64,000 nt of DNA from Rhodoligotrophos sp. CJ14 (GTDB lineage Bacteria; Pseudomonadota; Alphaproteobacteria; Rhizobiales; Im1), in assembly GCF_038811545.1 (NCBI RefSeq), contig NZ_CP133319.1, positions 1,674,001 through 1,738,000 of the forward strand. The letters are read 5' to 3'. Below, one piece after another: positions 1 to 64,000 of the stretch. The position numbers were made by a program, and so were the translations under genes. A model generated the notes under the pieces. It had not been told where the DNA came from, searched no databases, and saw only the letters and a list, made by a program, of their open reading frames with translations. Positions within the stretch are counted from its first letter, which is position 1. Every line of letters begins with the position of its first letter.

Positions 1-930
1 GATGTGGATCTCGTCCGGGTCCTCCCGGCTGGCGTAGCGCACCCATTTCGGCAAGCTGTTGTCCGGGGTGGTTTGGTCCACCAACACTGCCGCGTCCGCG
101 GTGTCTGCTTCCGAGAATTGGTACCTATCCAGCCGCGTGTTGATGATCTGTGATGCGCCAACCCGCGGGAAATCAGGCAGGTTTGGCGGGCCTCCATTCC
201 CGTCGAAGATGTTGACGGTGTAGTTATCCGCCCCCGTGATCGAACCGCCATTGATCCAGACATCGCTCAGCGTGTGATGGCCCGAGAAGCCGCAGATCAT
301 GTGAACGACGCGGCGATTGCCATCGTTCTCGATCCAAATCGGGCAGATCAGCCTGGGGGCAACGCGCATCCGGCCAATTACAGTCGGGATCTGATCGAAG
401 GGAGCGAGCTGATTGACGCCCGTCGCGCCGGCTTGGCCGAGTGCATCGGGGGAACCGCCGCCACGCTGCTTCGGAGTTGCAGGCGGAGCTAATGCATTCA
501 GAGCCAAACGCCCGACGATGCCGACTCCAGCAGCTAAGGCCTGAGCACCGAATGATCCGCCGGCAATCCCAAGCAAGGGAATACCCGCGCCGCCAACCCA
601 AAGTGACACGCCGATAATGGCAATTGTGGCCAGGGTGGTGAAAATGCTCTTGCCGCCACCGCTCCCTTGCAGCCGCACGGCAAGGCGAACGGATGTCACC
701 CGATCCGCCTTTAGCCGAGTATGCCGCCAAAGATGGCGAGGGACGGTGATCTCCGATGTTTCGTTCGCGACGATGACGACGCCCCAAGCCGGGAAGTCCC
801 TAAACACCGGATCGGCTCGCATCGCTTCGCGAACGATCTCCGCTATGGTAGCCCCTTCTCGCGCGCACCACTCCAGGCGCGGACGGGCAAGCGGCTCCGC
901 GGCAGCTGTGACAGGGACAATCTGGTTCAT
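1..930 (-). CDS. Phage central tail-tip / host-specificity protein J (partial)
   Basis: The frame is open from an ATG at 928-930 to the window edge, giving 310 residues of a longer protein. It begins MNQIVPVTAAAEPL, has a Gly/Ala-rich hydrophobic stretch around residues 95-145 (GVSLWVGGAGIPLLGIAGG), and then the pattern DQIPTVIGRMRVAPRLICP, typical of the N-terminal part of J-like tail-tip proteins that precede a receptor-binding region. The start overlaps the stop of the NlpC/P60 gene (ATGA), matching the lambda order K-(I)-J. The protein should form the tail tip that contacts the host surface; the receptor-binding part is outside the window. The family call rests on position and N-terminal pattern. 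Confidence 0.8.
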   Translation of the reverse strand, partial: MNQIVPVTAAAEPLARPRLEWCAREGATIAEIVREAMRADPVFRDFPAWGVVIVANETSEITVPRHLWRHTRLKADRVTSVRLAVRLQGSGGGKSIFTTLATIAIIGVSLWVGGAGIPLLGIAGGSFGAQALAAGVGIVGRLALNALAPPATPKQRGGGSPDALGQAGATGVNQLAPFDQIPTVIGRMRVAPRLICPIWIENDGNRRVVHMICGFSGHHTLSDVWINGGSITGADNYTVNIFDGNGGPPNLPDFPRVGASQIINTRLDRYQFSEADTADAAVLVDQTTPDNSLPKWVRYASREDPDEIHI

Positions 931-1355
931 GCGAGCGAGCGATGCCTGCGAATGTCTTTGATGCGGTGCCGGAGCCTCAAACTATTCCGGTCCTGGACTG
1001 CAACGTCAGCATCCCTTTCAATGTGGATTACGCGCTTGCTGTCCAGCGCACAGCCGATATGCACGATCCCGGTGCGCTCAATCCCGTCCACCCCGACATA
1101 TTGCCCAGTCATCAGAACAGCATCGTAGGGCTGCATGGGGCCGGTCACCGGCAGCCATTCCTCTCCATGGCGGTCGCGATCCATAGCCCGACAGACCCGG
1201 CGCAGAGCACCAGTCGGGATGCCGTCATAAAGTGGCAACTTGATCCCGCAGCGCTCCAAAAGGATGAGCCGATAGAGGCCCCAGCAGTCGAGCCCGGCGC
1301 GCGTTCTCCCGTTCTCGCGAAAGGGGATCGCGAGGTAACTATCCGCCCAATTCAT
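927..1355 (-). CDS. Tail-tip NlpC/P60 family peptidase (lambda gpK-like)
   Basis: A 142-residue NlpC/P60 cysteine peptidase domain. The catalytic Cys24 lies in LDCWGLYRL and the catalytic His99 in GIVHIGCAL, the expected order and spacing. In siphophages this domain sits at the tail tip and cuts cell-wall peptide crosslinks during DNA entry. It lies between the DUF1833-like gene and the J-like gene, where lambda carries gpK. It has no Mov34/MPN domain, so it is shorter than lambda K. Its stop overlaps the next start by four bases. Confidence 0.88.
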   Translation of the reverse strand: MNWADSYLAIPFRENGRTRAGLDCWGLYRLILLERCGIKLPLYDGIPTGALRRVCRAMDRDRHGEEWLPVTGPMQPYDAVLMTGQYVGVDGIERTGIVHIGCALDSKRVIHIERDADVAVQDRNSLRLRHRIKDIRRHRSLA

Positions 1356-1362
1356 CAGGTTC

Positions 1363-1887
1363 CTATCGGAAGAGGCTCGGGAACCGCGCCTGCGTCACGC
1401 GCTGCCACGGCCACGGGTTTGATGTCAGCCGCTGCTGGATAAGATCGCCTTCAACCCGCGTTGTGGTCGCGGTCACATTCACGAGCTCGAAATGATCATA
1501 GGCCAGTTGCACCTCATCCGGCGCGCTCGCCAGCACATATTCTATCTTCACGGACACCGGGCCCGAGATCGACTTGATCGTGTCGCCTATCCGGCGGTCG
1601 GTATTGGCGATGACCAGTCGGCCGCTCGGTGTTCCCTCGCTATCGCTCGGCCGCTCCAGATGGAAAGCGAAAGCCAGGAACTCTTCTCCGCGCGACATAA
1701 CGTTCTCGCGGCCGTTCACAACCCGGATCGGCTCGGCCAATGGGGAATGCGTGATGGTGAGCAGGAGAAGCCTGGAATAGGCCAGCTCCTGGTCGCCCAC
1801 CATCTCGTCAAGTTCGGGGAGCGTATCAACGTCAAAGACGTTGCTCTCGCCCAGTACATTATTGGACCAGAGGAGATCATCAGCCAT
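1363..1887 (-). CDS. Phage tail-tip protein, DUF1833-like (lambda gpL position)
   Basis: 174 residues beginning MADDLLWSNNVLGESNVFD. The internal pattern with SRGEEFLAFAFHLERPSD and the C-terminal TSNPWPWQRVTQARFP resemble DUF1833 proteins, which sit between the tape measure and the NlpC gene in alphaproteobacterial siphophages, in the place of lambda minor tail protein L. No catalytic motif is visible. The start overlaps the upstream stop by one base. Confidence 0.7.
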   Translation of the reverse strand: MADDLLWSNNVLGESNVFDVDTLPELDEMVGDQELAYSRLLLLTITHSPLAEPIRVVNGRENVMSRGEEFLAFAFHLERPSDSEGTPSGRLVIANTDRRIGDTIKSISGPVSVKIEYVLASAPDEVQLAYDHFELVNVTATTTRVEGDLIQQRLTSNPWPWQRVTQARFPSLFR

Positions 1888-2234
1888 CAGGGATACCGGT
1901 AGATCTCAAGCGAAACCTGCCATTTCGCACCGACTGCGGAATACTGGGGCGGGCCTGTCATGATCCACCGCCCAGGCTGATGATCGTCAGGGCCGGCGAA
2001 CCAAAAAGGGAAGAGGCCATCCCGTAATGTCGTCTTATACCAGTCGCGAAATGTTGCCTTCTGCGCATTCGTCATCACGAAGGTGACGGAATATGTGCGC
2101 CCGGCAGATGTCGACCGCCCCATGGTGAGCGGCGGCCCATAGTCAGTGTCGAAACGGTCGACATTGTCTTCTTCCGACATTGCGAAACCGCGCACCGGCT
2201 TCTGGGGCAGCGATGCTGGCCATGCGATCAGCAT
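1887..2234 (-). CDS. Phage minor tail protein, uncharacterised (lambda gpM position)
   Basis: 115 residues, with WPASLPQKP near the N-terminus and aromatic-rich FRDWYKTTLRDGLFPFWF followed by MTGPPQYSAVGAKWQVSLEIYRYP. Proteins with this pattern are common just after the tape measure gene in phages of this type; position suggests a distal-tail or minor tail component. The start codon shares one base with the tape measure stop (TGATG). No enzymatic motif is seen. Confidence 0.7.
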   Translation of the reverse strand: MLIAWPASLPQKPVRGFAMSEEDNVDRFDTDYGPPLTMGRSTSAGRTYSVTFVMTNAQKATFRDWYKTTLRDGLFPFWFAGPDDHQPGRWIMTGPPQYSAVGAKWQVSLEIYRYP

Positions 2235-4234
2235 CAGAACCTCCGCATTGGCGGGTTAACGCCACGCTGCGCCAGGGCCTTTCCAGATTGGGTGTATGGA
2301 TTGGTCAACATCTTAGCCATCTTCTGATCAAGCACGATGTCGATATCCACACCGTCCGGCCCCTGCTTCTGGCGGGTCCTGACATCCGAACCATTATTGT
2401 TGATGATATTGACGTTGAGGGAGGGAGCCGCCGAGCGCGAACCGCCTTTCGGAATAATAAGCTCGCCACGCTGCAAGATGGCCGGCACCTCGCCCGGGCG
2501 GAGGCCGGCAACCCCACCTGAGTGATACCGAGGAGCGCCGGCAAACAAAGCCGGATGGACGGAGCGAGACTGACGCGATTGACCCGCTACACCACCGCTG
2601 TGATAGATCCCGGATGCAAACAGGCCCATGCCGCCACCGCCGCCAGGGAGCGCTGCCGAGAAGGCCGCCGCAAAGAGCTGCTGCGAGGCCATATCGATCA
2701 GCTGGTCAAGAATGCGGTCCAGCGCCTTCTCGAATGCTTTGGCCGCACTCTCCCCGTTCTTCAGATCCGTGACTATGCTGGAAAGCGCCGAGGAGCCCAT
2801 ATACTCAACATCGCGCAGGGCATCGTTCAAGCGGCGCTGTGCTTCTGTGGCTCGATCCTGGGCTTGTTCGAGGGCGTAGTTTCGAGAAACCAGATTGGCG
2901 ATCGCCTGACCTTCTTCAGAGGCCGCTGATACGCCGGCCGCGCGCTGCTCTGTCGCAATGCGCTGAGCGAGTTCGTTGCGACCAAGCTGATCATACTCGA
3001 ACTGCAATTCCTCGGTGACCCGCTTGATCGCATCGGCTTGGCGTTCCGCTTCCGACGCGCCAGATGAGCGGCCCCCACCTGGCCCGGAGAGCGGAGCCGG
3101 TGCATAGCTCCTGAGAGAAACCGGCGGCCGAATTGTGCCGAGATCAGTCGGTTGCCTTGTTTGACGATCCCCTTTGGCAGCGGCATTGCTGCTCTGGCCT
3201 TCAGCTGAGACGTCGAGCCCGGTCAGCCTCTCAATCCAAGGGCCGATATGATCGAGGCCGGTGAGGTTGCCTATGGCAGTAGCAGCGTTATCCCCGGCTG
3301 TCTTGATGGCATTGAGCCATCCGACGAGAGTACGCAGGTTATCGAAGATCTCACCTGCATTCGCGCCAACTCTGCCAATCTCGTCGGCCAGTTCTTGCAT
3401 GGCAACGCCAGCAATATCTCCTACTCCAGACGCTTGGTTTAGCTGGCCAATGGTGTGCGTGAGCGCGGTCTGAATGTTTTGCCAAGCCTGATCCATTGTG
3501 ACCTGGGCTCCCGCGACCTGTTGAGCCATCTCCTGGGAGCCAACAATGAATGCATCAAAGAATGCCTTGGACGGCACGGCGCCATCCGCCACAAGCTGGC
3601 GCAGCTTGGCAATTGAACCGCCAGCTTCCTCAAGACCGCGTGCTGCAGCCAGGGCAATAGTGGGCGTTCCTTCCACTATGCTGTTGAACTCTTCCGCCCT
3701 CACTGTGCCGCCGCCGAGCGCCTGTGACAGCTGAAGGAGAGCACCGCTTGCTTCTTGAGCAGAAGTCCCCCCAACGCGCAGCGCGAGCGCAATCCGATCC
3801 GTGAAGTCCACTATCTGCGCCGACGAGACGCCTAACTGCCCTTGGACAAGGGATAGCCGACTATAGAGCGTTACCAAGGACTCGAGCGGAGCATAGTTCC
3901 GCGTGGCCGAGGCGAGTAGCTGATTATACACGCTGGTCAGTTTTTCGCCTTCCAGCCCCGTAACCCGCAAGGCGTTCTGAATTCGGGTAAAGCTGTCCGC
4001 GAACCTAACGATTTCTCGAGCGCCGAGAGCCCCGGCGAAAACACCGGTCATGCTCCGGCCGAGTGCCGCCATCTGGCCACTTACATTGCGGTTCAGCTGC
4101 TCGAACCGGCTTTGGATTTGCCTCGTCTGGCGCTGCGCTTGGCCATTTGCTCTGGCAAGAGACCGCTCATAGTTTTTGATGTTGGCTTCGAGAGAGACGA
4201 CGAGGCGCTGAAGGTCGGTCGTTTCAGCCATCAT
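2234..4234 (-). CDS. Phage tail tape measure protein
   Basis: 666 residues. The N-terminal 100 residues are coiled-coil rich (TDLQRLVVSLEANIKNYERS). Residues about 75-300 match the tape-measure N-terminal domain, with IVRFADSFTRIQNALRVTG and GGTVRAEEFNSIVEG. A Gly/Ala-rich hydrophobic part follows near residue 545, and the C-terminus has a short domain with PAILQRGELIIPKGG. The protein sets tail length and may help eject DNA. Two ATG codons lie in tandem at the start, and the first overlaps the stop of the 41-residue chaperone gene. At 666 residues the tail is probably moderate in length. Confidence 0.92.
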   Translation of the reverse strand: MMAETTDLQRLVVSLEANIKNYERSLARANGQAQRQTRQIQSRFEQLNRNVSGQMAALGRSMTGVFAGALGAREIVRFADSFTRIQNALRVTGLEGEKLTSVYNQLLASATRNYAPLESLVTLYSRLSLVQGQLGVSSAQIVDFTDRIALALRVGGTSAQEASGALLQLSQALGGGTVRAEEFNSIVEGTPTIALAAARGLEEAGGSIAKLRQLVADGAVPSKAFFDAFIVGSQEMAQQVAGAQVTMDQAWQNIQTALTHTIGQLNQASGVGDIAGVAMQELADEIGRVGANAGEIFDNLRTLVGWLNAIKTAGDNAATAIGNLTGLDHIGPWIERLTGLDVSAEGQSSNAAAKGDRQTRQPTDLGTIRPPVSLRSYAPAPLSGPGGGRSSGASEAERQADAIKRVTEELQFEYDQLGRNELAQRIATEQRAAGVSAASEEGQAIANLVSRNYALEQAQDRATEAQRRLNDALRDVEYMGSSALSSIVTDLKNGESAAKAFEKALDRILDQLIDMASQQLFAAAFSAALPGGGGGMGLFASGIYHSGGVAGQSRQSRSVHPALFAGAPRYHSGGVAGLRPGEVPAILQRGELIIPKGGSRSAAPSLNVNIINNNGSDVRTRQKQGPDGVDIDIVLDQKMAKMLTNPYTQSGKALAQRGVNPPMRRF

Positions 4235-4356
4235 GCATCTCCATGAGCGCGCTTCATCGCCTCGAACTCTTCCTCAGTCGGAGGCTTAGGACCGGTCTGG
4301 CCGCCATGTGCTTGCTGCCAGCCCTCGACACATTTTGCGAACTGCCAGAGGCTCAT
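4231..4356 (-). CDS. Small tail assembly chaperone (41 aa)
   Basis: A 41-codon gene too short for most gene callers. It reads MSLWQFAKCVEGWQQAHGG and then PPTEEEFEAMKRAHG, a pattern I associate with the second tail assembly chaperone in alphaproteobacterial siphophages. Its ATG overlaps the stop of the upstream chaperone (ATGA) and its TGA overlaps the tape measure start, so it exactly fills the gap between them. The frame is also open upstream into the preceding gene as far as a run of six C on the coding strand (4371-4376), so a -1 ribosomal frameshift could fuse the two, as lambda G and T are fused. Confidence 0.75.
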   Translation of the reverse strand: MSLWQFAKCVEGWQQAHGGQTGPKPPTEEEFEAMKRAHGDA

Positions 4357-4799
4357 TCGTCCGACTTCTTGGGGGGTGTATCCGAGGACTGCTCCGGCTC
4401 GGTAGAGGGCGGCGGCGGAAAGCCGTTCAGCTCTGTCACGTCCGTCGCCGCCTCCGCTTTTCCCTCATCGTCACCGGCATCATTGGCATCACCGGCAATG
4501 GCGGCCAGAAGCACGGCCTGAGCCGTCAGGACGTGCATTGCGAGCTTGCCCGGGGACACCTGCGCCTCAACAAGTTCCCGCGCTTTCTTGCCCTCGACGC
4601 CTGCTCCGATCAGTCCCAACCGCAATGTTTCGCGGATGTCCTCGATGCGCCAAGCGTTGGTCGAGAGGCGATAGAGAACTTCACCAAGCCCAGTGTTGCG
4701 CCGCTCTTCCAAGGCAAGGCATTCATCAATGCCCAACCGGAATTCTCGCTCGTCACCGGCCCAGACCAGCGAAACCCGTCCGTCTCTACTCATGCTCAC
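4353..4799 (-). CDS. Tail assembly chaperone, GTA gp10-like
   Basis: 148 residues beginning MSMSRDGRVSLVWAGDERE. The pattern FRLGIDECLALEERRNTGL followed by IRETLRLGLIGAG matches the gene-transfer-agent family gp10 proteins encoded after the tail tube and before the tape measure. The C-terminal 45 residues are low-complexity and acidic, ending PPPPSTEPEQSSDTPPKKSD. It should bind the tape measure during tail assembly. The run of C near its 3' end (CCC CCC AAG AAG) is a possible -1 slippery site into the following 41-residue gene. Confidence 0.82.
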   Translation of the reverse strand: MSMSRDGRVSLVWAGDEREFRLGIDECLALEERRNTGLGEVLYRLSTNAWRIEDIRETLRLGLIGAGVEGKKARELVEAQVSPGKLAMHVLTAQAVLLAAIAGDANDAGDDEGKAEAATDVTELNGFPPPPSTEPEQSSDTPPKKSDE

Positions 4800-5242
4800 G
4801 GTGTCCCGGGCGTGAAGTCCGAGACAATTCCGTCAGACTCCAAGGTGATCGAGGCGTTGATCTTCTCCCCCCGGTTGCCCGTGATCTCCCACTCGGTCAG
4901 CTTGAATGCACCCGACCAATAACCCAGGGTGTCGACCCAGATCTGGACATTGCGGGCTTCATCGAGCTTCCACCATTCGGTGTAGGCCTGATAATTCTCC
5001 ACCGTGTTGTCCATGATGCCAGCGCCGTTCAGGCCGACATTGAGAGCATCCTTGACCAGCTCGCGCCAAGCGGGATCGTCTGGGTTGGTGCAGTCCGGAA
5101 CCACCACGTCATTCGTGCTCGAGCGAAAGGCTACGCCTCGCTCGGCATTGATCAGACATGGATGGCTGAACACTTCCGGCGAGCCACCATCACCGATCTT
5201 CAAATAAAGCTTCGTCCCCGTCCGGGTCGCGGGCGTGGCCAT
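4796..5242 (-). CDS. Major tail tube protein (TP901-1 type)
   Basis: 148 residues. The N-terminus GTKLYLKIGDGGSPEVF and the C-terminal ITLESDGIVSDFTPGTP are typical of small siphophage tail tube subunits that stack as hexameric rings. It lies after the head-tail completion genes and before the chaperones, the standard place. Its stop overlaps the chaperone start by four bases. It has a good Shine-Dalgarno (GGAG) before the ATG, which fits a protein made in many copies. Confidence 0.85.
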   Translation of the reverse strand: MATPATRTGTKLYLKIGDGGSPEVFSHPCLINAERGVAFRSSTNDVVVPDCTNPDDPAWRELVKDALNVGLNGAGIMDNTVENYQAYTEWWKLDEARNVQIWVDTLGYWSGAFKLTEWEITGNRGEKINASITLESDGIVSDFTPGTP

Positions 5243-5278
5243 GGCAGTCTTCTCCTGTCAGAAAGAGCCCCTAAGGGT

Positions 5279-5671
5279 TTAGTGGTCGTGGTCGATGAGG
5301 TAACGAAACTCAACAACGGCGTGGTTTGTGAGCCCGTCAGGATCGCGCATGTACCGGGTGGTCACATACTCAGCGACAGACACATTGAAGCCCGGCAGCG
5401 CGAACTCCGTCTTCAGCAGGCCCCGGATCTGTCCGGCGATCGTCTTGGCCTCTGGAAAACCTACTGTCCGGCTCCAGACATGGACTGAGAGGTTCACCTC
5501 AGACGCATCGAAGCAGCCGTTGTCGTCGCCAACCGTGTCGCCCTCACCGATGGTCACATAGGGGAAGGTCGGCTTTGCCGGAACACGGTCATAGACTCTC
5601 CCCTGACAGATACCGGCATTGCGGAGCGTCGTGTTTATCGCGCCCTGAACGGCAAGGCTTGGGTCGCTCAT
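5279..5671 (-). CDS. Tail terminator / DUF3168 family protein
   Basis: 130 residues. Signature segments are SLAVQGAINTTLRNAG at the N-terminus, GRVYDRVPAKPTFPYVTIG, and the C-terminal DGLTNHAVVEFRYLIDHD. DUF3168 proteins act as tail completion or terminator proteins in this gene position, between the HK97 gp10-like protein and the tube. The start overlaps the upstream stop by four bases. Confidence 0.85.
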   Translation of the reverse strand: MSDPSLAVQGAINTTLRNAGICQGRVYDRVPAKPTFPYVTIGEGDTVGDDNGCFDASEVNLSVHVWSRTVGFPEAKTIAGQIRGLLKTEFALPGFNVSVAEYVTTRYMRDPDGLTNHAVVEFRYLIDHDH

Positions 5672-6087
5672 TTGCCGCCCTTCGCTACAGCCTTGGCGGC
5701 CTTTGAAGTGGCTCGAGATGTACGGCCGCGCATTCGGCGGCGCAAAGCTCTGTAGCTTGGGAAGAAGAATGGCTTGGCCGCAGTATCTGAAGTGCCAAAC
5801 TCGACGGCGCCCGAATAGTCGAACTCCACTGTTGCACCGTTTCGCACTGGCTTGGTGGTTAGTGGCCCACCAGCGCCGACTTTGATCTGAAGTTCGTGCT
5901 CACCATCGCGCTTTTGGATGCTACGGATGAGATTTCCGGTTGGGCCCCTTGGTGCTAGGCGCTTCTGCATTGCCACCAGTTCATCGGCATTGTGATCCAG
6001 TGCCTCGCGCAGCTGTCTCTTCGTCTCGGCCGGCAGCGCGCGCAGCTTGGCGCGAAGCTTCTCCAGACCCTGAACACCGCGAGCCAT
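5668..6087 (-). CDS. HK97 gp10-family tail completion protein
   Basis: 139 residues, starting MARGVQGLEKLRAKLRALP. The segment LAPRGPTGNLIRSIQ and the later VEFGTSDTAAKPFFFPSYRA are the two conserved patterns of the HK97 gp10 family, involved in joining head and tail. The C-terminus is Lys/Arg-rich. It lies between the head closure gene and the DUF3168 gene and overlaps both. Confidence 0.9.
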   Translation of the reverse strand: MARGVQGLEKLRAKLRALPAETKRQLREALDHNADELVAMQKRLAPRGPTGNLIRSIQKRDGEHELQIKVGAGGPLTTKPVRNGATVEFDYSGAVEFGTSDTAAKPFFFPSYRALRRRMRGRTSRATSKAAKAVAKGGK

Positions 6088-6431
6088 CAGGTCGCCACTC
6101 CACCATCAGCAAGGATGTCAAACACGGTATGCTTCTCATCAGGAGAGACGCCGCGGATGTTGAAGATCCGATCAGGGTTCCGCGCATCCACGGCGCGCCA
6201 ATCAGGCGTGATCTGCTCTGTTTGACTGGATCGGCGTACGGTGATGATGACCGGCTCCCGCCCTTCCAGACGAGCGGCCATCACGCTTTCTGTACCCCGC
6301 AGGAATTGGATACGGGCTGCGACCGCGAACTCATCGGTCCAGGAGCCCTCAATCACGTTGCCGTAGCCATCGTCCTGGTCCGGCAAGCGGGTCTGAAACA
6401 GAACGCGCTCACGAAGTTGGCCGGCTCTCAT
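6087..6431 (-). CDS. Phage head closure / head-tail adaptor protein
   Basis: 114 residues beginning MRAGQLRERVLFQTR, the conserved start of the head-tail adaptor family (SPP1 gp16/HK97 gp7-like), followed by DDGYGNVIEGSWTDEFAVAARI. Such proteins form a ring below the connector and close the filled head. The gene overlaps the preceding small gene by 23 bases and shares one base with the gp10-like gene. Confidence 0.88.
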   Translation of the reverse strand: MRAGQLRERVLFQTRLPDQDDGYGNVIEGSWTDEFAVAARIQFLRGTESVMAARLEGREPVIITVRRSSQTEQITPDWRAVDARNPDRIFNIRGVSPDEKHTVFDILADGGVAT

Positions 6432-6606
6432 TCTCTTCCTGCTTTTGGCGCGGGCTCTTCACTGCCTTCGCGTACTTGCCGGCGATTGCCCGTTCACCGC
6501 ATTCCCGGCGCACATTGTAGGTCTCGCCGGCCTTGTAATGGATCGTGGCACGGCCCTTGTGTTCCGGGATGTGATAGGGAAAATCTCGATCGAACGTCAC
6601 CCACAT
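6409..6606 (-). CDS. Small phage protein in head-tail region, unknown function
   Basis: A 65-residue reading from the ATG at 6604-6606, beginning MWVTFDRDFPYHIPEHKG and containing ATIHYKAGETYNVRRECGERA. The start is chosen because a GGAGG lies about eight bases upstream; a longer reading would run back into the connector gene. Similar small basic proteins with a Y-K-A-G-x-T-Y pattern occur between connector and adaptor genes in many siphophages. The role is not known. Confidence 0.65.
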   Translation of the reverse strand: MWVTFDRDFPYHIPEHKGRATIHYKAGETYNVRRECGERAIAGKYAKAVKSPRQKQEENESRPTS

Positions 6607-6625
6607 CACCCTTTCCTCCAGGTGG

Positions 6626-6961
6626 TTAGGCAAGAGCAGGGTCTCGCAAGGGATACAGGATGGCCGTGACCGGCTTCGGGAGATAACCCTGCTCGAAATC
6701 TCCGTCCGGATCTGCATCGGGGTTCCTGAACCAGTATCCGACCAGCATGATTGTGGCTGTGACGATGGCAGGCGGGACTACGAAATCTGGAGGCATCTCG
6801 CCATTTCCATCGAGCTGAAGCAGCTGTTTAGCTTGCCCTTTAAGGTAGTTGACCACCGAAGCCGAAGCCGCTTCGATGTACCCTTCGATCGTCTGATCAA
6901 AGTCGCTGGTATCGATGTTGAGACGCCGCTTCGACTCGTCGAGGGTTGCGAGCGCGACCAT
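6626..6961 (-). CDS. Head-tail connector protein, gp6-like
   Basis: 111 residues. The pattern TLDESKRRLNIDTSDFDQ followed by IEGYIEAASASVVNYLKG and a C-terminal hydrophobic helix (IVTATIMLVGYWFRNP) matches the gp6-like connector family that forms a ring below the portal. The start overlaps the stop of the collagen-like gene by one base. Confidence 0.88.
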   Translation of the reverse strand: MVALATLDESKRRLNIDTSDFDQTIEGYIEAASASVVNYLKGQAKQLLQLDGNGEMPPDFVVPPAIVTATIMLVGYWFRNPDADPDGDFEQGYLPKPVTAILYPLRDPALA

Positions 6962-8364
6962 CAGTTCGCCTCCGCTGGGCCCCGGACACGGATCGGAGCC
7001 ACCGGCGCCTGCGCCTTGACTACGCCATCTTTGCCGTCCCGGCCGCGCTTGACAGCCAAGCGCCAGTCGCTGTTTTCACCCGGTTTAGCCTCAGTATTCT
7101 TCTGAGCGATCCAGTAAGAGCCACCCCAAGTGACGCCATCCCCAACGAGGTAGCTACCTCCGTCCTTGAACACACCTCTGTCGAGCACCACAGGGAAATG
7201 GAGCTCGTGACGCTCTTCGATATCACCGCGGGAAAAAGACAGGACCACCGTTCTGCCATCCTCGAGTAGAGATGCATCGAACTCGTCCAGGCCGAAGCCA
7301 TCGCGACCAGGTTTGCCGTCTCTGCCAACCACGCGCCCCAACTCACATAGCTTGCCGTCGGAGAGGGTGAGGACCAGATTCCCGTCTCGATCAATCAATG
7401 CGCCGGCAAGCCCAATGCCATCCTTTCCCTTTTCAGGCGGTGGCAAGGCAGCAATTGCATTAGATACCTCTCGCTCGACGAGCGGCCGAACATCTTCAAC
7501 AGTCACGCTCTTTCCCGGCTCTCCGTCCTTCGGCTTTGGCAGTTCGGATACGGCCTGATCTATAGCGGTTCTCAGATGAGAGAGTTGCTCTGCCTTCAGG
7601 TTCTCAAGGGCCTGCCAAAGCGCCGTTAGGCTACCCTCGACCCGTCGAATCACGATTGAGGCCACCTCGTCGGGCTCAGCGTCCTTCCCGTCTTGAGGTA
7701 GCGGCATTCCAGAGATTTGCTCGCTGACTATGGATTGAATCTTCGCATCCAAGTCGCCGCGGTGGACGAAGGTCGCTTTGAGGATCTCTGTCGATTCGTT
7801 TACCTCCGCCTGAACTCGCTCCAGAACCTCGGCAGCGATGCCTTCTTTGGTCGGAAGGCCAGAAAGTGCGGACACCAAGCTCTCGTCCACGATCTCCTGC
7901 ACCGTTGCGCGGCTAAGCGGTGGAGGGATTGTCTGTAATGCTTCGTCAATCCGCTCAGTGATCAGCGGCAGTAAATCCCGTTTCTCTAGATCGTCAATTG
8001 CGCTTTGAACTTCGAGGAACCGTGCTTCTGTATGCTGCTCGATTGCGCCTTTCACATCAGTGATCGAGAGAGGCTGCGGGAGCTTGGCGAGAACATCTGT
8101 GACCGTCTGCGGTACGTTTGGCTCGGGTCGCTTGCTAAGGGTGTCGAGGTCTGTACGTAGGGCTGCGAGTTCACCGCGCAAACGCTCAATGACTATTGAA
8201 GCGGTATCTTCCGGATTGGCGTCTTTTCCATCCTTTGGCGCAGGGATATCTTTGAAACCACGCTCCAACGCGTCTAACCGCGCCACCAGGGGAGCGAGTG
8301 CGCCCGAAACATGCTCTTTGACCGCAGTAACGATTTCGCGGCCAAAGGCCTTGCCATCGAACAT
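6961..8364 (-). CDS. Collagen-like virion fibre with C-terminal carbohydrate-binding-like motif
   Basis: 467 residues starting at the ATG that overlaps the portal stop (TGATG); an in-frame TTG one codon earlier is less likely. Much of the chain is predicted helix. Two copies of a segment repeat: PKDGKDANPEDTASIVIERL near residue 43 and PQDGKDAEPDEVASIVIRR near residue 225. Short G-x-D-G-x collagen-like stretches occur (GRDGKPGRDGFG; GRDGKDG). Near the C-terminus, YLVGDGVTWGGSYWIAQ followed by PGENSDWRL resembles the CBM5/12 chitin-binding-like motif. The gene sits between portal and connector. I infer a head- or neck-attached fibre that may hold surface polysaccharide; the function is not proven. 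Confidence 0.75.
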   Translation of the reverse strand: MFDGKAFGREIVTAVKEHVSGALAPLVARLDALERGFKDIPAPKDGKDANPEDTASIVIERLRGELAALRTDLDTLSKRPEPNVPQTVTDVLAKLPQPLSITDVKGAIEQHTEARFLEVQSAIDDLEKRDLLPLITERIDEALQTIPPPLSRATVQEIVDESLVSALSGLPTKEGIAAEVLERVQAEVNESTEILKATFVHRGDLDAKIQSIVSEQISGMPLPQDGKDAEPDEVASIVIRRVEGSLTALWQALENLKAEQLSHLRTAIDQAVSELPKPKDGEPGKSVTVEDVRPLVEREVSNAIAALPPPEKGKDGIGLAGALIDRDGNLVLTLSDGKLCELGRVVGRDGKPGRDGFGLDEFDASLLEDGRTVVLSFSRGDIEERHELHFPVVLDRGVFKDGGSYLVGDGVTWGGSYWIAQKNTEAKPGENSDWRLAVKRGRDGKDGVVKAQAPVAPIRVRGPAEAN

Positions 8365-9740
8365 CAACGCAGTCCCTTGTATATCTCGATGAGAGCTGCT
8401 CGGGCCTCGACTTCGGCCTGATTGTCATTGGCTGGTATCTCCGCCCCAGCTTGTGCCGGTTCGGTGTTTGCTTGGTTTATCAACATCGCATCGCGGGCCG
8501 CGATCGCCGCTAGCGAGTGGTCTTGCTGTTGAAGGTATATGGTGTCGCCGCCCTCTACCGGGCCAAGGTTCACTCGACGCCGGATCTCATTCAAGGTGCC
8601 GGTTCCCTTGGCTTTTTGAGCAACCTCAAACTGTGTCGCAGTGTCCATGCGCAGAAGATCGTCGACCTCGAACTCGGTTCCGATGGTGACGCCATCCATT
8701 CCTAGACCTTCATCGAGACACGCCTCGATGTCCTCGATGTGCCGCTGCAAACATCCGGTATAATATTCAAGGTTCAGGTTCTGGATGTTGTTGTAGGCCG
8801 GCGGCGCACCTACACCGGCCTTATAAGCCGGCACATGATAGACGCCGCACACGACCTCAGCGGACCACTTAAGTTGTTCAATTAGCTGGGAGTCGACAGC
8901 CTTAGCTCTCATTGCCTCATATCTGAGGCCGTCTCCGAGTACGGCCACCTTCCCGGCGTTCTTCCCCGAGAAATTGGTGTCCCAGTATTCCTTCAGCCGC
9001 TTGGCAGTTTCATCGCTAATCGCGCCCGGTGCTGTTAGCACGCCGCCGGGCTGGGCTCCGTTCCGAAAAAACAGCGTGCTGTCATTTTGGATCGCCAAGC
9101 CCTGCATTGCAGCGAGCCCGCCAGCGAAGATTGGTGATAGCCCGACCAGAGGATGAAAGAAGCAATTGAAGCGGTCGTGGATAATCTCGGACGCGGGCAC
9201 GATCAGCCGCTCCGAGATACCAGACAGGTTGTCCACACTGAGCTCGTAATAGACCTCCCCGGTATCGGTTACGAGCGGTGTAACAAGTGTCCAATCCAGA
9301 ACATACAAGCCGTTCACGATTCCGCGCCTATCGCGCTTCTTCAGCACCACGGTGTTGCCGCGCTGGAGCTTCGAAAGCACCCAGCTTTCGATAAACTGGA
9401 TCCGATTTTGAAAGTGATTGGGCTTCCGGAGGACTGGCGAGTAGGCAGAATTGGTCGTCTCCGTCCAGATGCCAGCGCTGTCCTTCTGGACGAGCTTTAT
9501 CCGGAGCTTCGAAATGTCCGAGGCGATCAAAGTGCGACATGCGAAGTCGGCATGATTGGATAGAACGGAGTCGTATTTAACTTCCACATTTTGTTGCCAT
9601 GCGCCCGGGTAGTTTTCCCGCACAATCGGCCACCAGCCCCCGGGCTGAGACACCGGGGAGAGCGCCTTCTCACGAACGTCAGGCATGACGACGCGAATGC
9701 CGGTACCGTCCGACCGGATCCTGAAACGGGGCTTTGCCAC
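8364..9740 (-). CDS. Phage portal protein, HK97 family
   Basis: 458 residues. Conserved portal segments include NHADFACRTLIASDISKL, WVLSKLQRGNTVVLKKRD, GLSPIFAGGLAAMQGL and SAEVVCGVYHVPAYKAG. The portal dodecamer at one capsid vertex is the channel for DNA packaging and ejection. Unusually, it lies downstream of the capsid gene rather than between the large terminase and the protease. The C-terminal 60 residues are low-complexity (QANTEPAQAGAEIPANDNQA). Confidence 0.94.
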   Translation of the reverse strand: MAKPRFRIRSDGTGIRVVMPDVREKALSPVSQPGGWWPIVRENYPGAWQQNVEVKYDSVLSNHADFACRTLIASDISKLRIKLVQKDSAGIWTETTNSAYSPVLRKPNHFQNRIQFIESWVLSKLQRGNTVVLKKRDRRGIVNGLYVLDWTLVTPLVTDTGEVYYELSVDNLSGISERLIVPASEIIHDRFNCFFHPLVGLSPIFAGGLAAMQGLAIQNDSTLFFRNGAQPGGVLTAPGAISDETAKRLKEYWDTNFSGKNAGKVAVLGDGLRYEAMRAKAVDSQLIEQLKWSAEVVCGVYHVPAYKAGVGAPPAYNNIQNLNLEYYTGCLQRHIEDIEACLDEGLGMDGVTIGTEFEVDDLLRMDTATQFEVAQKAKGTGTLNEIRRRVNLGPVEGGDTIYLQQQDHSLAAIAARDAMLINQANTEPAQAGAEIPANDNQAEVEARAALIEIYKGLR

Positions 9741-9745
9741 CTTGT

Positions 9746-10081
9746 TCAGACCTTAGCTTCGGCCATGCGCTTGCGAAGCTCTGCAGCATCCCATCCAGCA
9801 AATGCCCGCTTGCCAAGCTTCTCCTGATATTCGCGACGGAGGGCGGTCAGATCTTCGTCTGCAGCCTTGCTCCCACCCGTCTTGCCCTCACCATCGTGAT
9901 CCCCTTTGCCACCGAACGATTCGCGTTCAATTTTGCTATCGGGCACCGCGCTAGCGTAGCGGACTCGGCCGATGCGGACCAGAAGATCAGCATCCCGGCG
10001 AGGCACAGTGAATTCATCGCCAGCATTCAGTCGGCGTGTGCCGTATGTCATCGATCGGTTAGCGATCACGCGATCTTTCAT
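9746..10081 (-). CDS. Small phage protein between capsid and portal, unknown function
   Basis: 111 residues if the ATG at 10081 is used (MKDRVIANRSMTYGTRRLNAG). I prefer this start because GGAG lies eight bases upstream and the longer reading runs into the capsid gene. The N-terminal 60 residues look like a small beta barrel (LNAGDEFTVPRRDADLLV). The middle is Gly/Lys-rich and the end, LGKRAFAGWDAAELRKRMAEA, resembles a short SAP/HeH-type helix pair. It may be a head decoration or joining factor by position. Confidence 0.7.
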   Translation of the reverse strand: MKDRVIANRSMTYGTRRLNAGDEFTVPRRDADLLVRIGRVRYASAVPDSKIERESFGGKGDHDGEGKTGGSKAADEDLTALRREYQEKLGKRAFAGWDAAELRKRMAEAKV

Positions 10082-10148
10082 GGTTTGCACTCCGATGAAG
10101 GAGAACCGGCCGCAGTCACCCGCGACCGGCAAAAGTCTCAGCAGACGA

Positions 10149-12119
10149 TCAGACTTCGGGCTCTGCAGGCTCCGGAGTTCCCCAGGCAACATCGGAAATC
10201 AGAGCCACACCCGTATCTCGACGGCGCGCCCAGTTGATGGTCCGCTCGGCACGGAACGCTACGCTGTTCGTCTGGAACATCGAAACGAGCTGCGCCGCTG
10301 TCGGGGTGACAGACGAACCAGTTGGGTTGTCGGCCATTTCCAGCGACGCTTCAGTGGACATGTCAACTGCCACGCCACCGTCATCGGCAAACCAGATATC
10401 GCCGGCATTGGCGAGCACCACATAGCCGTCGATATACTCGGACACGATCACCGGCAGTCCGAAGAACGTGCCGCCGTTCATAGTGATCCCCGAGAACTCG
10501 GGTTGATCGAGGGCGGTCCGCATCATCGAAAGAGCCAGGGCAGTCGTTGCGGACATGATCCAGACGCCAGACGACAGCGGGTTATTGGCCGCAATGAAGG
10601 CAGCCATCGCAAGCCGCACATCCTCGCGGATTGCCGCTGCGTCGTTGCCGCTTGATGGGATCGGGGTGAGGCCGTTCGTGATCGAGGCCGGCTTCACGCC
10701 GTTCGTGCCCGCATTGGCGGGGTCGATGAATGCCGTGTCGATCGCAGCGGCGATGGCTGCGGCGAGATCGTCACGGAGCAGCGTTTCGGCCGAGGGCGAG
10801 CTGTCGCGCAGAGCTTCCATCGTGGCGACAGCAATGTTAGCTGCCTTCAGCGGTCCAAGCTCGATGCGGCCCCAGGTGGGCTTGGTCAGCGGCTTGGCCG
10901 CACCCTCCCCCACCCAGTACCCCACAGCGCCACCGGTTTGGCGGATCAGAGGAACGCGGAAGGGCACCCGGCGCAGTCCGGGAATGCCGCCATTGCCAAA
11001 GCGGCCAACAATGGTCATTGGGCGGAGATATTCGACAAAATCGCCGAAACCACCCTCATTGCCGATCAGAGCCGCGTCAGTGGTCGTGTTCACGGCAGAG
11101 ACAGCCGCTTTCACTATCCCAATCAGATCGGGATCGCGAGTGCCGTACTGCTCCTCAGCCACGCTCAACAGGTCGCGCCCCTGCTTGCGAGCAAGCCCCA
11201 GGCATCGTGCATACCGAGCAAACCGAATTCCAGGCTCTGGCTTCGGCGACTTGATCACCACACCAGTGCGGGCCGCCGCTCCGTCTGCAGAGCTCTTGAT
11301 CTGACTGCCATTGATTGGCCTGGCGGTGGCAACCTTGGCCTTCTCCAGAGCGCGAAAACGCTTCAGGTCACCGTCGATCTGCTCGACCTCCGCTTCGAGG
11401 GTATCGAACTCCTCTTGTTCGCCCTCATCGGTCGAACGGCCTTCTTCGGCCGCCTTGGTCAGAATTTCTTCCATGCGGGCAGCGTTCGCCGCGCGCTTGG
11501 CTTCGAGAGCAGCAATCTGCTCAGCAAGCGTCTTCATTTCAGTGGCCTCCTTCGGCCTCAGGTTGACGGGTTTGGTGGTCTTCTTCCCCGAGGCGCCGGG
11601 GGGCACAGGTCGATCCTCTGGCCTTGGCTCCTTGCCGGTCGCGGCGAGCAATGGGGCATCGATCGACTTGATTGCGGTGATGGTGGCGTCGGCATTGGCC
11701 GGGATGGTGACGAGACTGAGCTCCATAACTTCGGTCTCGGTGAACCGAATGCCGCCCGTGCCTTCAATGAAGGCATATTCGAGAGCTCGGAACCCGATCG
11801 AGACGGCGCGGACAAGGCCCGCTTTCACCGACTGCCAAGCCTCGTCAATGCGGTCCTTCAGTGCACCAGGCTCGGCAATATCGGCAAGCTTGGCCTCGAA
11901 CGTGATGCCGTCCTTCGTGGGCTTGTCGAACTTCACTGTGCCGACCGGCTTGTCCGACTGGTGCTGCCAAAGCAGCGGCATCGGGTTGGTGAACTTGACG
12001 CCCAGAGGCTCAACTACGTCGCCGACACGGTCCGGAGCGGGGGTCGTGGCAACGCCGCGGATAATACGCTGCTCTTCCTCGACCGCTTTCACGGTCAGGA
12101 CCGAATACGCCCTGTTCAT
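10149..12119 (-). CDS. Fused prohead protease and major capsid protein (HK97 fold)
   Basis: 656 residues in one reading frame. Residues 1 to about 155 are an HK97-family prohead protease: RIIRGVATTPAPDRVGDVVE, PLLWQHQSDKPVGTV with the likely catalytic His, then VRAVSIGFRALEYAFI with the likely catalytic Ser. A Pro/Lys-rich linker follows. Residues 195-270 are a charged coiled coil like the HK97 delta (scaffold) domain, and the rest is the major capsid protein with GLRRVPFRVPLIRQTGG and MSATTALALSMMRTALD. Met195 has its own strong ribosome site, so a separate 462-residue capsid protein can also be made. The gene precedes the portal gene, an uncommon order. Confidence 0.9.
   Translation of the reverse strand: MNRAYSVLTVKAVEEEQRIIRGVATTPAPDRVGDVVEPLGVKFTNPMPLLWQHQSDKPVGTVKFDKPTKDGITFEAKLADIAEPGALKDRIDEAWQSVKAGLVRAVSIGFRALEYAFIEGTGGIRFTETEVMELSLVTIPANADATITAIKSIDAPLLAATGKEPRPEDRPVPPGASGKKTTKPVNLRPKEATEMKTLAEQIAALEAKRAANAARMEEILTKAAEEGRSTDEGEQEEFDTLEAEVEQIDGDLKRFRALEKAKVATARPINGSQIKSSADGAAARTGVVIKSPKPEPGIRFARYARCLGLARKQGRDLLSVAEEQYGTRDPDLIGIVKAAVSAVNTTTDAALIGNEGGFGDFVEYLRPMTIVGRFGNGGIPGLRRVPFRVPLIRQTGGAVGYWVGEGAAKPLTKPTWGRIELGPLKAANIAVATMEALRDSSPSAETLLRDDLAAAIAAAIDTAFIDPANAGTNGVKPASITNGLTPIPSSGNDAAAIREDVRLAMAAFIAANNPLSSGVWIMSATTALALSMMRTALDQPEFSGITMNGGTFFGLPVIVSEYIDGYVVLANAGDIWFADDGGVAVDMSTEASLEMADNPTGSSVTPTAAQLVSMFQTNSVAFRAERTINWARRRDTGVALISDVAWGTPEPAEPEV
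11535..11552 (-). promoter_or_regulatory. Internal ribosome binding site and start for separate capsid protein
   Basis: On the coding strand AAGGAGG (11546-11552) is followed after eight bases by ATG (11535-11537), in frame with the fusion gene at codon 195, exactly where the delta-like coiled coil begins (MKTLAEQIAALEAKRA). This is among the best Shine-Dalgarno matches in the late operon. It implies that capsid protein is made both as protease fusion and alone, giving the excess of capsid over protease a prohead needs. Confidence 0.75.
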
Positions 12120-12142
12120 TGTTGGTAGTCTCCTGCGGCTGG

Positions 12143-13822
12143 TCAGCCGAAGATCATCATCTGGTATTCCGGCTCGCGCTTTGGCTCCGGATTCCGGCTC
12201 ATCAGCATCACGGCGTTGAAAGCGGCTATCAGCGGGTCGATCTTTGCCTTGCCCGCCATTTGTTTGGTGACCAGCACGGCATTCCCGCGCTGCTCAACCT
12301 TCGCGTTACCCACGCACCAGGTCATGAGCGGCTGGGCCGCATGCCACAGCGTGCCGTCCTTCAGCTTCCGCTCCATTCCCCAAACCGCACCGGACAGCCG
12401 GTAACCCTGCGCGATCCCGATCATTGCCTCATCGGGGATGTCGCGGGAGGCAATCTCATCCACCATTGCCGCCACGCCCTGCGGGTCAAAACCGATCGCC
12501 GCTTTCTCGGGAAACAGGCCGAATTGCCAAACGCGCTCGATGATGTCGGCAACCTCCTGAATGTCCTGCGTAGGCTCCTCGCAGATCACTAGATCCCCAT
12601 TGCGCTCGAAATCACGGAGCACCGACGCGATGTCCTTGCGTCGATCGAGAACGTCTGTCTGCGCCCAGGCCTTGTTCCAAAGCAGCCAGTCCCGCGTGAT
12701 CCGATCTCTCCCGATCAGAGCGAGGCCAAGCAGGTCATCGAGGCCGCCGCCATCCACGCCCGCCACGACAACATCCGATCGCTCGAGCAGCGACTCCAAA
12801 GTTAGACCTGGATCTCCAGCCGCCTTCCAGTACCGCGCTCCGGCCCAAGCGTCGTTCCGAAGCGCCAGCCCGATCTCAATGTTCAGATGCTTCGCGAAGA
12901 AGGTCCGCTTTGCACCATCGTCGGCCGCGAGAACCTTCGTAAGCTCATCTTCAAGCCATTCCTGGCTGACAGAGCGCCCAATATTCGGGTTCGTGACGTA
13001 GAGGTTCCGCGGTTCTAGACAGCTTTTGTCTTTAATCATGGACGGCGGGAACTCGAACAGCACGCCTAGGCTCTTATTGTCCTTGATGACGCCATCCCGA
13101 ACGTTCCGGAAGTAATCGAGCTTCGCCTTGAACACGCCAGCCGGTGGCTCGTCGCTTTGCGTCGAGAGATAGATCACGAACCCTTCCGGGCGCGAGACCA
13201 GCCCGCCCGTCGCCTCTCTCAGCATCGCATCGGCATTTGGCTTCTTGCCGAACACCCACAGCTCATCGACCAACACAAAGGCGGCTTTCTTGCCGGACAC
13301 CGTGTCGCTGTCCGCCGCCACCACCTTCAGAAAGGCCTTCGTGGTTCTGTGCGTTATCGTACGAACATGATCCTGCACATGCAGGAGGGCCGATAGTTCC
13401 TCGTCATGCCGCACCATATCGGCGGCCGGCTTGAATGAGTTGTCAGCAACCTCGATCGTCGGCGCTAGGATCAAAAGCTCTGCCGAAAGACGCCAATTGC
13501 GGATCAGCGCTGTGAGCATGATCCCGGCGGCTATCGTCGATTTCGAGTTCTTCTTGCTGATGAGCAGGAAGAAATCCCGTATCAGCCGGCGCGCGTTCTC
13601 ATGGTCATAGGCACCGAAGATCGCAGCGACGAAATCAAAGACCCACTGCTCGCAGGCCTCCCCGAATGTCGGGCTTCCTGGCGCATCCACGATACGGAGC
13701 GCCTTGAACACATCGAGCGCGGCTGCGGCTTCATCAGGAAACAAGGGCGGGAACGTGATCAGGCTCTCTCCAGCCTTGATCCGGCGCTCCCAATCGGGAC
13801 ACGCCGTGCTCCATTCCGTCAT
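12143..13822 (-). CDS. Terminase large subunit
   Basis: 559 residues. The ATPase has a Walker A-like SKKNSKST (residues 89-96) and Walker B VLVDEL (183-188, catalytic Glu187). The nuclease starts at GVDGGGLDD (355-363), with acidic residues for metal binding, and continues to IGFDPQG and [15 protein letters not shown]. The family is the HK97-type TerL found in cos phages with an HNH partner. It packages the genome through the portal. The start overlaps the small subunit stop by four bases. Confidence 0.95.
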
Positions 13823-14373
13823 CGTTTGTTATCGACCACCAACTTGGGCGCGGAAGGCACGCCAAACTTGCCGCTCGCAACCCTCTCGGCAGCCAACTGG
13901 CGCTCCTGCTTCTTGCCCTGCGGCGCCGCGGTCTCTGAAAGTGTCTTCGCCGCCAGTGCCAGCGTCTTGATGATGTTAGCCCTGGTCGGGAGGCTCACCG
14001 CCCGCATCATCGCCTCATAGCGCTTGTCGTTCGGGTCATTCGCAGTCGCCTGCTCGATAAGCTTCTCCAGCTCCCCCACATGCGAAGTGGTGGCATCGAG
14101 CTCGCTGAGCATTCTCATGACCAACTCCTGGCCATTGGTGACCAGATGCTCTGGCTTCACGTCGAGTGTCGGCGGGATGACCTGGGGTTCAACATGGGTT
14201 GGTACGCAAGTTCGCGCGCGTACCTTCTCGCGAGACCACCCCTCCGCCTTCGCTCTTTTCCGGATAGCCCCCTCGGAAATCCCATGTTTCCGGCCAATTT
14301 CCCGCAGAGACGCTTTCCCAGCTTTGAACTCAAGCTCTACTGCAGCCCAGTCGATTTTGGTTGATCTGCTCAT
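13819..14373 (-). CDS. Terminase small subunit-like DNA-binding protein
   Basis: 184 residues. The N-terminus ([19 protein letters not shown] then [21 protein letters not shown]) is a helix-turn-helix typical of small terminase subunits. The middle carries a helical oligomerisation segment ([19 protein letters not shown]), and the C-terminus is basic. It should recognise the packaging site and recruit the large subunit. No clear Shine-Dalgarno precedes the ATG. Confidence 0.82.
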
Positions 14374-14428
14374 GTGAATTCTGGTCTAGTACGCAGTCTA
14401 AGGCCCCCAGACAGAAATAATCTCCGAA

Positions 14429-14465
14429 TGAGGGGCGCGCGGGTCCCGGCGAGAGAAGCCCCTCA
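14429..14465. repeat. 8-bp inverted repeat upstream of terminase; candidate packaging site region
   Basis: TGAGGGGC (14429-14436) and GCCCCTCA (14458-14465) form an exact inverted repeat around a GC-rich core, in the roughly 90-base gap between the terminase small subunit and the next small gene. Cos sites of HNH-type phages often lie next to the terminase and HNH genes, so this is a candidate cos region. Nothing proves it; it could also be a transcript hairpin. Confidence 0.35.
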
Positions 14466-14684
14466 GACTTTTCGACTCCCCCCGGCTAAAAGCCCTACTG
14501 TCTCCGCCTCCATTGCATCGTGCGCCGTGAGATCTTCCACCCTGGCGTCTCTCCAATATGGCAGCGTGCCGGGGCATCGGACCGAACCATAGTTGGTGCG
14601 GAAGCGCTCCTCTTCCTCAACCTGAAGAATGATGCTTCCATCGTCAGAAGCACGATAGCGGCGGCGCCCAGTCAGACGGACCAT
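14463..14684 (-). CDS. Small phage protein beside HNH gene, unknown function
   Basis: 73 residues starting MVRLTGRRRYRASDDGS, then IILQVEEEERF and LPYWRDARVEDLTAHDAM. The R-L-T-G-R-R-R-Y-R start with a later W-R-D-A matches a family of small proteins I recall near packaging genes of rhizobial phages. The start lies 14 bases after the HNH stop. A longer reading exists but overlaps the HNH gene. Function unknown. Confidence 0.5.
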   Translation of the reverse strand: MVRLTGRRRYRASDDGSIILQVEEEERFRTNYGSVRCPGTLPYWRDARVEDLTAHDAMEAETVGLLAGGSRKV

Positions 14685-14697
14685 GTTGTCTGGCCAC

Positions 14698-15042
14698 TCA
14701 TCGCTTCTCCTGCTTCTGCTTCTCGCTATCGTGACACGGCTTGCACAAGGTCCAGACGTTCTCTTCATTGAAGAACGCTGCCTCGTTCCCTCGGTGTGGC
14801 TCCTTGTGATCTCCGATCAGCCTGCTTGTGTTGCCCTCAAGCTTGCCGCAGAGCTGGCAGGTATAATGATCGCGAAGGAAGACGCGCTGCCGAAGCTTCT
14901 GCCAACGCGTCGTCTTGTACCAAGCGCGCCAAGGCTGGGTTGAGCGGCGTTGCTGGTCTCTCGCCTTCTCGTCTCCAGGGGCATAGCCAAGGCGGGGCGC
15001 AAGGGAAGCCATGCGAGGACGCAAGCCTGACAGCTTACCCAA
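14698..15042 (-). CDS. HNH endonuclease (packaging-associated)
   Basis: About 114 residues from a TTG at 15042 (GKLSGLRPRMASLAPRLG); an ATG at 15012 is the alternative, and the longest reading overlaps the lipoprotein gene. The HNH core is visible: CQLCGK, GDHKEPHRGNEAAFF, then NVWTLCKPCHDSEKQKQ, with two CxxC pairs for zinc. In HK97-like phages such a nuclease beside the terminase works with TerL in cos cleavage. The lack of a clean ATG near the family's usual N-terminus is why I prefer the TTG. Confidence 0.85.
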   Translation of the reverse strand: MGKLSGLRPRMASLAPRLGYAPGDEKARDQQRRSTQPWRAWYKTTRWQKLRQRVFLRDHYTCQLCGKLEGNTSRLIGDHKEPHRGNEAAFFNEENVWTLCKPCHDSEKQKQEKR

Positions 15043-15059
15043 TGTTGGGCATCCCTCTT

Positions 15060-15434
15060 TTAGGTAGCGCAGAACCTGACTGCCGGCTCGACCTGATCGC
15101 GCCATGTCGAGATCACATGCACGTCTATGCGCGTGCCGGATGGTTGAACGGCTGTGAGGCGAATGAAGTAGATCTCGGCCGTAAGGGTGATGGTCTGCTG
15201 CGGGCTGACCTCGTACACTCGGCCCGGCTCGATAATCTCGGTCTTATGGGTGATGCTCACGCCCAAGGGATTGTTCGTGTGCATCTGGGTATTGAGCGAA
15301 CGGACCACACACGCTGCTGTATCGTCCAGTGACGCTGATGAATGCAAGGTGACAGAGGGCTCGTTGTCTCTTGGCGTAATATGAGCACATCCAGCAAGCG
15401 CCAAGGCCGCAAGACCGGCAATCAGAATCCGCAT
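15060..15434 (-). CDS. Prophage lipoprotein, possible outer-membrane spanin
   Basis: 124 residues with a clear lipoprotein signal peptide: MRILIAGLAALALAGCAH, lipobox LAGC with Cys16. The mature part has no recognised domain (SSASLDDTAACVVRSLNTQ; YEVSPQQTITLTAEIYFIR). Together with the adjacent small membrane protein it could be part of a lysis cassette (Rz1-like), but it is longer and less proline-rich than typical Rz1, so it may instead be a surface-modifying lipoprotein. Confidence 0.75.
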   Translation of the reverse strand: MRILIAGLAALALAGCAHITPRDNEPSVTLHSSASLDDTAACVVRSLNTQMHTNNPLGVSITHKTEIIEPGRVYEVSPQQTITLTAEIYFIRLTAVQPSGTRIDVHVISTWRDQVEPAVRFCAT

Positions 15435-15486
15435 GACGTTTCCCCTCAGCTCATCCGAGAGGCTAACGCATACGGAGCTGAGCGGT

Positions 15487-15765
15487 CTAGATCACAAAGA
15501 ACGCCGCAACCAGTGCAGCCACAGCTGGCGCAATCCATTCGAGGTTCTTGCCGTCCGACCATGCGAGCGGGTTGACCGCATTCCGAAAATCATAATCGCC
15601 GGTCTTGGCCTGCTCCTGGGTCCACTCCCGCATGAACCAGATGCCAGTTACGGCGATGGACAGGCCAAGCCAGTACGGCAGGAAGGCGCAGACCAGGACG
15701 ATCACAGCAGCCCCAAACGCATGCGCCGCGGCGTCCGGTCCCGATTTGCGCAGAACCTGCCACAT
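15487..15765 (-). CDS. Small integral membrane protein, holin candidate
   Basis: 92 residues with hydrophobic segments at about residues 15-45 (FGAAVIVLVCAFLPYWLGL and SIAVTGIWFM) and 77-92 (WIAPAVAALVAAFFVI). Size, two to three membrane helices and position before the lipoprotein gene and the packaging genes fit a holin or holin-like protein. No endolysin is adjacent, so the assignment is by topology only. Confidence 0.6.
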   Translation of the reverse strand: MWQVLRKSGPDAAAHAFGAAVIVLVCAFLPYWLGLSIAVTGIWFMREWTQEQAKTGDYDFRNAVNPLAWSDGKNLEWIAPAVAALVAAFFVI

Positions 15766-15767
15766 GC

Positions 15768-16151
15768 TCAGCCTGCTTCCTTCACCATGGTCTCTGGGCT
15801 CGCCTCTGCGTCAGCCTTGCTGATAAACCGACCAGTGATTGCAGAGCGATGCCGCTGCCGTCGCGTGGCCATGCGAATGGCGAGTGTGGTCAGATCCACC
15901 CCGTTTGCCCTGGCGAATGCCTGGATTGCCAGCACAGCTGCTTCCTCGAGCATCCAATCCGGATAGGTCTGCTTTGCGGCAACGCCGTACAATGTTGGAC
16001 TGTGCGGCAGGCCAAGCCATGTGGCCAGAAGGTGGTGGGTCGCCTCATGATCGCGCGACATGCGCGGTGTATCCGTGCCGTATCCGAGCGCTTGAGCCCG
16101 GGCCTGATACTCCTCGCTGTCCTTAGCGCAGGACGATGGTTTAATCCGCAA
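15768..16151 (-). CDS. Conserved phage protein with H-E-x-T-H motif, unknown function
   Basis: 127 residues from a TTG start (MRIKPSSCAKDSEEYQ). The core ARAQALGYGTDTPRMSRDHE, followed by ATHHLLATWLGLPHSPTL, resembles small proteins annotated as hypothetical in alphaproteobacterial phages, with the D-H-E-x-x-H-H cluster the most striking feature. An ATG at codon 31 would remove part of that conserved core, so I keep the upstream TTG. The stop lies two bases before the holin-like start, so both are co-transcribed. Confidence 0.6.
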   Translation of the reverse strand: MRIKPSSCAKDSEEYQARAQALGYGTDTPRMSRDHEATHHLLATWLGLPHSPTLYGVAAKQTYPDWMLEEAAVLAIQAFARANGVDLTTLAIRMATRRQRHRSAITGRFISKADAEASPETMVKEAG

Positions 16152-16248
16152 TTCGGCCGCTTTTTTGCCTTCAAGGGTTCACAGATGCGAACCTGTCCGG
16201 TACCCTGCTCTTGTACAAAAATGAATCAACAAAGGAGGGAGCCAAGAG

Positions 16249-16685
16249 ATGGCTGATATTTACAACGCTGGGCTGAGTTCAGGCCTTCCAAAGGACTCTG
16301 GTTATGGTCGTGCGCAGGCTGTATCGCGGCCACCATGATCATCGGATTTACTTGGGGTGGATGGGTCACTGGCGGGACCGCAAACGAAATGGTCTCTGAC
16401 GCGAGAGGCGAAGCACGCGCAGAACTCGTATCTAATCTTTGCGTCCAGAGGTTCGTCTCCTCACCAAATGCAGCTCAGCTCCTTGTCGATCTGAAGAAAG
16501 AGAGCAGCTGGGATCGCGATACTTTCGTCAAGGAGGGTGGCTGGGCGCAAATCCCCGGTCTAAAGGAGCAGGTCAGCGACGCAAATCAACTCTGTGCAAA
16601 TAAGTTGGCCGGAATGGACGAGGTGCCCGCGCGTGCCGCGAGCCCTGCCACTTCAGTCTCACCTGAGGCCAATCAAGAAGGCTGA
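16249..16685 (+). pseudogene. Small membrane protein gene with a -1 frame change near codon 15
   Basis: The ATG at 16249 follows a strong AAAGGAGGG and starts MADIYNAGLSSGLPK, but this frame stops after 29 codons. From the AAG at codon 15, the -1 frame continues GLWLWSCAGCIAATMIIG and FTWGGWVTGGTANEMVSD to a stop at 16685, giving an N-terminal membrane helix and a soluble tail with a Cys pair. The joined product of about 146 residues looks like a known rhizobial type of small membrane protein. Slippage of tRNA-Lys from AAG to AAA would restore the frame, so this may be a frameshift mutation, a sequence error or programmed slippage. The gene is on the opposite strand from both neighbours, so it may be a moron. 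Confidence 0.6.
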
Positions 16686-16700
16686 CGGCTACGTTGGAAA

Positions 16701-16737
16701 GTTTAGGGCTGCTGTCTCGCCTGCAGTGGCCCTAAAC
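16701..16737 (+). terminator. Hairpin after the rightward small membrane gene
   Basis: GTTTAGGGC (16701-16709) pairs exactly with GCCCTAAAC (16729-16737), a nine-base stem with a 19-base loop, starting 16 bases after the stop. There is no T-run, so it may be a weak terminator or an RNA-stabilising hairpin. Confidence 0.45.
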
Positions 16738-16771
16738 TGATTCCGTGGGAGAAGACGATCTACCAGGCAGC

Positions 16772-16803
16772 AAAAAGCCCGCTTAGGATCTCTCCGGCGG
16801 GCT
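16772..16803 (-). terminator. Rho-independent terminator of the leftward early operon
   Basis: Read leftward, AGCCCGC pairs with GCGGGCT across a 14-base loop, and the stem ends in a T-tract (the AAAAA at 16772-16776 on the plus strand). It lies about 70 bases after the last early gene of the leftward operon (stop at 16872), so it ends early transcription before the late region. Confidence 0.8.
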
Positions 16804-16871
16804 CAGACACGGCGGTCATCATATGACCAAATCACGTAAAATGTCGGACATTCCGGACATTTTGTAAAGAA

Positions 16872-17309
16872 TTATTTTTGGCTCACCAGATGTAGATGCA
16901 CAGCGGTTACGGCGCCGTCTTGCCATCTCCGCAGAGTGCGCTCGTCCCGGCCGAAGATCATGCCCAGTTTCCACCATGGCGTATCGAATGCACGGGCCAT
17001 GAGTAGCTTGAGATCGCGCCGCCCGTTTGGCTTTTGAACAAGCCACGCCAGCGCTTTCCAGATCACCAGCAGGTCATCGATATCGCGAGGCGTTGGACGG
17101 AAGCGGCGGGCGCGGGCCTCGTCCCACCCATATGCCTCCCGCACATCGCGAACGGCTCGATAGTCCAGGGTGACGCCAGAATAGACAAAGCGCGCATCCG
17201 GATCTGGAATAGCCGCCATGGTGAGGATCGCGCGCCGGATACGATCGGCCGTCTCGGCAATGCCATCTGCTCGTGCTTCGAGGTGCTGCTTCCAGGCGGT
17301 CTGGTTCAA
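16872..17309 (-). CDS. DUF6362-like phage protein with C-terminal HTH, possible late regulator
   Basis: 145 residues from a TTG that overlaps the previous stop (TTGA). The N-terminus has WKQHLEARADGIAETADRIR, the middle VREAYGWDEARARRFRPTP, and the C-terminus WKLGMIFGRDERTLRRWQDG, a helix-turn-helix. The layout resembles DUF6362 proteins encoded at the end of early operons in rhizobial prophages. As the last early gene, with a DNA-binding-like end, it could control late transcription; that is inference. Confidence 0.7.
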   Translation of the reverse strand: MNQTAWKQHLEARADGIAETADRIRRAILTMAAIPDPDARFVYSGVTLDYRAVRDVREAYGWDEARARRFRPTPRDIDDLLVIWKALAWLVQKPNGRRDLKLLMARAFDTPWWKLGMIFGRDERTLRRWQDGAVTAVHLHLVSQK

Positions 17310-17569
17310 TGCGTGGCCCCCAACTCTGCTGTGAAATCATATGGCTCATGCCCTGGGCAGCCGGGGCAGTGGCGATCGGGTGAGAAGTTCGGGCCGCCTG
17401 CCTCGATCCATCCGCGAGCCCATGGCGGCAGTGTCGCGATCTCGCCGCGGTGCCCCTCAGCCCAGCCGCAGAGCATCGAGCCTGGGATGCGTGTCAGTGA
17501 GCGATCCGGGTTGACCCGATAAGCCTCCGGGCTTGCTGTGAGCCAGCGGCAGGGGGCATCACCGGTCAT
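17306..17569 (-). CDS. Small Cys-containing phage protein, unknown function
   Basis: 87 residues from the ATG at 17569 (MTGDAPCRWLTASPEAYRV). It has a WARGWIEAGGPNFSPDR segment and a CPGCPGH near the C-terminus that could bind metal. The start overlaps the upstream 57-residue gene by 11 bases and the stop overlaps the next TTG start. Longer readings exist but would cover more of the neighbouring gene. Confidence 0.5.
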   Translation of the reverse strand: MTGDAPCRWLTASPEAYRVNPDRSLTRIPGSMLCGWAEGHRGEIATLPPWARGWIEAGGPNFSPDRHCPGCPGHEPYDFTAELGATH

Positions 17570-17732
17570 CGGGCGACCGACCGCCATAGCGGCGATTGAT
17601 ATAGGCGGCAACCAGCGCTTGTTCTCCTGGCGTCAGTTCACTTGCCTTGAAAATGGCAATGATGGCTTTGATGGCCCTCAGTTCAGGATCGTCATCGTCC
17701 CATGGGACGGCATAGGTGCAAGGTTCGCTCAT
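17559..17732 (-). CDS. Small phage protein (57 aa), unknown function
   Basis: 57 codons read MSEPCTYAVPWDDDDPELRA, then IKAIIAIFKASELTPGEQAL and VAAYINRRYGGRSPDDR. The start overlaps the previous stop (ATGA) and a GGAGAAGG lies just upstream. The acidic patch after the N-terminus and a following helix are the only features. It fills what would otherwise be a gap in the operon, which supports it being real. Confidence 0.65.
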   Translation of the reverse strand: MSEPCTYAVPWDDDDPELRAIKAIIAIFKASELTPGEQALVAAYINRRYGGRSPDDR

Positions 17733-17992
17733 CCCGCCTTCTCCAGCTTGATAGATCCGGCTTGGACCATGGCGCGGTATTGGTCCGCGTACAGCTTATG
17801 CGAGCCCTCCTCCAGACCATCTCCATCGCGGTAAAGCACCTCAATACAGGCAACCCGCCGCACGCCGGGCGTTCTGCGCTCCTCAATCTCTGCATCAGCG
17901 TCAGCAGCTCGGCGTGAGCTGGCCCCGCTGGCGAACTCAGTGCCCGCATTGGTGCGGTAGATGTTGATGAAGAGCCTTTTCATGATTTCCAT
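17729..17992 (-). CDS. Small phage protein, unknown function
   Basis: 87 residues from the ATG at 17992, which overlaps the previous stop (TAATG): MEIMKRLFINIYRTNAG. A second ATG three codons on is possible. The chain has an Arg/Glu-rich centre (RRAADADAEIEERRTPG) and ends KLYADQYRAMVQAGSIKLEK. No known domain recognised. Confidence 0.55.
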   Translation of the reverse strand: MEIMKRLFINIYRTNAGTEFASGASSRRAADADAEIEERRTPGVRRVACIEVLYRDGDGLEEGSHKLYADQYRAMVQAGSIKLEKAG

Positions 17993-18225
17993 TAGCTCTT
18001 GAGAGGCTGATCCGACGCGTCGTTGTGGTCGAAATCTCCAGAGCCGATATATCCCCATCCCCGGAATGGAACCGGTGCCATCTCAAGATCATCATTTCCC
18101 ACTTGAGACATCACCTTGATCTCCCTGCGGGCTTTCTCTTCGGTGGGAAATATTCCGAGGAACTCCACCTGATCATCCTCATCGAGCTTTGGTCTATAAA
18201 TCACCCAGCCAATCGTTACTTTCAT
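17992..18225 (-). CDS. Small phage protein, unknown function
   Basis: 77 residues starting MKVTIGWVIYRPKLDEDDQ, with FLGIFPTEEKARREIKVM and a Gly-rich FRGWGYIGSGDFDHND. It starts one base after the replication gene stop. The compact beta-helix pattern suggests a folded protein, but I recognise no family. Confidence 0.6.
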   Translation of the reverse strand: MKVTIGWVIYRPKLDEDDQVEFLGIFPTEEKARREIKVMSQVGNDDLEMAPVPFRGWGYIGSGDFDHNDASDQPLKS

Positions 18226-18226
18226 T

Positions 18227-19114
18227 TCAGCTTGCCTTTGAAAGAGGAATGGTGCTGCCGACTAGAGCGACAAGATCGGCAGGAACTCTAGTGTGGGGCT
18301 GATCTGGCGGCGGCCCAAATACTTCCGAGCGCCATCGTGCCCACTGGGGCCATCTAGCTTCGTCGGTCCCGTACTTGTCTCGATGCTTTAGCCAATATTC
18401 CAGGAGCTTAGGCCAATCTGGGGCGCCGGCATCGTGATTAACCTCTGCTGCCCCCTGGGATGCCGGCCTGTCTAGCCAGCCCTGTCCGGCTAGCCACTTT
18501 GCCGGATATCTTGTGAACTTCGGATCTTGGCCCTTGCGCTCCAGAGCGTAGCGCCTTGCTCCCTCGATAATCGCATCTGGTTCCGCGCCCGCGGCAACCG
18601 CGGCCTCGAATGCCTCTCGCGCTCGCCCCAATTCGATCTGCAACGGATAGGCTTCGATGAACTCCGCGAAAAAATCCCGCGCGCATTTATCTATTTGTTT
18701 GTTCCCTTCCTCTTCCCTTCCCTTCCCTTCCCCTTCCCAATGTGCAGGAATATTCTCGCACATGCATGCACATGCGTCGTATGGTGCCGGTATGGACGAG
18801 GCTGGCTCACGCTGATTGATGTGCTGGTGCTTCCCCCAGCTCGGAATGTGCCCGAACAGCTCTCCGTCAACTTCATACTGTCGGATGAAGCCATGGCACT
18901 CGAGCGCACTAAGCACCTCCCGAAAATCGACATCATCGAAGGGAAGCACATCGAGTTTAAGCACGCGCGGTTGCCAGCGGAAGCGTCCCTCTCTGTCTGC
19001 CACCGTCCAAAGACCGGCAAAGGCGAGGCGCAGGGGCAATCCGCAGGCCACTTCTGCCTCAAACAGTTGCTCGTGGCGAAAGAAGTCCGGCTTGATTGTG
19101 CGGATCCTTGCCAT
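18227..19114 (-). CDS. Phage replication protein, lambda O/DnaD-like N-terminal winged helix
   Basis: 295 residues from the ATG at 19114, which overlaps the DnaA-like stop (TGATG). The N-terminus MARIRTIKPDFFRHEQL followed by LPLRLAFAGLWTVADREGRF and VLSALECHGFIRQYEVDG matches phage replication proteins with a winged-helix domain of the lambda O/DnaD type. A Lys/Glu-rich linker follows, then DPKFTRYPAKWLAGQGW, typical of the C-terminal part of such proteins. With the DnaA-like partner it should start phage DNA replication and load a host helicase. The longest reading starts 159 bases upstream and would overlap the preceding gene. Confidence 0.75.
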   Translation of the reverse strand: MARIRTIKPDFFRHEQLFEAEVACGLPLRLAFAGLWTVADREGRFRWQPRVLKLDVLPFDDVDFREVLSALECHGFIRQYEVDGELFGHIPSWGKHQHINQREPASSIPAPYDACACMCENIPAHWEGEGKGREEEGNKQIDKCARDFFAEFIEAYPLQIELGRAREAFEAAVAAGAEPDAIIEGARRYALERKGQDPKFTRYPAKWLAGQGWLDRPASQGAAEVNHDAGAPDWPKLLEYWLKHRDKYGTDEARWPQWARWRSEVFGPPPDQPHTRVPADLVALVGSTIPLSKAS

Positions 19115-19602
19115 CAGAGGCGTGCCTCCACAGCCTTGATGACATCCGAAAATCTTGCCTTGTCCTCGTCTATCACCTGCACGCTGCGCATTATCGTGGT
19201 GTGATCCTTGCCGCCGAGGAGTTGGCCTATCTTGGGATATGAGAGGTGAGGCGAATGATTGCGGATGAACCACATTGCTATCTGGCGAGCCCGGACAATA
19301 TGCGGGTGGCGCCGAGGCCCCTTCATTTCGCCAACCGTAACCCCCGTCACTTCGGCTACTGCATGGAGGATCTTCTGATGCGGCAGAAGGCGCTCAAATT
19401 CAGGCTCGATGCGGATGGTAGGCGCCCACTCGTGGACAAACGTCCATGTTCCTCGCGTTGATAAGACCAGCTTCGTCTTTTTCTTTGGCTGATCGAATAT
19501 TGACGGGCGTCTTAGGTTGAGCTGACGTGCATAGGTCTCGTGATGGCGCCAGAGTGCCTGTAATGCACTCTTGTTCTGATCATCGAATTCGACTTCACGC
19601 AT
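19114..19602 (-). CDS. Stand-alone DnaA C-terminal (domain IV) DNA-binding protein
   Basis: 162 residues. Residues about 95-142 reproduce DnaA domain IV: RRHPHIVRARQIAMWFIR, LSYPKIGQLLGG and GKDHTTIMRSV, the DnaA-box recognition signature. The preceding 90 residues (TYARQLNLRRPSIFDQ; TIRIEPEFERLL) have no Walker A or B, so the AAA+ ATPase is absent. It therefore binds DnaA-box-like DNA without ATP-driven melting. Next to the lambda O-like protein, it could recruit the initiator to the phage origin or compete with host DnaA. Family recognition is strong; the role is inferred. Confidence 0.88.
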   Translation of the reverse strand: MREVEFDDQNKSALQALWRHHETYARQLNLRRPSIFDQPKKKTKLVLSTRGTWTFVHEWAPTIRIEPEFERLLPHQKILHAVAEVTGVTVGEMKGPRRHPHIVRARQIAMWFIRNHSPHLSYPKIGQLLGGKDHTTIMRSVQVIDEDKARFSDVIKAVEARL

Positions 19603-19864
19603 TGGATTGCTCCTGCTTCCCGGCTATGGCAGCCAGGAGGATGTAATTGACGAGATGAGCGGCGGCCCCGAGGTCAAAGCCGTCTCGTCCCGCCTCATTG
19701 ATTGCTGCTGTGAGAGGTTCGAGCGGCACACCGGCTGCTGCCGCATATTGCAGGCGCTGCGCTGGCGATCCGGCACTGAGAAAGCCATGGTATTCTTCGG
19801 CCCGCTGATTGGCGCAGGCGAAGCATTCGGCAATGGCGATGTAGAATTCTGAGGGCACCGTCAT
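19595..19864 (-). CDS. Small phage protein, unknown function
   Basis: 89 residues (MTVPSEFYIAIAECFACAN), largely helical and Ala-rich, including GSPAQRLQYAAAAGVPLEP and AHLVNYILLAAIAGKQEQ. It overlaps the DnaA-like gene by eight bases and the nuclease gene by four. No domain recognised. Confidence 0.6.
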   Translation of the reverse strand: MTVPSEFYIAIAECFACANQRAEEYHGFLSAGSPAQRLQYAAAAGVPLEPLTAAINEAGRDGFDLGAAAHLVNYILLAAIAGKQEQSNA

Positions 19865-20268
19865 GCCGCGATGCTCCCCATGATGCGCATTGGCTTAATG
19901 GCTCCCCAGCGCGCCAGGATCTCTATAGCCTCATCAAATGAGCGGGCTATCGCATAAGGCGTCTGGTTCTCCATGCACATGCGCTCGAATTCGCGCTGGG
20001 CACCGGTCTGCCGGCCGCGCGGTGACTTGAGCTCGAGGTAGCGCACTCTGCCTCCTGGCATGCTGATCGTCAGGTCTGCCACACCGGCCAGAACACCCAT
20101 GGCTTTGAGCCGGCTTCCGGTGACCTTCGACCGGGCCTCGCCATTCGGGACGTGGTAGAAGAACACACCGCTCTCGCGCCTGAGCTTGAGAGCCTGCACA
20201 ACAGCGCGTTGCAGAGATTCCTCCGCATTGCCGCGCTTCTTCTTCCTGGCGTGAGCATGGAAGGTCAT
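19861..20268 (-). CDS. VRR-NUC domain nuclease
   Basis: 135 residues. The VRR-NUC core reads ESLQRAVVQALKL, FFYHVPNGEARSKVTGSRLK, GVLAGVADLTISMPGG and YLELKSPRGRQTGAQREF. The GVADL acidic residue and the E-L-K motif are the PD-(D/E)XK catalytic pattern. Such stand-alone domains resolve branched DNA, including Holliday junctions, and are frequent in phage replication operons. The Arg/Lys-rich N-terminus (HARKKKRGNAEE) may add DNA affinity. Confidence 0.88.
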   Translation of the reverse strand: MTFHAHARKKKRGNAEESLQRAVVQALKLRRESGVFFYHVPNGEARSKVTGSRLKAMGVLAGVADLTISMPGGRVRYLELKSPRGRQTGAQREFERMCMENQTPYAIARSFDEAIEILARWGAIKPMRIMGSIAA

Positions 20269-20501
20269 GCCCGAGGCTCGATCTCGAATTCGGGATTGGC
20301 GCGAAGTGTCTGGGGCTCAATGCCCGCGAAGAGCGCATCTCCAGAGGGTGCGAGAAAGCCGGCCTCGATCAGGTTGCGCACCACACGCTTATGGAGCTTC
20401 TGCCCTCCAACGGTGGCATACCCGCCGTTGACCAGCACCACGGATCCGTTTCGGCCGATCCTCCTGGCCATGCCCAGTTGGGCGCGAGTGAGCTTTTTCA
20501 C
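20265..20501 (-). CDS. Small phage protein, winged-helix-like, unknown function
   Basis: 78 residues: MKKLTRAQLGMARRIGRNG, then VVLVNGGYATVGGQKLHKRV and VRNLIEAGFLAPSGDALFAG. The helix-helix-strand order with LIEAGFL resembles small winged-helix proteins, so DNA binding is possible but not shown. It overlaps its neighbours on both sides by four bases. Confidence 0.6.
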   Translation of the reverse strand: MKKLTRAQLGMARRIGRNGSVVLVNGGYATVGGQKLHKRVVRNLIEAGFLAPSGDALFAGIEPQTLRANPEFEIEPRA

Positions 20502-20773
20502 TGTCGCCTCCTCTCAACGAAATGCTTGCAGGCATCAGCCGTGGGCGGCACCTTCTCGCCCCTGCGGCCTCTCATGAGTTCCGTGTACTTGCCGCATGGA
20601 GCCGGCTTGACCGGTGCGTCCTTCGGCTTCGGCAAGTATTGGCAATCACGGCACACACGTCCTGCCGGGCCTGTACCCGCCCAAGTCGCCATCCCAGCGT
20701 GAGTGCGCGCGATGCGCAGCGCCTGTTCCGCTTCACGAGGCTCTGTCAGATTGCTGGAGGAGACCAAAGTCAT
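20498..20773 (-). CDS. Small zinc-finger-like phage protein
   Basis: 91 residues. A Cys cluster is visible: RVCRDCQYLPKPKDAP, APCGKYTEL, and a final DACKHFVERR, giving four Cys that could hold one zinc. An A-rich helix (EAEQALRIARTHAG) precedes it. It starts after AAGGAGAAG. Function unknown. Confidence 0.6.
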   Translation of the reverse strand: MTLVSSSNLTEPREAEQALRIARTHAGMATWAGTGPAGRVCRDCQYLPKPKDAPVKPAPCGKYTELMRGRRGEKVPPTADACKHFVERRRQ

Positions 20774-20788
20774 TCCTGGCTCTTCTCC

Positions 20789-21160
20789 TTATTCGCTGAT
20801 TTCCGGCGGAGCCACCGAAGCCACCAGAGCCTCAGCCGCGCGGATAGCACTTGAAGTAGTTGCATCTTCACCAGTCGCCGCCTTGGTGAGTTCGAGTTCG
20901 TGCTTCAGCATCTCGATCTGCCGCTTGGTTTCGGCCTCGTAAGCGGCTTGGAGACGGAGATAGACAGAAGCGATGAGTTTGTTGGGGCGGTAGCGCAGGT
21001 TCCAAAGCGTGCGCTCTGGAAGATCGTATCTGCGCTCCAGGCGCTTCATCGCGCGAGGCAGATCACCCGGCCCCCGTACCTCGCGCTGAATAAGAGAGCG
21101 TGCCCATTCAGCGGCGCGCCCGATCAGCTCTTTGTCTGAGCAGTAAACAACGTCGGACAC
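20789..21160 (-). CDS. Phage helical protein of unknown function, GTG start under repeat control
   Basis: 123 residues from the GTG at 21160: SDVVYCSDKELIGRAAEWAR, then MKRLERRYDLPERTLWNLRY and LIASVYLRLQAAYEAET. I choose the GTG because AGGAG lies six bases upstream, while the longer ATG reading would translate the operator-like repeats. The YDLPERTLWNLRYRP segment looks like a helix-turn-helix found in several phage hypotheticals. The 21-bp repeats begin 11 bases upstream of the start, so expression is probably controlled by a protein binding there. Confidence 0.65.
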   Translation of the reverse strand: MSDVVYCSDKELIGRAAEWARSLIQREVRGPGDLPRAMKRLERRYDLPERTLWNLRYRPNKLIASVYLRLQAAYEAETKRQIEMLKHELELTKAATGEDATTSSAIRAAEALVASVAPPEISE

Positions 21161-21170
21161 GTATCTCTCC

Positions 21171-21219
21171 TGCAAAAGATTTTTGCAGTTCTGCAAAAAC
21201 TTTTTGCGCATTTGCAAAA
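21171..21219. repeat. Tandem 21-bp operator-like repeats, TGCAAAA-N3-TTTTGCA
   Basis: TGCAAAA starts at 21171, 21192 and 21213, exactly 21 bases apart, and its mirror TTTTGC starts at 21181 and 21202, also 21 apart. The first unit is a perfect palindrome TGCAAAA-N3-TTTTGCA, the second is one base off (TTTTGCG) and the third is a half-unit. Twenty-one bases is two helical turns, so bound dimers would sit on one face of the DNA. The array lies between divergent GTG starts at 21160 (minus) and 21261 (plus). Confidence 0.8.
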
Positions 21220-21260
21220 GCTCCCTGGCTACGGTTTGTCGCGTCAGGGAGGTTGATCGC

Positions 21261-21515
21261 GTGTTTTCCAAAGAAGATCGTCACCGCCACGCGAGGACCA
21301 GAACGGAGGTGCAACTCCGGGTCGTCGAAGGTGGCGCGAAATGTGCAGACGAGGTAGACGAGTCTCCGAAGGAGACATTTCGGTCGATCGGGCAGCTGGG
21401 GAGGACGGTGACTGACCCCATCGTTCAGCGATTTGGCTGGCTGATCTGGGAGGGCGGTCTGGCCACACCCGCACGTGGCTGGGCCGCCTCTCCTGATGAG
21501 GAGGGAGGCCATTAG
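21261..21515 (+). CDS. Possible small divergent phage gene, unknown function
   Basis: 84 residues from a GTG with AGGGAGG eight bases upstream: MFSKEDRHRHARTRTEVQL, then PKETFRSIGQLGRTVTDPIV and FGWLIWEGGLATPARGW. The frame is open further up to 21183, but that reading crosses the repeats. It runs against the leftward operon and is divergent from the 20789-21160 gene across the 21-bp repeats. The strong ribosome site and the divergent layout support it; composition does not settle the matter, and the opposite strand is also open. Confidence 0.4.
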   Translation: MFSKEDRHRHARTRTEVQLRVVEGGAKCADEVDESPKETFRSIGQLGRTVTDPIVQRFGWLIWEGGLATPARGWAASPDEEGGH

Positions 21516-22093
21516 GCGGGCTCCCTTTTGCGGTTGCGTTCAGCCAGATATGTCCGGAGTGATTCCGGCATCTCTGGCTCTTCACGAGGTCCAGAAGTGG
21601 TGATGGCGCCTTCCGATTGGCCGCGTGAATGAATACCCCTAGGGGCGCCCGAGCCCCCCGGCACAGCATCAGAAGTTGGTTTGCTCCGATGGCCATCGCA
21701 CCGGCCGCGATCGAGGGTCGGGCCAGATAGTTGCGCCGAGCTTTCATCAGCCCCGCGCTCGGCATGCGGGGAGGCCGGCGCTGTGTACACAGCGCACTGA
21801 TCTAGTATCTCTCCGGTGATGGGATTGATCTCCTCGCGCGCGTCGCGCGTGAGGGCAGAAACATACAGATCTACGAGCTCGTCATGCTCTTCGATCTTGG
21901 CCCGCTCTTCGGCGTCCTCAAGCTTCGCCGTCCTGCGGAATGCGGCACGCAACGCTTTGCCGTCGAAGCCGTGAGCTTTGGCCTCGCTGAAAAGCTCCTT
22001 CAGGTCATCCGATATGGATTGCTTCTCGGTTTCGAGGCGCTGCCATCGATCATAGATGGACCGCAGCAGCTCGTGTGCGCGGGCATCCGTCAT
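21512..22093 (-). CDS. GapR-like (DUF2312) protein with long disordered tail
   Basis: 193 residues. Residues about 1-85 resemble the DUF2312/GapR fold: LRSIYDRWQRLETEKQSISD, LFSEAKAHGFDGKALRAAF and HDELVDLYVSALTRD. GapR is an alphaproteobacterial chromosome-structuring protein that binds overtwisted AT-rich DNA ahead of forks. Here a roughly 100-residue Pro/Gly/Ser-rich tail is added, ending MPESLRTYLAERNRKREPA. It directly follows Cro, so it is an immediate-early product; a role in phage replication or in hijacking the host nucleoid is inferred. Confidence 0.72.
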   Translation of the reverse strand: MTDARAHELLRSIYDRWQRLETEKQSISDDLKELFSEAKAHGFDGKALRAAFRRTAKLEDAEERAKIEEHDELVDLYVSALTRDAREEINPITGEILDQCAVYTAPASPHAERGADESSAQLSGPTLDRGRCDGHRSKPTSDAVPGGSGAPRGIHSRGQSEGAITTSGPREEPEMPESLRTYLAERNRKREPA

Positions 22094-22311
22094 GCCGTCA
22101 CCTCGTCGACGGCGAAGATGTCGGGGCGCAGGTCAGCACGGCTTACAGCGCCTTCAGTCGCGCGCTCAATGCGAATAGCGACTTCAGGCGGCACACCTTT
22201 CTTCGCGCGCATCAGCCAATACCACACCATTGACTGGGTGGTTCCGATCCGATCAGCGAGGGCCTTTTGACCGCCCGCCTGATTGATAGCCTTTATGAGA
22301 GGATTGCTCAT
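22090..22311 (-). CDS. Cro-like (YdaS-type) HTH regulator
   Basis: 73 residues: MSNPLIKAINQAGGQKALAD, then RIGTTQSMVWYWLMRAKKG and VPPEVAIRIERATEGAVSR. This is the YdaS/Cro HTH family, which opposes the repressor at the switch. It is divergent from the CI-like gene and is the first gene of the leftward early operon. The start codon is only about nine bases from the likely -10, so the leader is extremely short. Confidence 0.9.
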   Translation of the reverse strand: MSNPLIKAINQAGGQKALADRIGTTQSMVWYWLMRAKKGVPPEVAIRIERATEGAVSRADLRPDIFAVDEVTA

Positions 22312-22319
22312 GCCCTCTG

Positions 22320-22348
22320 TATTTAACCGATTTATAGGTAAATATCAA
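22320..22348 (-). promoter_or_regulatory. Leftward early promoter (PR-like) before cro
   Basis: Read leftward, TTGATA (22343-22348) and TAAATA (22320-22325) are separated by exactly 17 bases, a good sigma70-type promoter. The cro ATG is at 22311. Two repressor-operator-like sites lie in the spacer and just upstream of the -35. Confidence 0.8.
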
Positions 22349-22361
22349 CCTATTTCTCTGT
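22326..22361. promoter_or_regulatory. Repressor operators at the cro/cI switch
   Basis: Two 14-bp sites, ACCGATTTATAGGT (22326-22339) and ACCTATTTCTCTGT (22348-22361), start 22 bases apart. Both match ACCTA-N4-TAGGT imperfectly. The first fills the spacer of the leftward promoter; the second touches its -35 and ends just upstream of the expected repressor promoter, where bound repressor could activate its own gene as lambda CI does from OR2. Related sites recur at 24587-24623. Confidence 0.7.
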
Positions 22362-22385
22362 AAATGCGTGCTACCAACAATTCGG

Positions 22386-22391
22386 TATCTT
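22386..22391 (+). promoter_or_regulatory. Possible -10 of the repressor promoter, leaderless transcript
   Basis: TATCTT ends six bases before the repressor ATG at 22398, so the transcript would begin at or very near the start codon, as for lambda cI from PRM. No Shine-Dalgarno precedes this ATG. The -35 region (about 22363-22368) is poor, as expected for a promoter needing activation by repressor bound next to it. Confidence 0.5.
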
Positions 22392-22397
22392 GCCCAA

Positions 22398-23216
22398 ATG
22401 GCCACCAACAAAATCACGCCAGAAGGGCTCGCAATCGGCGCCCGCGTCCGGTCTCGTCTTCATGATCTAGGGATCACGCAAGGTGAGCTAGCGACGGCGG
22501 TTGGCATGAAGCAGCAAGGTATCGCCTCGATCTTGGCCGGCCAGGTTAAAAGGCCAAAGAAGCTCTGGGAGCTGGCACGGGCGCTCAAAACTACGGAGGC
22601 ATGGCTTCTGGGCGAGCCGGGAGCGATACCTCCTCAAGATGCGACTGAGCTCCAACGCGTACCCGAAGGCCGGGAATTCGAACCAGACCCTGACTTCGAT
22701 GCCGGATTGGTGGCCACCATCGGAAATGAAACCGGTGCACGTGGAATTCCCACCGATGCCTCACCTGAGATCGATCTGACTGCCGGTCTCGGCGGAGGCG
22801 GTATTAGCATTATCGCTGAGGGCATTCCAGGTAAGCGCGGGATGACTTTCGCGGCGGAGCATATCCGAGATCACTGGCGTCTCCCGCCGCGCCTATTAAC
22901 AGCATTATCAATCCGCGCCCATGACATAGCCATCTTCCCCGTCGAGGGGGACTCTATGGCGCCGACATTGATCGAGGGTGATTATGTTTTCATCGATACC
23001 AGGCACCGTATCCCCTCGCCGGCGGGGCTATACGCCATCATCGATGAGGCGGGAGGTGTCGCGATAAAGCGCCTCGAGGTTTCAAGCCCGCCCGGTGCCG
23101 AAGATCAAACCATTAGGGTCATCTCTGATAATGAGCGTCATAGGCCGAAGGAGTGGCGCGCCGAAGACTTGTTCATCGTCGGCCGCGTTGTTCGCCGCTT
23201 CGGGGTGATTAGGTGA
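22398..23216 (+). CDS. CI-like repressor with HTH and S24/LexA-type autocleavage domain
   Basis: 272 residues from the ATG at 22398 (MATNKITPEGLAIGARV). Residues 11-75 are an XRE-type HTH (LHDLGITQGELATAVG, MKQQGIASILAG). Residues about 175-265 are the S24 domain, with nucleophile Ser186 in EGDSMAPTLIEGDYVFID and Lys224 in GGVAIKRLEV. Ala129-Gly130 in LTAGLGG is a candidate cleavage site. It should hold lysogeny and be inactivated by RecA after DNA damage. An upstream TTG would add ten residues but lacks a ribosome site. Confidence 0.92.
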   Translation: MATNKITPEGLAIGARVRSRLHDLGITQGELATAVGMKQQGIASILAGQVKRPKKLWELARALKTTEAWLLGEPGAIPPQDATELQRVPEGREFEPDPDFDAGLVATIGNETGARGIPTDASPEIDLTAGLGGGGISIIAEGIPGKRGMTFAAEHIRDHWRLPPRLLTALSIRAHDIAIFPVEGDSMAPTLIEGDYVFIDTRHRIPSPAGLYAIIDEAGGVAIKRLEVSSPPGAEDQTIRVISDNERHRPKEWRAEDLFIVGRVVRRFGVIR

Positions 23217-23287
23217 TGCGGGCCGCGTGATCTGGATAGGGCGGAGGGTGTGAGGGAAGACATGGCTGAACAACAGGGCCCTTGGAT

Positions 23288-23596
23288 ATGACCGATCATT
23301 TCGATTTTAGCGATCGACCAGCGCCGACGCAGGCGTATTACCGGGCTGTTGCAGAAAGGCGGAAGGTCGATGTAGATGCCGGGCAGATCGACAGTCTAAT
23401 TGGCCAGCTCTTGCGGGTCCAGTTGGCACTTCTCCAGCTCTACATGGCACAGGCGTTCTCTGACGCCGGATTAAAGGAAGAGGCAAGCTCGCATCGCGAA
23501 GAAGCGCTGAAAGCAATCCATCAATTAAACGCGATGACTCAGACTATGCTCAGCTCCTTCATTCGCCAGTTGGACCAGGGCGACAAGCATGAGTAA
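23288..23596 (+). CDS. Small helical phage protein, unknown function
   Basis: 102 residues (MTDHFDFSDRPAPTQAYY), with a long Leu/Ala-rich helix GQLLRVQLALLQLYMAQ and a helical C-terminus (ALKAIHQLNAMTQTMLSS). It follows the repressor by about 70 bases and overlaps the next gene by eight. An in-frame TTG two codons earlier is less likely. It may be expressed in the lysogen with the repressor. Confidence 0.55.
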   Translation: MTDHFDFSDRPAPTQAYYRAVAERRKVDVDAGQIDSLIGQLLRVQLALLQLYMAQAFSDAGLKEEASSHREEALKAIHQLNAMTQTMLSSFIRQLDQGDKHE

Positions 23597-23957
23597 CATT
23601 ATTGACATGATGGTCCACGTGAACCGCGCCCAGGAAGAGGCGGCTTCTCTGTCGAAGCCCTTGCCGAAAGGCGGCGGGGGTGGCACATTTGGAGGCATGG
23701 AAGCGCGAATTGCCAAGTTGGAAGCATCTGTTGAGAGTATCCAAGGCACCCTTTCGGAGGTGCGTGGATCCGTTCGCTCCCAGCTGGACGTCATTACCGA
23801 AATCCGCGTAGTCCTTGCGCGAATAGACGAGCGTGCGATCAGGACGCACGAGAAGATCGCCGAGCTCCCGTCTAAGTCGTTTCTATTCTGGTCAGGCGTT
23901 GGGCTTCTTGTGTCGATTATAGCGGCGGTTGTGGGCATTATCACGCTGGCACAGTAA
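23589..23957 (+). CDS. Coiled-coil protein with C-terminal membrane anchor
   Basis: 122 residues. A Gly-rich stretch (KGGGGGTFGG) precedes a coiled coil (MEARIAKLEASVESIQGTL, VVLARIDERAIRTHEKI), and the last 25 residues form a membrane helix (FWSGVGLLVSIIAAVVGII). The plan is like XhlA-type or superinfection-exclusion proteins, but I do not claim either. It lies in the repressor transcript before a strong terminator, so it may be made in the lysogen. Confidence 0.65.
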   Translation: MSNIIDMMVHVNRAQEEAASLSKPLPKGGGGGTFGGMEARIAKLEASVESIQGTLSEVRGSVRSQLDVITEIRVVLARIDERAIRTHEKIAELPSKSFLFWSGVGLLVSIIAAVVGIITLAQ

Positions 23958-24006
23958 GACTTACCCTCCGCGCTTTCGATCGAGCAATCCTGTCGAAGAC
24001 TCGCGG

Positions 24007-24028
24007 CCCCGCCTCTGCGGGGTTTTTT
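24007..24028 (+). terminator. Rho-independent terminator after the repressor operon
   Basis: CCCCGC pairs with GCGGGG over a four-base loop and is followed by TTTTTT (24023-24028). It lies about 50 bases after the coiled-coil gene stop and ends the repressor transcript. Confidence 0.88.
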
Positions 24029-24181
24029 GTTGCTCGGAACCGATCCCACCGGATCGCGTTGATTCAGCAACCCGCGCCAGGACGGTTAGACTGGCATTTC
24101 CTTTCTTCTCTGCCACGGGAAGCCACCCGTGGATCACCATGTCGTATCACTCAACTGACCCCGCCTAGGCGGGGTTTTTTT
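24029..24181 (+). ncRNA. Candidate small RNA ending in a second strong terminator
   Basis: No reading frame is convincing here. The plus strand has a hairpin CGATCC-cacc-GGATCG (24041-24056), a seven-base stem CCACGGG/CCCGTGG with a six-base loop (24113-24132) and a terminator ACCCCGCC-ta-GGCGGGGT plus T-run (24158-24181). A terminator this close after the previous one would be redundant unless a transcript starts between them. I could not pick a convincing promoter, so the RNA is tentative. Confidence 0.4.
24158..24181 (+). terminator. Second rho-independent terminator in the 24-kb gap
   Basis: An eight-base stem ACCCCGCC/GGCGGGGT with two loop bases is followed by seven T. This is the strongest hairpin of the three terminators between 24.0 and 24.56 kb. 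Confidence 0.9.
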
Positions 24182-24243
24182 GTTTCCGCACTCACGCTTC
24201 TCCGTTGCTAGCCGTTGCAGCCGGCCAAAGCGCAAGCTAGATG

Positions 24244-24295
24244 ATCCGTTAGCGGATCAGGTTGGTTGCCCCCAAGCTTTGGTCCGCACCAAAGC
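24244..24295. repeat. Two short perfect hairpins in the gene-free stretch
   Basis: TGATCCG-ttag-CGGATCA (about 24243-24260) and GCTTTGGT-ccgc-ACCAAAGC (24276-24295) are exact seven- and eight-base stems with tetraloops. They lie upstream of the ncRNA promoter. They could be part of a further transcript or protein-binding dyads; I see no gene in 24182-24332. Confidence 0.6.
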
Positions 24296-24332
24296 GGCCC
24301 TGCTCGATCCCCGGGTGGGGCCGCACATCCTC

Positions 24333-24360
24333 TTGTGAATACAGAAGCAGACCGTATACT
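24333..24360 (+). promoter_or_regulatory. Promoter of the structured RNA
   Basis: TTGTGA (24333-24338) and TATACT (24355-24360) are spaced by 16 bases. The -10 is one base off consensus. A transcript would start near 24366 and reach the terminator at 24558. Confidence 0.7.
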
Positions 24361-24558
24361 GATCGCGGTGCTGTTGTTTGCCGCTGACTGCACCGATCTC
24401 AGGAACCTCGGTCGCTCCCCGTGACGGCCGAGGTTCCTACCCGCCCTTGGATCCTTCTCCCTCGCTCGCACATTAACAGGGCATATGCGGGAGCCAATCC
24501 CGCGCCTTTTCTAGCGACAACATTGCCCCGTCCCGGTCACATGCGGCGGGGCTTTTTT
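24361..24558 (+). ncRNA. Candidate structured phage non-coding RNA (about 190 nt)
   Basis: The stretch after the TTGTGA/TATACT promoter has no plausible coding frame but is full of pairing. GATC-gc-GGTGC (24361-24371) pairs with GCACCGATC (24390-24398) apart from a two-base bulge. An exact 11-base stem AGGAACCTCGG (24401-24411)/CCGAGGTTCCT (24428-24438) follows, then GCGGGA-gccaa-TCCCGC (24487-24503), and a terminator (24525-24558). It sits between the lysogenic transcript and the rightward early promoter, a place where regulatory RNAs are found in lambda-like phages. I know no matching family. Confidence 0.6.
24525..24558 (+). terminator. Terminator of the structured RNA
   Basis: GCCCCG (24525-24530) pairs with CGGGGC (24547-24552), followed by six T. 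It ends the candidate RNA and lies about 40 bases before the rightward early promoter. Confidence 0.82.
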
Positions 24559-24586
24559 GTTGCCTACGCATCGACGTAGACGTTTT

Positions 24587-24623
24587 ACCTAAATCTCTGT
24601 TGACCTGGTACCTAGATTTAGGT
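24587..24623. promoter_or_regulatory. Repressor operators at the rightward early promoter
   Basis: ACCTAAATCTCTGT (24587-24600) abuts the -35, and the perfect dyad ACCTAGATTTAGGT (24610-24623) fills the spacer. They start 23 bases apart. The first differs in only two positions from the switch site ACCTATTTCTCTGT at 22348-22361. The arrangement relative to -35 and -10 mirrors that at the cro promoter, so the CI-like repressor should silence both. Confidence 0.78.
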
Positions 24624-24628
24624 ATTCT
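24600..24628 (+). promoter_or_regulatory. Rightward early promoter (PL-like)
   Basis: TTGACC (24600-24605) and TATTCT (24623-24628) are spaced by exactly 17 bases, a strong sigma70-type promoter. The first gene starts at 24661 behind AGGAGA. It should drive the rightward early genes through to the integrase. Confidence 0.85.
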
Positions 24629-24660
24629 ATCCCCATCAAGCAGATCGCTAGGAGATGGGG

Positions 24661-24942
24661 ATGAGCAAGGCAATCACGATCGTCGGATACGAGCCCGAGA
24701 CCTACTGTGACCATTGTGGCCGGGCACTCCAACATGGTGTTCGGACCGATACCCTTGGAACGGTCGGGGCCGACTGCCTTAACAAGATGATCGTGGCGGA
24801 CCGCAAGAAGTTCAGCCGCGATGGCAAGCCCGGCGCCTCTTATGTCCGCACGCTTGCCAAACTCCGCGAGCGAGACAGCGACGAGCAGCTCCGCCGCATG
24901 GGCTACGGCCCTTGGCACTTCGTCTTCGGGCTCAGCGCATGA
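24661..24942 (+). CDS. Small treble-clef zinc-finger phage protein
   Basis: 93 residues from the ATG at 24661 (MSKAITIVGYEPETYCDHCG), preferred over an ATG six bases earlier because of spacing from AGGAGA. Cys pairs in YCDHCGRALQHG and VGADCLNKM suggest a zinc site. The C-terminal region has YVRTLAKLRERDSDEQLRRM. It is the first gene after the regulated rightward promoter, hence an immediate-early product. Function unknown. Confidence 0.72.
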   Translation: MSKAITIVGYEPETYCDHCGRALQHGVRTDTLGTVGADCLNKMIVADRKKFSRDGKPGASYVRTLAKLRERDSDEQLRRMGYGPWHFVFGLSA

Positions 24943-25118
24943 GCCCGCAAGACCTCCTCAACGAAGCGAGGGCGCTGGCCGAACAAGGATCCAGCTTCGC
25001 CCGGTTCATTGATCTCGATCGAAAGCACGCAAGCGAAGACATCTTCATGGCATGGGACAAGCTCCAGGCCGCAGCAAAGTGCCTTCAGGAGCTTCAGAAC
25101 CGAGTTCCAGAAGCCTGA
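24939..25118 (+). CDS. Small helical phage protein (59 aa), unknown function
   Basis: 59 residues starting at an ATG overlapping the previous stop (ATGA): MSPQDLLNEARALAEQGSS, with AWDKLQAAAKCLQELQNR at the end. Mostly alpha-helical. No domain recognised. Confidence 0.6.
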   Translation: MSPQDLLNEARALAEQGSSFARFIDLDRKHASEDIFMAWDKLQAAAKCLQELQNRVPEA

Positions 25119-25178
25119 CCCGCTTTCGGCCCTGTCTCGGCAGGGTCGCGACCGGAGCAGATTAATAGGAGCATGGGG

Positions 25179-25451
25179 ATGAGCGGACATACGGCAGAGC
25201 GGGTGAAGCAAGCCTCAAAGCTCTTCGAGCATATGCAGAAGGCGCGCGGAGCGGGCAAGGACTGGTGGGTCGACACGCTTGAAAGGGTCATCGTCCGCGA
25301 GGTCGAGCGGGACAAGCTCATTGCTGAGCTGCGGGAGGCGTTGAAGGAGGCGCGCGACCGCATCGCGCTCAGCATCGGGGATTATGACGAGATACTGGGG
25401 CGCATAGAAGCCGCCATCACCAAAGCCACAGCACGTACGGGAGAGGGATGA
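25179..25451 (+). CDS. Small coiled-coil phage protein, unknown function
   Basis: 90 residues from the ATG at 25179 (MSGHTAERVKQASKLFEHM), including VIVREVERDKLIAELREAL and a helical end. The leader TAGGAG then TGGGGATGAGC is nearly identical to the one before the gene at 24661, suggesting duplication or shared control. An ATG six bases earlier is too close to AGGAG. Confidence 0.6.
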   Translation: MSGHTAERVKQASKLFEHMQKARGAGKDWWVDTLERVIVREVERDKLIAELREALKEARDRIALSIGDYDEILGRIEAAITKATARTGEG

Positions 25452-25759
25452 TGGAGCCGAGGGCTATCGCAAAAGTCATTGGCGCCAATATCCAGCGGCG
25501 CCGAGCAGAGATTGGTCTATCCCTAGATGAAGTCGCAAAGGCTGCCGGTACATCCAAGTCTCACATATGGGCGCTGGAAAAGGGCAGAAGCTCCAATCCG
25601 ACCGTTTGCATGCTTCTACAGATCTGCGCTGCCCTCCGGACCAATCTGAACGATCTGCTCGGCTTCGATGTCTCCGAGCCCCAGTTCACAGCACAAGAGT
25701 TGGAGCTGGTTTCCGCGCATCGCCGGATTTTCGGCCGAGCAAACGAGACCCGGGAATAG
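25448..25759 (+). CDS. XRE-family HTH regulator
   Basis: 103 residues. IGANIQRRRAEIGLSLDEVA, KAAGTSKSHIWALEKGRSSN and ICAALRTNLNDLLGF are a textbook XRE (Cro/CI-type) helix-turn-helix covering about residues 10-75. It overlaps the previous stop by four bases. Being an early gene, it may act as a second regulator of lytic genes. The last 30 residues are not recognised. A six-base stem-loop (CCGGGA/TCCCGG) overlaps its stop codon. Confidence 0.85.
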   Translation: MMEPRAIAKVIGANIQRRRAEIGLSLDEVAKAAGTSKSHIWALEKGRSSNPTVCMLLQICAALRTNLNDLLGFDVSEPQFTAQELELVSAHRRIFGRANETRE

Positions 25760-25879
25760 TCCCGGTAAGGGGCAAGCCTCTCGCCCCATGGAAATGGAGA
25801 GGTTTTCTCAGAGCAAGGAGGAAAGACCGCATATCCGCACATACCGTCGCTGCTCACCCCGCAGCGGAGGGCTCGGCAA

Positions 25880-25945
25880 GTTTTCTTGCCCTGGGCGCAG
25901 GTGCCCCTCACCCCTCTCATTGACCTGCGCCCTAGCCAAGAAAAC
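25880..25945 (+). promoter_or_regulatory. Long leader hairpin with alternative fold upstream of the 25968 gene
   Basis: GTTTTCTTG (25880-25888) pairs with CAAGAAAAC (25937-25945), and inside it GGGCGCAGGT (25893-25902) pairs with ACCTGCGCCC (25923-25932), separated by a four-by-four internal loop. A competing hairpin GGCAAG-tttt-CTTGCC (25875-25890) uses the same left arm. The stem ends about ten bases before the ribosome site (AAGGGA) of the next gene. The 208 bases from 25760 to 25967 hold no supported gene, though one frame is open. Confidence 0.55.
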
Positions 25946-25967
25946 GAACTCCTCAAGGGAGATCACA

Positions 25968-26144
25968 ATGGCGAAGTTTCGCAAAGGCGATCGAGTATCG
26001 ATCGAGGGAACAGTCAAATGGGACGGACCGGCCAAGGACGGTGCAGTCTCCATTGAATTCGACAGCTCCTATGGTGCGGTAACGCTCTACGTGCATGAGA
26101 GCTGGCTGAAGCCCGTGAAGGCCAGGGAGCGGGCCTATGCGTAA
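25968..26144 (+). CDS. Small beta-rich phage protein (58 aa), unknown function
   Basis: 58 residues: MAKFRKGDRVSIEGTVKWDG, then AVSIEFDSSYGAVTLYVHES and a short basic end. The KGDRVSIEGTV start resembles SH3/KOW-like barrels. The ATG is chosen because AAGGGAGA lies upstream. A long hairpin precedes it. It overlaps the next gene by eight bases. Confidence 0.65.
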   Translation: MAKFRKGDRVSIEGTVKWDGPAKDGAVSIEFDSSYGAVTLYVHESWLKPVKARERAYA

Positions 26145-26397
26145 GCACGTGCTTCTAATCCTCAGCGCCGCGCTGGCTGGAGCGATCACCGGAACGTCGC
26201 TGATCGCGTTCGCCCTCGGCAATCCATCACCGAGCTTGAAGCCGATCCTGTCGAAAACAGAGCGGTCGGCGCTCACGGCCAAGTTCCGCATCATCTTCCT
26301 TGATGACGTGATCGAGTTCCAGGTGAACCGTGACCGCAAATACGACTTCCGCGGCAAGGTCCCGGCCTATGTGCGCATCGGCGCGAGGGAGGCGTGA
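26137..26397 (+). CDS. Small secreted or membrane-anchored phage protein, unknown function
   Basis: 86 residues. Residues 1-28 form a signal or anchor segment (MRKHVLLILSAALAGAITGT, SLIAFALGNP). The rest (FRIIFLDDVIEFQVNRDRKY) looks like a small exported domain. The start overlaps the previous gene by eight bases. No family recognised. Confidence 0.55.
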   Translation: MRKHVLLILSAALAGAITGTSLIAFALGNPSPSLKPILSKTERSALTAKFRIIFLDDVIEFQVNRDRKYDFRGKVPAYVRIGAREA

Positions 26398-26400
26398 GCA

Positions 26401-26661
26401 ATGACTGTCATCTTGCCAGACAGGAATCACGTTCCTGATGCTTCCGATCTTCACCAGCAAGTACCCGGGCTAACTCTTCGAGACTGGTTTGCCTGCTTCG
26501 CTATGGCGGGAATGGGTACGTGGATGCCTCCGTATCACCCTGATGGATCGCCTGTGTCGGCTATTCAATGCTTGTGTAACCCGCAAATGCAGCGGGTTAG
26601 GGCAGAGTGGGCCTATTCGCAAGCGGACGCCATGCTCAAAGCGCGGGGGGAAGATCGATGA
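26401..26661 (+). CDS. Small phage protein, LTLRDWFA-type, unknown function
   Basis: 86 residues. The segment GLTLRDWFACFAMAGMG and the later AEWAYSQADAMLKARGE are a pattern common in phage proteins annotated as hypothetical. Two Cys (QCLCNPQ) lie between them. It starts four bases after the previous stop. Confidence 0.68.
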   Translation: MTVILPDRNHVPDASDLHQQVPGLTLRDWFACFAMAGMGTWMPPYHPDGSPVSAIQCLCNPQMQRVRAEWAYSQADAMLKARGEDR

Positions 26662-26957
26662 TCCTCTTCGGACGCGTCTACGAAGCAGAGCCTATCTGCT
26701 CCGAGGTCTGGAGCGAGGATCACAAAATCAGCCTCTATCTGATGGATATCGAGGTTGAGACCTTGCACTTCGATGTCCGGCTCATCCCGGCCTGCGATCC
26801 TGGCACATGGGAAATCGACGGCATCAAGCTTAAGCCCGAGCACAAGCCCGAGATGATGGCACCGCCGCACATGCAACGCGAGCTGATCAACTATGTCCTG
26901 CGAGACCGGGATCAGTTCGAGCTGCTGGATCATGCAGCCGAGGGGCTTTGGTCATGA
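26658..26957 (+). CDS. Small phage protein, unknown function
   Basis: 99 residues from the ATG at 26658, overlapping the previous stop (ATGA): MILFGRVYEAEPICSEVW, ISLYLMDIEVETLHFDVRLI, then EIDGIKLKPEHKPEMMAPP. Beta-rich first half, helical end. A longer reading that starts inside the previous gene is rejected. No domain recognised. Confidence 0.6.
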   Translation: MILFGRVYEAEPICSEVWSEDHKISLYLMDIEVETLHFDVRLIPACDPGTWEIDGIKLKPEHKPEMMAPPHMQRELINYVLRDRDQFELLDHAAEGLWS

Positions 26958-27247
26958 GCGTCCTGGACTCCAAGCACTATGACGGCGGCCAGACCTTCGA
27001 GGAGCTGCTGAAATCCTATGACGCGATAGGCAAGGCCATTGCGCAGGAGAAGTTTGCGCGGCACCGGCTGACGCATCAGACGCGCCTTGAGGCTCATCTG
27101 GACCGGCTCGAAACCCTGTTGGCGAATGACGAGATCCGGCGGCTTTCCCCATCCCGAAACGCCCCTGCCGCCGGCAACTGCCCCACGGTCGCAAACAACG
27201 TGATCGTGGGGCTCTTTCCCGAATACCGCCCCCTATGGAGGGATTGA
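26954..27247 (+). CDS. Small helical phage protein upstream of the recombinase, unknown function
   Basis: 97 residues from the ATG at 26954 (overlap ATGA): MSVLDSKHYDGGQTFEELL, KAIAQEKFARHRLTHQTRL and HLDRLETLLANDEIRRL. Mostly helical. It directly precedes the Sak4-like gene by one base, so it may be a recombination accessory, but that is only context. Confidence 0.55.
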   Translation: MSVLDSKHYDGGQTFEELLKSYDAIGKAIAQEKFARHRLTHQTRLEAHLDRLETLLANDEIRRLSPSRNAPAAGNCPTVANNVIVGLFPEYRPLWRD

Positions 27248-27248
27248 G

Positions 27249-28163
27249 ATGGCACTGAAGATCACTCGGGCATCTGACCCGATCACCGTCGAGCGACTGA
27301 ACACGGTGATCTATGGCCCTCCCGGCCTCGGCAAGACATCGCTTGCATTCACGGCCGAGGCGCCCCTGCTGCTCGACTTCGACAATGGCAGCCACCGCGC
27401 CGCGAACCGCAAAGATGCCGTTCTGGTATCGGATTGGTCTGACGTGGCCGAGATGACGGCCGACGATCTAGAGCCGTTCAAAACGATCATCGTGGATACG
27501 GCCGGCCGGGCTCTCGATGTACTCACAGCCGATATCATCAAGACCAATCCCAAGCTCGGCCGCGGTGGCGCGCTGACCTTGCAGGGCTATGGCGAGCTCA
27601 AGTCTCGCTTCACTTCCTTCCTCAAGCTCCTGAACAGCTTCGGCAAGGACGTGGTGCTGATCGCCCACATGGATGAGCAGCGCAGCGGCGATGACATCGT
27701 AGAGCGCCTGGACGTACAGGGCGGATCGAAGGGCGAGATTTATAAAGCGGCTGATGCGATGGGCCGGCTGGTGTTGGCCAATGGAAAGCGCCGGCTGCTG
27801 TTCTCGCCAACAGACGCTGCCTTCGGCAAGAACCCTGGCCAGCTTGAGCCTCTGCTGGTTCCAGAAACTTCAAGCCCATCCTTTGACGGCTTCCTGGCCA
27901 GCGTCATTCAGCGGATCAAGGACCGTCTGAACGAGATGACGGAAGCCCAGCGCGAAGCCATGGCCGAACAACAGTGGTTCCGCGACACCCTTCCGGAGGT
28001 GGCGGACGCAGATGCGATCAATGCCCTGATTGAGCGCGCAAATGCTGCCGGACCCGCCTGCAAGGTCATGCTGCACAATCGCGCCAAGGAGATCGGGCTG
28101 ATCTTTGACAAGTCCGAAGGCTGCTACGCCGAAAAGCAGAAAGCCGAGAGCGAGGCCGCGTGA
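27249..28163 (+). CDS. Sak4-like RecA-fold ATPase (single-strand annealing recombinase)
   Basis: 304 residues. Walker A is YGPPGLGKTS (about 22-31). TIIVDTAGRALDVLTADI is the Walker B region, and VVLIAHMDEQRSGDD is a further conserved strand. AAA_24/Sak4 proteins are phage single-strand annealing recombinases of RecA-like fold that work with a nuclease and an SSB. The C-terminal 80 residues are helical. The gene is followed immediately by a PD-(D/E)XK nuclease, completing a recombination pair. Confidence 0.88.
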   Translation: MALKITRASDPITVERLNTVIYGPPGLGKTSLAFTAEAPLLLDFDNGSHRAANRKDAVLVSDWSDVAEMTADDLEPFKTIIVDTAGRALDVLTADIIKTNPKLGRGGALTLQGYGELKSRFTSFLKLLNSFGKDVVLIAHMDEQRSGDDIVERLDVQGGSKGEIYKAADAMGRLVLANGKRRLLFSPTDAAFGKNPGQLEPLLVPETSSPSFDGFLASVIQRIKDRLNEMTEAQREAMAEQQWFRDTLPEVADADAINALIERANAAGPACKVMLHNRAKEIGLIFDKSEGCYAEKQKAESEAA

Positions 28164-28747
28164 TGTTGGCCCGGGTTAGCAATATCGAGTCCTTCAGGCG
28201 CTGGCGCGAGAACGAAGACCAGACCGTCGAGGATCTGGTCAGGTTTATCACAACCGATGAGCCCAGCGAAGCCATGTTGGCCGGCACAGCCTTTCACAGG
28301 GCGCTTGAGCTGGCCCAGGACGGTGAGCACCAGCAGCTTTCGGCTAACGGCTACACCTTCATCCTTGGCGATGGGGAACTAGCGCTGCCGGAAATTCGTG
28401 AGCTCCGCGGATATCGACGCTATGGCGCACTCACCGTCACCGGGCAAGTGGATTGCACCATCGGCAAGATGGTGCATGACCACAAGACCACGGCTCGTTT
28501 CGATGCAGAGCGATACCTGACCGGTTGTCAGTGGAAGTTTTATCTCGAGATCTTCGGGGCCGATGAGTTCCGTTGGAACGTGTTCGAGATCAAGGAAGTC
28601 GAGCCTCTGACCTACACCGTATCGGCGCCTCATCGGCTGACAGCCTATCGGTATCCAGAGATGGGAGAGGACTGCGCCCGGCTCGCTGCCGATTACCTCG
28701 ATTTTGCTCGTCGGTTCCTGCCAAACCACAGGAGTGTTGCAGCATGA
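28163..28747 (+). CDS. PD-(D/E)XK exonuclease (AddB/Cas4-like)
   Basis: 194 residues from the ATG at 28163 (overlap TGATG); an in-frame GTG one codon earlier is less likely. The nuclease core is visible: AGTAFHRALELAQ (catalytic His), GQVDCTIGKMVHDHKTT with Asp and the D-x-K, and LTGCQWKFYLEIFG, the QxxxY motif of RecB-like nucleases. It should resect double-stranded ends to make single strands for the Sak4-like annealing protein. Confidence 0.85.
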   Translation: MLARVSNIESFRRWRENEDQTVEDLVRFITTDEPSEAMLAGTAFHRALELAQDGEHQQLSANGYTFILGDGELALPEIRELRGYRRYGALTVTGQVDCTIGKMVHDHKTTARFDAERYLTGCQWKFYLEIFGADEFRWNVFEIKEVEPLTYTVSAPHRLTAYRYPEMGEDCARLAADYLDFARRFLPNHRSVAA

Positions 28748-29199
28748 CCGATGACGCAATCATCCGCGGCACATACTCCGACCTGAAGTTCATCAGGACC
28801 CGGAGCGTGGCGCAGGTGCTGATTGAACTGCCCATCGAGCAAGCCGATGCCTTCGTCAAGGCATTCGGCACGCCACAGCCGGGGAAGGAAATCCATGTCG
28901 CAATCGCGCGACTCAATGAAACAGCGGCACAAACCCGCCCATCCGCTCCGCTTGAAGCGCCGCAGAAATCCCGTACTCGTCGGGCAGCATTCCTGTGCCA
29001 TGATGTTAGGTTTCGCGCCTTCCTAAATGAAACCTATCAAATGAACGTGTCGAATGCAGAAGAAGCCGCTCAGGCCGTCCGGGATTTCTGCGGGGTAAGT
29101 TCGCGACGATACCTCGATTACAACACTGAAGCCTCGTCTCGCTGGGATAGCCTCTATGAGCGCTGGAAAGCGTTCAAGATCATGGAGGGTGTGCGTTGA
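28744..29199 (+). CDS. Phage conserved protein in recombination cluster, unknown function
   Basis: 151 residues from the ATG at 28744 (overlap ATGA): IIRGTYSDLKFIRTRSVAQ, LIELPIEQADAFVKAFGTP, and in the C-terminal part FLCHDVRFRAFLNETYQ. I recall this type of protein in rhizobial phages, next to nuclease and annealing genes, always without an assigned function. The N-terminal half is compact and the C-terminal half helical. A longer frame starting inside the previous gene is rejected. Confidence 0.65.
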   Translation: MTDDAIIRGTYSDLKFIRTRSVAQVLIELPIEQADAFVKAFGTPQPGKEIHVAIARLNETAAQTRPSAPLEAPQKSRTRRAAFLCHDVRFRAFLNETYQMNVSNAEEAAQAVRDFCGVSSRRYLDYNTEASSRWDSLYERWKAFKIMEGVR

Positions 29200-29585
29200 C
29201 CGGCAGATCAGTGCCCGAGTGGATTGGCACCGATGCGGACACGCCAGTTCCGCCGCGAGTGAAACTGCGCGTGTTCGAGCGCGACAACGGCATATGCCAA
29301 CTGTGCAGCCGCAAGATCCGCCCTGGCGATCAATGGGTAACTGACCACACGCTGGCGCTGACCAATGGCGGGGCAAATCGCGAGGCAAACTTGCAGACGA
29401 TCTGCTCGTGGTGCGACCGCAATATCAAGACGCCGGCTGACGTTGCCGAGAAATCGCGGATCTATAAGCGCCGCCTGAACGCTGTTGGCATAGAGCGAAA
29501 GAAGAGCCGGCCAATGCCGGGCAGCCGGCAATCACCGTGGAAAGCCAAGGTTGGCGGCGGCTGGGTCAGGAGGGATGAGGCATGA
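29196..29585 (+). CDS. HNH endonuclease (second copy in prophage)
   Basis: 129 residues from a TTG overlapping the previous stop. The HNH domain is FERDNGICQLCSRKIRPGDQ, WVTDHTLALTNGGANREANL and QTICSWCDRNIKT, with two CxxC pairs and the D-H catalytic site. The C-terminus is basic (RKKSRPMPGSRQSPWKAK). Unlike the packaging HNH at 14.7-15.0 kb, it sits in the recombination cluster, so a role in recombination or homing is possible. Confidence 0.88.
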   Translation: MTGRSVPEWIGTDADTPVPPRVKLRVFERDNGICQLCSRKIRPGDQWVTDHTLALTNGGANREANLQTICSWCDRNIKTPADVAEKSRIYKRRLNAVGIERKKSRPMPGSRQSPWKAKVGGGWVRRDEA

Positions 29586-29857
29586 GCGAGTGGAAGCCGA
29601 TGTCGAGCGCTCCCAAAGATGGCACGCCATTCCTGGCCGAAATACCGGGTCACGGCAGCGACAACATCATCGCCTGGATGAACGGTCTCCTTGATGAGCA
29701 CGGGGATGAGTGTGGCGCTTGGTGCTTCGAGGAAGGCCAAGAGCCCCCGGATTGCTGGACTGATGGAATATGCTGGGCAGTGAACGAGGACGGCAAACCA
29801 TCGGTTAGGCCGACGCGTTGGAAGCCCCTTCCGCCCGCCCGAGACGAAGGAGAATGA
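29582..29857 (+). CDS. DUF551-like phage protein, unknown function
   Basis: 91 residues: MSEWKPMSSAPKDGTPFLAE, then a Cys/Trp-rich centre (GAWCFEEGQEPPDCW) and WAVNEDGKPSVRPTRWKPLP. The SAPKDGTPFL and P-T-R-W-x-P-L-P elements are typical of the DUF551-like family, frequent near phage ends. The start overlaps the HNH stop (ATGA). Confidence 0.75.
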   Translation: MSEWKPMSSAPKDGTPFLAEIPGHGSDNIIAWMNGLLDEHGDECGAWCFEEGQEPPDCWTDGICWAVNEDGKPSVRPTRWKPLPPARDEGE

Positions 29858-29860
29858 TGC

Positions 29861-30166
29861 ATGCGGCGACAGAACTATACCCCTGTCACGCTAGCCGAGG
29901 AATGGGGCTGCTCGGAGCGCCATATCCGGGGTCTCATCGCGAACGGAAAGCTTCGAGCGTTTCGGCTAGGCAGCAAGCTGATTAGGATTCCGCGAGCGGC
30001 GGTGGAGGAATTCGAATGCCGAAACAGCAATATCGAATCGCTCGATATCGAGGAAAATTCGCCCTCGTCTTCTATGACGAGCGAGGAGACAGACACCGTC
30101 ACTCGCTTAACACCGATGACAAGGGCACGGCTGAAAGGATTGCTCCGGCAATCTACGCAGACCTGA
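29861..30166 (+). CDS. Excisionase-like HTH protein overlapping the integrase
   Basis: 101 residues. Residues about 6-55 form a MerR-type HTH_17 domain (YTPVTLAEEWGCSERHIRG, LIANGKLRAFRLGSKLIRI), the kind used by excisionases. The remaining residues are Ser/Glu-rich and lie inside the start of the integrase gene in another frame, so the two share 151 bases. It should direct excision and bias the integrase. Confidence 0.8.
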   Translation: MRRQNYTPVTLAEEWGCSERHIRGLIANGKLRAFRLGSKLIRIPRAAVEEFECRNSNIESLDIEENSPSSSMTSEETDTVTRLTPMTRARLKGLLRQSTQT

Positions 30167-31053
30167 CCCGCCCGAGCGGGCGAGACGTCGAGGCAATCTG
30201 GAAGGCCTATGTGGCCGATCACTCTGGACGCGCGGTCCTAAAAACGATGGAGCATACATGGAAGGCGCTGAAAGATCGCTTCGGCCCGATGGCTCCTGAG
30301 AACATCACCATTGCCGATTGCCGCGCCCATGTCGATGCGCGCCGCAATGCAGGAATAAAGGACGGCACCATTCACACCGAGCTAGGACATCTCCGAATGG
30401 TGCTGCTGTGGGGCGAGAAGCATAAGCTTGTGGACCGGGCGCCGCACATCGAGCGACCGTCCAAACCGAAGCCCAAGGATCTTCATCTGATAAGGCAAGA
30501 GGCGCGTCGGCTGATCGATGCGGCGGATTTCCCGCACGTCAAGCTGTTCATCATCCTGGCCCTGGGCACAGGGGCACGGGCCAGGGCACTCCTTCAGCTG
30601 ACCTGGGATCGCTGCGATTTCGAGCGCGAGAAGATCGACCTGCGCAACCCGGAGATTACGACGCCACACAAGGGTCGGGCTATTGTCCCTATGAACCGGA
30701 TGGTGAAAGCGGCGCTGCTTGAGGCAAAGCGCATGCGGACCAACGATATCTATGTGATCGAATGGGCAGGGAAGCCCATCGAATCAGTCAAGAAAGGATT
30801 AGCCGCGGCGGCCGTCAAAGCCGGGCTCCCGAAAGTCTCGCCTCACATGCTGCGCCACACCGCAGCGGTTCACATGGTCGAGGCCGGCCGGAGCATGGAA
30901 GAGGTCGCGCAATACCTTGGCCACAATGACGTGGAGGTGACGCGCAAGGTCTACGCGCGGTTCAGTCCGAACCACCTTCGCGAGGCTGCTTCAGTGCTTG
31001 AATACGATATTGGTTCACTTGCACCAAAGAGAGCTTCGCAAAATGCTGGCTAA
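30016..31053 (+). CDS. int: Tyrosine-family phage integrase
   Basis: 345 residues. The ATG at 30016 has GGAGG seven bases upstream, inside the excisionase gene. The N-terminal part (RIARYRGKFALVFYDERGD) is an arm-binding-like domain. The catalytic domain has Arg190 in GTGARARALLQLTWD, His277-x-x-Arg280 in SPHMLRHTAAVH, His303 in QYLGHNDVEV and nucleophile Tyr313 in KVYARFSPNH. It ends 14 bases before the tRNA-Val 3' end, so it integrates the phage at that tRNA. Confidence 0.95.
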   Translation: MPKQQYRIARYRGKFALVFYDERGDRHRHSLNTDDKGTAERIAPAIYADLTRPSGRDVEAIWKAYVADHSGRAVLKTMEHTWKALKDRFGPMAPENITIADCRAHVDARRNAGIKDGTIHTELGHLRMVLLWGEKHKLVDRAPHIERPSKPKPKDLHLIRQEARRLIDAADFPHVKLFIILALGTGARARALLQLTWDRCDFEREKIDLRNPEITTPHKGRAIVPMNRMVKAALLEAKRMRTNDIYVIEWAGKPIESVKKGLAAAAVKAGLPKVSPHMLRHTAAVHMVEAGRSMEEVAQYLGHNDVEVTRKVYARFSPNHLREAASVLEYDIGSLAPKRASQNAG

Positions 31054-31067
31054 GTCATTGTTTTTAA

Positions 31068-31142
31068 TGGTGGGCGGTACTGGGATCGAACCAGTGACCC
31101 CTACGATGTCAACGTAGTGCTCTCCCGCTGAGCTAACCGCCC
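31068..31142 (-). tRNA. tRNA-Val(GAC), prophage attachment site
   Basis: Read on the minus strand the cloverleaf is complete: acceptor GGGCGGT/ACCGCCC, D-arm AGCTCAGCGGGAGAGC, anticodon stem CTACG/CGTAG with loop TTGACAT (anticodon GAC, Val), T-arm CTGGTTCGATCCCAG, discriminator A and encoded CCA. Its 3' half faces the prophage and lies directly after the integrase, so the shared att core is probably inside it, and insertion would leave an intact tRNA here. Confidence 0.95.
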
Positions 31143-31167
31143 TGGCTGAACGCCTCTCGGGTGCCCC

Positions 31168-31196
31168 CATATATCGGCAAGAAGCGGGCGATGCAA
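31168..31196 (-). promoter_or_regulatory. Promoter of tRNA-Val
   Basis: Read leftward, TTGCAT (31191-31196) and TATATG (31168-31173) are 17 bases apart, 25 bases upstream of the tRNA 5' end. It keeps the tRNA expressed independently of the prophage. Confidence 0.65.
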
Positions 31197-31232
31197 GTGC
31201 TCAACGTCTGGCCTGTGGATGCCGGCCGCGCC

Positions 31233-31589
31233 TCACACCATCATCCGCTCGACCTCGCGCACGAGATCGCGCAAATGGAAGGGCTTGGAAAGGATCTTGG
31301 CATCCTTCGGCGCCTTGTTGTCCGGGTTGAGCGCCACTGCCGCAAAGCCGGTGATGAACATGATCTTGAGCGCAGGATCGAGCTCGGCTGCGCGCCGGGC
31401 AAGCTCGATTCCATCCATTTCCGGCATGACGATATCGGTGAGCAGCAGATCGAAATGATCGTGCTTCAGCTCCTCATAAGCGCCTGCGCCATCTGCAAAG
31501 GCAGAGATCTCATGCCCAGCCCGCTCCAGGGCGCGCACCAGAAACTGTCGTAGATCACCATCATCTTCTGCCAGCAGGATTTTCGCCAT
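31233..31589 (-). CDS. cpdR: Response regulator CpdR
   Basis: 118 residues, a receiver domain without output domain. The phospho-acceptor Asp is in DLLLTDIVMPEMDGIEL, with the acidic pair in LLAEDDGDLRQF and the conserved Lys in ILSKPFHLRDLV. The segment KIMFITGFAAVALNPDNKAP is diagnostic of CpdR. In alphaproteobacteria unphosphorylated CpdR delivers substrates to the ClpXP protease and so controls the cell cycle. It is the first chromosomal gene beyond the tRNA. Confidence 0.93.
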   Translation of the reverse strand: MAKILLAEDDGDLRQFLVRALERAGHEISAFADGAGAYEELKHDHFDLLLTDIVMPEMDGIELARRAAELDPALKIMFITGFAAVALNPDNKAPKDAKILSKPFHLRDLVREVERMMV

Positions 31590-31808
31590 TTTTGCTTACG
31601 CGCGATTCACTTCTGAAGAGAGCTTGACGGGGATGCGGCGACCATATCGCTGCACGAGTAAACGCACTGTGAAGAGAAAAATGCGCTCTGTCATGGAGCA
31701 AAGCCGCGACGAATTGCACAGGCCACTTGCGTCAAGCCGTCCACCTTTCATACTTTTAGCGACCACGACAGGCTGTTTAGCGGCCGTCCTTCAGGGATCT
31801 GATCGATC

Positions 31809-32711
31809 ATGCCATCGAGGCCGCCCAGCGAGCTGTTCGACCCGCCCTTCGAGATTATCCGTCCCCGGATCCAGACAACGGCAGCGGTGTTTAACTCACC
31901 CCATAGCGGTCGCCAATACCCTTCTCAGTTCCTCAGCCAGTCCCGGCTGGACGCCCATGCGCTCCGCCGCTCGGAAGACTGTTACGTCGACGACATCTTC
32001 GCCGGGGTTGTGGCAATGGGCGCGCCCCTGGTCAAGGCCCATGTGCCTCGCGCCTATCTCGACCTGAACCGCGAGCCTTACGAGCTCGATCCCGGCATGT
32101 TCGCGGACCGGCTGCCCAATTATGTCAATACATCCTCCGTCCGGGTGGCCGGAGGCCTCGGCACCATCCCGCGGCTGGTCTGCGATTCCGCCGAGATCTA
32201 CCGGCGCCCGCTTCTGTTCAAGGAAGCGGAAGCCCGCATTCAGTCGCTGTATTTCCCCTATCACCGCGCCTTGGCCGAGCTCATGGACACAACCGTTGCC
32301 GCCTTCGGCGAGGCCGTCTTGATCGATTGCCACTCCATGCCCTCGACCGCTGCTCCCGCCAGCGCGAGCGATCCGGTACCGCGGCCCGACTTTGTACTCG
32401 GCGATCGTTATGGCTCAACCTGCGCGCCCGCGGTCACCGACTTCATCGAGACTGCCCTCACCCACCGCGGCTATTCCGCCGTGCGCAATCGTCCCTATGC
32501 CGGCGGCCATATCACCCAGATCCATGGCCGCCCAGCACAAGGCCGCCATGCCTTGCAGATCGAGATCAATCGGGCGCTCTACATGGATGAGGAGACGCTG
32601 ACGGTCCATGGCGGCTTCTACCGCCTGATTGAGGATTTCGAGGAGATTATCGCAAACCTCATCGACACATTGCCTCACCTTCTCAATCCCCGGCGAGAGG
32701 CTGCCGAATAA
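31809..32711 (+). CDS. N-formylglutamate amidohydrolase family protein
   Basis: 300 residues. Conserved patterns are AVFNSPHSGRQYP, RAYLDLNREPYELDPGMF, VLIDCHSMPSTAA and GRHALQIEINRALYM, with His and Glu residues for metal. The family removes formyl from N-formylglutamate, the last step of one histidine degradation route. No other hut genes are near, so the substrate is uncertain. Transcribed away from cpdR. Confidence 0.88.
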   Translation: MPSRPPSELFDPPFEIIRPRIQTTAAVFNSPHSGRQYPSQFLSQSRLDAHALRRSEDCYVDDIFAGVVAMGAPLVKAHVPRAYLDLNREPYELDPGMFADRLPNYVNTSSVRVAGGLGTIPRLVCDSAEIYRRPLLFKEAEARIQSLYFPYHRALAELMDTTVAAFGEAVLIDCHSMPSTAAPASASDPVPRPDFVLGDRYGSTCAPAVTDFIETALTHRGYSAVRNRPYAGGHITQIHGRPAQGRHALQIEINRALYMDEETLTVHGGFYRLIEDFEEIIANLIDTLPHLLNPRREAAE

Positions 32712-32749
32712 GCGGTGGCGCAATGTGTCCCGTCACCAACCCCGAAAAG

Positions 32750-32842
32750 AAAAAAGGGCCGTCGCAAGGTTTGTGACGGCCCAAGTCTAGGGAGGAAACG
32801 CCCAGGAAGGGCTACGAGAGGAGGACCACGTCCTCAACTCGT
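32750..32842 (-). ncRNA. suhB-type (alpha-r8/mmgR) small RNA
   Basis: On the minus strand a roughly 93-base RNA can be read. A 5' palindromic hairpin GAGGAC-cac... GTCCTC lies near 32820-32836, then a CU-rich single-stranded stretch (GTTTCCTCCC), then a terminator GGGCCGTC/GACGGCCC (32756-32782) with a T-run (32749-32755). Sequence, length and position between a hydrolase gene and a hisN/inositol-phosphatase gene match the alphaproteobacterial suhB RNA, called mmgR in Sinorhizobium and linked there to polyhydroxybutyrate control. Recognition is from memory, not a covariance search. Confidence 0.75.
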
Positions 32843-32848
32843 GGGCCT

Positions 32849-32876
32849 AATATACATTGCGCCGCACAATCTGCAA
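32849..32876 (-). promoter_or_regulatory. Promoter of the suhB-type RNA
   Basis: Read leftward, TTGCAG (32871-32876) and TATATT (32849-32854) are separated by 16 bases, placing transcription start near 32842, exactly at the 5' end expected for the RNA. Confidence 0.6.
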
Positions 32877-33189
32877 GGGCGCCGGGTGCGATGCGACAAT
32901 CTGTCAGAAGAACCACCCCGATCCACCCTGCGACTATGTGCCTGTTATGCTTGCCTAAATCTTATCCAAAAGCCTGCAACTCACGGCTGTTTCATCCCGC
33001 AAGGCACAGAAAACCGCTCAGGCTGCGATAAACACCGGCATTCTATGCTGCATCGCACATTTTTTGCTCTATTTTTGTGCAGATGCAGAACACTGCTGAA
33101 TGGGCCGGCAGCCTTGTCATGCCCAGATGCAGATGGCATATCCCCATCGCGTCGGGAAGCTGGCGCGTCGCGGATTTTGAAGGATCCCC

Positions 33190-33993
33190 ATGAGTTCTCC
33201 TTCCGAACCATCCCCGTCCGACTTGGTTGCCTTTGCGCGCCATCTCGGTGATGCCGCAGCTGCGGTATCGCTGCCATTGTTCCGCTCATCGCTCACCATC
33301 GATGACAAAGGCGAAGGCCTGTTCGACCCTGTGACCGAGGCGGATCGCGAGGCGGAACGAGCGATCCGCATGCTGATTGCCGAGCGATATCCCGATCACG
33401 GCGTCATCGGCGAGGAGTTCGGCCCGACGGAGGGCAGCTCGCCCTTCACCTGGGTGATTGACCCGATTGATGGCACCCGTGCCTTCGTCGCTGGCATGCC
33501 AACCTGGACGACGCTGATCGGCCTGCGCAGGAATGATGAGCCCTATATCGGGCTTGTTCAGCAGCCCTTTATCGGCGAGCGCTTCTTTGCAACCGGCGAA
33601 GCTGCTTATCTCGAAAACGCGCGCGGTGTGCGGAAACTCTCCGTCCGTCCGGCAGCAAGCCTTGCCGAAGCAGTCATGGCGACCACCAGCCCCGATATTT
33701 TTCGAACACCGGCCGAACAGGCTTGCCTCGAGCGCTTGCGAGCCGCAACCCGCACAATTCGCTATGGCACCGATGCCTATGGCTATTGCCTGCTCGCCGC
33801 AGGTCATATCGACCTGGTGGTGGAATCGAGCCTGGCGCCCTATGACGTGGCGGCGGTGATCCCCATCGTGCGCCAGGCGGGGGGCGTGATCACCACATGG
33901 TCGGGGGGCGATCCCAAGCATGGCGGCTCGGTGGTGGCAGCCGCCAGCCCGGAGCTGCACGCTGCCGCACTGGAAGTGATCAGCGGTCAATGA
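33190..33993 (+). CDS. hisN: Histidinol-phosphatase, inositol-monophosphatase family (HisN)
   Basis: 267 residues. Metal-site motifs are present: GEEFG (Glu in the first site), WVIDPIDGTRAFVAGMPTW (D-P-I-D-G-T) and LAPYDVAAVIPIVRQAGG. The GTRAF after the motif and the YGTDAYGYCLLAAGHIDLV pattern favour the HisN-type histidinol phosphatase over a general inositol phosphatase. It would give histidinol in histidine synthesis. Between 32711 and 33190 only the small RNA is seen; the rest (32877-33189) holds no supported gene. Confidence 0.82.
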   Translation: MSSPSEPSPSDLVAFARHLGDAAAAVSLPLFRSSLTIDDKGEGLFDPVTEADREAERAIRMLIAERYPDHGVIGEEFGPTEGSSPFTWVIDPIDGTRAFVAGMPTWTTLIGLRRNDEPYIGLVQQPFIGERFFATGEAAYLENARGVRKLSVRPAASLAEAVMATTSPDIFRTPAEQACLERLRAATRTIRYGTDAYGYCLLAAGHIDLVVESSLAPYDVAAVIPIVRQAGGVITTWSGGDPKHGGSVVAAASPELHAAALEVISGQ

Positions 33994-34032
33994 GCTGGCG
34001 GGTGATCGCAAGCAGGACTGCCGGAGCGAGGC

Positions 34033-35004
34033 TTAGGCGACCTCCTCGTATCGCCAGGATCTCTCCTCCTCGAGAAAGCTGTCGAACGCCGCCCAGAGCT
34101 GCTCGCGGTAGAAATCCCGCTCCATGAGCAGCTCGTGCCGCGCGCCTCTGATCTCGATCAGCGAGACATTGTGCATCCGCTGGGCAAATCGGCGGGCCGG
34201 CCGGTTATCCGCCACCATGTCATTGCCGGCCAGCACCATCAGCACGGGGATCGGGATGTCGACCTTGCCGGGATAATCGCGCTCGAACGCCTCGATTGAA
34301 TCGAGTGCCGCGCATAGCCAGCCGATCGTCGGGCCGCCGACCGCCATCTCCGGATAAGCCTTCGCCAAGGCGGCCGTGCGGGCGAACCGGACGGGATCAG
34401 ACGTGAGCACGCTCTTCTCGACGCTGCCATGATCGAGATGCTGGTGCCCCGTGCCCGGAACAAACCGGGACGCGCAGCCCAGCAGCTTGGCGGCCCGCGC
34501 GAGGAATCGGGCCGGTCGCTCCGGAAACCCACGGGAGTGAATGCCGAGCAGCGGCGCCAGCACCATCACCTTTTGAAACCAGCTCCGCCGTGGCAGGGCG
34601 CGAAGCACTATGCTGCCGCCCGTGGAATGGGCCAGAGCATAATAGGGCGGTGGGCAGTCGGGCAGCACCACAGAGCGCATGAAGCTCGCGAGATCCTCAT
34701 CGAACTGGCTGAAGCTCTCGATATGTCCCTTGCGGCTGTTCTGTAGGAGCCGTGACGAACCGCCCTGCCCCCGCCAGTCCAGTGCTGCCACGGCAAAGTT
34801 GCGCGCCCGCAGGTTTGAGATGGTCTCGAAATATTTCTCGATGAACTCGCCTCTGCCTTGGAACAGGCAGACGGTTCCGCGATTGGGCTTCTGCAGTCCG
34901 CACAGCGCATAGCGCAGCCGCGCGCCCGATGGCGTGGTGAGATGGTTGAACGTCAGACCAGAGGGCGTGGGATTGATCCTCTGCAGATCGTCATCGAGAT
35001 CCAT
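34033..35004 (-). CDS. Alpha/beta hydrolase (lysophospholipase/monoacylglycerol lipase-like)
   Basis: 323 residues. FQGRGEFIEKYFETISNL and ALDWRGQGGSSRLL are the oxyanion and core strands; the nucleophile is in YYALAHSTGGSIVL (G-x-S-x-G variant H-S-T-G-G); LMVLAGNDMVADN carries the acid and RGARHELLME the His. This Hydrolase_4 group includes PldB-type lysophospholipases. Convergent with hisN. Confidence 0.82.
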   Translation of the reverse strand: MDLDDDLQRINPTPSGLTFNHLTTPSGARLRYALCGLQKPNRGTVCLFQGRGEFIEKYFETISNLRARNFAVAALDWRGQGGSSRLLQNSRKGHIESFSQFDEDLASFMRSVVLPDCPPPYYALAHSTGGSIVLRALPRRSWFQKVMVLAPLLGIHSRGFPERPARFLARAAKLLGCASRFVPGTGHQHLDHGSVEKSVLTSDPVRFARTAALAKAYPEMAVGGPTIGWLCAALDSIEAFERDYPGKVDIPIPVLMVLAGNDMVADNRPARRFAQRMHNVSLIEIRGARHELLMERDFYREQLWAAFDSFLEEERSWRYEEVA

Positions 35005-35127
35005 GACAGTCGCCGCCTTGCCAGCGGGCCAAGTGCTCCGCGCCCTTCCCGATTACCAGACGCTGCGGCAGTGGTCCAGCCGAACCCTGGCTTGTGCTTT
35101 TCACTGGATTACCGGAGAGATGACCCT

Positions 35128-35157
35128 CTTGAAGAATGATGGGCTTACCCTAACTAT
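35128..35157 (+). promoter_or_regulatory. Possible RpoH (heat-shock) promoter of hsp20
   Basis: CTTGAA (35128-35133), preceded by CCT, is the RpoH -35 consensus. About 15 bases on, CCTAACTAT resembles the C-rich RpoH -10. The transcript would have a leader of roughly 95 bases containing the thermometer. The -10 match is moderate. Confidence 0.5.
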
Positions 35158-35163
35158 TGAGCC

Positions 35164-35256
35164 GACGGAAGCCTTCGGGGTCCGTCACTCCAAACGATCG
35201 GCTGCCGTCCGAATGGAGGCAGCCACGAGAACCAGCATTGCTCTAGGAGGATGTTG
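35164..35256 (+). promoter_or_regulatory. ROSE-type RNA thermometer in the hsp20 leader
   Basis: The leader folds into GACGGA/TCCGTC (35164-35186), GGCTGCC/GGCAGCC (35200-35224), and a final hairpin CAGCAT/ATGTTG (35233-35256) that encloses TTGCTC opposite the ribosome site AGGAGG (35245-35250). The weak pairing of U-G-C-U against the Shine-Dalgarno just before the start is the mark of ROSE elements of rhizobial small heat-shock genes. Melting at high temperature would free the site. Confidence 0.7.
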
Positions 35257-35258
35257 CT

Positions 35259-35738
35259 ATGTTCGACCTTACCCCTCTCTACCGTTCGACCGTCGGCTTT
35301 GACCGGCTCGGGAGCCTGCTTGAGTCCCTGGCCCATGTCGATGTGAGCAGCGGTTATCCCCCCTACAACATCGAGCGTCTGGCCGAGGATCAGTATCGCA
35401 TCACCATGGCGGTTGCTGGCTTCAAGCCGGAAGAGCTCAATGTCGAGGTGAAGGAGCAAGCCGTCACCATCAGCGGCCGCAAGGCGGAGAAGTCGCAGAA
35501 CTCTGGCGCTTTCCTGCACCAGGGCATCGCCTCCCGTTCTTTCGAGCGCCGCTTCCAGCTCGCCGACAATGTGAAAGTGACCGGTGCGAAGCTCGAAAAC
35601 GGCCTTCTGCATGTTGAGCTGACCCGCGAGGTCCCCGAGGCGGCCAAGCCGCGCGTGATCGAGATCACCACCAGCGACCCTGGCAAGGTCATCGAGGACC
35701 AGGGCTCCAAGAAGGTGATCGAGCAGAAAGCCGCTTAA
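35259..35738 (+). CDS. Small heat-shock protein (Hsp20/IbpA family)
   Basis: 159 residues. N-terminus MFDLTPLYRSTVGFDRL is typical of rhizobial Hsp20. The alpha-crystallin domain has YPPYNIERLAEDQYRITMAV, GFKPEELNVEVKEQAVTISG and the terminal GLLHVELTREVPE. It holds unfolding proteins in soluble complexes. Controlled by a likely RpoH promoter and a ROSE thermometer. Confidence 0.93.
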   Translation: MFDLTPLYRSTVGFDRLGSLLESLAHVDVSSGYPPYNIERLAEDQYRITMAVAGFKPEELNVEVKEQAVTISGRKAEKSQNSGAFLHQGIASRSFERRFQLADNVKVTGAKLENGLLHVELTREVPEAAKPRVIEITTSDPGKVIEDQGSKKVIEQKAA

Positions 35739-35835
35739 TCTCAGGCGGTATTGCTCAACGCCGACGAGCGAGAGGCAGGGGTGCGCTCCATGAGGGCGCG
35801 CCCCTTTTCGATGCCATCCGCCCTACTTGCCCCCT

Positions 35836-36936
35836 TCAGCCCGCGCGCCAGGCCGCAATTTCCGGCGCACCGCGGGCCGCATCGAGCAGCCGATCAACCT
35901 CGTCCTGGGTGGTCATGAACGAGGTGACGAAACGCACCATCAGCTCATCCGCTCGCGGCCTGTCCGCGGGATCGATGCCCATGGCCGACCAGTCGTAATA
36001 GTGAGCGCCCGCTCGCCTGAGCCTCTCATCAAGCGCCGCCGGCAGGATGGGAAAGACGGCATTGGCTGCACTGTCTATGGGCAGGCGCACGCCACCGCAT
36101 CTCCCCAGCCCCTCTCCGAGGCGGCTCGCCATGGCATTGGCATGGGTGGCGTTCCGCAGCCACAGCTCATCCTCGAGCATCGCATTGACTTGCGCCCCGA
36201 GGAAACGTCCCTTCGACCACAAATGCCCCGTGCGCTTGCGCAAATACGGAAAATCTTGCGCGCGCCGGGGGTCGAAGAAGATGACGGCCTCCGCCCCGAG
36301 CGCACCATTCTTGGTGAAACCAAGGCTCAGCACGTCCACCCCGGCGCGCCATGTCATGTCTGCGGGAGAGGCCTTCAGCGCAACCAGAGCATTGGCGAAC
36401 CGGGCACCATCCATATGCAGCTTCAGACCATGGCGCCGCGCCACTTCCGCGATCGAGCCAATCTCATCGGTCGTGTAGACGGTGCCATATTCCGAGGCCT
36501 GAGTGATGCTGATGGCGGCGGGTTTCACGCTATGCGGCGCCCGGCCGAAGCCGGCGATTGTCGCCTCTATCCCGTCCGCACTGATCTTGCCCGCCCCCCG
36601 CGAACCAGGCCCCGAACCGCGCACGGCCACCAGCTTGGCACCTCCCGTGAAAAGCTCGGGCGCGCCGCATTCATCCACATTGATGTGGCTCTCCTCATGG
36701 CACAGCACCGCGCCATAGGGAGGCGTGATCGCCGCAAGACTCAAGGCATTGGCCGCAGTCCCGGTGGTGACCAGGAACATCGCGAGCTCGTGCTCGAAGA
36801 TCTCGCGGAGCCTTTCTTCCGCTCTTGCCGTCCATTCATCGGCCCCATAGGACGTGGCGCTCCCGCCATTGGCCCCTGCCAAGGCATCGAGCACAGCGGG
36901 CGCAACACCCACCACGTTGTCGCTGGCAAAATTCAC
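35836..36936 (-). CDS. ltaE: Low-specificity L-threonine aldolase family
   Basis: 366 residues, a fold-type I PLP enzyme. MNFASDNVVGVAPAVLDAL and HEESHINVDECGAPELF are family starts; Asp176 in LKLHMDGARFANAL holds the PLP ring nitrogen and Lys209 in LSLGFTKNGALGAEAV binds PLP. It splits threonine to glycine and acetaldehyde. It overlaps the peptidase gene (ATGA), an odd partner. Confidence 0.88.
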   Translation of the reverse strand: MNFASDNVVGVAPAVLDALAGANGGSATSYGADEWTARAEERLREIFEHELAMFLVTTGTAANALSLAAITPPYGAVLCHEESHINVDECGAPELFTGGAKLVAVRGSGPGSRGAGKISADGIEATIAGFGRAPHSVKPAAISITQASEYGTVYTTDEIGSIAEVARRHGLKLHMDGARFANALVALKASPADMTWRAGVDVLSLGFTKNGALGAEAVIFFDPRRAQDFPYLRKRTGHLWSKGRFLGAQVNAMLEDELWLRNATHANAMASRLGEGLGRCGGVRLPIDSAANAVFPILPAALDERLRRAGAHYYDWSAMGIDPADRPRADELMVRFVTSFMTTQDEVDRLLDAARGAPEIAAWRAG

Positions 36937-38897
36937 GGCAGCCGATCCTCATTGAACAATGTGATGGGTGGCAAAGCCTCGGGCGGCCTCAACTTGAACA
37001 CCCGGGCATAAAAGGCATGTTCGGCCAGCAGTGCCGTCTTCACCACATGCGGCGAACGGAAGCCGTGGCCCTCTCCCTCAAATTCCATATAGCCGACCGG
37101 CACGCCACGCGCCTTGAGCTTTTCAACCATGACCCGCGACTGCTCCGGCGGCACGACCTTGTCATCGGTTCCCTGGAAGAACATCATCGGCACATTGATG
37201 CCCTCCGCATGCAGCACCGGCGAGCGTGCGCTGAAGATCCTGTCGGTTTCCCCGACACTGGTACCGGTGAGCTGGTAGAGATAACCCGCTTCGAACTTAT
37301 GAGTCTCGCGCAGCAGCTGGTCGAGGTCACCGACCCCATAGGACGACACGCCCGCCTTGAACACATCCGCGAAGGCGAGCGCGCAGAGCACGGTGAACCC
37401 GCCCGCGCTTGACCCGCTGATCGCCAGGCGTTCCATATCCGCAAGGCCGCGATCCGCCACCGCTTCGGCAGCCTCGATCACGTCTTCCACATCGCGAACA
37501 CCCCAGTTTCCGTTCAATAGATCCCGGTACTGGCGCCCATATCCCCAGCTGCCCGCATAATCCACATCCAGCACGGCAAAGCCGCGGCTTGTCCAATATT
37601 GCGTGCGCGGCTTGAGGCCCCGATCGGCCATTCCCGTAGGCCCTCCATGGGCCGTCACGATCATGGGGGGTGCCTCGCCCTTGAGCCCCATATGGCTTCG
37701 GTTCATCGGCGCATAATAGAGGGCGTGGACCGGAGCCCCGTACCGGCGCTCGATGGTGACCAGCCGGCCTTCCGAGATATCGCCTGGATTGAGGGGCGCA
37801 TCGAGGCTCGGGCGGATCACGTGCGGGGCGATGACCTCCTCGCTGATACCGATCCGCACCAGCGCACGCGCGCTGTGATCCGTGGTGGCATAGGCAAAGA
37901 CTGAAGCCCCGGCGAATGTCGGTTGCGAAACATCGCGCAACCCAAGATCCAGCACGTTGACCGGGTCTTTGGCGCCGGGCTCGATCAGGGCCGTCTTCGC
38001 CATCCCCGTCTCGAAGAAACACGCAAACAGCCGACCCTCCGACACCTCTGTATAAGTGCGCGTGCCCAGCGCCCAGAGTGGCAGGCCGAATTCAGCCTCA
38101 CGCGGCGCAACAGCCACCGTATCCTGCCCATCCCAACTGTAGAGATTGCCCCATCCCGTCCGGTCATCGATGAAGAAGAGCCGGCCGTCACTGCCCCATT
38201 CCGGCTGAAAAACCGAGCTGCCATTGCCGCCTGCAACATGGGTGATCGCACCAAGCCGTCCGGTGCTCTCGACCTCGGCGACCATCAGCCGGCTTTCATC
38301 CCAAGGCATGCCGGGAAGGTCCCATTCGACCCAGGCCAGCCGCTTGCCGTCGCTCGATAGCCGGGGGAATGCATAAAAATCCGAACCATCGATGATCGGA
38401 GTGACATAGCCGCGTGCTTTGCCATCGAGGGGGATCTCGGTCAGCATATTCTTTGGATCCGCCGCCCCGCTTGTCCCATGCCGCTCCGCGACCGCGATCA
38501 GCCGCCGGCGCAGCCGGTCATAGGCAAGATCGGCAAACCGATAGTACTTGACGCTCGTGAGTGGCACCACGCCGCCCACCGTGCCGACATGGATGTTCTG
38601 GTCCTCGCCATTGACGAAATAGACCGCGCCATTGACCGTGAGAAACTCACCGCCCCCATATTCATGCACGCGCGACCGGGCGCTGTAAGGAGCCGGCGTC
38701 ATGTCTCGTGGGCTCGCCTCCGGGCGGGTGCGCATCACGGTCATGCGGCCGTTCTCACGGGGGCGGCTTTCGGTCCAGTAAAGCACTTCACCCTCCGCCC
38801 GCAGCATGCCGAACCTGACGGCGCGTCCCGCAACCATGTCTGCAGTGATTGGCGAGGGCCACGCCCCGTAGGCCGTCCTCGTTTTCGTTGCATCCAT
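36933..38897 (-). CDS. S9-family prolyl oligopeptidase-like peptidase
   Basis: 654 residues from the ATG at 38897 (MDATKTRTAYGAWPSPITAD). The N-terminal 390 residues form a beta-propeller-like part (RVHEYGGGEFLTVNGAVYFV; FQPEWGSDGRLFFIDDRTGW). The C-terminal alpha/beta hydrolase has nucleophile Ser in AISGSSAGGFTVL, Asp in FFQGTDDKVVPPEQS and His in FEGEGHGFRSP. No signal peptide is seen, so it is cytoplasmic. A longer frame starts at 39002 but has no ribosome site. Confidence 0.9.
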   Translation of the reverse strand: MDATKTRTAYGAWPSPITADMVAGRAVRFGMLRAEGEVLYWTESRPRENGRMTVMRTRPEASPRDMTPAPYSARSRVHEYGGGEFLTVNGAVYFVNGEDQNIHVGTVGGVVPLTSVKYYRFADLAYDRLRRRLIAVAERHGTSGAADPKNMLTEIPLDGKARGYVTPIIDGSDFYAFPRLSSDGKRLAWVEWDLPGMPWDESRLMVAEVESTGRLGAITHVAGGNGSSVFQPEWGSDGRLFFIDDRTGWGNLYSWDGQDTVAVAPREAEFGLPLWALGTRTYTEVSEGRLFACFFETGMAKTALIEPGAKDPVNVLDLGLRDVSQPTFAGASVFAYATTDHSARALVRIGISEEVIAPHVIRPSLDAPLNPGDISEGRLVTIERRYGAPVHALYYAPMNRSHMGLKGEAPPMIVTAHGGPTGMADRGLKPRTQYWTSRGFAVLDVDYAGSWGYGRQYRDLLNGNWGVRDVEDVIEAAEAVADRGLADMERLAISGSSAGGFTVLCALAFADVFKAGVSSYGVGDLDQLLRETHKFEAGYLYQLTGTSVGETDRIFSARSPVLHAEGINVPMMFFQGTDDKVVPPEQSRVMVEKLKARGVPVGYMEFEGEGHGFRSPHVVKTALLAEHAFYARVFKLRPPEALPPITLFNEDRLP

Positions 38898-39422
38898 TCT
38901 ACGCCACCCTATATCTGGCCAATCGCTCTGCGCTGGCCATGATGTTATCTGACGTGTGACCTCGCAAGCGGTTGATACCACGATACCCGCCACCGCGGGC
39001 ACGACTTGCGCTGTGATTAAGGTCCGCGCAGGCTTTCACGCGAAATAATATTGCGCGTTTGGCTGCGATGAATTTTGAAACTTGCGCACCGCCTCTAAAT
39101 CTGTCATCTTTGCCACAATAGGACAGCAGTGCTGTCCTAACCGAGGTGAGTGCAACCGATGACGACGACCGGCACGCCGGCCAAACGGCGCAAAAATACG
39201 ACGCGGGACGGGGCGTCTCGGTAGCTGATCCATGCCGCCGCCCCTTCCCTCGATAGGGCGGGCCGGGCATCTTGCACAAAAGAACCCGAACCTTCTTGAA
39301 GCCTGCCCGATGCGACCGCCAGGGAAACCTGTGCGTGTCTCAAGAGCGGAAGCCGCCGGTTGTCTTGGTTTTGCGGGTTGGATGATGCTGGCTGAAGCCG
39401 GCAGCGATGAGAGGGATGGAAT
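38898..39422. other. Intergenic region before gltB with a strong dyad
   Basis: About 525 bases without a supported gene between the divergent peptidase and gltB. The one clear element is a perfect dyad TAGGACAGC-agt-GCTGTCCTA at 39119-39139, nine bases each side, which looks like an operator. The gltB ATG is 284 bases further on. Short open frames here have no ribosome sites or recognisable content. Confidence 0.6.
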
Positions 39423-42400
39423 ATGAGCCGGAACATTGTGCAGGCCGCCTCGAGCATGAAGGCCTCACCGCGCTTCAGGCCGGAGGGCTTGCCGGAAGCC
39501 GTGGGGCTCTATGACCCGACGCTCGAGCACGATGCCTGCGGCATCGGTCTCATCGCCAATATCTACAATCGCAAGAGCCACGATATTGTCGCGCGCGGTC
39601 TCAAGATCCTCTGCAATCTCGAGCACCGCGGCGCGGTTGGAGCTGACCCCCGTGCGGGCGATGGCGCAGGTGTTCTGATCCAGCTGCCTCATGCCTTCTT
39701 TGCCGAGGAGGCCGAGCGCCTTGGCTTCGACCTGCCTGAGCCTGGCCACTATGGTGTGGCGCAGCTCTTCATGCCTCGTGAGCAGGCGATCCGGCGCCAT
39801 ATCGAGCGGCTGTTCGAGGACACAGCCTTCGATGAAGGCCTCAAGATCATCGGCTGGCGCGACGTGCCGGTCGACCGCTCCGTGCTGGGCGAGAGTGTGA
39901 AGCCGACCGAGCCGTTCCACGTGCAGGCCTTCATCAAGCGCGTCCGCGACATGACCGAGGAGGAGTTCGAGCGCAAGCTCTATGTGATGCGCAAGGTCAT
40001 CTCCAACCGCGTCTATGCCATGCCGGAAGAGGCCGCGCGCGCCTATTACGTTGTCTCGTGCTCCGCCCGCACCATTGTCTATAAGGGCTTGGTCCTGGGC
40101 AATGCGCTCGGCCAATACTACCGCGATCTTGCCGACGAGCGGGTCAGCTCCGCTTTCGCCCTGGTGCACCAGCGCTTTTCCACCAACACCTTCCCGTCCT
40201 GGCCGCTCGCGCATCCCTATCGCTTCATCTGCCACAACGGCGAGATCAACACGCTGCGTGGCAACTACAACTGGATGGCCGCCCGTCAGGCGAACATGTC
40301 CTCCGAGCTGTTCCGCGGCGACATGAGCAAGCTCTGGCCGATCTCCTATGAGGGCCAGTCCGACAGCGCCTGCTTCGATAACGCGCTCGAGCTGCTTTAC
40401 CAGGGCGGCTATCCCTTAGCACACGCGGTGATGATGCTGATCCCCGAGGCTTGGGCCGGCAACCCGCTGATGGATGAGAAGCGCCGCGCTTTCTATGAAT
40501 ATCATGCAGCGCTGATGGAGCCATGGGACGGTCCTGCTGCCATCTGCTTCACCGATGGCAAGCAGATCGGCGCCACCCTCGACCGCAACGGCCTACGTCC
40601 CGCCCGCTATATCGTCACTGATGAGGGCGAGGTGCTGCTCGCCTCAGAAATGGGCGTGCTCGACATTCCCGAAGAGCGAATCGTGCAGAAGTGGCGGCTG
40701 CAGCCCGGCCGCATGCTGCTGATCGATCTCGAGCAGCACCGCATCATCTCCGACGAGGAGTTGAAGACCACCCTGGCGAGCGAGCATCCCTATCAGGAAT
40801 GGCTCGATCGCACCCAGATCCGGGTGAACGAGTTGCCCGAGGTCACGGCCGTGCCGAGCCGGCCCAATGTCTCGCTGCTCGACCGCCAGCAATGCTTCGG
40901 CTACACCCAGGAAGATCTCAAATTCCTGATGGCTCCCATGATCACCACCGGCCAGGAGGCGGTGGGCTCCATGGGCACCGACACGCCGATTTCGGCCCTG
41001 TCCGACAAGCCGAAACTGCTGCACACCTATTTCAAGCAGAACTTTGCCCAGGTCACCAACCCGCCGATCGACCCGATCCGCGAGGAACTGGTGATGTCGC
41101 TCGTGTCCTTCATCGGGCCGCGGCCAAACCTGCTCGATCGCAGGGGCACCTCGCGCCATATGCGCCTGGAAGTGGCCCAGCCCATCCTCACCAATGAGGA
41201 TTTGGAGAAGATCCGCGCGATCGGCGATATCTCCAGCAACCCCTTCCGCACGGTGACCCTGGACATCACCTATGACGTCGAGATCGGCCCGCGCGGCATG
41301 GCCAATGCGCTTGCCCATATCTGCGCCCGCGCCGAAGATGCGGTGCGCGAGGGCTATAATATCATCATCCTATCCGACCGGATGGTAAGTGCCGAGCACG
41401 TGGCAATTCCCTCGCTCCTGGCCACATCGGCGGTCCACCATCACCTCATCCGCCGCGGCTTGCGCACGTCTGTGGGCCTGGTGGTCGAGACCGGCGAGGC
41501 GCGGGAAGTGCACCATTTCTGCACGCTGGCCGGCTATGGCGCCGAGGCGATCAACCCTTACCTCGCCTTCGAGACCATCGAGGCCATGTTGCCGACCCTG
41601 GATGAGCCGCTGACCCGCGAAGAGGCGTTCAAGCGCTACATCAAGGCCATCGACAAGGGACTGCTCAAGGTCATGTCCAAGATGGGCATCTCGACTTACC
41701 AGTCCTATTGCGGCGCCCAGATCTTCGATGCCGTCGGTCTGAAGTCGAGCTTCGTTGATCGCTATTTCACCGGCACCCGCACTCAGGTCGAAGGTGTCGG
41801 CCTCGAAGAAGTGGCCCACGAGACTTTCGTGCGCCATGCCCAGGCCTTTGGCGACGAGGCGCTTTATCGCGACAGGCTGGATATTGGCGGGGAATATGCC
41901 TTCCGCGTGCGTGGCGAAGCCCACGTATGGACGCCGGAATCCGTTGCCCATCTGCAGCATGCGGTGCGCGCCAACTCGGTTGAGGAATACCGCGCCTTCG
42001 CGCGAGAGATCAACGAGCAGTCGGCCAAGCTCATGACCCTGCGCGGTCTCTTCCGCATCAAGGAAGCCGAGGAGATGGGCCACAGCCCGGTGCCGATCGA
42101 GGAGGTTGAGCCGGCCGTCGAGATCGTCAAGCGCTTCACCACCGGAGCCATGTCCTTCGGCGCCATCAGCCGTGAGGCGCACACCACCCTTGCCTTGGCC
42201 ATGAACCGTATCGGTGGCAAGTCGAACACCGGCGAGGGCGGCGAGGAGTCGGACCGCTACGTGCCCCTGCCGGGCGGCGACAGCATCCGCTCCGCCATCA
42301 AGCAGGTGGCGTCTGGCCGCTTCGGTGTCACTGCCGAATATCTGGTCAATGCCGACCGCATCCAGATCAAGATGGCGCAAGGCGCAAAGCCCGGCGAAGG

Positions 42401-44138
42401 CGGGCAGCTGCCCGGCCACAAGGTGGACGCGACCATCGCCAAGGTGCGCTTCTCAACCCCCGGCGTCGGCCTGATTTCGCCGCCGCCGCACCATGACATC
42501 TATTCGATCGAAGACCTGGCGCAGCTGATCTTCGACCTGAAGAATGTCAACGCGCAGGCCGCGATCTCCGTGAAGCTCGTATCCGAGGTGGGCGTCGGCA
42601 CGGTTGCGGCAGGCGTTGCCAAGGCGCGCGCTGATCATGTGACCATCGCAGGTTACGATGGCGGCACTGGCGCAAGCCCGCTGACATCCATCAAGCATGC
42701 CGGCAGCCCCTGGGAGATCGGCCTGGCCGAAACCCAGCAGACCCTGGTGCAGAACGGGTTGCGCGGTCGCATCGTGGTTGAATGCGATGGCGGGCTGCGC
42801 ACCGGCCGCGACGTGGTGGTGGCAGCCCTGCTCGGCGCCGACGAGATGGGCTTCTCCACCGCCCCGCTGATTGCCATCGGCTGCATCATGATGCGCAAGT
42901 GCCACCTGAACACCTGCCCCGTCGGGGTGGCAAGCCAGGATCCCGTTCTGCGCAAGCGCTTCGTCGGCCAGCCCGAACATGTCATCAACTACTTCTTCAT
43001 GGTGGCCGAGGAGGTTCGCGAACTGATGGCGGCCATGGGCTTCCGCCGCTTCTCGGACATGGTGGGCGCGAGCGAGTTCCTGGACAAGCGCGCGGCGATC
43101 GCCCATTGGAAGGCACGCGGCCTCGATTTCACCCGCATCTTCTTCAAGCCGCGGGTTGTGGCAGGCGTGGCGATCCGCCATTCCGAGGCGCAGCATCACC
43201 ACATCGACCATGTGCTCGACCGCAAGCTCATCACTGAAGCCAAGGAGGCGCTTGAGAAGGGCACCCCAATCGAGATCGAGAGCCCGATCAACAACACCGA
43301 TCGCTCCGTGGGTGCGATGCTCTCCGGTGAAGTTGCGCGCCGCTATGGGCACAAAGGTCTCCCGGATGACACCATTACCGTACATCTCAAGGGCACGGCG
43401 GGTCAGAGCTTCGGCGCCTTCCTTGCCCATGGCATCACCCTCGATCTCGAAGGTGACGCCAATGACTATGTGGGCAAAGGCCTCTCCGGCGGCCGCCTTG
43501 TGGTGCGCCCGCCGCGCAACTCGGTGATCACGCCGGAACGGAGCATCATCGCGGGCAATACCGTGCTTTATGGCGCGATCGCGGGCGAGTGCTATTTCCA
43601 TGGTGTCGCTGGCGAGCGTTTCGCCGTGCGCAATTCCGGCGCCATCGCAGTGGTGGAAGGCACAGGCGATCACACCTGCGAGTACATGACCGGTGGCGTC
43701 GTCGTGGTGCTGGGCCAGACTGGTCGCAACTTCGCGGCCGGCATGTCTGGCGGCATCGCCTATGTCCTGGACGAGAGCGGTGACTTCGAGCAGCGCTGCA
43801 ACATGGCCATGGTCGATCTCGAGCCCATCCAGCACGAGGATGATGCGCTTGAACGCCTGCACCATCACGGTGGCGATCTCGAATCCCATGGGCTGGTCGA
43901 TATCCTGACCGATCTTAGTCACTATGACGAGCAGCGGTTGACCCAGCTGATCACCCGGCATGCCCATTACACGGGCTCACCGCTCGCCCGCCGGATCTTG
44001 GCCGGGTGGGATGTCTACCGGCCGAAATTCCTCAAGGTGATGCCGGTCGAATATCGCCGTGCCCTTCAGGAGATCGAGCGGGCGCAATCGCGACAGGCGG
44101 TCGAGATGCGCATCGGCCTCAGCAAGCGCGCCTCGTGA
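39423..44138 (+). CDS. gltB: Glutamate synthase (NADPH) large chain
   Basis: 1571 residues, normal for the family. The first 38 residues are a propeptide; cleavage exposes Cys39 ([14 protein letters not shown]) as the N-terminal nucleophile of the glutaminase domain (about 39-440). Then come a central domain, the FMN-binding synthase domain with [19 protein letters not shown], an iron-sulphur cluster region with [15 protein letters not shown], and the C-terminal beta-helix ([12 protein letters not shown]). It passes ammonia from glutamine to 2-oxoglutarate. It forms an operon with gltD. Confidence 0.98.
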
Positions 44139-44148
44139 GGATAGAGTA

Positions 44149-45567
44149 ATGGGCAAGATCACAGGCTTTCTCGAAATCGATCGCCAGGGCCAGGCCTATC
44201 AGCCGGCCGCCGATCGGGTGCGCCACTATCGCGAATTCACCATTCCCATGGATGAGCGCGAGGCCGGACGTCAGGCGGCGCGCTGCATGGATTGCGGCGT
44301 GCCCTACTGCCATACCGGCTGCCCCGTGAACAACCAGATCCCGGACTGGAACGATCTAGTCTATGCCGGAAGCTGGCGATCGGCCGCGCAGGATCTGCAC
44401 AGCACCAACAATTTCCCGGAATTCACCGGCAAAGTGTGCCCGGCACCCTGCGAGGAGGCTTGCACCCTCAATCTCGACGATGCACCCGTGACCATCAAGT
44501 CGATCGAGGAAGCCATCGCCGACAAGGCTTGGACCGAAGGCTGGGTGAAGCCACAGCCTCCGGAAAAGCTCACCGGCAAGCGCGTGGCGGTGATCGGCTC
44601 AGGCCCCGCAGGTCTTGCCGCTGCCCAGCAGCTCGCCCGTGCCGGCCATGACGTGCATCTCTATGAGAAACAGGCGCATGCCGGCGGCTTGCTGCGCTAT
44701 GGTATTCCCGACTTCAAGATGGAGAAGCACCATATCGACCGCCGGGTCGAGCAGATGATCGCGGAAGGGGTGAGCTTCCATTTCGGCGTCAATGTGGGCA
44801 TCGACATTCCGGCTGACGAGATCATCGATGGTCATGACGCGGTGCTGCTCACCACCGGCGCCGAGCGGCCCCGGGACCCTGGCTTACCCGGGATGGAGCT
44901 GGAAGGCGTGCACTATGCCATGCCCTTCCTGATCCAGCAGAACAAGCGCATTGGCGGCGAATCCCTTGCCGGTGAAGACCCTATCCTGGCCGGCGGCAAG
45001 CGTGTGGTGGTGATCGGCGGCGGTGATACCGCGTCCGACTGCATCGGCACCTCGATCCGCCAGGGCGCCATCGAGGTGATCCAGCTCGACATCCGGCCAA
45101 TGCCGCCGATCCGCGAGAACAAGCTGCTGATCTGGCCCTACTGGCCCACCAAGTTCCGCACCTCCTCCTCGCAAGAGGAAGGCGCCAAGCGCGAATTCTC
45201 TTGCGCGACCTTGGGCCTCGTGGGTGAGAACGGCGTGCTGACGGGCGTCAAAGCGGCGCGCTGCGATGAGCGGCGCCGGCCGATCGACGGCACCGAATTC
45301 ATCATCCCCGCCGATCTCGTCCTGATCGCTATCGGCTTTGCCGGCCCGCAAGAGGAAGGTCTGCTGCAGGAACTGCCGCTGGAGCGTGACCCGCGCTCGA
45401 ACGTCCTCGCCGATACGGAACGCTATCTGACCTCCGAGCCCAAGATCTTCGCGGCGGGCGATGTGCGCCGTGGCCAGTCGCTGGTGGTCTGGGCGATCCG
45501 CGAAGGACGCCAGGCGGCCCGCGCCATCGACGAATACCTCATGGGCACGAGCGCCCTGCCACGCTGA
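44149..45567 (+). CDS. gltD: Glutamate synthase (NADPH) small chain
   Basis: 472 residues from the ATG at 44149 ([19 protein letters not shown]), ten bases after gltB. Two [4Fe-4S] sites: [14 protein letters not shown] and [15 protein letters not shown] binding at [25 protein letters not shown] binding at [16 protein letters not shown]-terminal FAD contact [18 protein letters not shown]. It supplies electrons to GltB. A longer frame running into gltB is rejected. Confidence 0.97.
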
Positions 45568-45588
45568 TTGCCTGTTCCCATCAGGCTC

Positions 45589-45608
45589 GCGGGGCGGCTC
45601 AGCCCCGC
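45589..45608. terminator. Hairpin between convergent gltD and the dehalogenase gene
   Basis: GCGGGGC (45589-45595) and GCCCCGC (45602-45608) form a seven-base stem with six loop bases at the 3' end of both genes. There is no T-run, so it may be a weak bidirectional terminator or stabilising hairpin. Confidence 0.4.
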
Positions 45609-46483
45609 AGCCTGCGGATGAAATCTGCTATGGCCTGCCCGATCTCATCCGGGCTATCCTCCTGCACGAAATGGCTGCCGCGCACCGTAACCTCCCTTTG
45701 GTTCGGCCATGAGCGGCAGAATTCGCGCGCCCGGCCGGTGAGGATCGATCCGGGTTCGGCATTGATGAACAGTTTAGGGACCGGGGAACTGGCGAGCCAG
45801 GCGCCATAATCCTCCACGATCTTCACCACATTGGCAGGCTCGCCCTCGATCGGAATTTGCCGTGGCCAGTCCAGCGTCGGCCGCCGGCCCTCCCCCGGTT
45901 CGGCAAAGGGCTTGCGATAGACTGCCATCTCCTCGTCGCTGAGATCGCGCAGGATGGCGTTGGGCAGCACGCCTTCCACGAAGATGTTCTTCATGAGCAC
46001 CATCTCTTCGCCCGCAGGCGAACGGAAGCCCTGGAACACACGCTTGGCATTGTCCGGCCAATCGGCCCAGGTGAGCGGCTGGACCACGGCTTCCATATAG
46101 ACGATGGCCTGCACCTTCTCAGGGTTTTGCCGCGCCCAGTCGAAGCCAAGCGCCGAGCCCCAATCGTGCACCACCAGGACGGCATTGCGCTCGATGCCGA
46201 GATGCCGCCAGAGCGCGAACAGATGGTCGCGGTGCGTTTCATAGTCATAGCGGCCGGGGCCTGGATCGGGCAGCTTGTCGGAATCCCCCATGCCGACGAG
46301 GTCGCAGGCGATCAGCCGCCCGAGCCCCTGCAGATGCGGCATGATATTGCGCCAGAGATAGGACGAGGTCGGATTGCCGTGCTGGAACACGATGGGGTCC
46401 CCCTCCCCCACATCGATATAGGCCAGCCGGATGCCGTTGATCTCAGCGAATGTCTTTTCAGCAAAGGGCTTGGCGGAGTACAT
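45599..46483 (-). CDS. dhaA: Haloalkane dehalogenase (DhaA-type)
   Basis: 294 residues from the ATG at 46483. All catalytic positions of DhaA-type enzymes are present: nucleophile Asp107 and halide-binding Trp108 in [13 protein letters not shown], Asn37 in [14 protein letters not shown], acid Glu131 in VYMEAVVQP and His271 in [11 protein letters not shown]. It hydrolyses carbon-halogen bonds to give an alcohol and halide. No degradation genes lie beside it, so the natural substrate is unknown. A longer frame begins at 46507. Confidence 0.9.
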
Positions 46484-46670
46484 CCCAGTCCATCTCCAAA
46501 GCATCACGCGACGCGGCTGAATTGTTAAGCCTGCAAGTTTAGCCGGCCGCTCACACCCTGTCCCGCCTATCCGCCGTTCGGTCGCCGCCGAAACAAATCA
46601 GGTTGACGGATCTCGTCTCGCGGCCGGTAATCACCGCGTTTCAGTGGCAATCATCGGAGAAGAGCGGAGC

Positions 46671-47135
46671 ATGCATCACTATAAGGCGACCATCGCCTGG
46701 ACCGGCAATACCGGCGAGGGCACACGCAGCTATCGCGGTTTCAGCCGGGACTACGACGTCATCATCCCGCAGCGGCCCGTGCTGAAAGGCTCCTCCGACC
46801 CTGCCTTTCGCGGCGATGCCTCGCGGCACAATCCGGAAGATTTGCTGCTGGCGGCCATCTCCGCCTGCCACATGCTCTGGTACCTGCATCTCGCTGTCGG
46901 TGCGGGGGTGGTGGTCACCGACTATGTGGACGAAGCTGAAGCCGAGATGGCCATGAACCCCGATGGGTCCGGCCAGTTCGTTTCGGCAACCCTTCGGCCG
47001 CGGGTGACCATTGCCGCTGGTGATGAAAACGTCGCCAAGGCCCTGCACCACGATGCGAACGCGAAATGCTTCATCGCCCGCTCGCTGAACTTCCCCGTGC
47101 ATCACGAGCCGGTGATCCTGCGCGCCGAGAGCTGA
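46671..47135 (+). CDS. OsmC/Ohr-family peroxiredoxin-like protein
   Basis: 154 residues from the ATG at 46671 (MHHYKATIAWTGNTGEGTRS). The two redox Cys of the family are Cys66 in LLAAISACHMLWYL and Cys133 in DANAKCFIARSLNFPV. The pattern with SDPAFRGDASRHNPEDLL is a common OsmC subgroup. Expected to reduce organic hydroperoxides. An ATG nine codons earlier is possible. Confidence 0.9.
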   Translation: MHHYKATIAWTGNTGEGTRSYRGFSRDYDVIIPQRPVLKGSSDPAFRGDASRHNPEDLLLAAISACHMLWYLHLAVGAGVVVTDYVDEAEAEMAMNPDGSGQFVSATLRPRVTIAAGDENVAKALHHDANAKCFIARSLNFPVHHEPVILRAES

Positions 47136-47170
47136 CACGGCGCAAGCCCCGCCATCCCCGTGCGGACGGA

Positions 47171-48340
47171 CTATTCCGATGTCCAGGCGAAATCGTCGGT
47201 TCGGCCAGGCTTGGGCTGGGGGGCAATGCCCTTGAAGAACAGCTCGGCTGCGGGAGAGCCGGGCGACACGCTTTTCTGCAGCGCAGTCAGGCCTTCCTCG
47301 CCATCCTTGACGTCCAGCTTCAGCGCCTCGGCAACGTTAGGCTTCTCGACGAGCGCTGCCGTTACGGGCCGGTTTGTCCTTGGCATTTCCGGCTGAATGA
47401 GAATGGGCTCCTTGAGGCCCGGCTGGCCAAAGAACGGCAGCGGATTGGTAAGCTCCGCAGCCTTGGCCTGTTCAGCCGGTGCTGCAGCCTGTGCCGGCGG
47501 CGGGTTCTCGGCAGCCTTCATATCCTGACGCAGGACATCGAGCACGATAGAGGCCAGCTTTGTATTGCCGCGCTTCAGAAACCGGATGCCGTCACGGTCG
47601 CGCAGCCGCCGATAGACGCGCGTCTCCTCGTCCAGCCCCATTTCCGTGTATTTGCCCATCTCGTCAGTGAAATTCTTGCGGATGTCGATGAACTTCACGC
47701 CGACCGCATCGGCCCGCGCCTTGACCAGCTCGTTGATCTGCTGCATCGCCTGATCATAATCGGGCCGGGCCATCGGTGGCAGCCCCACCCAGTAAACCGC
47801 GATACTGCGTTTGCGGAGCTCTGCCAGGAACGTGTCGACCACCTCCTGGTATTTGGCTTTCCATTCCGGAGAGCCGAACGGCAGACGCTGATCGCCGATT
47901 CGCATGTCCTGCCCGTCATTGGACCCGAGCAGAATCACCGCCGCATGAACCTGGTTGCGATCGAGGATTCCGGGCAGCGCTTCGAGCCAGTCATAGAGAT
48001 CGGCTCGGGCGAACCCTGAGCCCTCCCGATAGCGGACTTCGACCTGGATCCTGTCGTCGGGCTTTGCCGCCCGCCCCATGCCGGCCCAAAGCCCCCCAGC
48101 GAGCGCATCCCCAAGCACCAGAACGCTGTAGCGGTCATGCGGCTCGGGGATATAGGTTGCGCCAGCTCCGGGCTTTTCGGGTGTTGACGAGGTATTGGCG
48201 GGCGCGAATTTGGGCTCGGCGAGCGGCTTTTGGGAAGCGCTTTCCTGCTGTGCCTGTGCCGGATCTGCAAGTCCCGCCAAGGCCACGGCAGCGCACCCGA
48301 GAAGGGCAAGCCCGGCCGTCACAACACGCCGCAATATCAT
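47171..48340 (-). CDS. Exported DUF459 (SGNH-like) protein lacking expected catalytic Ser and His
   Basis: 389 residues with a signal peptide (LALLGCAAVALAGLADPAQA). The SGNH-like domain spans about 70-275: VLVLGDALAGGLW stands where G-D-S normally holds the nucleophile (Ala79), ILLGSNDGQDMR carries the G-x-N-D block (Asn141), and DRDGIRFLKRGN stands where the catalytic His is expected (Arg253). The C-terminal 110 residues are Pro/Ala-rich. It may bind rather than cleave acyl or glycan esters; that is inference. Confidence 0.82.
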   Translation of the reverse strand: MILRRVVTAGLALLGCAAVALAGLADPAQAQQESASQKPLAEPKFAPANTSSTPEKPGAGATYIPEPHDRYSVLVLGDALAGGLWAGMGRAAKPDDRIQVEVRYREGSGFARADLYDWLEALPGILDRNQVHAAVILLGSNDGQDMRIGDQRLPFGSPEWKAKYQEVVDTFLAELRKRSIAVYWVGLPPMARPDYDQAMQQINELVKARADAVGVKFIDIRKNFTDEMGKYTEMGLDEETRVYRRLRDRDGIRFLKRGNTKLASIVLDVLRQDMKAAENPPPAQAAAPAEQAKAAELTNPLPFFGQPGLKEPILIQPEMPRTNRPVTAALVEKPNVAEALKLDVKDGEEGLTALQKSVSPGSPAAELFFKGIAPQPKPGRTDDFAWTSE

Positions 48341-48396
48341 TCGGTCTGCCCCAGCATGAAGAAGCTTCGGTTCACGACCGGATATTATGCCCTATT

Positions 48397-49614
48397 TCAC
48401 CCGTCCTGTCGCAGATACTTGAGCAGCCGCGCGGTCGGCTCGCCATCACTGGTAAGCCCCGCATCCTGCTGAAACTTCTCCAGCGCCTTAAGCGTTTGCG
48501 GGCCGATATTGCCGTCAACGCCGCCGGTATCATACCCCTTGGCATTGAGCAGCACCTGCAGTTCCATCTTGTCGCGCACGGTCAGCGAGTCCTTTGGCCG
48601 TGGCCATGCGGCAACGAAGGTCGGCTGGCCGTCGATGCGGTCAGCCAGATGGCCCACGGCCAGAGCATAGGCCTGCGAGTTGTTATAGCGCAGGATGGCG
48701 CGGAAATTCTGGGTTACGAGGAATGCGGGCCCCTCAGCGCCGGCCGGCAGGATCAGCGATGCCTTCACCGGTGAGCCGGACTTGAACTTGCTGCCATTGG
48801 CGAGCACGACGCCCATTTTCGCCCAGTCTCCGACGGTCTTGCGGGTGCCAAGCCCGGCAAGCTTCGTGTTGAAGCCCTGCGGCAGCGCGACCTCCCAGCC
48901 CCAGGGCAGGCCCGGCGTCCAGCCGGATTTGCGCAGATAGTTGCCTGTGGAGGCCAGTGCGTCGGGCACGCTGCGCCAGATATCGCGGCGCCCATCGCCC
49001 GTCCAGTCCACGGCATAGGCGTTGTAGGTCGTGGGAATAAACTGCGTGAAGCCCATGGCTCCGGCCCACGATCCCGTCATGGCATTGGGCGGAATATCGC
49101 CCCGTTGCAGGATCTTGAGGGCTGCGATCAGCTGTTGACGGCCGAATTTGGTGCGCCGTCCCTGATAGGCCAGCGTTGCCAGTGAGCGGATCACGTATTT
49201 CTCGCCCATGTGCGAGCCGTAATTGGTCTCCATGCCCCAGATAGAAACCAGGATGGAGCGCGGCACGCCGAACCGCGTCTCGATGGCCGCCGCCTCGCGG
49301 CCGAACTGGTTCAGCATGTTGCGGCCGTTCTGGATCCGCGTATCGGAGACCCGGAGATCGATATAATCCCAGATTGGCGTCTTGAACTCTGCCTGGTTCT
49401 CGGCATGCTCGATCACCTCGGGATCCGGCGTGACCCCGCGGAAAGCGGCATTGAACGTGGTGCGGGAAATGCCTGCACGCTGCGCTTCCGGCCAGAGCCG
49501 TTCGAGGAACTGGTCAAAATTCGCGCGCGCGACACCGGGTGTCGCCAGAACACCGCTCATTGATGAAACAACGAGGGCGGCAGCGAAAAGACATCTCGTG
49601 CTAAAACGCGCCAT
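48397..49614 (-). CDS. Lytic murein transglycosylase (MltB type) with peptidoglycan-binding domain
   Basis: 405 residues from the ATG at 49614 (MARFSTRCLFAAALVVSSM, signal peptide). The GH103 domain has the catalytic Glu in SILVSIWGMETNYGSHMG, followed by GSWAGAMGFTQFIPTTY and DIWRSVPDALASTGNYL. A PG_binding_1 domain forms the last 60 residues (VQLLNAKGYDTGG-type, here LQVLLNAKGYDTGGVDGNIG). It cleaves glycan strands with 1,6-anhydro ring formation in the periplasm. The stop lies 56 bases from the start of the SGNH-like gene. Confidence 0.92.
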   Translation of the reverse strand: MARFSTRCLFAAALVVSSMSGVLATPGVARANFDQFLERLWPEAQRAGISRTTFNAAFRGVTPDPEVIEHAENQAEFKTPIWDYIDLRVSDTRIQNGRNMLNQFGREAAAIETRFGVPRSILVSIWGMETNYGSHMGEKYVIRSLATLAYQGRRTKFGRQQLIAALKILQRGDIPPNAMTGSWAGAMGFTQFIPTTYNAYAVDWTGDGRRDIWRSVPDALASTGNYLRKSGWTPGLPWGWEVALPQGFNTKLAGLGTRKTVGDWAKMGVVLANGSKFKSGSPVKASLILPAGAEGPAFLVTQNFRAILRYNNSQAYALAVGHLADRIDGQPTFVAAWPRPKDSLTVRDKMELQVLLNAKGYDTGGVDGNIGPQTLKALEKFQQDAGLTSDGEPTARLLKYLRQDG

Positions 49615-49998
49615 ACCGTACCCCACCGCTACAAACTTTCTCCGCGAGCAGATCATATTGGGCATGTCTGGTTAAGGGAAGATTACCGTTAAGAGTTTAT
49701 TGCCCTGACTGCCATCATACAAAGTATCAAGAATGTGGCAACCATTCGACAGCGCGAAAAATTCTCCGCAACACTGTCCTGAGCTAGAAAAATTTTCATA
49801 AAACTTCAGGGGCGCGCGGCACCGCGCGCAACTACTCCCTATTGCGGCAACAACCGCAGCGGGGAAGGCGTTCTGACGGGACAAACCGCTCTGATAAACT
49901 GCCGGCAACGACTGTAAACCATCGGCAGCGAAAGTAAATCCGCGAGCGGGCACCTGTCCTTCAGAGCGGTTTAGCCCAGTCGAAAAGGCGAAAGCGCT
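49615..49998. other. Intergenic region between transglycosylase and MBL hydrolase genes
   Basis: About 384 bases without a supported gene. It contains a GC-rich dyad GCGCGC/GCGCGC near 49812-49828 and a loose inverted repeat AGAGCG/CGCTCT near 49966-49999 just after the MBL stop, possibly its terminator. Short open frames here lack ribosome sites. Confidence 0.5.
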
Positions 49999-50829
49999 CT
50001 AGACGCTCAGTGCCATGCCTTCACGCGCGGCGATAGTCCCCGGGCGGCATTCGCTGGCCTGCGCCTCTATGGCCGCAAGCGCGTCGTCATCATGACGGGG
50101 ATTGTGGTGAAACAGGACGAGCTGCTTGGCATTGGCGGCCTTGCACAACGCGACACCCTGCACCCAGGTCGAGTGGCCGAAGCCGCGGGTCGCCTCATAT
50201 TCTTCCGGCGTATACATGGCGTCATAGATCACAACGTCCGCATCCCGGATCAGGTCGATGATGCTCTCGTCCAGCCCCGTCTCCGGATGCTCCGTATCGG
50301 TGACATAGCAGACCGCCTTGCCATTATGCTCGACCCTGTAGCCCACTGAACCATTGCAATGGCGCAGCCGGGCCGTCCTGATATGGACGTCGGGATAGGG
50401 ATCGAGCGTCTCGCCCGCATGGAAGGTGCGGCAATCGAGCTTGGCTCGAAACACCTCCGGCCCCACCGGGAAGAACGGCGCCTGCATGAACTGCTTCAGC
50501 ATGTCCTCGGTGGTCGAGCCATCCACGTGGTGGCCCGACCAGACCGTCACGTTCATGTCAGGCCTGTAGAGCGGATCAAAGAAGGGGATTCCTTCGATAT
50601 GATCGTAATGGCAATGGCTGAAGAACAGGTCGAACGCCTTGATGCCGTCGCGGATCAATTGCGGTCCGAGCGCTCGGGCACCCGACCCCGCATCGAACAC
50701 GAGCACGTGATCACCGATGCGCATCTCGATGCAGGGAGTATTGCCGCCAAAGCCGTCGAACTGGCGTCCTGCACAAGCAATGCTGCCGCGCACGCCCCAG
50801 AATCGGACCTCGAAGCGAGCCTTGCTCAT
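49999..50829 (-). CDS. MBL-fold metal-dependent hydrolase
   Basis: 276 residues from the ATG at 50829 (MSKARFEVRFWGVRGSIACA). The metal site is FSHCHYDHIEGIPFF (H-x-H-x-D-H), with further ligands in VCYVTDTEHPE and VLFHHNPRHDDD. The R-F-W-G-V-R-G-S start is typical of the group related to 1,2-cyclic phosphodiesterases. Substrate unknown. A longer frame exists to 51096, but GGCGGGGG directly precedes the chosen start. Confidence 0.88.
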   Translation of the reverse strand: MSKARFEVRFWGVRGSIACAGRQFDGFGGNTPCIEMRIGDHVLVFDAGSGARALGPQLIRDGIKAFDLFFSHCHYDHIEGIPFFDPLYRPDMNVTVWSGHHVDGSTTEDMLKQFMQAPFFPVGPEVFRAKLDCRTFHAGETLDPYPDVHIRTARLRHCNGSVGYRVEHNGKAVCYVTDTEHPETGLDESIIDLIRDADVVIYDAMYTPEEYEATRGFGHSTWVQGVALCKAANAKQLVLFHHNPRHDDDALAAIEAQASECRPGTIAAREGMALSV

Positions 50830-51072
50830 CAAAAGCCCCCGCCGCTCCATGCCCGCTGACGGCCCATTTCCAAGCTCCCCATGGCGACACATTAGAACAT
50901 CATACCTGAAAGTGGTAACGGCTTTTCGGCAAATCTGGCGCAAGCGCAAGGGCATAGAACCCGAGGCCACCTTGAAGCAATGCCTAAATGCAGCAAGGAA
51001 TTGAATTGCGCCTTTATCATTTTCAGGCATGGTCGCGGCACCGGCAGAGCCAAAGCCATGACCCGGAACGCC

Positions 51073-51696
51073 ATGATGTCTGACACGGATCTTCATCTCG
51101 ATAAGCTTCGCAAGGCGCGCGAGCGCGGCATCATCGACCGTTTCGGTCTCTATGGGCTACATTGGGGTGATCCTGACGAACGCGCCGATCTGGTGGCCGT
51201 TCGGGACCGCTTCGTGTGGCCTTTGATTCATCCGGACAAGATTGCAGTGGAGATCGGACCGGGCGGCGGGCGCTGGACGCGATATTTTCTTCCATGCCGC
51301 CGGCTTTACGTTGTCGACCGCTACCCCGAGCTGCTCGCGGAGCTCAGCCGGAATTTTCATGCCCCTAATATGGTGTTGATTGAGAATTCCGGTACAGATT
51401 TTCCTGGCATAGCAGATAGGACCGTAGATCTGGTCTTCTCGTACGGCACCTTCGTTCATTTCGAACTGCCCATGATCGCGGACTACCTCCGCGAAGTCAG
51501 GCGTATTCTTAAGCCGGGTGGCGACGTGGTGCTTCAATATGCCGACAAGACCAAGCCCGTCGGCGCGGAAACGCCGAGTTTCCCGGATTGCGATCCCCAG
51601 CGGATCGCCAAGATCATTCGCGATGCGGAATTTCGCATCGTTCAGCAGGATGATGAGCTGCTGAACAACAGTGGCCTGGTTCACTTCACCCGCTGA
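51073..51696 (+). CDS. Class I SAM-dependent methyltransferase
   Basis: 207 residues from tandem ATGs at 51073/51076. The SAM-binding motif I is IAVEIGPGGGRWTRYF, followed by LYVVDRYPELLAELSRNF and DLVFSYGTFVHFELPMIADY, then LKPGGDVVLQYADK. No substrate domain is seen. Divergent from the MBL gene and followed by a second methyltransferase-like gene. Confidence 0.85.
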   Translation: MMSDTDLHLDKLRKARERGIIDRFGLYGLHWGDPDERADLVAVRDRFVWPLIHPDKIAVEIGPGGGRWTRYFLPCRRLYVVDRYPELLAELSRNFHAPNMVLIENSGTDFPGIADRTVDLVFSYGTFVHFELPMIADYLREVRRILKPGGDVVLQYADKTKPVGAETPSFPDCDPQRIAKIIRDAEFRIVQQDDELLNNSGLVHFTR

Positions 51697-51758
51697 ACAT
51701 AGTAACGGCTGGCATGTGCCGCCGTCCCAATCCTCGAACCTTGCCGAGCCGCTAGCAA

Positions 51759-52283
51759 ATGTCGCGACTGGATTCATTCATAAACCGCGTGATCGCTCAG
51801 CGCGAATGCCTCAATGCGGCATCCGCCGAGATCGCAAACCGCGATGGTGTCGTGTTCGAGCTTGGTCTCGGCAATGGGCGCACCTTTGACCATCTCCGGG
51901 AGAGGCTGCCACGCCACGAGATCTTCGTGTTCGAGCGGCGGCCGGCCGCACATCCCAAATCAACCCCCGACAGCGACCATCTGATCATTGGCGACATTAC
52001 TGAGACCCTGCCCGCTGCGGTCCAGCGCTTCGCAGGCCGGGTCGTTCTCCTGCACAGCGATCTCGGCAGCGGTGATCTCGAAGAAAATGCCAGAATCGCC
52101 CGGTTTCTTTCGCGGGCAATTCCGCCATTGCTGGCCCCGGATGCGATCATCCTCTGCGATCCGGCCTTGGACATCCCCAGTACCCAGCGCCTGCCACTGC
52201 CGGAAACGGTCCAGAAGGATCGCTACTACATGTATCGCTGGCAGTTGCCTATGGTCGCGAGCGAAGCCCCTATCCAAGAATGA
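51759..52283 (+). CDS. SAM-dependent methyltransferase, Methyltransf_17-like
   Basis: 174 residues: LDSFINRVIAQRECLNAASA, then motif I VFELGLGNGRTFDHL and EIFVFERRPAAHP, with VVLLHSDLGSGDLEENA and IILCDPALDIP. The short length and E-L-G-L-G-N-G-R-T pattern fit the Methyltransf_17 family found mostly in rhizobia. Substrate unknown. Confidence 0.8.
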   Translation: MSRLDSFINRVIAQRECLNAASAEIANRDGVVFELGLGNGRTFDHLRERLPRHEIFVFERRPAAHPKSTPDSDHLIIGDITETLPAAVQRFAGRVVLLHSDLGSGDLEENARIARFLSRAIPPLLAPDAIILCDPALDIPSTQRLPLPETVQKDRYYMYRWQLPMVASEAPIQE

Positions 52284-52346
52284 TTCTAATGTGCTAAACT
52301 GATCGGACTTAAGTGCAAGCGACGAAAGCTCACGCGGAAGCACCTA

Positions 52347-52859
52347 ATGCGCCTCACCAAGATGACCAGTTACGCCCTGCGGATCCTGATCCATTGCGGG
52401 CAGAATCCGTCCAGGAAGGTCAAGACGTCTGATATCGCTCACGCCTATCAGATCACCGAGGCCAATGTGTCCAAAGTGGTGCAGCTTCTCGTTCGCGCGG
52501 GCCTTCTTGATACGGTGCGGGGCCCGGGCGGCGGCTTGACGCTCGCCCGTGATCCCCAGGAGATTCGCATCGGCGACATCATCCGCGCGACAGAGGACAC
52601 CACCATTCAGACCGATTGCTTCGGTCAGGGCGTCGATGAATGCGCTATTCTCCGGGCCGTGCCAATCAACCGGGTGTTCGATAATGCGGTAAATGCATTC
52701 ATCGAGGTGCTCGACCGGCACAGCCTCGCGGAGTTTATCCGCGCCCGCCCTGGCTCGGCGCTGTTTGCGCAGATGACGGCACTCGAGAACTCTGTGGGCG
52801 AGGTCGAGCCAGCTGGTCGCAAACCGCCGGCCCCTGGCAAGGAAGCCCGTGCGCTCTGA
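52347..52859 (+). CDS. Rrf2-family regulator beside heme uptake genes
   Basis: 170 residues. The winged-helix part is MRLTKMTSYALRILIHCGQ, IAHAYQITEANVSKVVQLLV and VRGPGGGLTLARDP. Cluster-binding Cys: Cys91 and Cys99 in TTIQTDCFGQGVDECAILR. RirA and NsrR use three Cys; here the third, expected near 105, is Val. It may be a RirA/NsrR relative with an altered cluster. Convergent with hmuV; a role in iron or NO response is inferred from the family and location. Confidence 0.85.
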   Translation: MRLTKMTSYALRILIHCGQNPSRKVKTSDIAHAYQITEANVSKVVQLLVRAGLLDTVRGPGGGLTLARDPQEIRIGDIIRATEDTTIQTDCFGQGVDECAILRAVPINRVFDNAVNAFIEVLDRHSLAEFIRARPGSALFAQMTALENSVGEVEPAGRKPPAPGKEARAL

Positions 52860-52875
52860 CCTCGGACGCGCCGCC

Positions 52876-53697
52876 TCACCGGGCGGTATGAGGCAGCAGG
52901 AAAGGCTGCCCGTTTTCCGGCACTTGGTTCAATTTGACCGGAACTTCGAAAACCCGGGCGATCACCTCGGTGGTCAGTGTCTCCCGCGGCTTGCCTGAGG
53001 CGGCCACCCGGCCATTGGCGATGACCACCAGCTCATCCGCATATAGGCTCGCAAGATTGATATCGTGAAGAATGGCGAAGGCACCGCCCCCTTCTGCCAC
53101 GAATTCGCGGGCAATATCGAGTGTTTCCAGTTGGTGGCGAAGATCGAGATTGGAGACCGGCTCGTCGAGAAACAGATAGGGCGCGATCCCGAAGGCTCGC
53201 GACATCTCGAGCTGGCACCAGATCCGCGCGATATGCACCCGCTGCTGCTCGCCCCCGGAAAGCTGCTGATAGAACCGCCCGGCATGGCTGAATAGCCCAA
53301 CCCGGCCGAGAGCGCGGCGAACCACCTCCTCCCGCGAAACCGGCTGGCTCTCTCGCCGCGACTGGCGCACAGCCCCCGTGCGGCTTACGGCAGCAATCAG
53401 CCCGAGCTCCACCACCTCCCGCACGGTAAACGGAAAAGCCAGATGGCTCTTCTGCGGCAGCACGGCACGCCGTAACGCCAGCTCGGCTCTCCGCCAGGAC
53501 GAGATGGACTTGCCATCCAGCTCTATGCTGCCGGAGGAAACCTCGAGGTCCCCCGACATGCAGGCCAGCAGTGTCGATTTCCCGGCCCCATTGGGACCGA
53601 GGACCACAGTGAGCCGTCCTGGCACAATGGACAGGCTGACATCGCTGAGAATGTCGCGGCCGCCGCGGCGGCAGGTGATGTTTCTGGCCTCGATCAT
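52876..53697 (-). CDS. hmuV: Heme ABC transporter ATP-binding protein HmuV
   Basis: 273 residues. Walker A VLGPNGAGKSTLLACMSG, signature QLSGGEQQRVHIARIW, Walker B PYLFLDEPVSNLDL, then AILHDINLASLYADELV with the switch His. It powers heme import across the inner membrane with HmuU. It starts one base after the hmuU stop, so the pair is translationally linked. The insertion AFGIAPYLF after QLEMSR is typical of HmuV. Confidence 0.93.
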   Translation of the reverse strand: MIEARNITCRRGGRDILSDVSLSIVPGRLTVVLGPNGAGKSTLLACMSGDLEVSSGSIELDGKSISSWRRAELALRRAVLPQKSHLAFPFTVREVVELGLIAAVSRTGAVRQSRRESQPVSREEVVRRALGRVGLFSHAGRFYQQLSGGEQQRVHIARIWCQLEMSRAFGIAPYLFLDEPVSNLDLRHQLETLDIAREFVAEGGGAFAILHDINLASLYADELVVIANGRVAASGKPRETLTTEVIARVFEVPVKLNQVPENGQPFLLPHTAR

Positions 53698-53698
53698 C

Positions 53699-54802
53699 TC
53701 ATATGTCCAGAAGCGAGCGACGCCGTAGCAGCAGCCATAGGAAGAACGGAGCGCCGATCAGCGCGGTGACGATGCCGATCGGCAGTTCTGCCGGGGCGAC
53801 GAGCGTGCGGGCGGCCATATCGGCAGCGACCAGCAGGATCGCCCCCAAAAGCGCGCTCGCGATCATCAGGGCACGATGTCGCGGCCCCATTGCGATCCGC
53901 AGGAGGTGCGGTACGACAATTCCGATGAAGCCGATCGGCCCGGCAGCAGCAACCGAGGCACCCACGCTGAGCGCGACCATTACGATGGCCACCCGCTTGA
54001 CGGTTTGCACCTCGACACCGAGATGGCCAGCCTCGACCTCCCCGAGCAGCAACGCATCGAGCCGCTCGGCCAGCCAGGGAATGGTCGCCAGGGCAAGCGC
54101 AATGAACGGGGCGGCGGTTATCACCTTGTCCATTGTCGCTCCACCAAGACTGCCCATCGTCCAGAAGGTCAGATCCCGCAGCTGCTGATCATTGCTCAGG
54201 AATGTCAGATATCCCGTGAGCGCGCCGGCAAGCGCCCCCAATGCGATGCCGGCCAGCAGCATGGTCGCAACCGAAGTGCGCCCCGCCCTCGTCGCGATGC
54301 GATAGAGCAGCGACGTGGTCGCCAATGCTCCGACGAACGCGGCGAGCGGCAGCGCATAGGCACCGACGAGCCCGGCAATACCGGGCAGGAAGATGGGAAT
54401 GCCGATGATGATGATCACCGCGGCAAGTCCCGCCCCGGACGACACACCGACGAGCCCGGGATCGGCCAGCGGGTTACGGAAAAGCCCCTGTAGCACGACG
54501 CCCGAGACGGCGAGCGCCGCGCCGACCAGCATGCCGAGCAGCGTGCGCGGCAGCCTGATATCCAGGATGATGACATCGCGCTGACTGGCAATGCCCCCGT
54601 CGACGAGCCCGATCAGGCTCTGCCAGACCGCGCCTGGGGTAAATCCGGTGGCACCGATGCTGAGGGAAAGAAATGCGGTTGCGAGCAGTGCAAGACAAAG
54701 CAGACCCGTGAGGATCCTGGCGGTCCGGCGGCGGTCCCCACCAAGGGCTATGCCCGCAATTTGCGATTTATCTTCGATGACAGCCACCGCACCCGCTACC
54801 AT
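53699..54802 (-). CDS. hmuU: Heme ABC transporter permease HmuU
   Basis: 367 residues of the FecCD permease family with about nine to ten membrane segments. Marker patterns are LDIRLPRTLLGMLVGAALAV, GVVLQGLFRNPLADPGLVGV and GPIGFIGIVVPHLLR. The pore carries heme from HmuT to the cytoplasm. It lies between hmuT and hmuV. Confidence 0.94.
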   Translation of the reverse strand: MVAGAVAVIEDKSQIAGIALGGDRRRTARILTGLLCLALLATAFLSLSIGATGFTPGAVWQSLIGLVDGGIASQRDVIILDIRLPRTLLGMLVGAALAVSGVVLQGLFRNPLADPGLVGVSSGAGLAAVIIIIGIPIFLPGIAGLVGAYALPLAAFVGALATTSLLYRIATRAGRTSVATMLLAGIALGALAGALTGYLTFLSNDQQLRDLTFWTMGSLGGATMDKVITAAPFIALALATIPWLAERLDALLLGEVEAGHLGVEVQTVKRVAIVMVALSVGASVAAAGPIGFIGIVVPHLLRIAMGPRHRALMIASALLGAILLVAADMAARTLVAPAELPIGIVTALIGAPFFLWLLLRRRSLLDI

Positions 54803-54830
54803 TATCTCAGAAGAGGATCATCGCCCCGTG

Positions 54831-55778
54831 TTATTTGGTCCAGGCTCGCTCTGGCAACGCCGCGATCTCCGCATCCGGGTGCAGCTTTGCCGCAAGCTCG
54901 GCGGCCGCATGGGCCGTGCGCGGACCAAAGCCGAGCAGGAACAGCCCATCCATCGTGACCAGCCGCTTCTTCTGTCCAGCCGGCGTCTGTGCAATCGCTG
55001 GATTGGCGAAGATGGCCTCTCCCGCGGAGTGATCACCCGACCGCGTCATCATCAGAATGACGTCCGGCGCCGCCGCGATGATCGCCTCATTGTTCACCTG
55101 CTTATAACCGTGAAAATTGCTGAGCGCGTTCTCACCAGCGGCCAGCTTGATCATCTCGTCCGCCGACGTCCCGGTTCCGCCGGCCATCAGCCGATCACCC
55201 GTCATGCTCAGGATGAACAGCACTTTTGGCCGGTCGCTGACATTGGCGAGCTGCGACTTGAGCGTTTCGAAATCCTGCAGCAGCGCCGCAGCGAGTGTCT
55301 CGCTTTCCCCGGGCTTTCCCATGACCTTGCCGATAAAGCGGATCTTTTCGGCAATCCCCTCGGGAGTAGCGATATCCGGCACGGTCACGAACGGAATGGA
55401 CGCGCTCTGCAGCTGGTCCACCACCTCGCGTGGTCCCGCATCCGCTTCGGCGAGAATCACCGTGGGCTTCACCGAAAGCAGCCCTTCCGACGAAAGTGCG
55501 CGCAAATATCCGATATTCGGATGATCCTTGAGGGCGGCTGTGGGATAGAGGCTCGTCGTGTCGACCGCCACGATGTTCTTCTCAAGCCCGAGCGCATAAA
55601 GCACTTCGGTGACCGATCCACCTGCAGACACCGTGCGCGAGACATCGGTGACATCCACCTGGCGCCCGCGCCCATCGGTGATGGTCTCGGCACCCGCCGG
55701 TCCAATCAATGTGCCCGCGAGCATCCCCATGCCAAGCAGCATCGCTCGGCCAAACCGCAATTGCTCCTTCAACCCCAT
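54831..55778 (-). CDS. hmuT: Periplasmic heme-binding protein HmuT
   Basis: 315 residues with a signal peptide (LLGMGMLAGTLIGPAGAETI). The substrate-binding fold has VDVTDVSRTVSAGGSVTEVL, IGYLRALSSEGLLSVKPTV and NNEAIIAAAPDVILMMTRSG. The Y/L-R-A-L-S-S-E-G segment is typical of heme-binding HmuT. It delivers heme to HmuUV. Confidence 0.93.
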   Translation of the reverse strand: MGLKEQLRFGRAMLLGMGMLAGTLIGPAGAETITDGRGRQVDVTDVSRTVSAGGSVTEVLYALGLEKNIVAVDTTSLYPTAALKDHPNIGYLRALSSEGLLSVKPTVILAEADAGPREVVDQLQSASIPFVTVPDIATPEGIAEKIRFIGKVMGKPGESETLAAALLQDFETLKSQLANVSDRPKVLFILSMTGDRLMAGGTGTSADEMIKLAAGENALSNFHGYKQVNNEAIIAAAPDVILMMTRSGDHSAGEAIFANPAIAQTPAGQKKRLVTMDGLFLLGFGPRTAHAAAELAAKLHPDAEIAALPERAWTK

Positions 55779-55814
55779 CGCGCGACCCCTGTTCGAAATC
55801 TGTAGTTGTCCTGC

Positions 55815-56015
55815 TCACTTGTTCAGGACAAGCTTGCCCTGCTTAGTGACGCGCAGGGTGTAAATCTCATCGCGATGTGCGATGAGCGCACTGCTCTGGC
55901 CGCAGAATATGGCGTCCGAGGGAATCACTCGCCGGCCCCTCCCGAGGGCATCCGCGTGCCCCTCCAATGACGGAATCGTCTCGGGCTGACCGGATTTTTC
56001 CTCTGTCATCGTCAC
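55815..56015 (-). CDS. hemP: Hemin uptake protein HemP/HmuP
   Basis: 66 residues. The conserved C-terminal block RVIPSDAIFCGQSSALIAHR, then DEIYTLRVTKQGKLVLNK, is the HemP/HmuP family. In rhizobia HmuP is needed for expression of the TonB heme receptor with Irr, so it acts as a small regulator. It heads the leftward hmuTUV operon, divergent from the receptor gene. Confidence 0.93.
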   Translation of the reverse strand: MTMTEEKSGQPETIPSLEGHADALGRGRRVIPSDAIFCGQSSALIAHRDEIYTLRVTKQGKLVLNK

Positions 56016-56058
56016 TCAAACCTTTCAACGAGGCACCTGCTCCTGTGCCGGAGAATTG

Positions 56059-56087
56059 TTGACTTTAATAGTCGACTTCTAATAGAA
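56059..56087 (+). promoter_or_regulatory. Receptor promoter with an iron-type operator
   Basis: TTGACT (56059-56064) and ATAGAA (56082-56087) are spaced by 17 bases. The palindrome TTCTAATAGAA (56077-56087) covers the -10. A second mirror pair, GTTGACT/AGTCGAC, brackets the -35. Palindromes rich in TTCTAA/TTAGAA are used by Irr in rhizobia, so iron control of the receptor is likely; which protein binds is not known. Confidence 0.6.
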
Positions 56088-56211
56088 CGCAAGTCACAAG
56101 CTTGGGGCGGGGCCTCCAGTTTGCATGCCAGCCAAAGATCGATGGGTCGAGTAGCCAGCGGACCAGGACGCTTCGGTGGAAGCAATGTGTCGGTTCGGAG
56201 GGGGTTGAACC

Positions 56212-58287
56212 ATGGGTAATCGGCTGGCGTGGCTACGCCGCGCGATGATGGCGGGTGTTGCCCTGGCCGCGGTGACGGCCACGGCCAAAGCGCAGGAAGC
56301 GGGGCAAGTTGCGGGACCAGTCCCGGCGGAAGGTGAAGCCGTGCCGCAGGAGTGGCTGTCACTGGACGAGATCACGGTCGTGCCGGGCAAGATCGAGGAA
56401 ACGCCGATCGACTCGCCCACCGCTGTGAGCATCGTCACCGAGAGGAAGCTGGAGCAGCGCCAGGCGGCAACGCTCGACGACATTTTCCGGGGCATGCCGA
56501 GCGTTACTGTCGCGCAGGATCGCGACCAGCCTGGTGGCTCGATCAATATTCGCGGCCTTCAGGATTTTGGGCGCGTGGCGGTGACCATCGATGGTGCCCG
56601 CCAGAATTTTCAGATTTCAAAGCACAATGGCCAAAACCTGGTCTATATCGAGCCCGAGCTCCTGAAGAAGGTGACGGTTGTCCGCGGTCCCGTGGCGAAC
56701 ATCTACGGCTCCGGCGCAATTGGCGGCGTTGTCGCCTTCGAGACCAAGGATGCCCGCGACATCCTCGATCCCGGCCAGTTTGCCGGTGGAATTCTGCGCA
56801 GCGGTTACGAGACGAATGGCGACGGCTGGTTCCTGAGCGGCACCGGCGCCATGCAGTATGACGCCTTCGACGCCGTGGGCAACATCACCTATCGCGACCG
56901 TGGGGATTACAAGAACGGCAAGGGCGAGACGGTTGATGGCTCCGCCTTCGACATCCTGAGCGGCTTCGCCAAAATGGGTTATCGGCCCGCCGAGGGCCAC
57001 GAGATCAAGGTGAGCTACATCGGGACCGATGATCAGTGGCTGGACGAGTCGGAAAGCGTGGCGCGCGACAGCCGGCTGACCAACAATATTGGTGTGGTCC
57101 GCTATACCTTCGACGACCCGAATGGCGACTTCTGGAACCTGTCCGCCAGCGGCTATGTCTCGACCACAAATCTCGACCAGCGCAATGAGACGGGCCCCAC
57201 CGCCGGCTTCACCCGCGGCTTCGACCTGACCACCTACGGCTTCGATATCTATAACACGACCCTGTTCGAGACCGGCTTCATCGGCCATGCCCTCACCTAT
57301 GGCGGCGACTTCTTCAACGACCATGTGAAGACGGCCGACGAGGTGGGCACCGGCGACCTGTTCACGCCGGGCGGCAAACGCGATGCCTATGGCGCCTTCA
57401 TCCAGGACAAGATGACCTTCACGCCCTGGCTCTACCTGATCGCCGCGGGCCGCTTCGATGGCTACAAGCTCGACGGCACCGACACGATCACAGGTGAGCC
57501 GGTCGACAACGAGGGCGACCGGATCTCACCCAAGGTGACCGTTGCTGTGAAGCCTTTCTACCAATATCTCGAAGGCCTCGAGTTCTACGGCACCTATGCG
57601 GAAGGCTATCGCGCCCCGAGCGTGACCGAAACGCTGATCTCCGGCATCCACCCGCCCCCGGCCACCTTCCCCTTCCTGCCGAACCCCGATCTCAAGCCGG
57701 AAACCGCCAAGACCTTCGAGGTTGGCCTCAACTTCAAATATAATGGCCTGTTCACCGGCGATGATGCCCTGCGCATCAAGACCGCGGTGTTCCAGAACAA
57801 TGTGGACGATCTGATCTCGTTCGAGCAGGTTCTGCCCACGCCCTTCCCCTTCGGTAGTTTCCAATATGTGAACGTCGCTAAGGCCAGGATCAAAGGCTTC
57901 GAGTTCGAGGGCATGTATGATGCCGGCTTTATGTTTGCCGGCGTGAGCGGCCAGATCCTGCGCGGCAAGGACCGCACGACGCACGATTGGCTGAACTCCA
58001 TTCCACCGGACCAGATCACCGGCACCTTGGGCTTCCGCTTCTTGGACGAGAAGCTGGAGCTCGGCACCGAGATCACGGCGGCCGCGAAGCAGCACCGAGT
58101 GAGCGATCCCGATTTGAAATCGAGCGCCTTCACCCTGGTCGATCTCTTCGTGGGCTATGCCTATAGCCCGGATCTCCGCTTCGACGTCCGCTTCAACAAT
58201 ATTCTGGATGAGAACTACCGGCCGTTCCTCAACCAGACGGACATGCCAGGGTTCAACACGAAATTCGCGATGACCATGCGGTTTTGA
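56212..58287 (+). CDS. hmuR: TonB-dependent heme/hemoglobin receptor
   Basis: 691 residues with a signal peptide ending near AVTATAKAQEA. A TonB-box-like ITVVPGK follows, then a plug (SIVTERKLEQRQAATLDDIF, GSINIRGLQDFGRVAVTIDG, VRGPVANIYGSGAIGGVVAF) and a beta-barrel ending in Phe (NTKFAMTMRF). The overall pattern is that of TonB-dependent hemoglobin/heme receptors. It takes heme into the periplasm for HmuT. It is divergent from hemP and has GGAGGGGG before the start. Confidence 0.93.
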   Translation: MGNRLAWLRRAMMAGVALAAVTATAKAQEAGQVAGPVPAEGEAVPQEWLSLDEITVVPGKIEETPIDSPTAVSIVTERKLEQRQAATLDDIFRGMPSVTVAQDRDQPGGSINIRGLQDFGRVAVTIDGARQNFQISKHNGQNLVYIEPELLKKVTVVRGPVANIYGSGAIGGVVAFETKDARDILDPGQFAGGILRSGYETNGDGWFLSGTGAMQYDAFDAVGNITYRDRGDYKNGKGETVDGSAFDILSGFAKMGYRPAEGHEIKVSYIGTDDQWLDESESVARDSRLTNNIGVVRYTFDDPNGDFWNLSASGYVSTTNLDQRNETGPTAGFTRGFDLTTYGFDIYNTTLFETGFIGHALTYGGDFFNDHVKTADEVGTGDLFTPGGKRDAYGAFIQDKMTFTPWLYLIAAGRFDGYKLDGTDTITGEPVDNEGDRISPKVTVAVKPFYQYLEGLEFYGTYAEGYRAPSVTETLISGIHPPPATFPFLPNPDLKPETAKTFEVGLNFKYNGLFTGDDALRIKTAVFQNNVDDLISFEQVLPTPFPFGSFQYVNVAKARIKGFEFEGMYDAGFMFAGVSGQILRGKDRTTHDWLNSIPPDQITGTLGFRFLDEKLELGTEITAAAKQHRVSDPDLKSSAFTLVDLFVGYAYSPDLRFDVRFNNILDENYRPFLNQTDMPGFNTKFAMTMRF

Positions 58288-58293
58288 GCGATG

Positions 58294-58369
58294 GAGGCGG
58301 AGCGCCTCGGGCAGCTCCGCCTCGGCTTGATCAATGGACCTGAGGATCCTCCATCGAGCAGGGAGGATC
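58294..58369 (+). repeat. Two hairpins after the receptor gene
   Basis: GAGGCGGAGC (58294-58303)/GCTCCGCCTC (58314-58323) is an exact ten-base stem, and GATCCTCC (58345-58352)/GGAGGATC (58362-58369) is an eight-base stem. The first may end or protect the receptor mRNA; neither has a T-run. Confidence 0.6.
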
Positions 58370-58415
58370 TCGCCATGAATGGAGACGACACTTGGGCCTG
58401 CTTCGGAGAGTGAGC

Positions 58416-58901
58416 GTGAGACGTCATCGTCACATCGGGACTATCGCCGGCATCCTGCTCGCCAGCGGCACGCTTGGAGCTGCCGCCCTCGCCCAAGCCC
58501 CCCAGCAATCTGCTGAAACGCAACGCGCAGACGCCAAGGACGCATCCCTCGATATCGAGCTCAATCGGCTGGAGCAGCGGGATAATGCGTGCCGGTTGAG
58601 CTTCGTCTATCGCAACCGCCTCGGCGCTGATCTTGCCAATCTCCAGCTTGAGGCGGTCCTTTTCGACAAGGATGAGCGCGTGGAGCGCTTCCTCGTTCTC
58701 TCGTCCAAGGCACTGCCTGCCGAGAAGATCCGGGTTCAGCAATTCGACATTGCCGGTCTTGACTGCAAGGGCCTCGGCTCGGTGCTGGTCAATGATGTGA
58801 AAGCCTGCGAGGGAGAGGGGCTGGAGCCCGCAAAATGCCTGGCGGAGCTTGCCCTTTCCTCCAAGACTGACACCAAACTGCTCAGTTCGGTTGACCAATG
58901 A
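58416..58901 (+). CDS. Exported protein of unknown function upstream of tonB
   Basis: 161 residues from a GTG at 58416 with GGAG nine bases upstream. A signal peptide (HIGTIAGILLASGTLGAAAL, cut near ALAQAP) precedes a domain with ELNRLEQRDNACRLSFVYRN, ANLQLEAVLFDKDERVER and FDIAGLDCKGLGSVLVND. Four Cys could form disulphides. Its stop overlaps the tonB start (ATGA), so the two are co-expressed. Related proteins occur beside tonB in rhizobia; no function assigned. Confidence 0.7.
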   Translation: MRRHRHIGTIAGILLASGTLGAAALAQAPQQSAETQRADAKDASLDIELNRLEQRDNACRLSFVYRNRLGADLANLQLEAVLFDKDERVERFLVLSSKALPAEKIRVQQFDIAGLDCKGLGSVLVNDVKACEGEGLEPAKCLAELALSSKTDTKLLSSVDQ

Positions 58902-59977
58902 CCCGCACCTCCGCCCGATGGGCGGCCGGCCTGATCGGCGCCCTTCTGCTGCATGTGGCTGTTCTCGGCATGGTCCCCTGGTCGCGGGAAGAGGCCCTGA
59001 GTGAACGCTCGGCCGGCGAAGAGGCGGATGTCTGGGGCGCACCGACCAGCACCATCCTGATGGAGCTGGCAACCGTCGAATCCGTGGCGGGTGAAACGCC
59101 AGAAGCAACTGAGGCCGAACCAACCGAGGTGGTCGAGAACGCAACGAGCCCCGAGGTTGAACCTGTCGAGACATCCGAGGCCGAGCCGGTTGAAACCTCG
59201 GAAGCCGAGCCTGTGGAAGCCCAAGAGGTTGCGGCCATAGAGCCGCGAGAGGTGCAAGAGGTAGAGCCCGTCGAGGCAAAGCCCGTGCAAGCGCGAGAGG
59301 CTGAGCCTGCGCCGCGCCAAGAAAGCCAGGTCGTTGCGGCAGTCGATCCCATATCGCCGCTGGAGCCGGTTTCCGAGGAGGCTCAAGCCGTAGAGGCGGA
59401 AGTTCCAACCCCGGCCCCCTCCCCCAAGCCCAAGCAGGCCCAGGAAAAGCCGGTCACCCCCGAAAAGCCCAAGGTGGCGAAGACAACGCCAAAGAAGCCG
59501 GAACCGGAGCGTCGCTCTAAGCAAGCCCCCAAGCCAGCCAAGGAGAAGGCCCCGCAGGAGCAGGCGGCGCGGGCACGCACGGCGAGCCGCACCGAGGCGG
59601 ACGCGGGGAATGCCAAGAGATCGGCAAGTGCGGCGAGCGGCGTGGCTAAAGGCAATCGCGGCACGCGCCAGGCCAATCCGGGCTGGTCCAATCGCTCGAA
59701 CTATGCCGGCCGCATTCTCGCGCACCTGCAGCGCCATAAGCATTACCCGGAAGATGCGGCGCGGCGGGGGTTGACGGGTGTCGCAACGCTCACCTTTTCG
59801 ATTGCCGCAAACGGCGAGCTCAAATCCGTGCGGCTCCGCGGCAGCTCAGGCATCGCAAGTCTCGATGAGGCGGCAATAGCTACGGTGCGTCGCGCCTCGC
59901 CTTTTCCACCAATTCCCGCGGAAGCGCAGGTTTCGGCAATGACCTTCACCGTGCCCTTGCGCTACAAGCGGCCATAA
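58898..59977 (+). CDS. tonB: Energy transducer TonB
   Basis: 359 residues. An N-terminal membrane anchor (AAGLIGALLLHVAVLGMVPW) with the conserved His is followed by a long Pro/Glu and Pro/Lys periplasmic spacer, including the direct repeat EPVETSEAEPVETSEAEPVE (about residues 89-108). The C-terminal domain has SNYAGRILAHLQRHKHYPED, AARRGLTGVATLTFSI and ASPFPPIPAEAQ. It couples the proton motive force to the heme receptor. No exbB or exbD is in the window. Confidence 0.93.
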   Translation: MTRTSARWAAGLIGALLLHVAVLGMVPWSREEALSERSAGEEADVWGAPTSTILMELATVESVAGETPEATEAEPTEVVENATSPEVEPVETSEAEPVETSEAEPVEAQEVAAIEPREVQEVEPVEAKPVQAREAEPAPRQESQVVAAVDPISPLEPVSEEAQAVEAEVPTPAPSPKPKQAQEKPVTPEKPKVAKTTPKKPEPERRSKQAPKPAKEKAPQEQAARARTASRTEADAGNAKRSASAASGVAKGNRGTRQANPGWSNRSNYAGRILAHLQRHKHYPEDAARRGLTGVATLTFSIAANGELKSVRLRGSSGIASLDEAAIATVRRASPFPPIPAEAQVSAMTFTVPLRYKRP

Positions 59978-60012
59978 ACCTTTCACTTTCAACTGACCAG
60001 AGGGGGACACTG

Positions 60013-60330
60013 ATGTTCATCGCGATGAATCGCTTCAAGGTGGCGCATGGCAGCGAAGCGGATTTCGAGCATGTCTGGAAGAGCCGCGACACGCATCTGA
60101 ACGAGGTGCCGGGTTTCGTGGAGTTCCATTTGCTCAAAGGCCCGGTGCGGGAAGATCACACGCTCTATTCCTCGCATACGATCTGGCGCGATAAGGCGTC
60201 CTTCGAGGGTTGGACGAAATCCGAGCAATTCCGCAAGGCGCATCAGGACGCCGGCAACCGCAAGACGCTGTATTTGGGGCACCCGGAGTTCGAAGGCTTC
60301 GAAGTCGTGCAGACCGTGACCAAGGAATAG
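60013..60330 (+). CDS. hmuQ: Heme-degrading monooxygenase (IsdG/HmuQ-like)
   Basis: 105 residues, a dimeric ferredoxin-like ABM-fold protein: MFIAMNRFKVAHGSEADFEH, VWKSRDTHLNEVPGFVEFHL, SSHTIWRDKASFEGWTKSEQ and FRKAHQDAGNR. This pattern matches the IsdG-like heme oxygenases called HmuQ/HmuD in Bradyrhizobium. It would release iron from imported heme in the cytoplasm, completing the locus. It starts 36 bases after tonB. Confidence 0.87.
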   Translation: MFIAMNRFKVAHGSEADFEHVWKSRDTHLNEVPGFVEFHLLKGPVREDHTLYSSHTIWRDKASFEGWTKSEQFRKAHQDAGNRKTLYLGHPEFEGFEVVQTVTKE

Positions 60331-60360
60331 ACGGCCCACACAGAGGCACTTCACGACGAG

Positions 60361-60384
60361 AGGACCGGCACGCCGGTCCTTTCT
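60361..60384 (+). terminator. Rho-independent terminator of the tonB-hmuQ transcript
   Basis: AGGACCGG pairs with CCGGTCCT over a four-base loop (60361-60380), followed by TTTCT. It lies 30 bases after hmuQ. Confidence 0.78.
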
Positions 60385-60508
60385 ATAGGAGTTACCCCAA
60401 AGAACCGCGCTGGTGCATCCGCGTGTAGGGACAAGCAGCGATCGTCATACCCCCGACATGTGAATCGCCCATAGGCTGCTGCATGGCCCGCATGGCAGTA
60501 GCAGACCG

Positions 60509-61360
60509 ATGAATGTCCAGCCGCATCGCCCTTTTCGTTATCGGACCATCTGGATATCCGATTTTCACCTCGGCACTCGGCGTGCCCAGACCGAGCTCTT
60601 GCTCGACTTCCTCCGCCACACGGAATCCGACACGCTCTACCTCGTCGGCGATGTGATCGACAACTGGGCGCTCAAGAAGCGCTGGTACTGGACACAAACC
60701 CATAACGACGTGATCCAGAAGATCCTGCGCAAGGCGCGCAAGGGCACCAAGGTCATCTATATTCCAGGCAATCACGATGATTATTTCCGCGATTTTGCCG
60801 AAGCGCGCTTCGGCCGGATCTGCGTGAAGCTCGAGGCCATGCATACCACCGCGAGTGGCCGGCGCTATCTCGTCATGCATGGCGACAAGTTCGATGGCGT
60901 GGTGCGCTATGCCAAGTGGCTCGCGGTGCTCGGCGATCGCGCCTACGGCCTCTCGATCATCATCAACAGCGTCTTCAATCGGGTGCGCCGCCTCTTCGGC
61001 CTGCCCTATTGGTCCCTATCGGCCTATCTCAAATACAAGGTGAAGCGCGCGGTCGAATTCGTGTCGCGCTTTGAGGATGCCTTGGTGCATGAGGCCCGCC
61101 GGCAGGGCGCCGATGGCGTGATCTGCGGCCATGTCCACACCCCGCAGATGCGGGACATCGGCGGCGTTCACTACTGCAATGATGGCGACTGGGTGGAAAG
61201 CTGCACCGCTCTGGTCGAGACCTTTGCCGGCACGCTTGAGATCATTCGCTGGACCAGAATGGATCCTCTGGCAACAAACCCGGAGGTCCAGATCCCCATC
61301 AGCGAGTTTGTCGCCCCGGTCACCGAGACTGAATTGCTCGAGCCGGCGGCCGCACGGTGA
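60509..61360 (+). CDS. LpxH-like UDP-2,3-diacylglucosamine diphosphatase family metallophosphoesterase
   Basis: 283 residues. Metallophosphoesterase motifs are in order: ISDFHLGTRR (D-x-H), YLVGDVIDNW (G-D), IPGNHDDYF (G-N-H-D), VMHGDKFD and CGHVHTPQM (G-H-x-H). The length fits the LpxH-like group that cleaves UDP-2,3-diacylglucosamine in lipid A synthesis, although some members act on other lipids. The stop overlaps the glycosyltransferase start, suggesting a shared envelope role. Confidence 0.83.
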   Translation: MNVQPHRPFRYRTIWISDFHLGTRRAQTELLLDFLRHTESDTLYLVGDVIDNWALKKRWYWTQTHNDVIQKILRKARKGTKVIYIPGNHDDYFRDFAEARFGRICVKLEAMHTTASGRRYLVMHGDKFDGVVRYAKWLAVLGDRAYGLSIIINSVFNRVRRLFGLPYWSLSAYLKYKVKRAVEFVSRFEDALVHEARRQGADGVICGHVHTPQMRDIGGVHYCNDGDWVESCTALVETFAGTLEIIRWTRMDPLATNPEVQIPISEFVAPVTETELLEPAAAR

Positions 61361-62481
61361 TGGGAGAGCCGGCCAAGCCACTCAAACTGCTGATTGTCAC
61401 CGATGCTTGGCATCCCCAGGTCAATGGTGTCGTCCAGACATTATCGCGCACCATCGAAGAGCTGACCGCGGCGGGTCACACCATATCCCTGCTGACCCCG
61501 GAGCCGTTTCGAACGCTCCCCCTGCCCAGCTATCCCGAGATCCGCTTGGCCATCCCGCGCCCTGGTGCGGTGACCGCCATCATCGAGACCGCCAATCCCG
61601 ACGCGGTCCATATCGCAACCGAAGGCGTGCTCGGCCTCCTGGCGCGCCGGCACTGTCTCCGGCACAACCGGCCCTTCACCACCAGCTATCACACGCGTTT
61701 TCCCGAATATATCGAGGCTCGCGTCCGAAGCCCGCTCATCGGCCGCGCCATGCGGCGGCTCGGCTATGATGTGCTGCGATGGTTCCATGGTCCGAGCCGC
61801 GCCGTCATGGTGGGCACCCCCTCAATGGCTCGCGCGCTGGCGGCCGAGGGCTTCCGCGCGATCAAGCTATGGACGCGCGGCGTCGACCACGCCCTGTTCC
61901 ATCCCGCAAGACGCGTTGAGCTCGATTGCCCCGGGCCGGTGATGCTCTATGTGGGACGGGTCGCGGTGGAAAAGAACCTCGATGCCTTTCTGTCGCTTCC
62001 CCTTCCGGGCACCAAATATGTGGTGGGCGATGGTCCAGATCTCCCTCGCCTGAAAGGCCTTTATCCCGAAACGATCTTCACCGGCTTCCTGCACGGCGAG
62101 GCCCTGGCCGCGATGATGGCATCAGCCGATGTCTTCGTGTTCCCCAGCCGCACCGACACTTTCGGTCTGGTGCTGCTCGAGGCTATGGCGAGCGGTGTTC
62201 CCGTGGCGGCCTTCCCGGTTCCCGGCCCCGGCGACATCATCGAGGATGGCATCTCCGGTGCGCTTGACGAAGACCTGGGCAGCGCCATAACCCGCGCCCT
62301 CACCTGCTCGCGCGAGGCAGCCCGTGCCCGCTCCCTCACCTATAGCTGGCAGCGCACCGCCGAAATCTTCGTGGCGCTCATCCGCGAGGCCCAGCTGGAA
62401 ATAGAAAGGACCCGCCAATTGGCGGGCCCTTCCGTCAACCACCAGCCGACAAGTTTGGGGGCGGACAATGCCAGTGGTTGA
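61360..62481 (+). CDS. Family 4 glycosyltransferase (GT-B)
   Basis: 373 residues. The acceptor-domain start is LLIVTDAWHPQVNGVVQTL and the donor-domain patterns are YVGRVAVEKNLDAFL, VGDGPDLPRLKGLYPE and PSRTDTFGLVLLEAMASGVP (E-x7-E). Such enzymes paired with an LpxH-like hydrolase often glycosylate membrane lipids. A small hairpin CCCGCC/GGCGGG lies inside the last codons, and an AT-rich dyad CTGAATG/CATTCAG lies at 62518-62545, between this gene and the convergent galE. Confidence 0.87.
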   Translation: MGEPAKPLKLLIVTDAWHPQVNGVVQTLSRTIEELTAAGHTISLLTPEPFRTLPLPSYPEIRLAIPRPGAVTAIIETANPDAVHIATEGVLGLLARRHCLRHNRPFTTSYHTRFPEYIEARVRSPLIGRAMRRLGYDVLRWFHGPSRAVMVGTPSMARALAAEGFRAIKLWTRGVDHALFHPARRVELDCPGPVMLYVGRVAVEKNLDAFLSLPLPGTKYVVGDGPDLPRLKGLYPETIFTGFLHGEALAAMMASADVFVFPSRTDTFGLVLLEAMASGVPVAAFPVPGPGDIIEDGISGALDEDLGSAITRALTCSREAARARSLTYSWQRTAEIFVALIREAQLEIERTRQLAGPSVNHQPTSLGADNASG

Positions 62482-62579
62482 TGCTGGCCATCATCGTCCA
62501 CCCCGGCTGAGCGCTGCCTGAATGAAAAATTTATCATTCATTCAGCTAAATTGCGCCGAGCCGATCCCTCTGCCCGGAA

Positions 62580-63572
62580 TTAGCTGACCGCGAGCTTGGT
62601 CTTCAGCCGGTTTTCCCAATGCAGCGCGCTCGCGACGATTTCATCGAGGTCCTCATGCTCCGGCGCCCAGCCGAGCCGCTCGCGCACTTTTTTGGCACCG
62701 GCAACCAGCATTGGCGCATCCCCCGGACGCGGCGGCCCATCCCGCACCACGAGTGGATGATTGGTGGCCCGCTCGACCGCCGATATCACCTCGAGCACCG
62801 AATAGCCCTTGCCATAGCCGCAATTGAACACGTCGCTGCGCCCGCCCGCGCGCAGATAATTGAGCGCCGCCATGTGAGCTGCGATCAGATCGGTGACATG
62901 GATATAATCGCGAATGCAGGTGCCATCCGGTGTCGGATAGTCCCGCCCGAAGATCTCGAGATACGGCCGATCACCGAGCGCGGCTTGAGCCGCCACCTTG
63001 ATCAGATGCGTCGCCCGCGGCGACGACTGCCCGCTGCGCCCCTGCGGATCAGCCCCCGCCACGTTGAAATAGCGGAGCGCCGCATAGGTGATATCATGGG
63101 CCGCAGCCGTGTCCCGCAACATGAGCTCGGACATAAGCTTCGATGTCCCATAAGGGGAAATCGGATCGAGCCGCGCTGTCTCAAACACGGGCATCTCATC
63201 TTGAATGCCGTAAACCGCAGCGGTCGAGGAGAAGATGAAATGCGGCACGCCCGCGGCCACCGCCGCTGCGATCAGCCCGCGGGTCTTGACTGTGTTGTTG
63301 AGATAATAGCCCAGCGGATCTGCCACCGAGTCCGGCACGACGATCGAGCCGGCAAAATGGATGATCGCCTCGCAATCGCCCGTCGACAGAGCCCTTTTCA
63401 GCAGCGCCTCATCACCAATATCGCCATGAATGAAGCGTACGCCATCCGGTACCGCCCAGCGGAATCCCGTCGACAGATTGTCGATGACCGTTACGTCTTC
63501 TCCGGCGTCTAGCAGGGCGAGAACCATATGGCTGCCGATGTACCCGGCGCCGCCCGTCACGACGATTGTCAT
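62580..63572 (-). CDS. galE: UDP-glucose 4-epimerase
   Basis: 330 residues from the ATG at 63572 (MTIVVTGGAGYIGSHMVLAL). The Rossmann G-x-x-G-x-x-G binds NAD. The active site has FIFSSTAAVYG (Ser) and SPYGTSKLMSELM (Y-x-x-x-K), and ALRYFNVAGADP is typical of GalE. It interconverts UDP-glucose and UDP-galactose for surface polysaccharides. It is divergent from galU, which makes its substrate. A start 14 codons earlier lacks support. Confidence 0.95.
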   Translation of the reverse strand: MTIVVTGGAGYIGSHMVLALLDAGEDVTVIDNLSTGFRWAVPDGVRFIHGDIGDEALLKRALSTGDCEAIIHFAGSIVVPDSVADPLGYYLNNTVKTRGLIAAAVAAGVPHFIFSSTAAVYGIQDEMPVFETARLDPISPYGTSKLMSELMLRDTAAAHDITYAALRYFNVAGADPQGRSGQSSPRATHLIKVAAQAALGDRPYLEIFGRDYPTPDGTCIRDYIHVTDLIAAHMAALNYLRAGGRSDVFNCGYGKGYSVLEVISAVERATNHPLVVRDGPPRPGDAPMLVAGAKKVRERLGWAPEHEDLDEIVASALHWENRLKTKLAVS

Positions 63573-63692
63573 TAAGCCTCCGAACCAATTTGGCACGCGC
63601 CGCGTTTTGGCCACCGTGCAGCTACATTAGTGTTTCGGGTGATGTGCCTCAGAGCTAAGCTAGCAAACATAAGGCCAGAGAGAGAGGGATTT

Positions 63693-64000
63693 ATGTCGCG
63701 CCGACTTCGCAAAGCCGTTTTCCCAGTGGCGGGCCTCGGAACCCGTTTCCTACCGGCAACCAAGGCGGTTCCTAAGGAAATGCTGACGATCGTCGATCGT
63801 CCGGTCATCCAGCTTGCCGTCGATGAGGCACGCGAAGCGGGTATTGAGCACTTCGTCTTCGTCACCGGTCGCAACAAGGGCGTCATCGAAGACCATTTCG
63901 ACAAGCAGTTCGAGCTTGAAACCACCCTGAGGAATCGTGGCAAGACCAAGGAACTGGATCTCCTCGCCTCTGATCTCCCGAGCGCGGGCCAGACGAGCTT
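63693..64000 (+). CDS. galU: UTP-glucose-1-phosphate uridylyltransferase (partial)
   Basis: The first 102 codons, cut by the window end. [20 protein letters not shown] is the nucleotide-binding motif and [19 protein letters not shown] plus [17 protein letters not shown] are GalU signatures. It makes UDP-glucose, the substrate of the divergent galE product. Confidence 0.95.

Follow-up and report, generated by a model that had tools for sequence, protein, structure and literature searches.

In phage lambda, OR2 lies at the -35 element of PR, OR1 in the PR spacer and OR3 over PRM, and the repressor mRNA is leaderless; lambdoid Cro proteins and the repressor use the same sites. Co-crystal structures of the 434 system have revealed that Gln28 and Gln29 read bases A1 and C2 of the operator. 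In the alphaproteobacterial Rhizobium phage 16-3 (NC_011103), pairs of OL and OR sites are annotated, and the recognition helix is of the Gln-Gln type. The locus described here belongs to the early region of a prophage in the window (i.e., the whole 64,000-nucleotide stretch of DNA that was analysed). As in lambdoid phages, its Cro-type and CI-type genes are divergent, with operators between them that they probably share, and a second operator cluster occupies the opposite early promoter beyond the repressor gene. Judged from its sequence, the immunity region is of the ordinary lambda/434 type and has an operator sequence that is new. The sites listed in Table 1 very probably serve the CI-type repressor of this prophage as operators at a PR/PL promoter pair.

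The resemblance to 434 (OL657226) extends to several levels. The DNA-binding domains are approx. 45% identical, with Gln28-Gln29 kept; both systems have 14-bp operators at a spacing of 22-23 bp and three OR sites; at the 434 PL, too, oL2 lies at the -35, and oL1 occupies the spacer and touches the -10; and in 434 a distance of 43.5 bp separates the centre of OR2 from the annotated start of pRM, just as the centre of OR2 here is 43.5 bp upstream of the A of the repressor ATG. However, the 434 half-site is ACAA rather than ACCTA, and helix residues 27, 30, 32 and 33 differ. PR here lies over OR1/OR2 in the manner of lambda, whereas in 434 the PR spacer contains OR2, and OR1 is located past the -10; 434 also has an oL3 and a repressor mRNA leader with a ribosome site, and the Cro-type protein of the present prophage belongs to the YdaS/P22-Cro kind. 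Lambda shares the placement of OR2, OR1 and OR3 and, as is predicted here, the leaderless repressor mRNA, but its operators are 17 bp long and unrelated in sequence, and its repressor is not a close relative. Phage 16-3 differs in its ACAA half-sites, 12-bp OL sites and other spacing, with two sites per side and an OL near the end of the repressor gene.

Table 1. Positions of the regulatory sites and principal genes of the immunity region, numbered within the window.
Feature	Positions	Strand	Remarks
Cro-type regulator, 73 aa	22090-22311	-	first gene of the leftward early operon
PR-like promoter	22320-22348	-	-35 TTGATA (22348-22343)
OR1 ACCGATTTATAGGT	22326-22339	+	within the PR spacer; last base also opens the -10
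OR2 ACCTATTTCTCTGT	22348-22361	+	consensus half shares one base with the PR -35
OR3 ACCAACAATTCGGT	22373-22386	+	over the -10 of PRM
Predicted PRM -10 TATCTT	22386-22391	+	predicted from sequence and the OR2-ATG distance
CI-type repressor, 272 aa	22398-23216	+	Pfam HTH_3 and Peptidase_S24
OL2 ACCTAAATCTCTGT	24587-24600	+	one-base overlap with the PL -35
OL1 ACCTAGATTTAGGT	24610-24623	+	only exact consensus match in the genome; fills the PL spacer
PL-like promoter TTGACC-17-TATTCT	24600-24628	+	called by consensus scan
Rightward early region under PL	24655-31053	+	up to and including the integrase

The sites are 14 bp long, resemble ACCTA-N4-TAGGT and are paired at both promoters. When the sequence was re-read, the four sites of the earlier note were all found at the two promoters where it had placed them, with start-to-start spacings of 22 and 23 bp and a difference of two bases between OR2 and OL2, as it had claimed. 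Its description can be refined in two respects: the upstream site of each pair, which it located correctly, does not abut the -35 but overlaps it by one base, and the OR/OL-like layout that it called complete, although accurate for both pairs, overlooked OR3, which has two mismatches to the consensus (8 of 10 consensus bases) and lies 25 bp from OR2. The cluster to the left of the repressor thus comprises three operators, and the half of OR2 on the PRM side is degenerate (ACAGA). No OL3 was found, the OL of the window consisting of two sites only; three OL operators are not a universal feature, since 16-3 has two.

The leftward promoter had been read as TTGATA-17-TAAATA. Its -35 stands, but the -10 may be TTAAAT (22326-22321, 16-bp spacer) rather than TAAATA (22325-22320, 17-bp spacer). 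In the TTAAAT register, the -10 begins with the last T of the operator, as it also does at PL (where the last T of OL1 opens TATTCT), at PRM (where the last T of OR3 opens TATCTT, followed by six bases and then the repressor ATG) and in relatives, so that with this reading PR, PL and PRM all follow the same rule. Relatives, read by eye, show TTGA-16-TAxxxT at the place of PR and favour this register. The PR -10 is poor in both registers, and a consensus promoter scan did not call PR. The distance from OR2 to the repressor ATG is 49-53 nt in 21 loci, and from this fixed distance we infer that PRM is leaderless and self-activated, with a start predicted at approx. 22398.

The domains and conserved residues of the repressor identify an HTH domain followed by an S24 autocleavage domain; S186, K224 and an Ala-Gly candidate cleavage site (A129-G130) are consistent with a self-cleaving S24 protein. 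In the PDB, the DNA-binding domain matches the repressor (1.9e-8) and the Cro protein (3.6e-8) of 434; it also matches the repressors of 434 and related phages. In 434 numbering, its recognition helix reads K27 Q28 Q29 G30 I31 A32 S33, compared with T27 Q28 Q29 S30 I31 E32 Q33 in 434, the half-site of which is ACAA. Bases A1 and C2 of the half-site here are as in 434, whereas bases 3 and 4 differ. The domain is thus of the 434 type, both in its similarity to R1-69 and in the occurrence of Gln28/Gln29 together with A1 and C2; the half-site is ACCTA and not ACAA, and the immunity specificity would differ from that of 434 and from that of another prophage that the genome contains. In this second prophage (L023, genome position 3566301, minus strand, and genome 3565414-3565450), a repressor of the same DNA-binding family is accompanied by an OR and OL of its own with the half-site ACCAA; the two 434-type prophages of this host are apparently heteroimmune.

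Loci with related DNA-binding domains were collected from viral contigs and genomes, and about twenty loci with similar domains have the same layout. Their upstream regions contain paired 14-bp sites in the same place, mostly 21-23 bp apart, and unsupervised pair searches of related loci likewise returned AC..GT pairs at a spacing of 21-23 bp, located close upstream of the repressor gene. The half-sites include ACCTA (L018/L019), ACCGA (L040/L045, L062-L064), AC[CT]AA (L022/L023/L030/L055/L058), ACAAA (L036/L065) and ATCA (L059). A downstream TTGA-anchored OL pair is present in 13 relatives and the window, with OL2 running into the TTGA and, in most of them, OL1 running into a TA... -10; a search of 4 kb in L020 found no OL pair. 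OL2 is symmetric in most relatives, and the idea that all of them have a degenerate OL2 was therefore given up. A third site equivalent to OR3 occurs in L018, L019, L030, L058, L020 and L055. OR and OL half-sites agree far better within than between loci (0 of 20,000 permutations equalled this), and this holds when only one locus per helix type is kept (again 0 of 20,000). At an E-value of 1e-10, a class-wide search with the DNA-binding domain returned only the organism's own genome. More distant HTH loci (L060, L066-L068, L078, L081, L083) had no paired sites above shuffles and are outside the family.

A different group of repressors (L016, L024-L029) resembles that of the window in the C-terminal half (44-62% identical) but has unrelated DNA-binding domains, and it seems clear from such sequences that prophage repressors swap these domains. 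Upstream of nine C-terminal-domain homologues with other HTHs, no strong match to ACCTA-N4-TAGGT was found; the best match had 6 of 10 bases in seven of them, 7 in L026 and 8 in L028. Since relatives in the C-terminal domain only are without the sites, the operators follow the DNA-binding domain.

It might be argued that such sites are palindrome-like, AT-rich promoter DNA that arose by chance, and degenerate single sites are indeed common: 20 sites with at most one mismatch occur in the genome, and the consensus with up to three mismatches has 100 matches in the window, compared with 74 expected. A single site is therefore little proof, and it is the arrangement that is rare. The exact consensus occurs once in the 4.81-Mb genome, which was searched by pattern, the paired form being two ACNNANNNNTNNGT sites with a fixed gap. 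With an 8-bp gap, paired ACNNANNNNTNNGT occurs once, at OR; with a 9-bp gap, it occurs three times, at OL, at the pair of the second prophage (approx. 0.9 kb from the DNA-binding domain of its repressor) and at a palindrome of a TetR gene. This last pair, at 677292, was dropped because of its position directly upstream of a TetR-type gene. The prediction that a genome-wide scan would give very few other hits is thus borne out for the exact and paired motifs but not for single sites with one mismatch. The best OR pair score was matched in 0 of 1000 shuffles and the OL score in 1 of 1000, and in the 4 kb that follow the repressor, the TTGA-anchored pair has a score of 18, compared with a maximum of 17 in 500 mononucleotide shuffles. 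When OR alone was searched blindly for pairs, the best score fell 4 bp out of register (ATTTA..TAAAT); the choice of the ACC..GGT register at OR therefore depends on OL and the relatives. Given the pair statistics, the genome scan and the conservation in independent relatives, chance is hardly credible as an explanation.

The sites might instead serve primarily the Cro-type (YdaS-like) protein, with the repressor bound to other sequences. The cro gene adjoins OR1, and lambdoid Cro proteins are known to bind the sites of the repressor; however, the half-site changes with the recognition helix of the repressor, whereas many of the neighbouring Cro helices are very similar (GTTQ..VWYWL) across ACCTA, AC[CT]AA and ACCAA loci. 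This makes a primary role for Cro very unlikely, and Cro probably shares the sites of the repressor. It is more improbable still that the sites belong to a host regulator or to the repressor of another prophage: the genome does contain a second 434-like prophage repressor, but that repressor has an OR and OL of its own with a different half-site, and the present motif is nearly confined to the immunity region. The proposal of the earlier note that these are operators of the CI-like repressor accords best with the 434-like domain, the tracking of sites with that domain, the layout of the relatives and the near-uniqueness of the motif.

From sites whose positions, geometry, conservation and link to the DNA-binding domain emerge from sequence and comparison, a switch may be proposed. 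In the lysogen, repressor dimers on OR1 and OR2 would block the leftward promoter, and with it cro and the genes behind it, while repressor on OL1 and OL2 would block the rightward early promoter of the recombination, excision and integration genes. Repressor at OR2 would activate PRM, the promoter of its own gene, with a transcript that probably begins at the ATG, and excess repressor would fill OR3 and switch PRM off. Upon DNA damage, S24 self-cleavage would free the operators. We infer binding, induction and the use of the same sites by Cro from this arrangement; for activation of PRM and cooperative operator binding, geometry is the basis.

The series of relatives suggests that half-site bases vary with residues of the recognition helix, most clearly for Gln29 and C2. 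Where residue 29 is Gln, base 2 is always C, and the two types without Gln29 have T (Fisher 0.006); of the 11 types with Gly30, 10 have a pyrimidine as base 3, and of the 8 others, 7 have A (Fisher 0.001), these tables having been counted by hand and the Fisher values ignoring relatedness. Phage 16-3, which was annotated independently, fits with its helix SQQAINN and ACAA operators. If the half-site covaries with the helix, immunity specificity could be read from sequence.

The degenerate PRM-side half of OR2 is also common to most close relatives. Base 3 of this half is A in 10 of 17 loci with a pyrimidine consensus at that position, as opposed to 1 of 51 other OR1/OR2 halves (Fisher 7e-7, from a count by hand that ignores relatedness); in the ACCG group, OR2 is symmetric and without a degenerate half. 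The ACAGA/ACAAA half is kept though the consensus half changes, which suggests selection on OR2 for something beyond tight binding, e.g., self-activation or cooperative filling. PMC3317979 cites previous studies of 434 that deal with the sequence of the binding site and with positive control. On balance, it seems slightly more probable than not that there is a broad set of 434-type prophage switches, many of them alphaproteobacterial, with one fixed layout, half-sites that covary with the helix (residue 29 with base 2, 27/30 with base 3 and 32/33 with base 4) and a degenerate OR2 half kept under selection.

Several other features of the prophage deserve mention. The Cro-type regulator matches Pfam YdaS_toxin (3.7e-22) and P22_Cro (1.7e-7) and PHROG 35, a transcriptional repressor. 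It is immediately followed in the leftward early operon by a GapR-like DNA-binding protein (21512-22093; PF10073, 1.7e-16), and the same operon encodes a DnaA C-terminal DNA-binding domain without the ATPase part (19114-19602; PF08299). Directly behind the repressor, in the position of lambda rexAB, are two small genes (23282-23957), the second with a C-terminal membrane segment; they belong to PHROGs of unknown function and are candidates for exclusion genes expressed in lysogeny. Between the repressor operon and PL (24000-24560) lie approx. 600 bp without a clear gene, containing at least three terminator-like hairpins (24005-24030, 24157-24182 and about 24520-24558); near 24400-24437 there is also a long hairpin, AGGAACCTCGG..CCGAGGTTCCT. 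Small RNAs are possible in this region; an Rfam scan of 20000-32000 returned tRNA only, with no match for the hairpins. The rightward early region encodes an AAA_24 protein, a putative exonuclease, an excisionase-like HTH protein and the integrase (30016-31053), as well as another small XRE-type regulator (25448-25759). The end of the integrase gene adjoins tRNA-Val (31068-31142), and a search of the window for att repeats of 14 bp or more matching the end of the tRNA-Val found none.

The kind of switch described here is well known. What is new is its recognition sequence, which in some twenty relatives shifts with the DNA-reading helix; the covariation of helix and operator across relatives and the conserved degenerate half of OR2 were not expected. 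The locus offers five operator positions that can be tested together in a previously undescribed immunity system. Furthermore, it forms part of a natural series of related repressors and their operators, which bears on the old question of predicting helix-turn-helix specificity from the recognition helix and would help to sort prophages into superinfection immunity groups.
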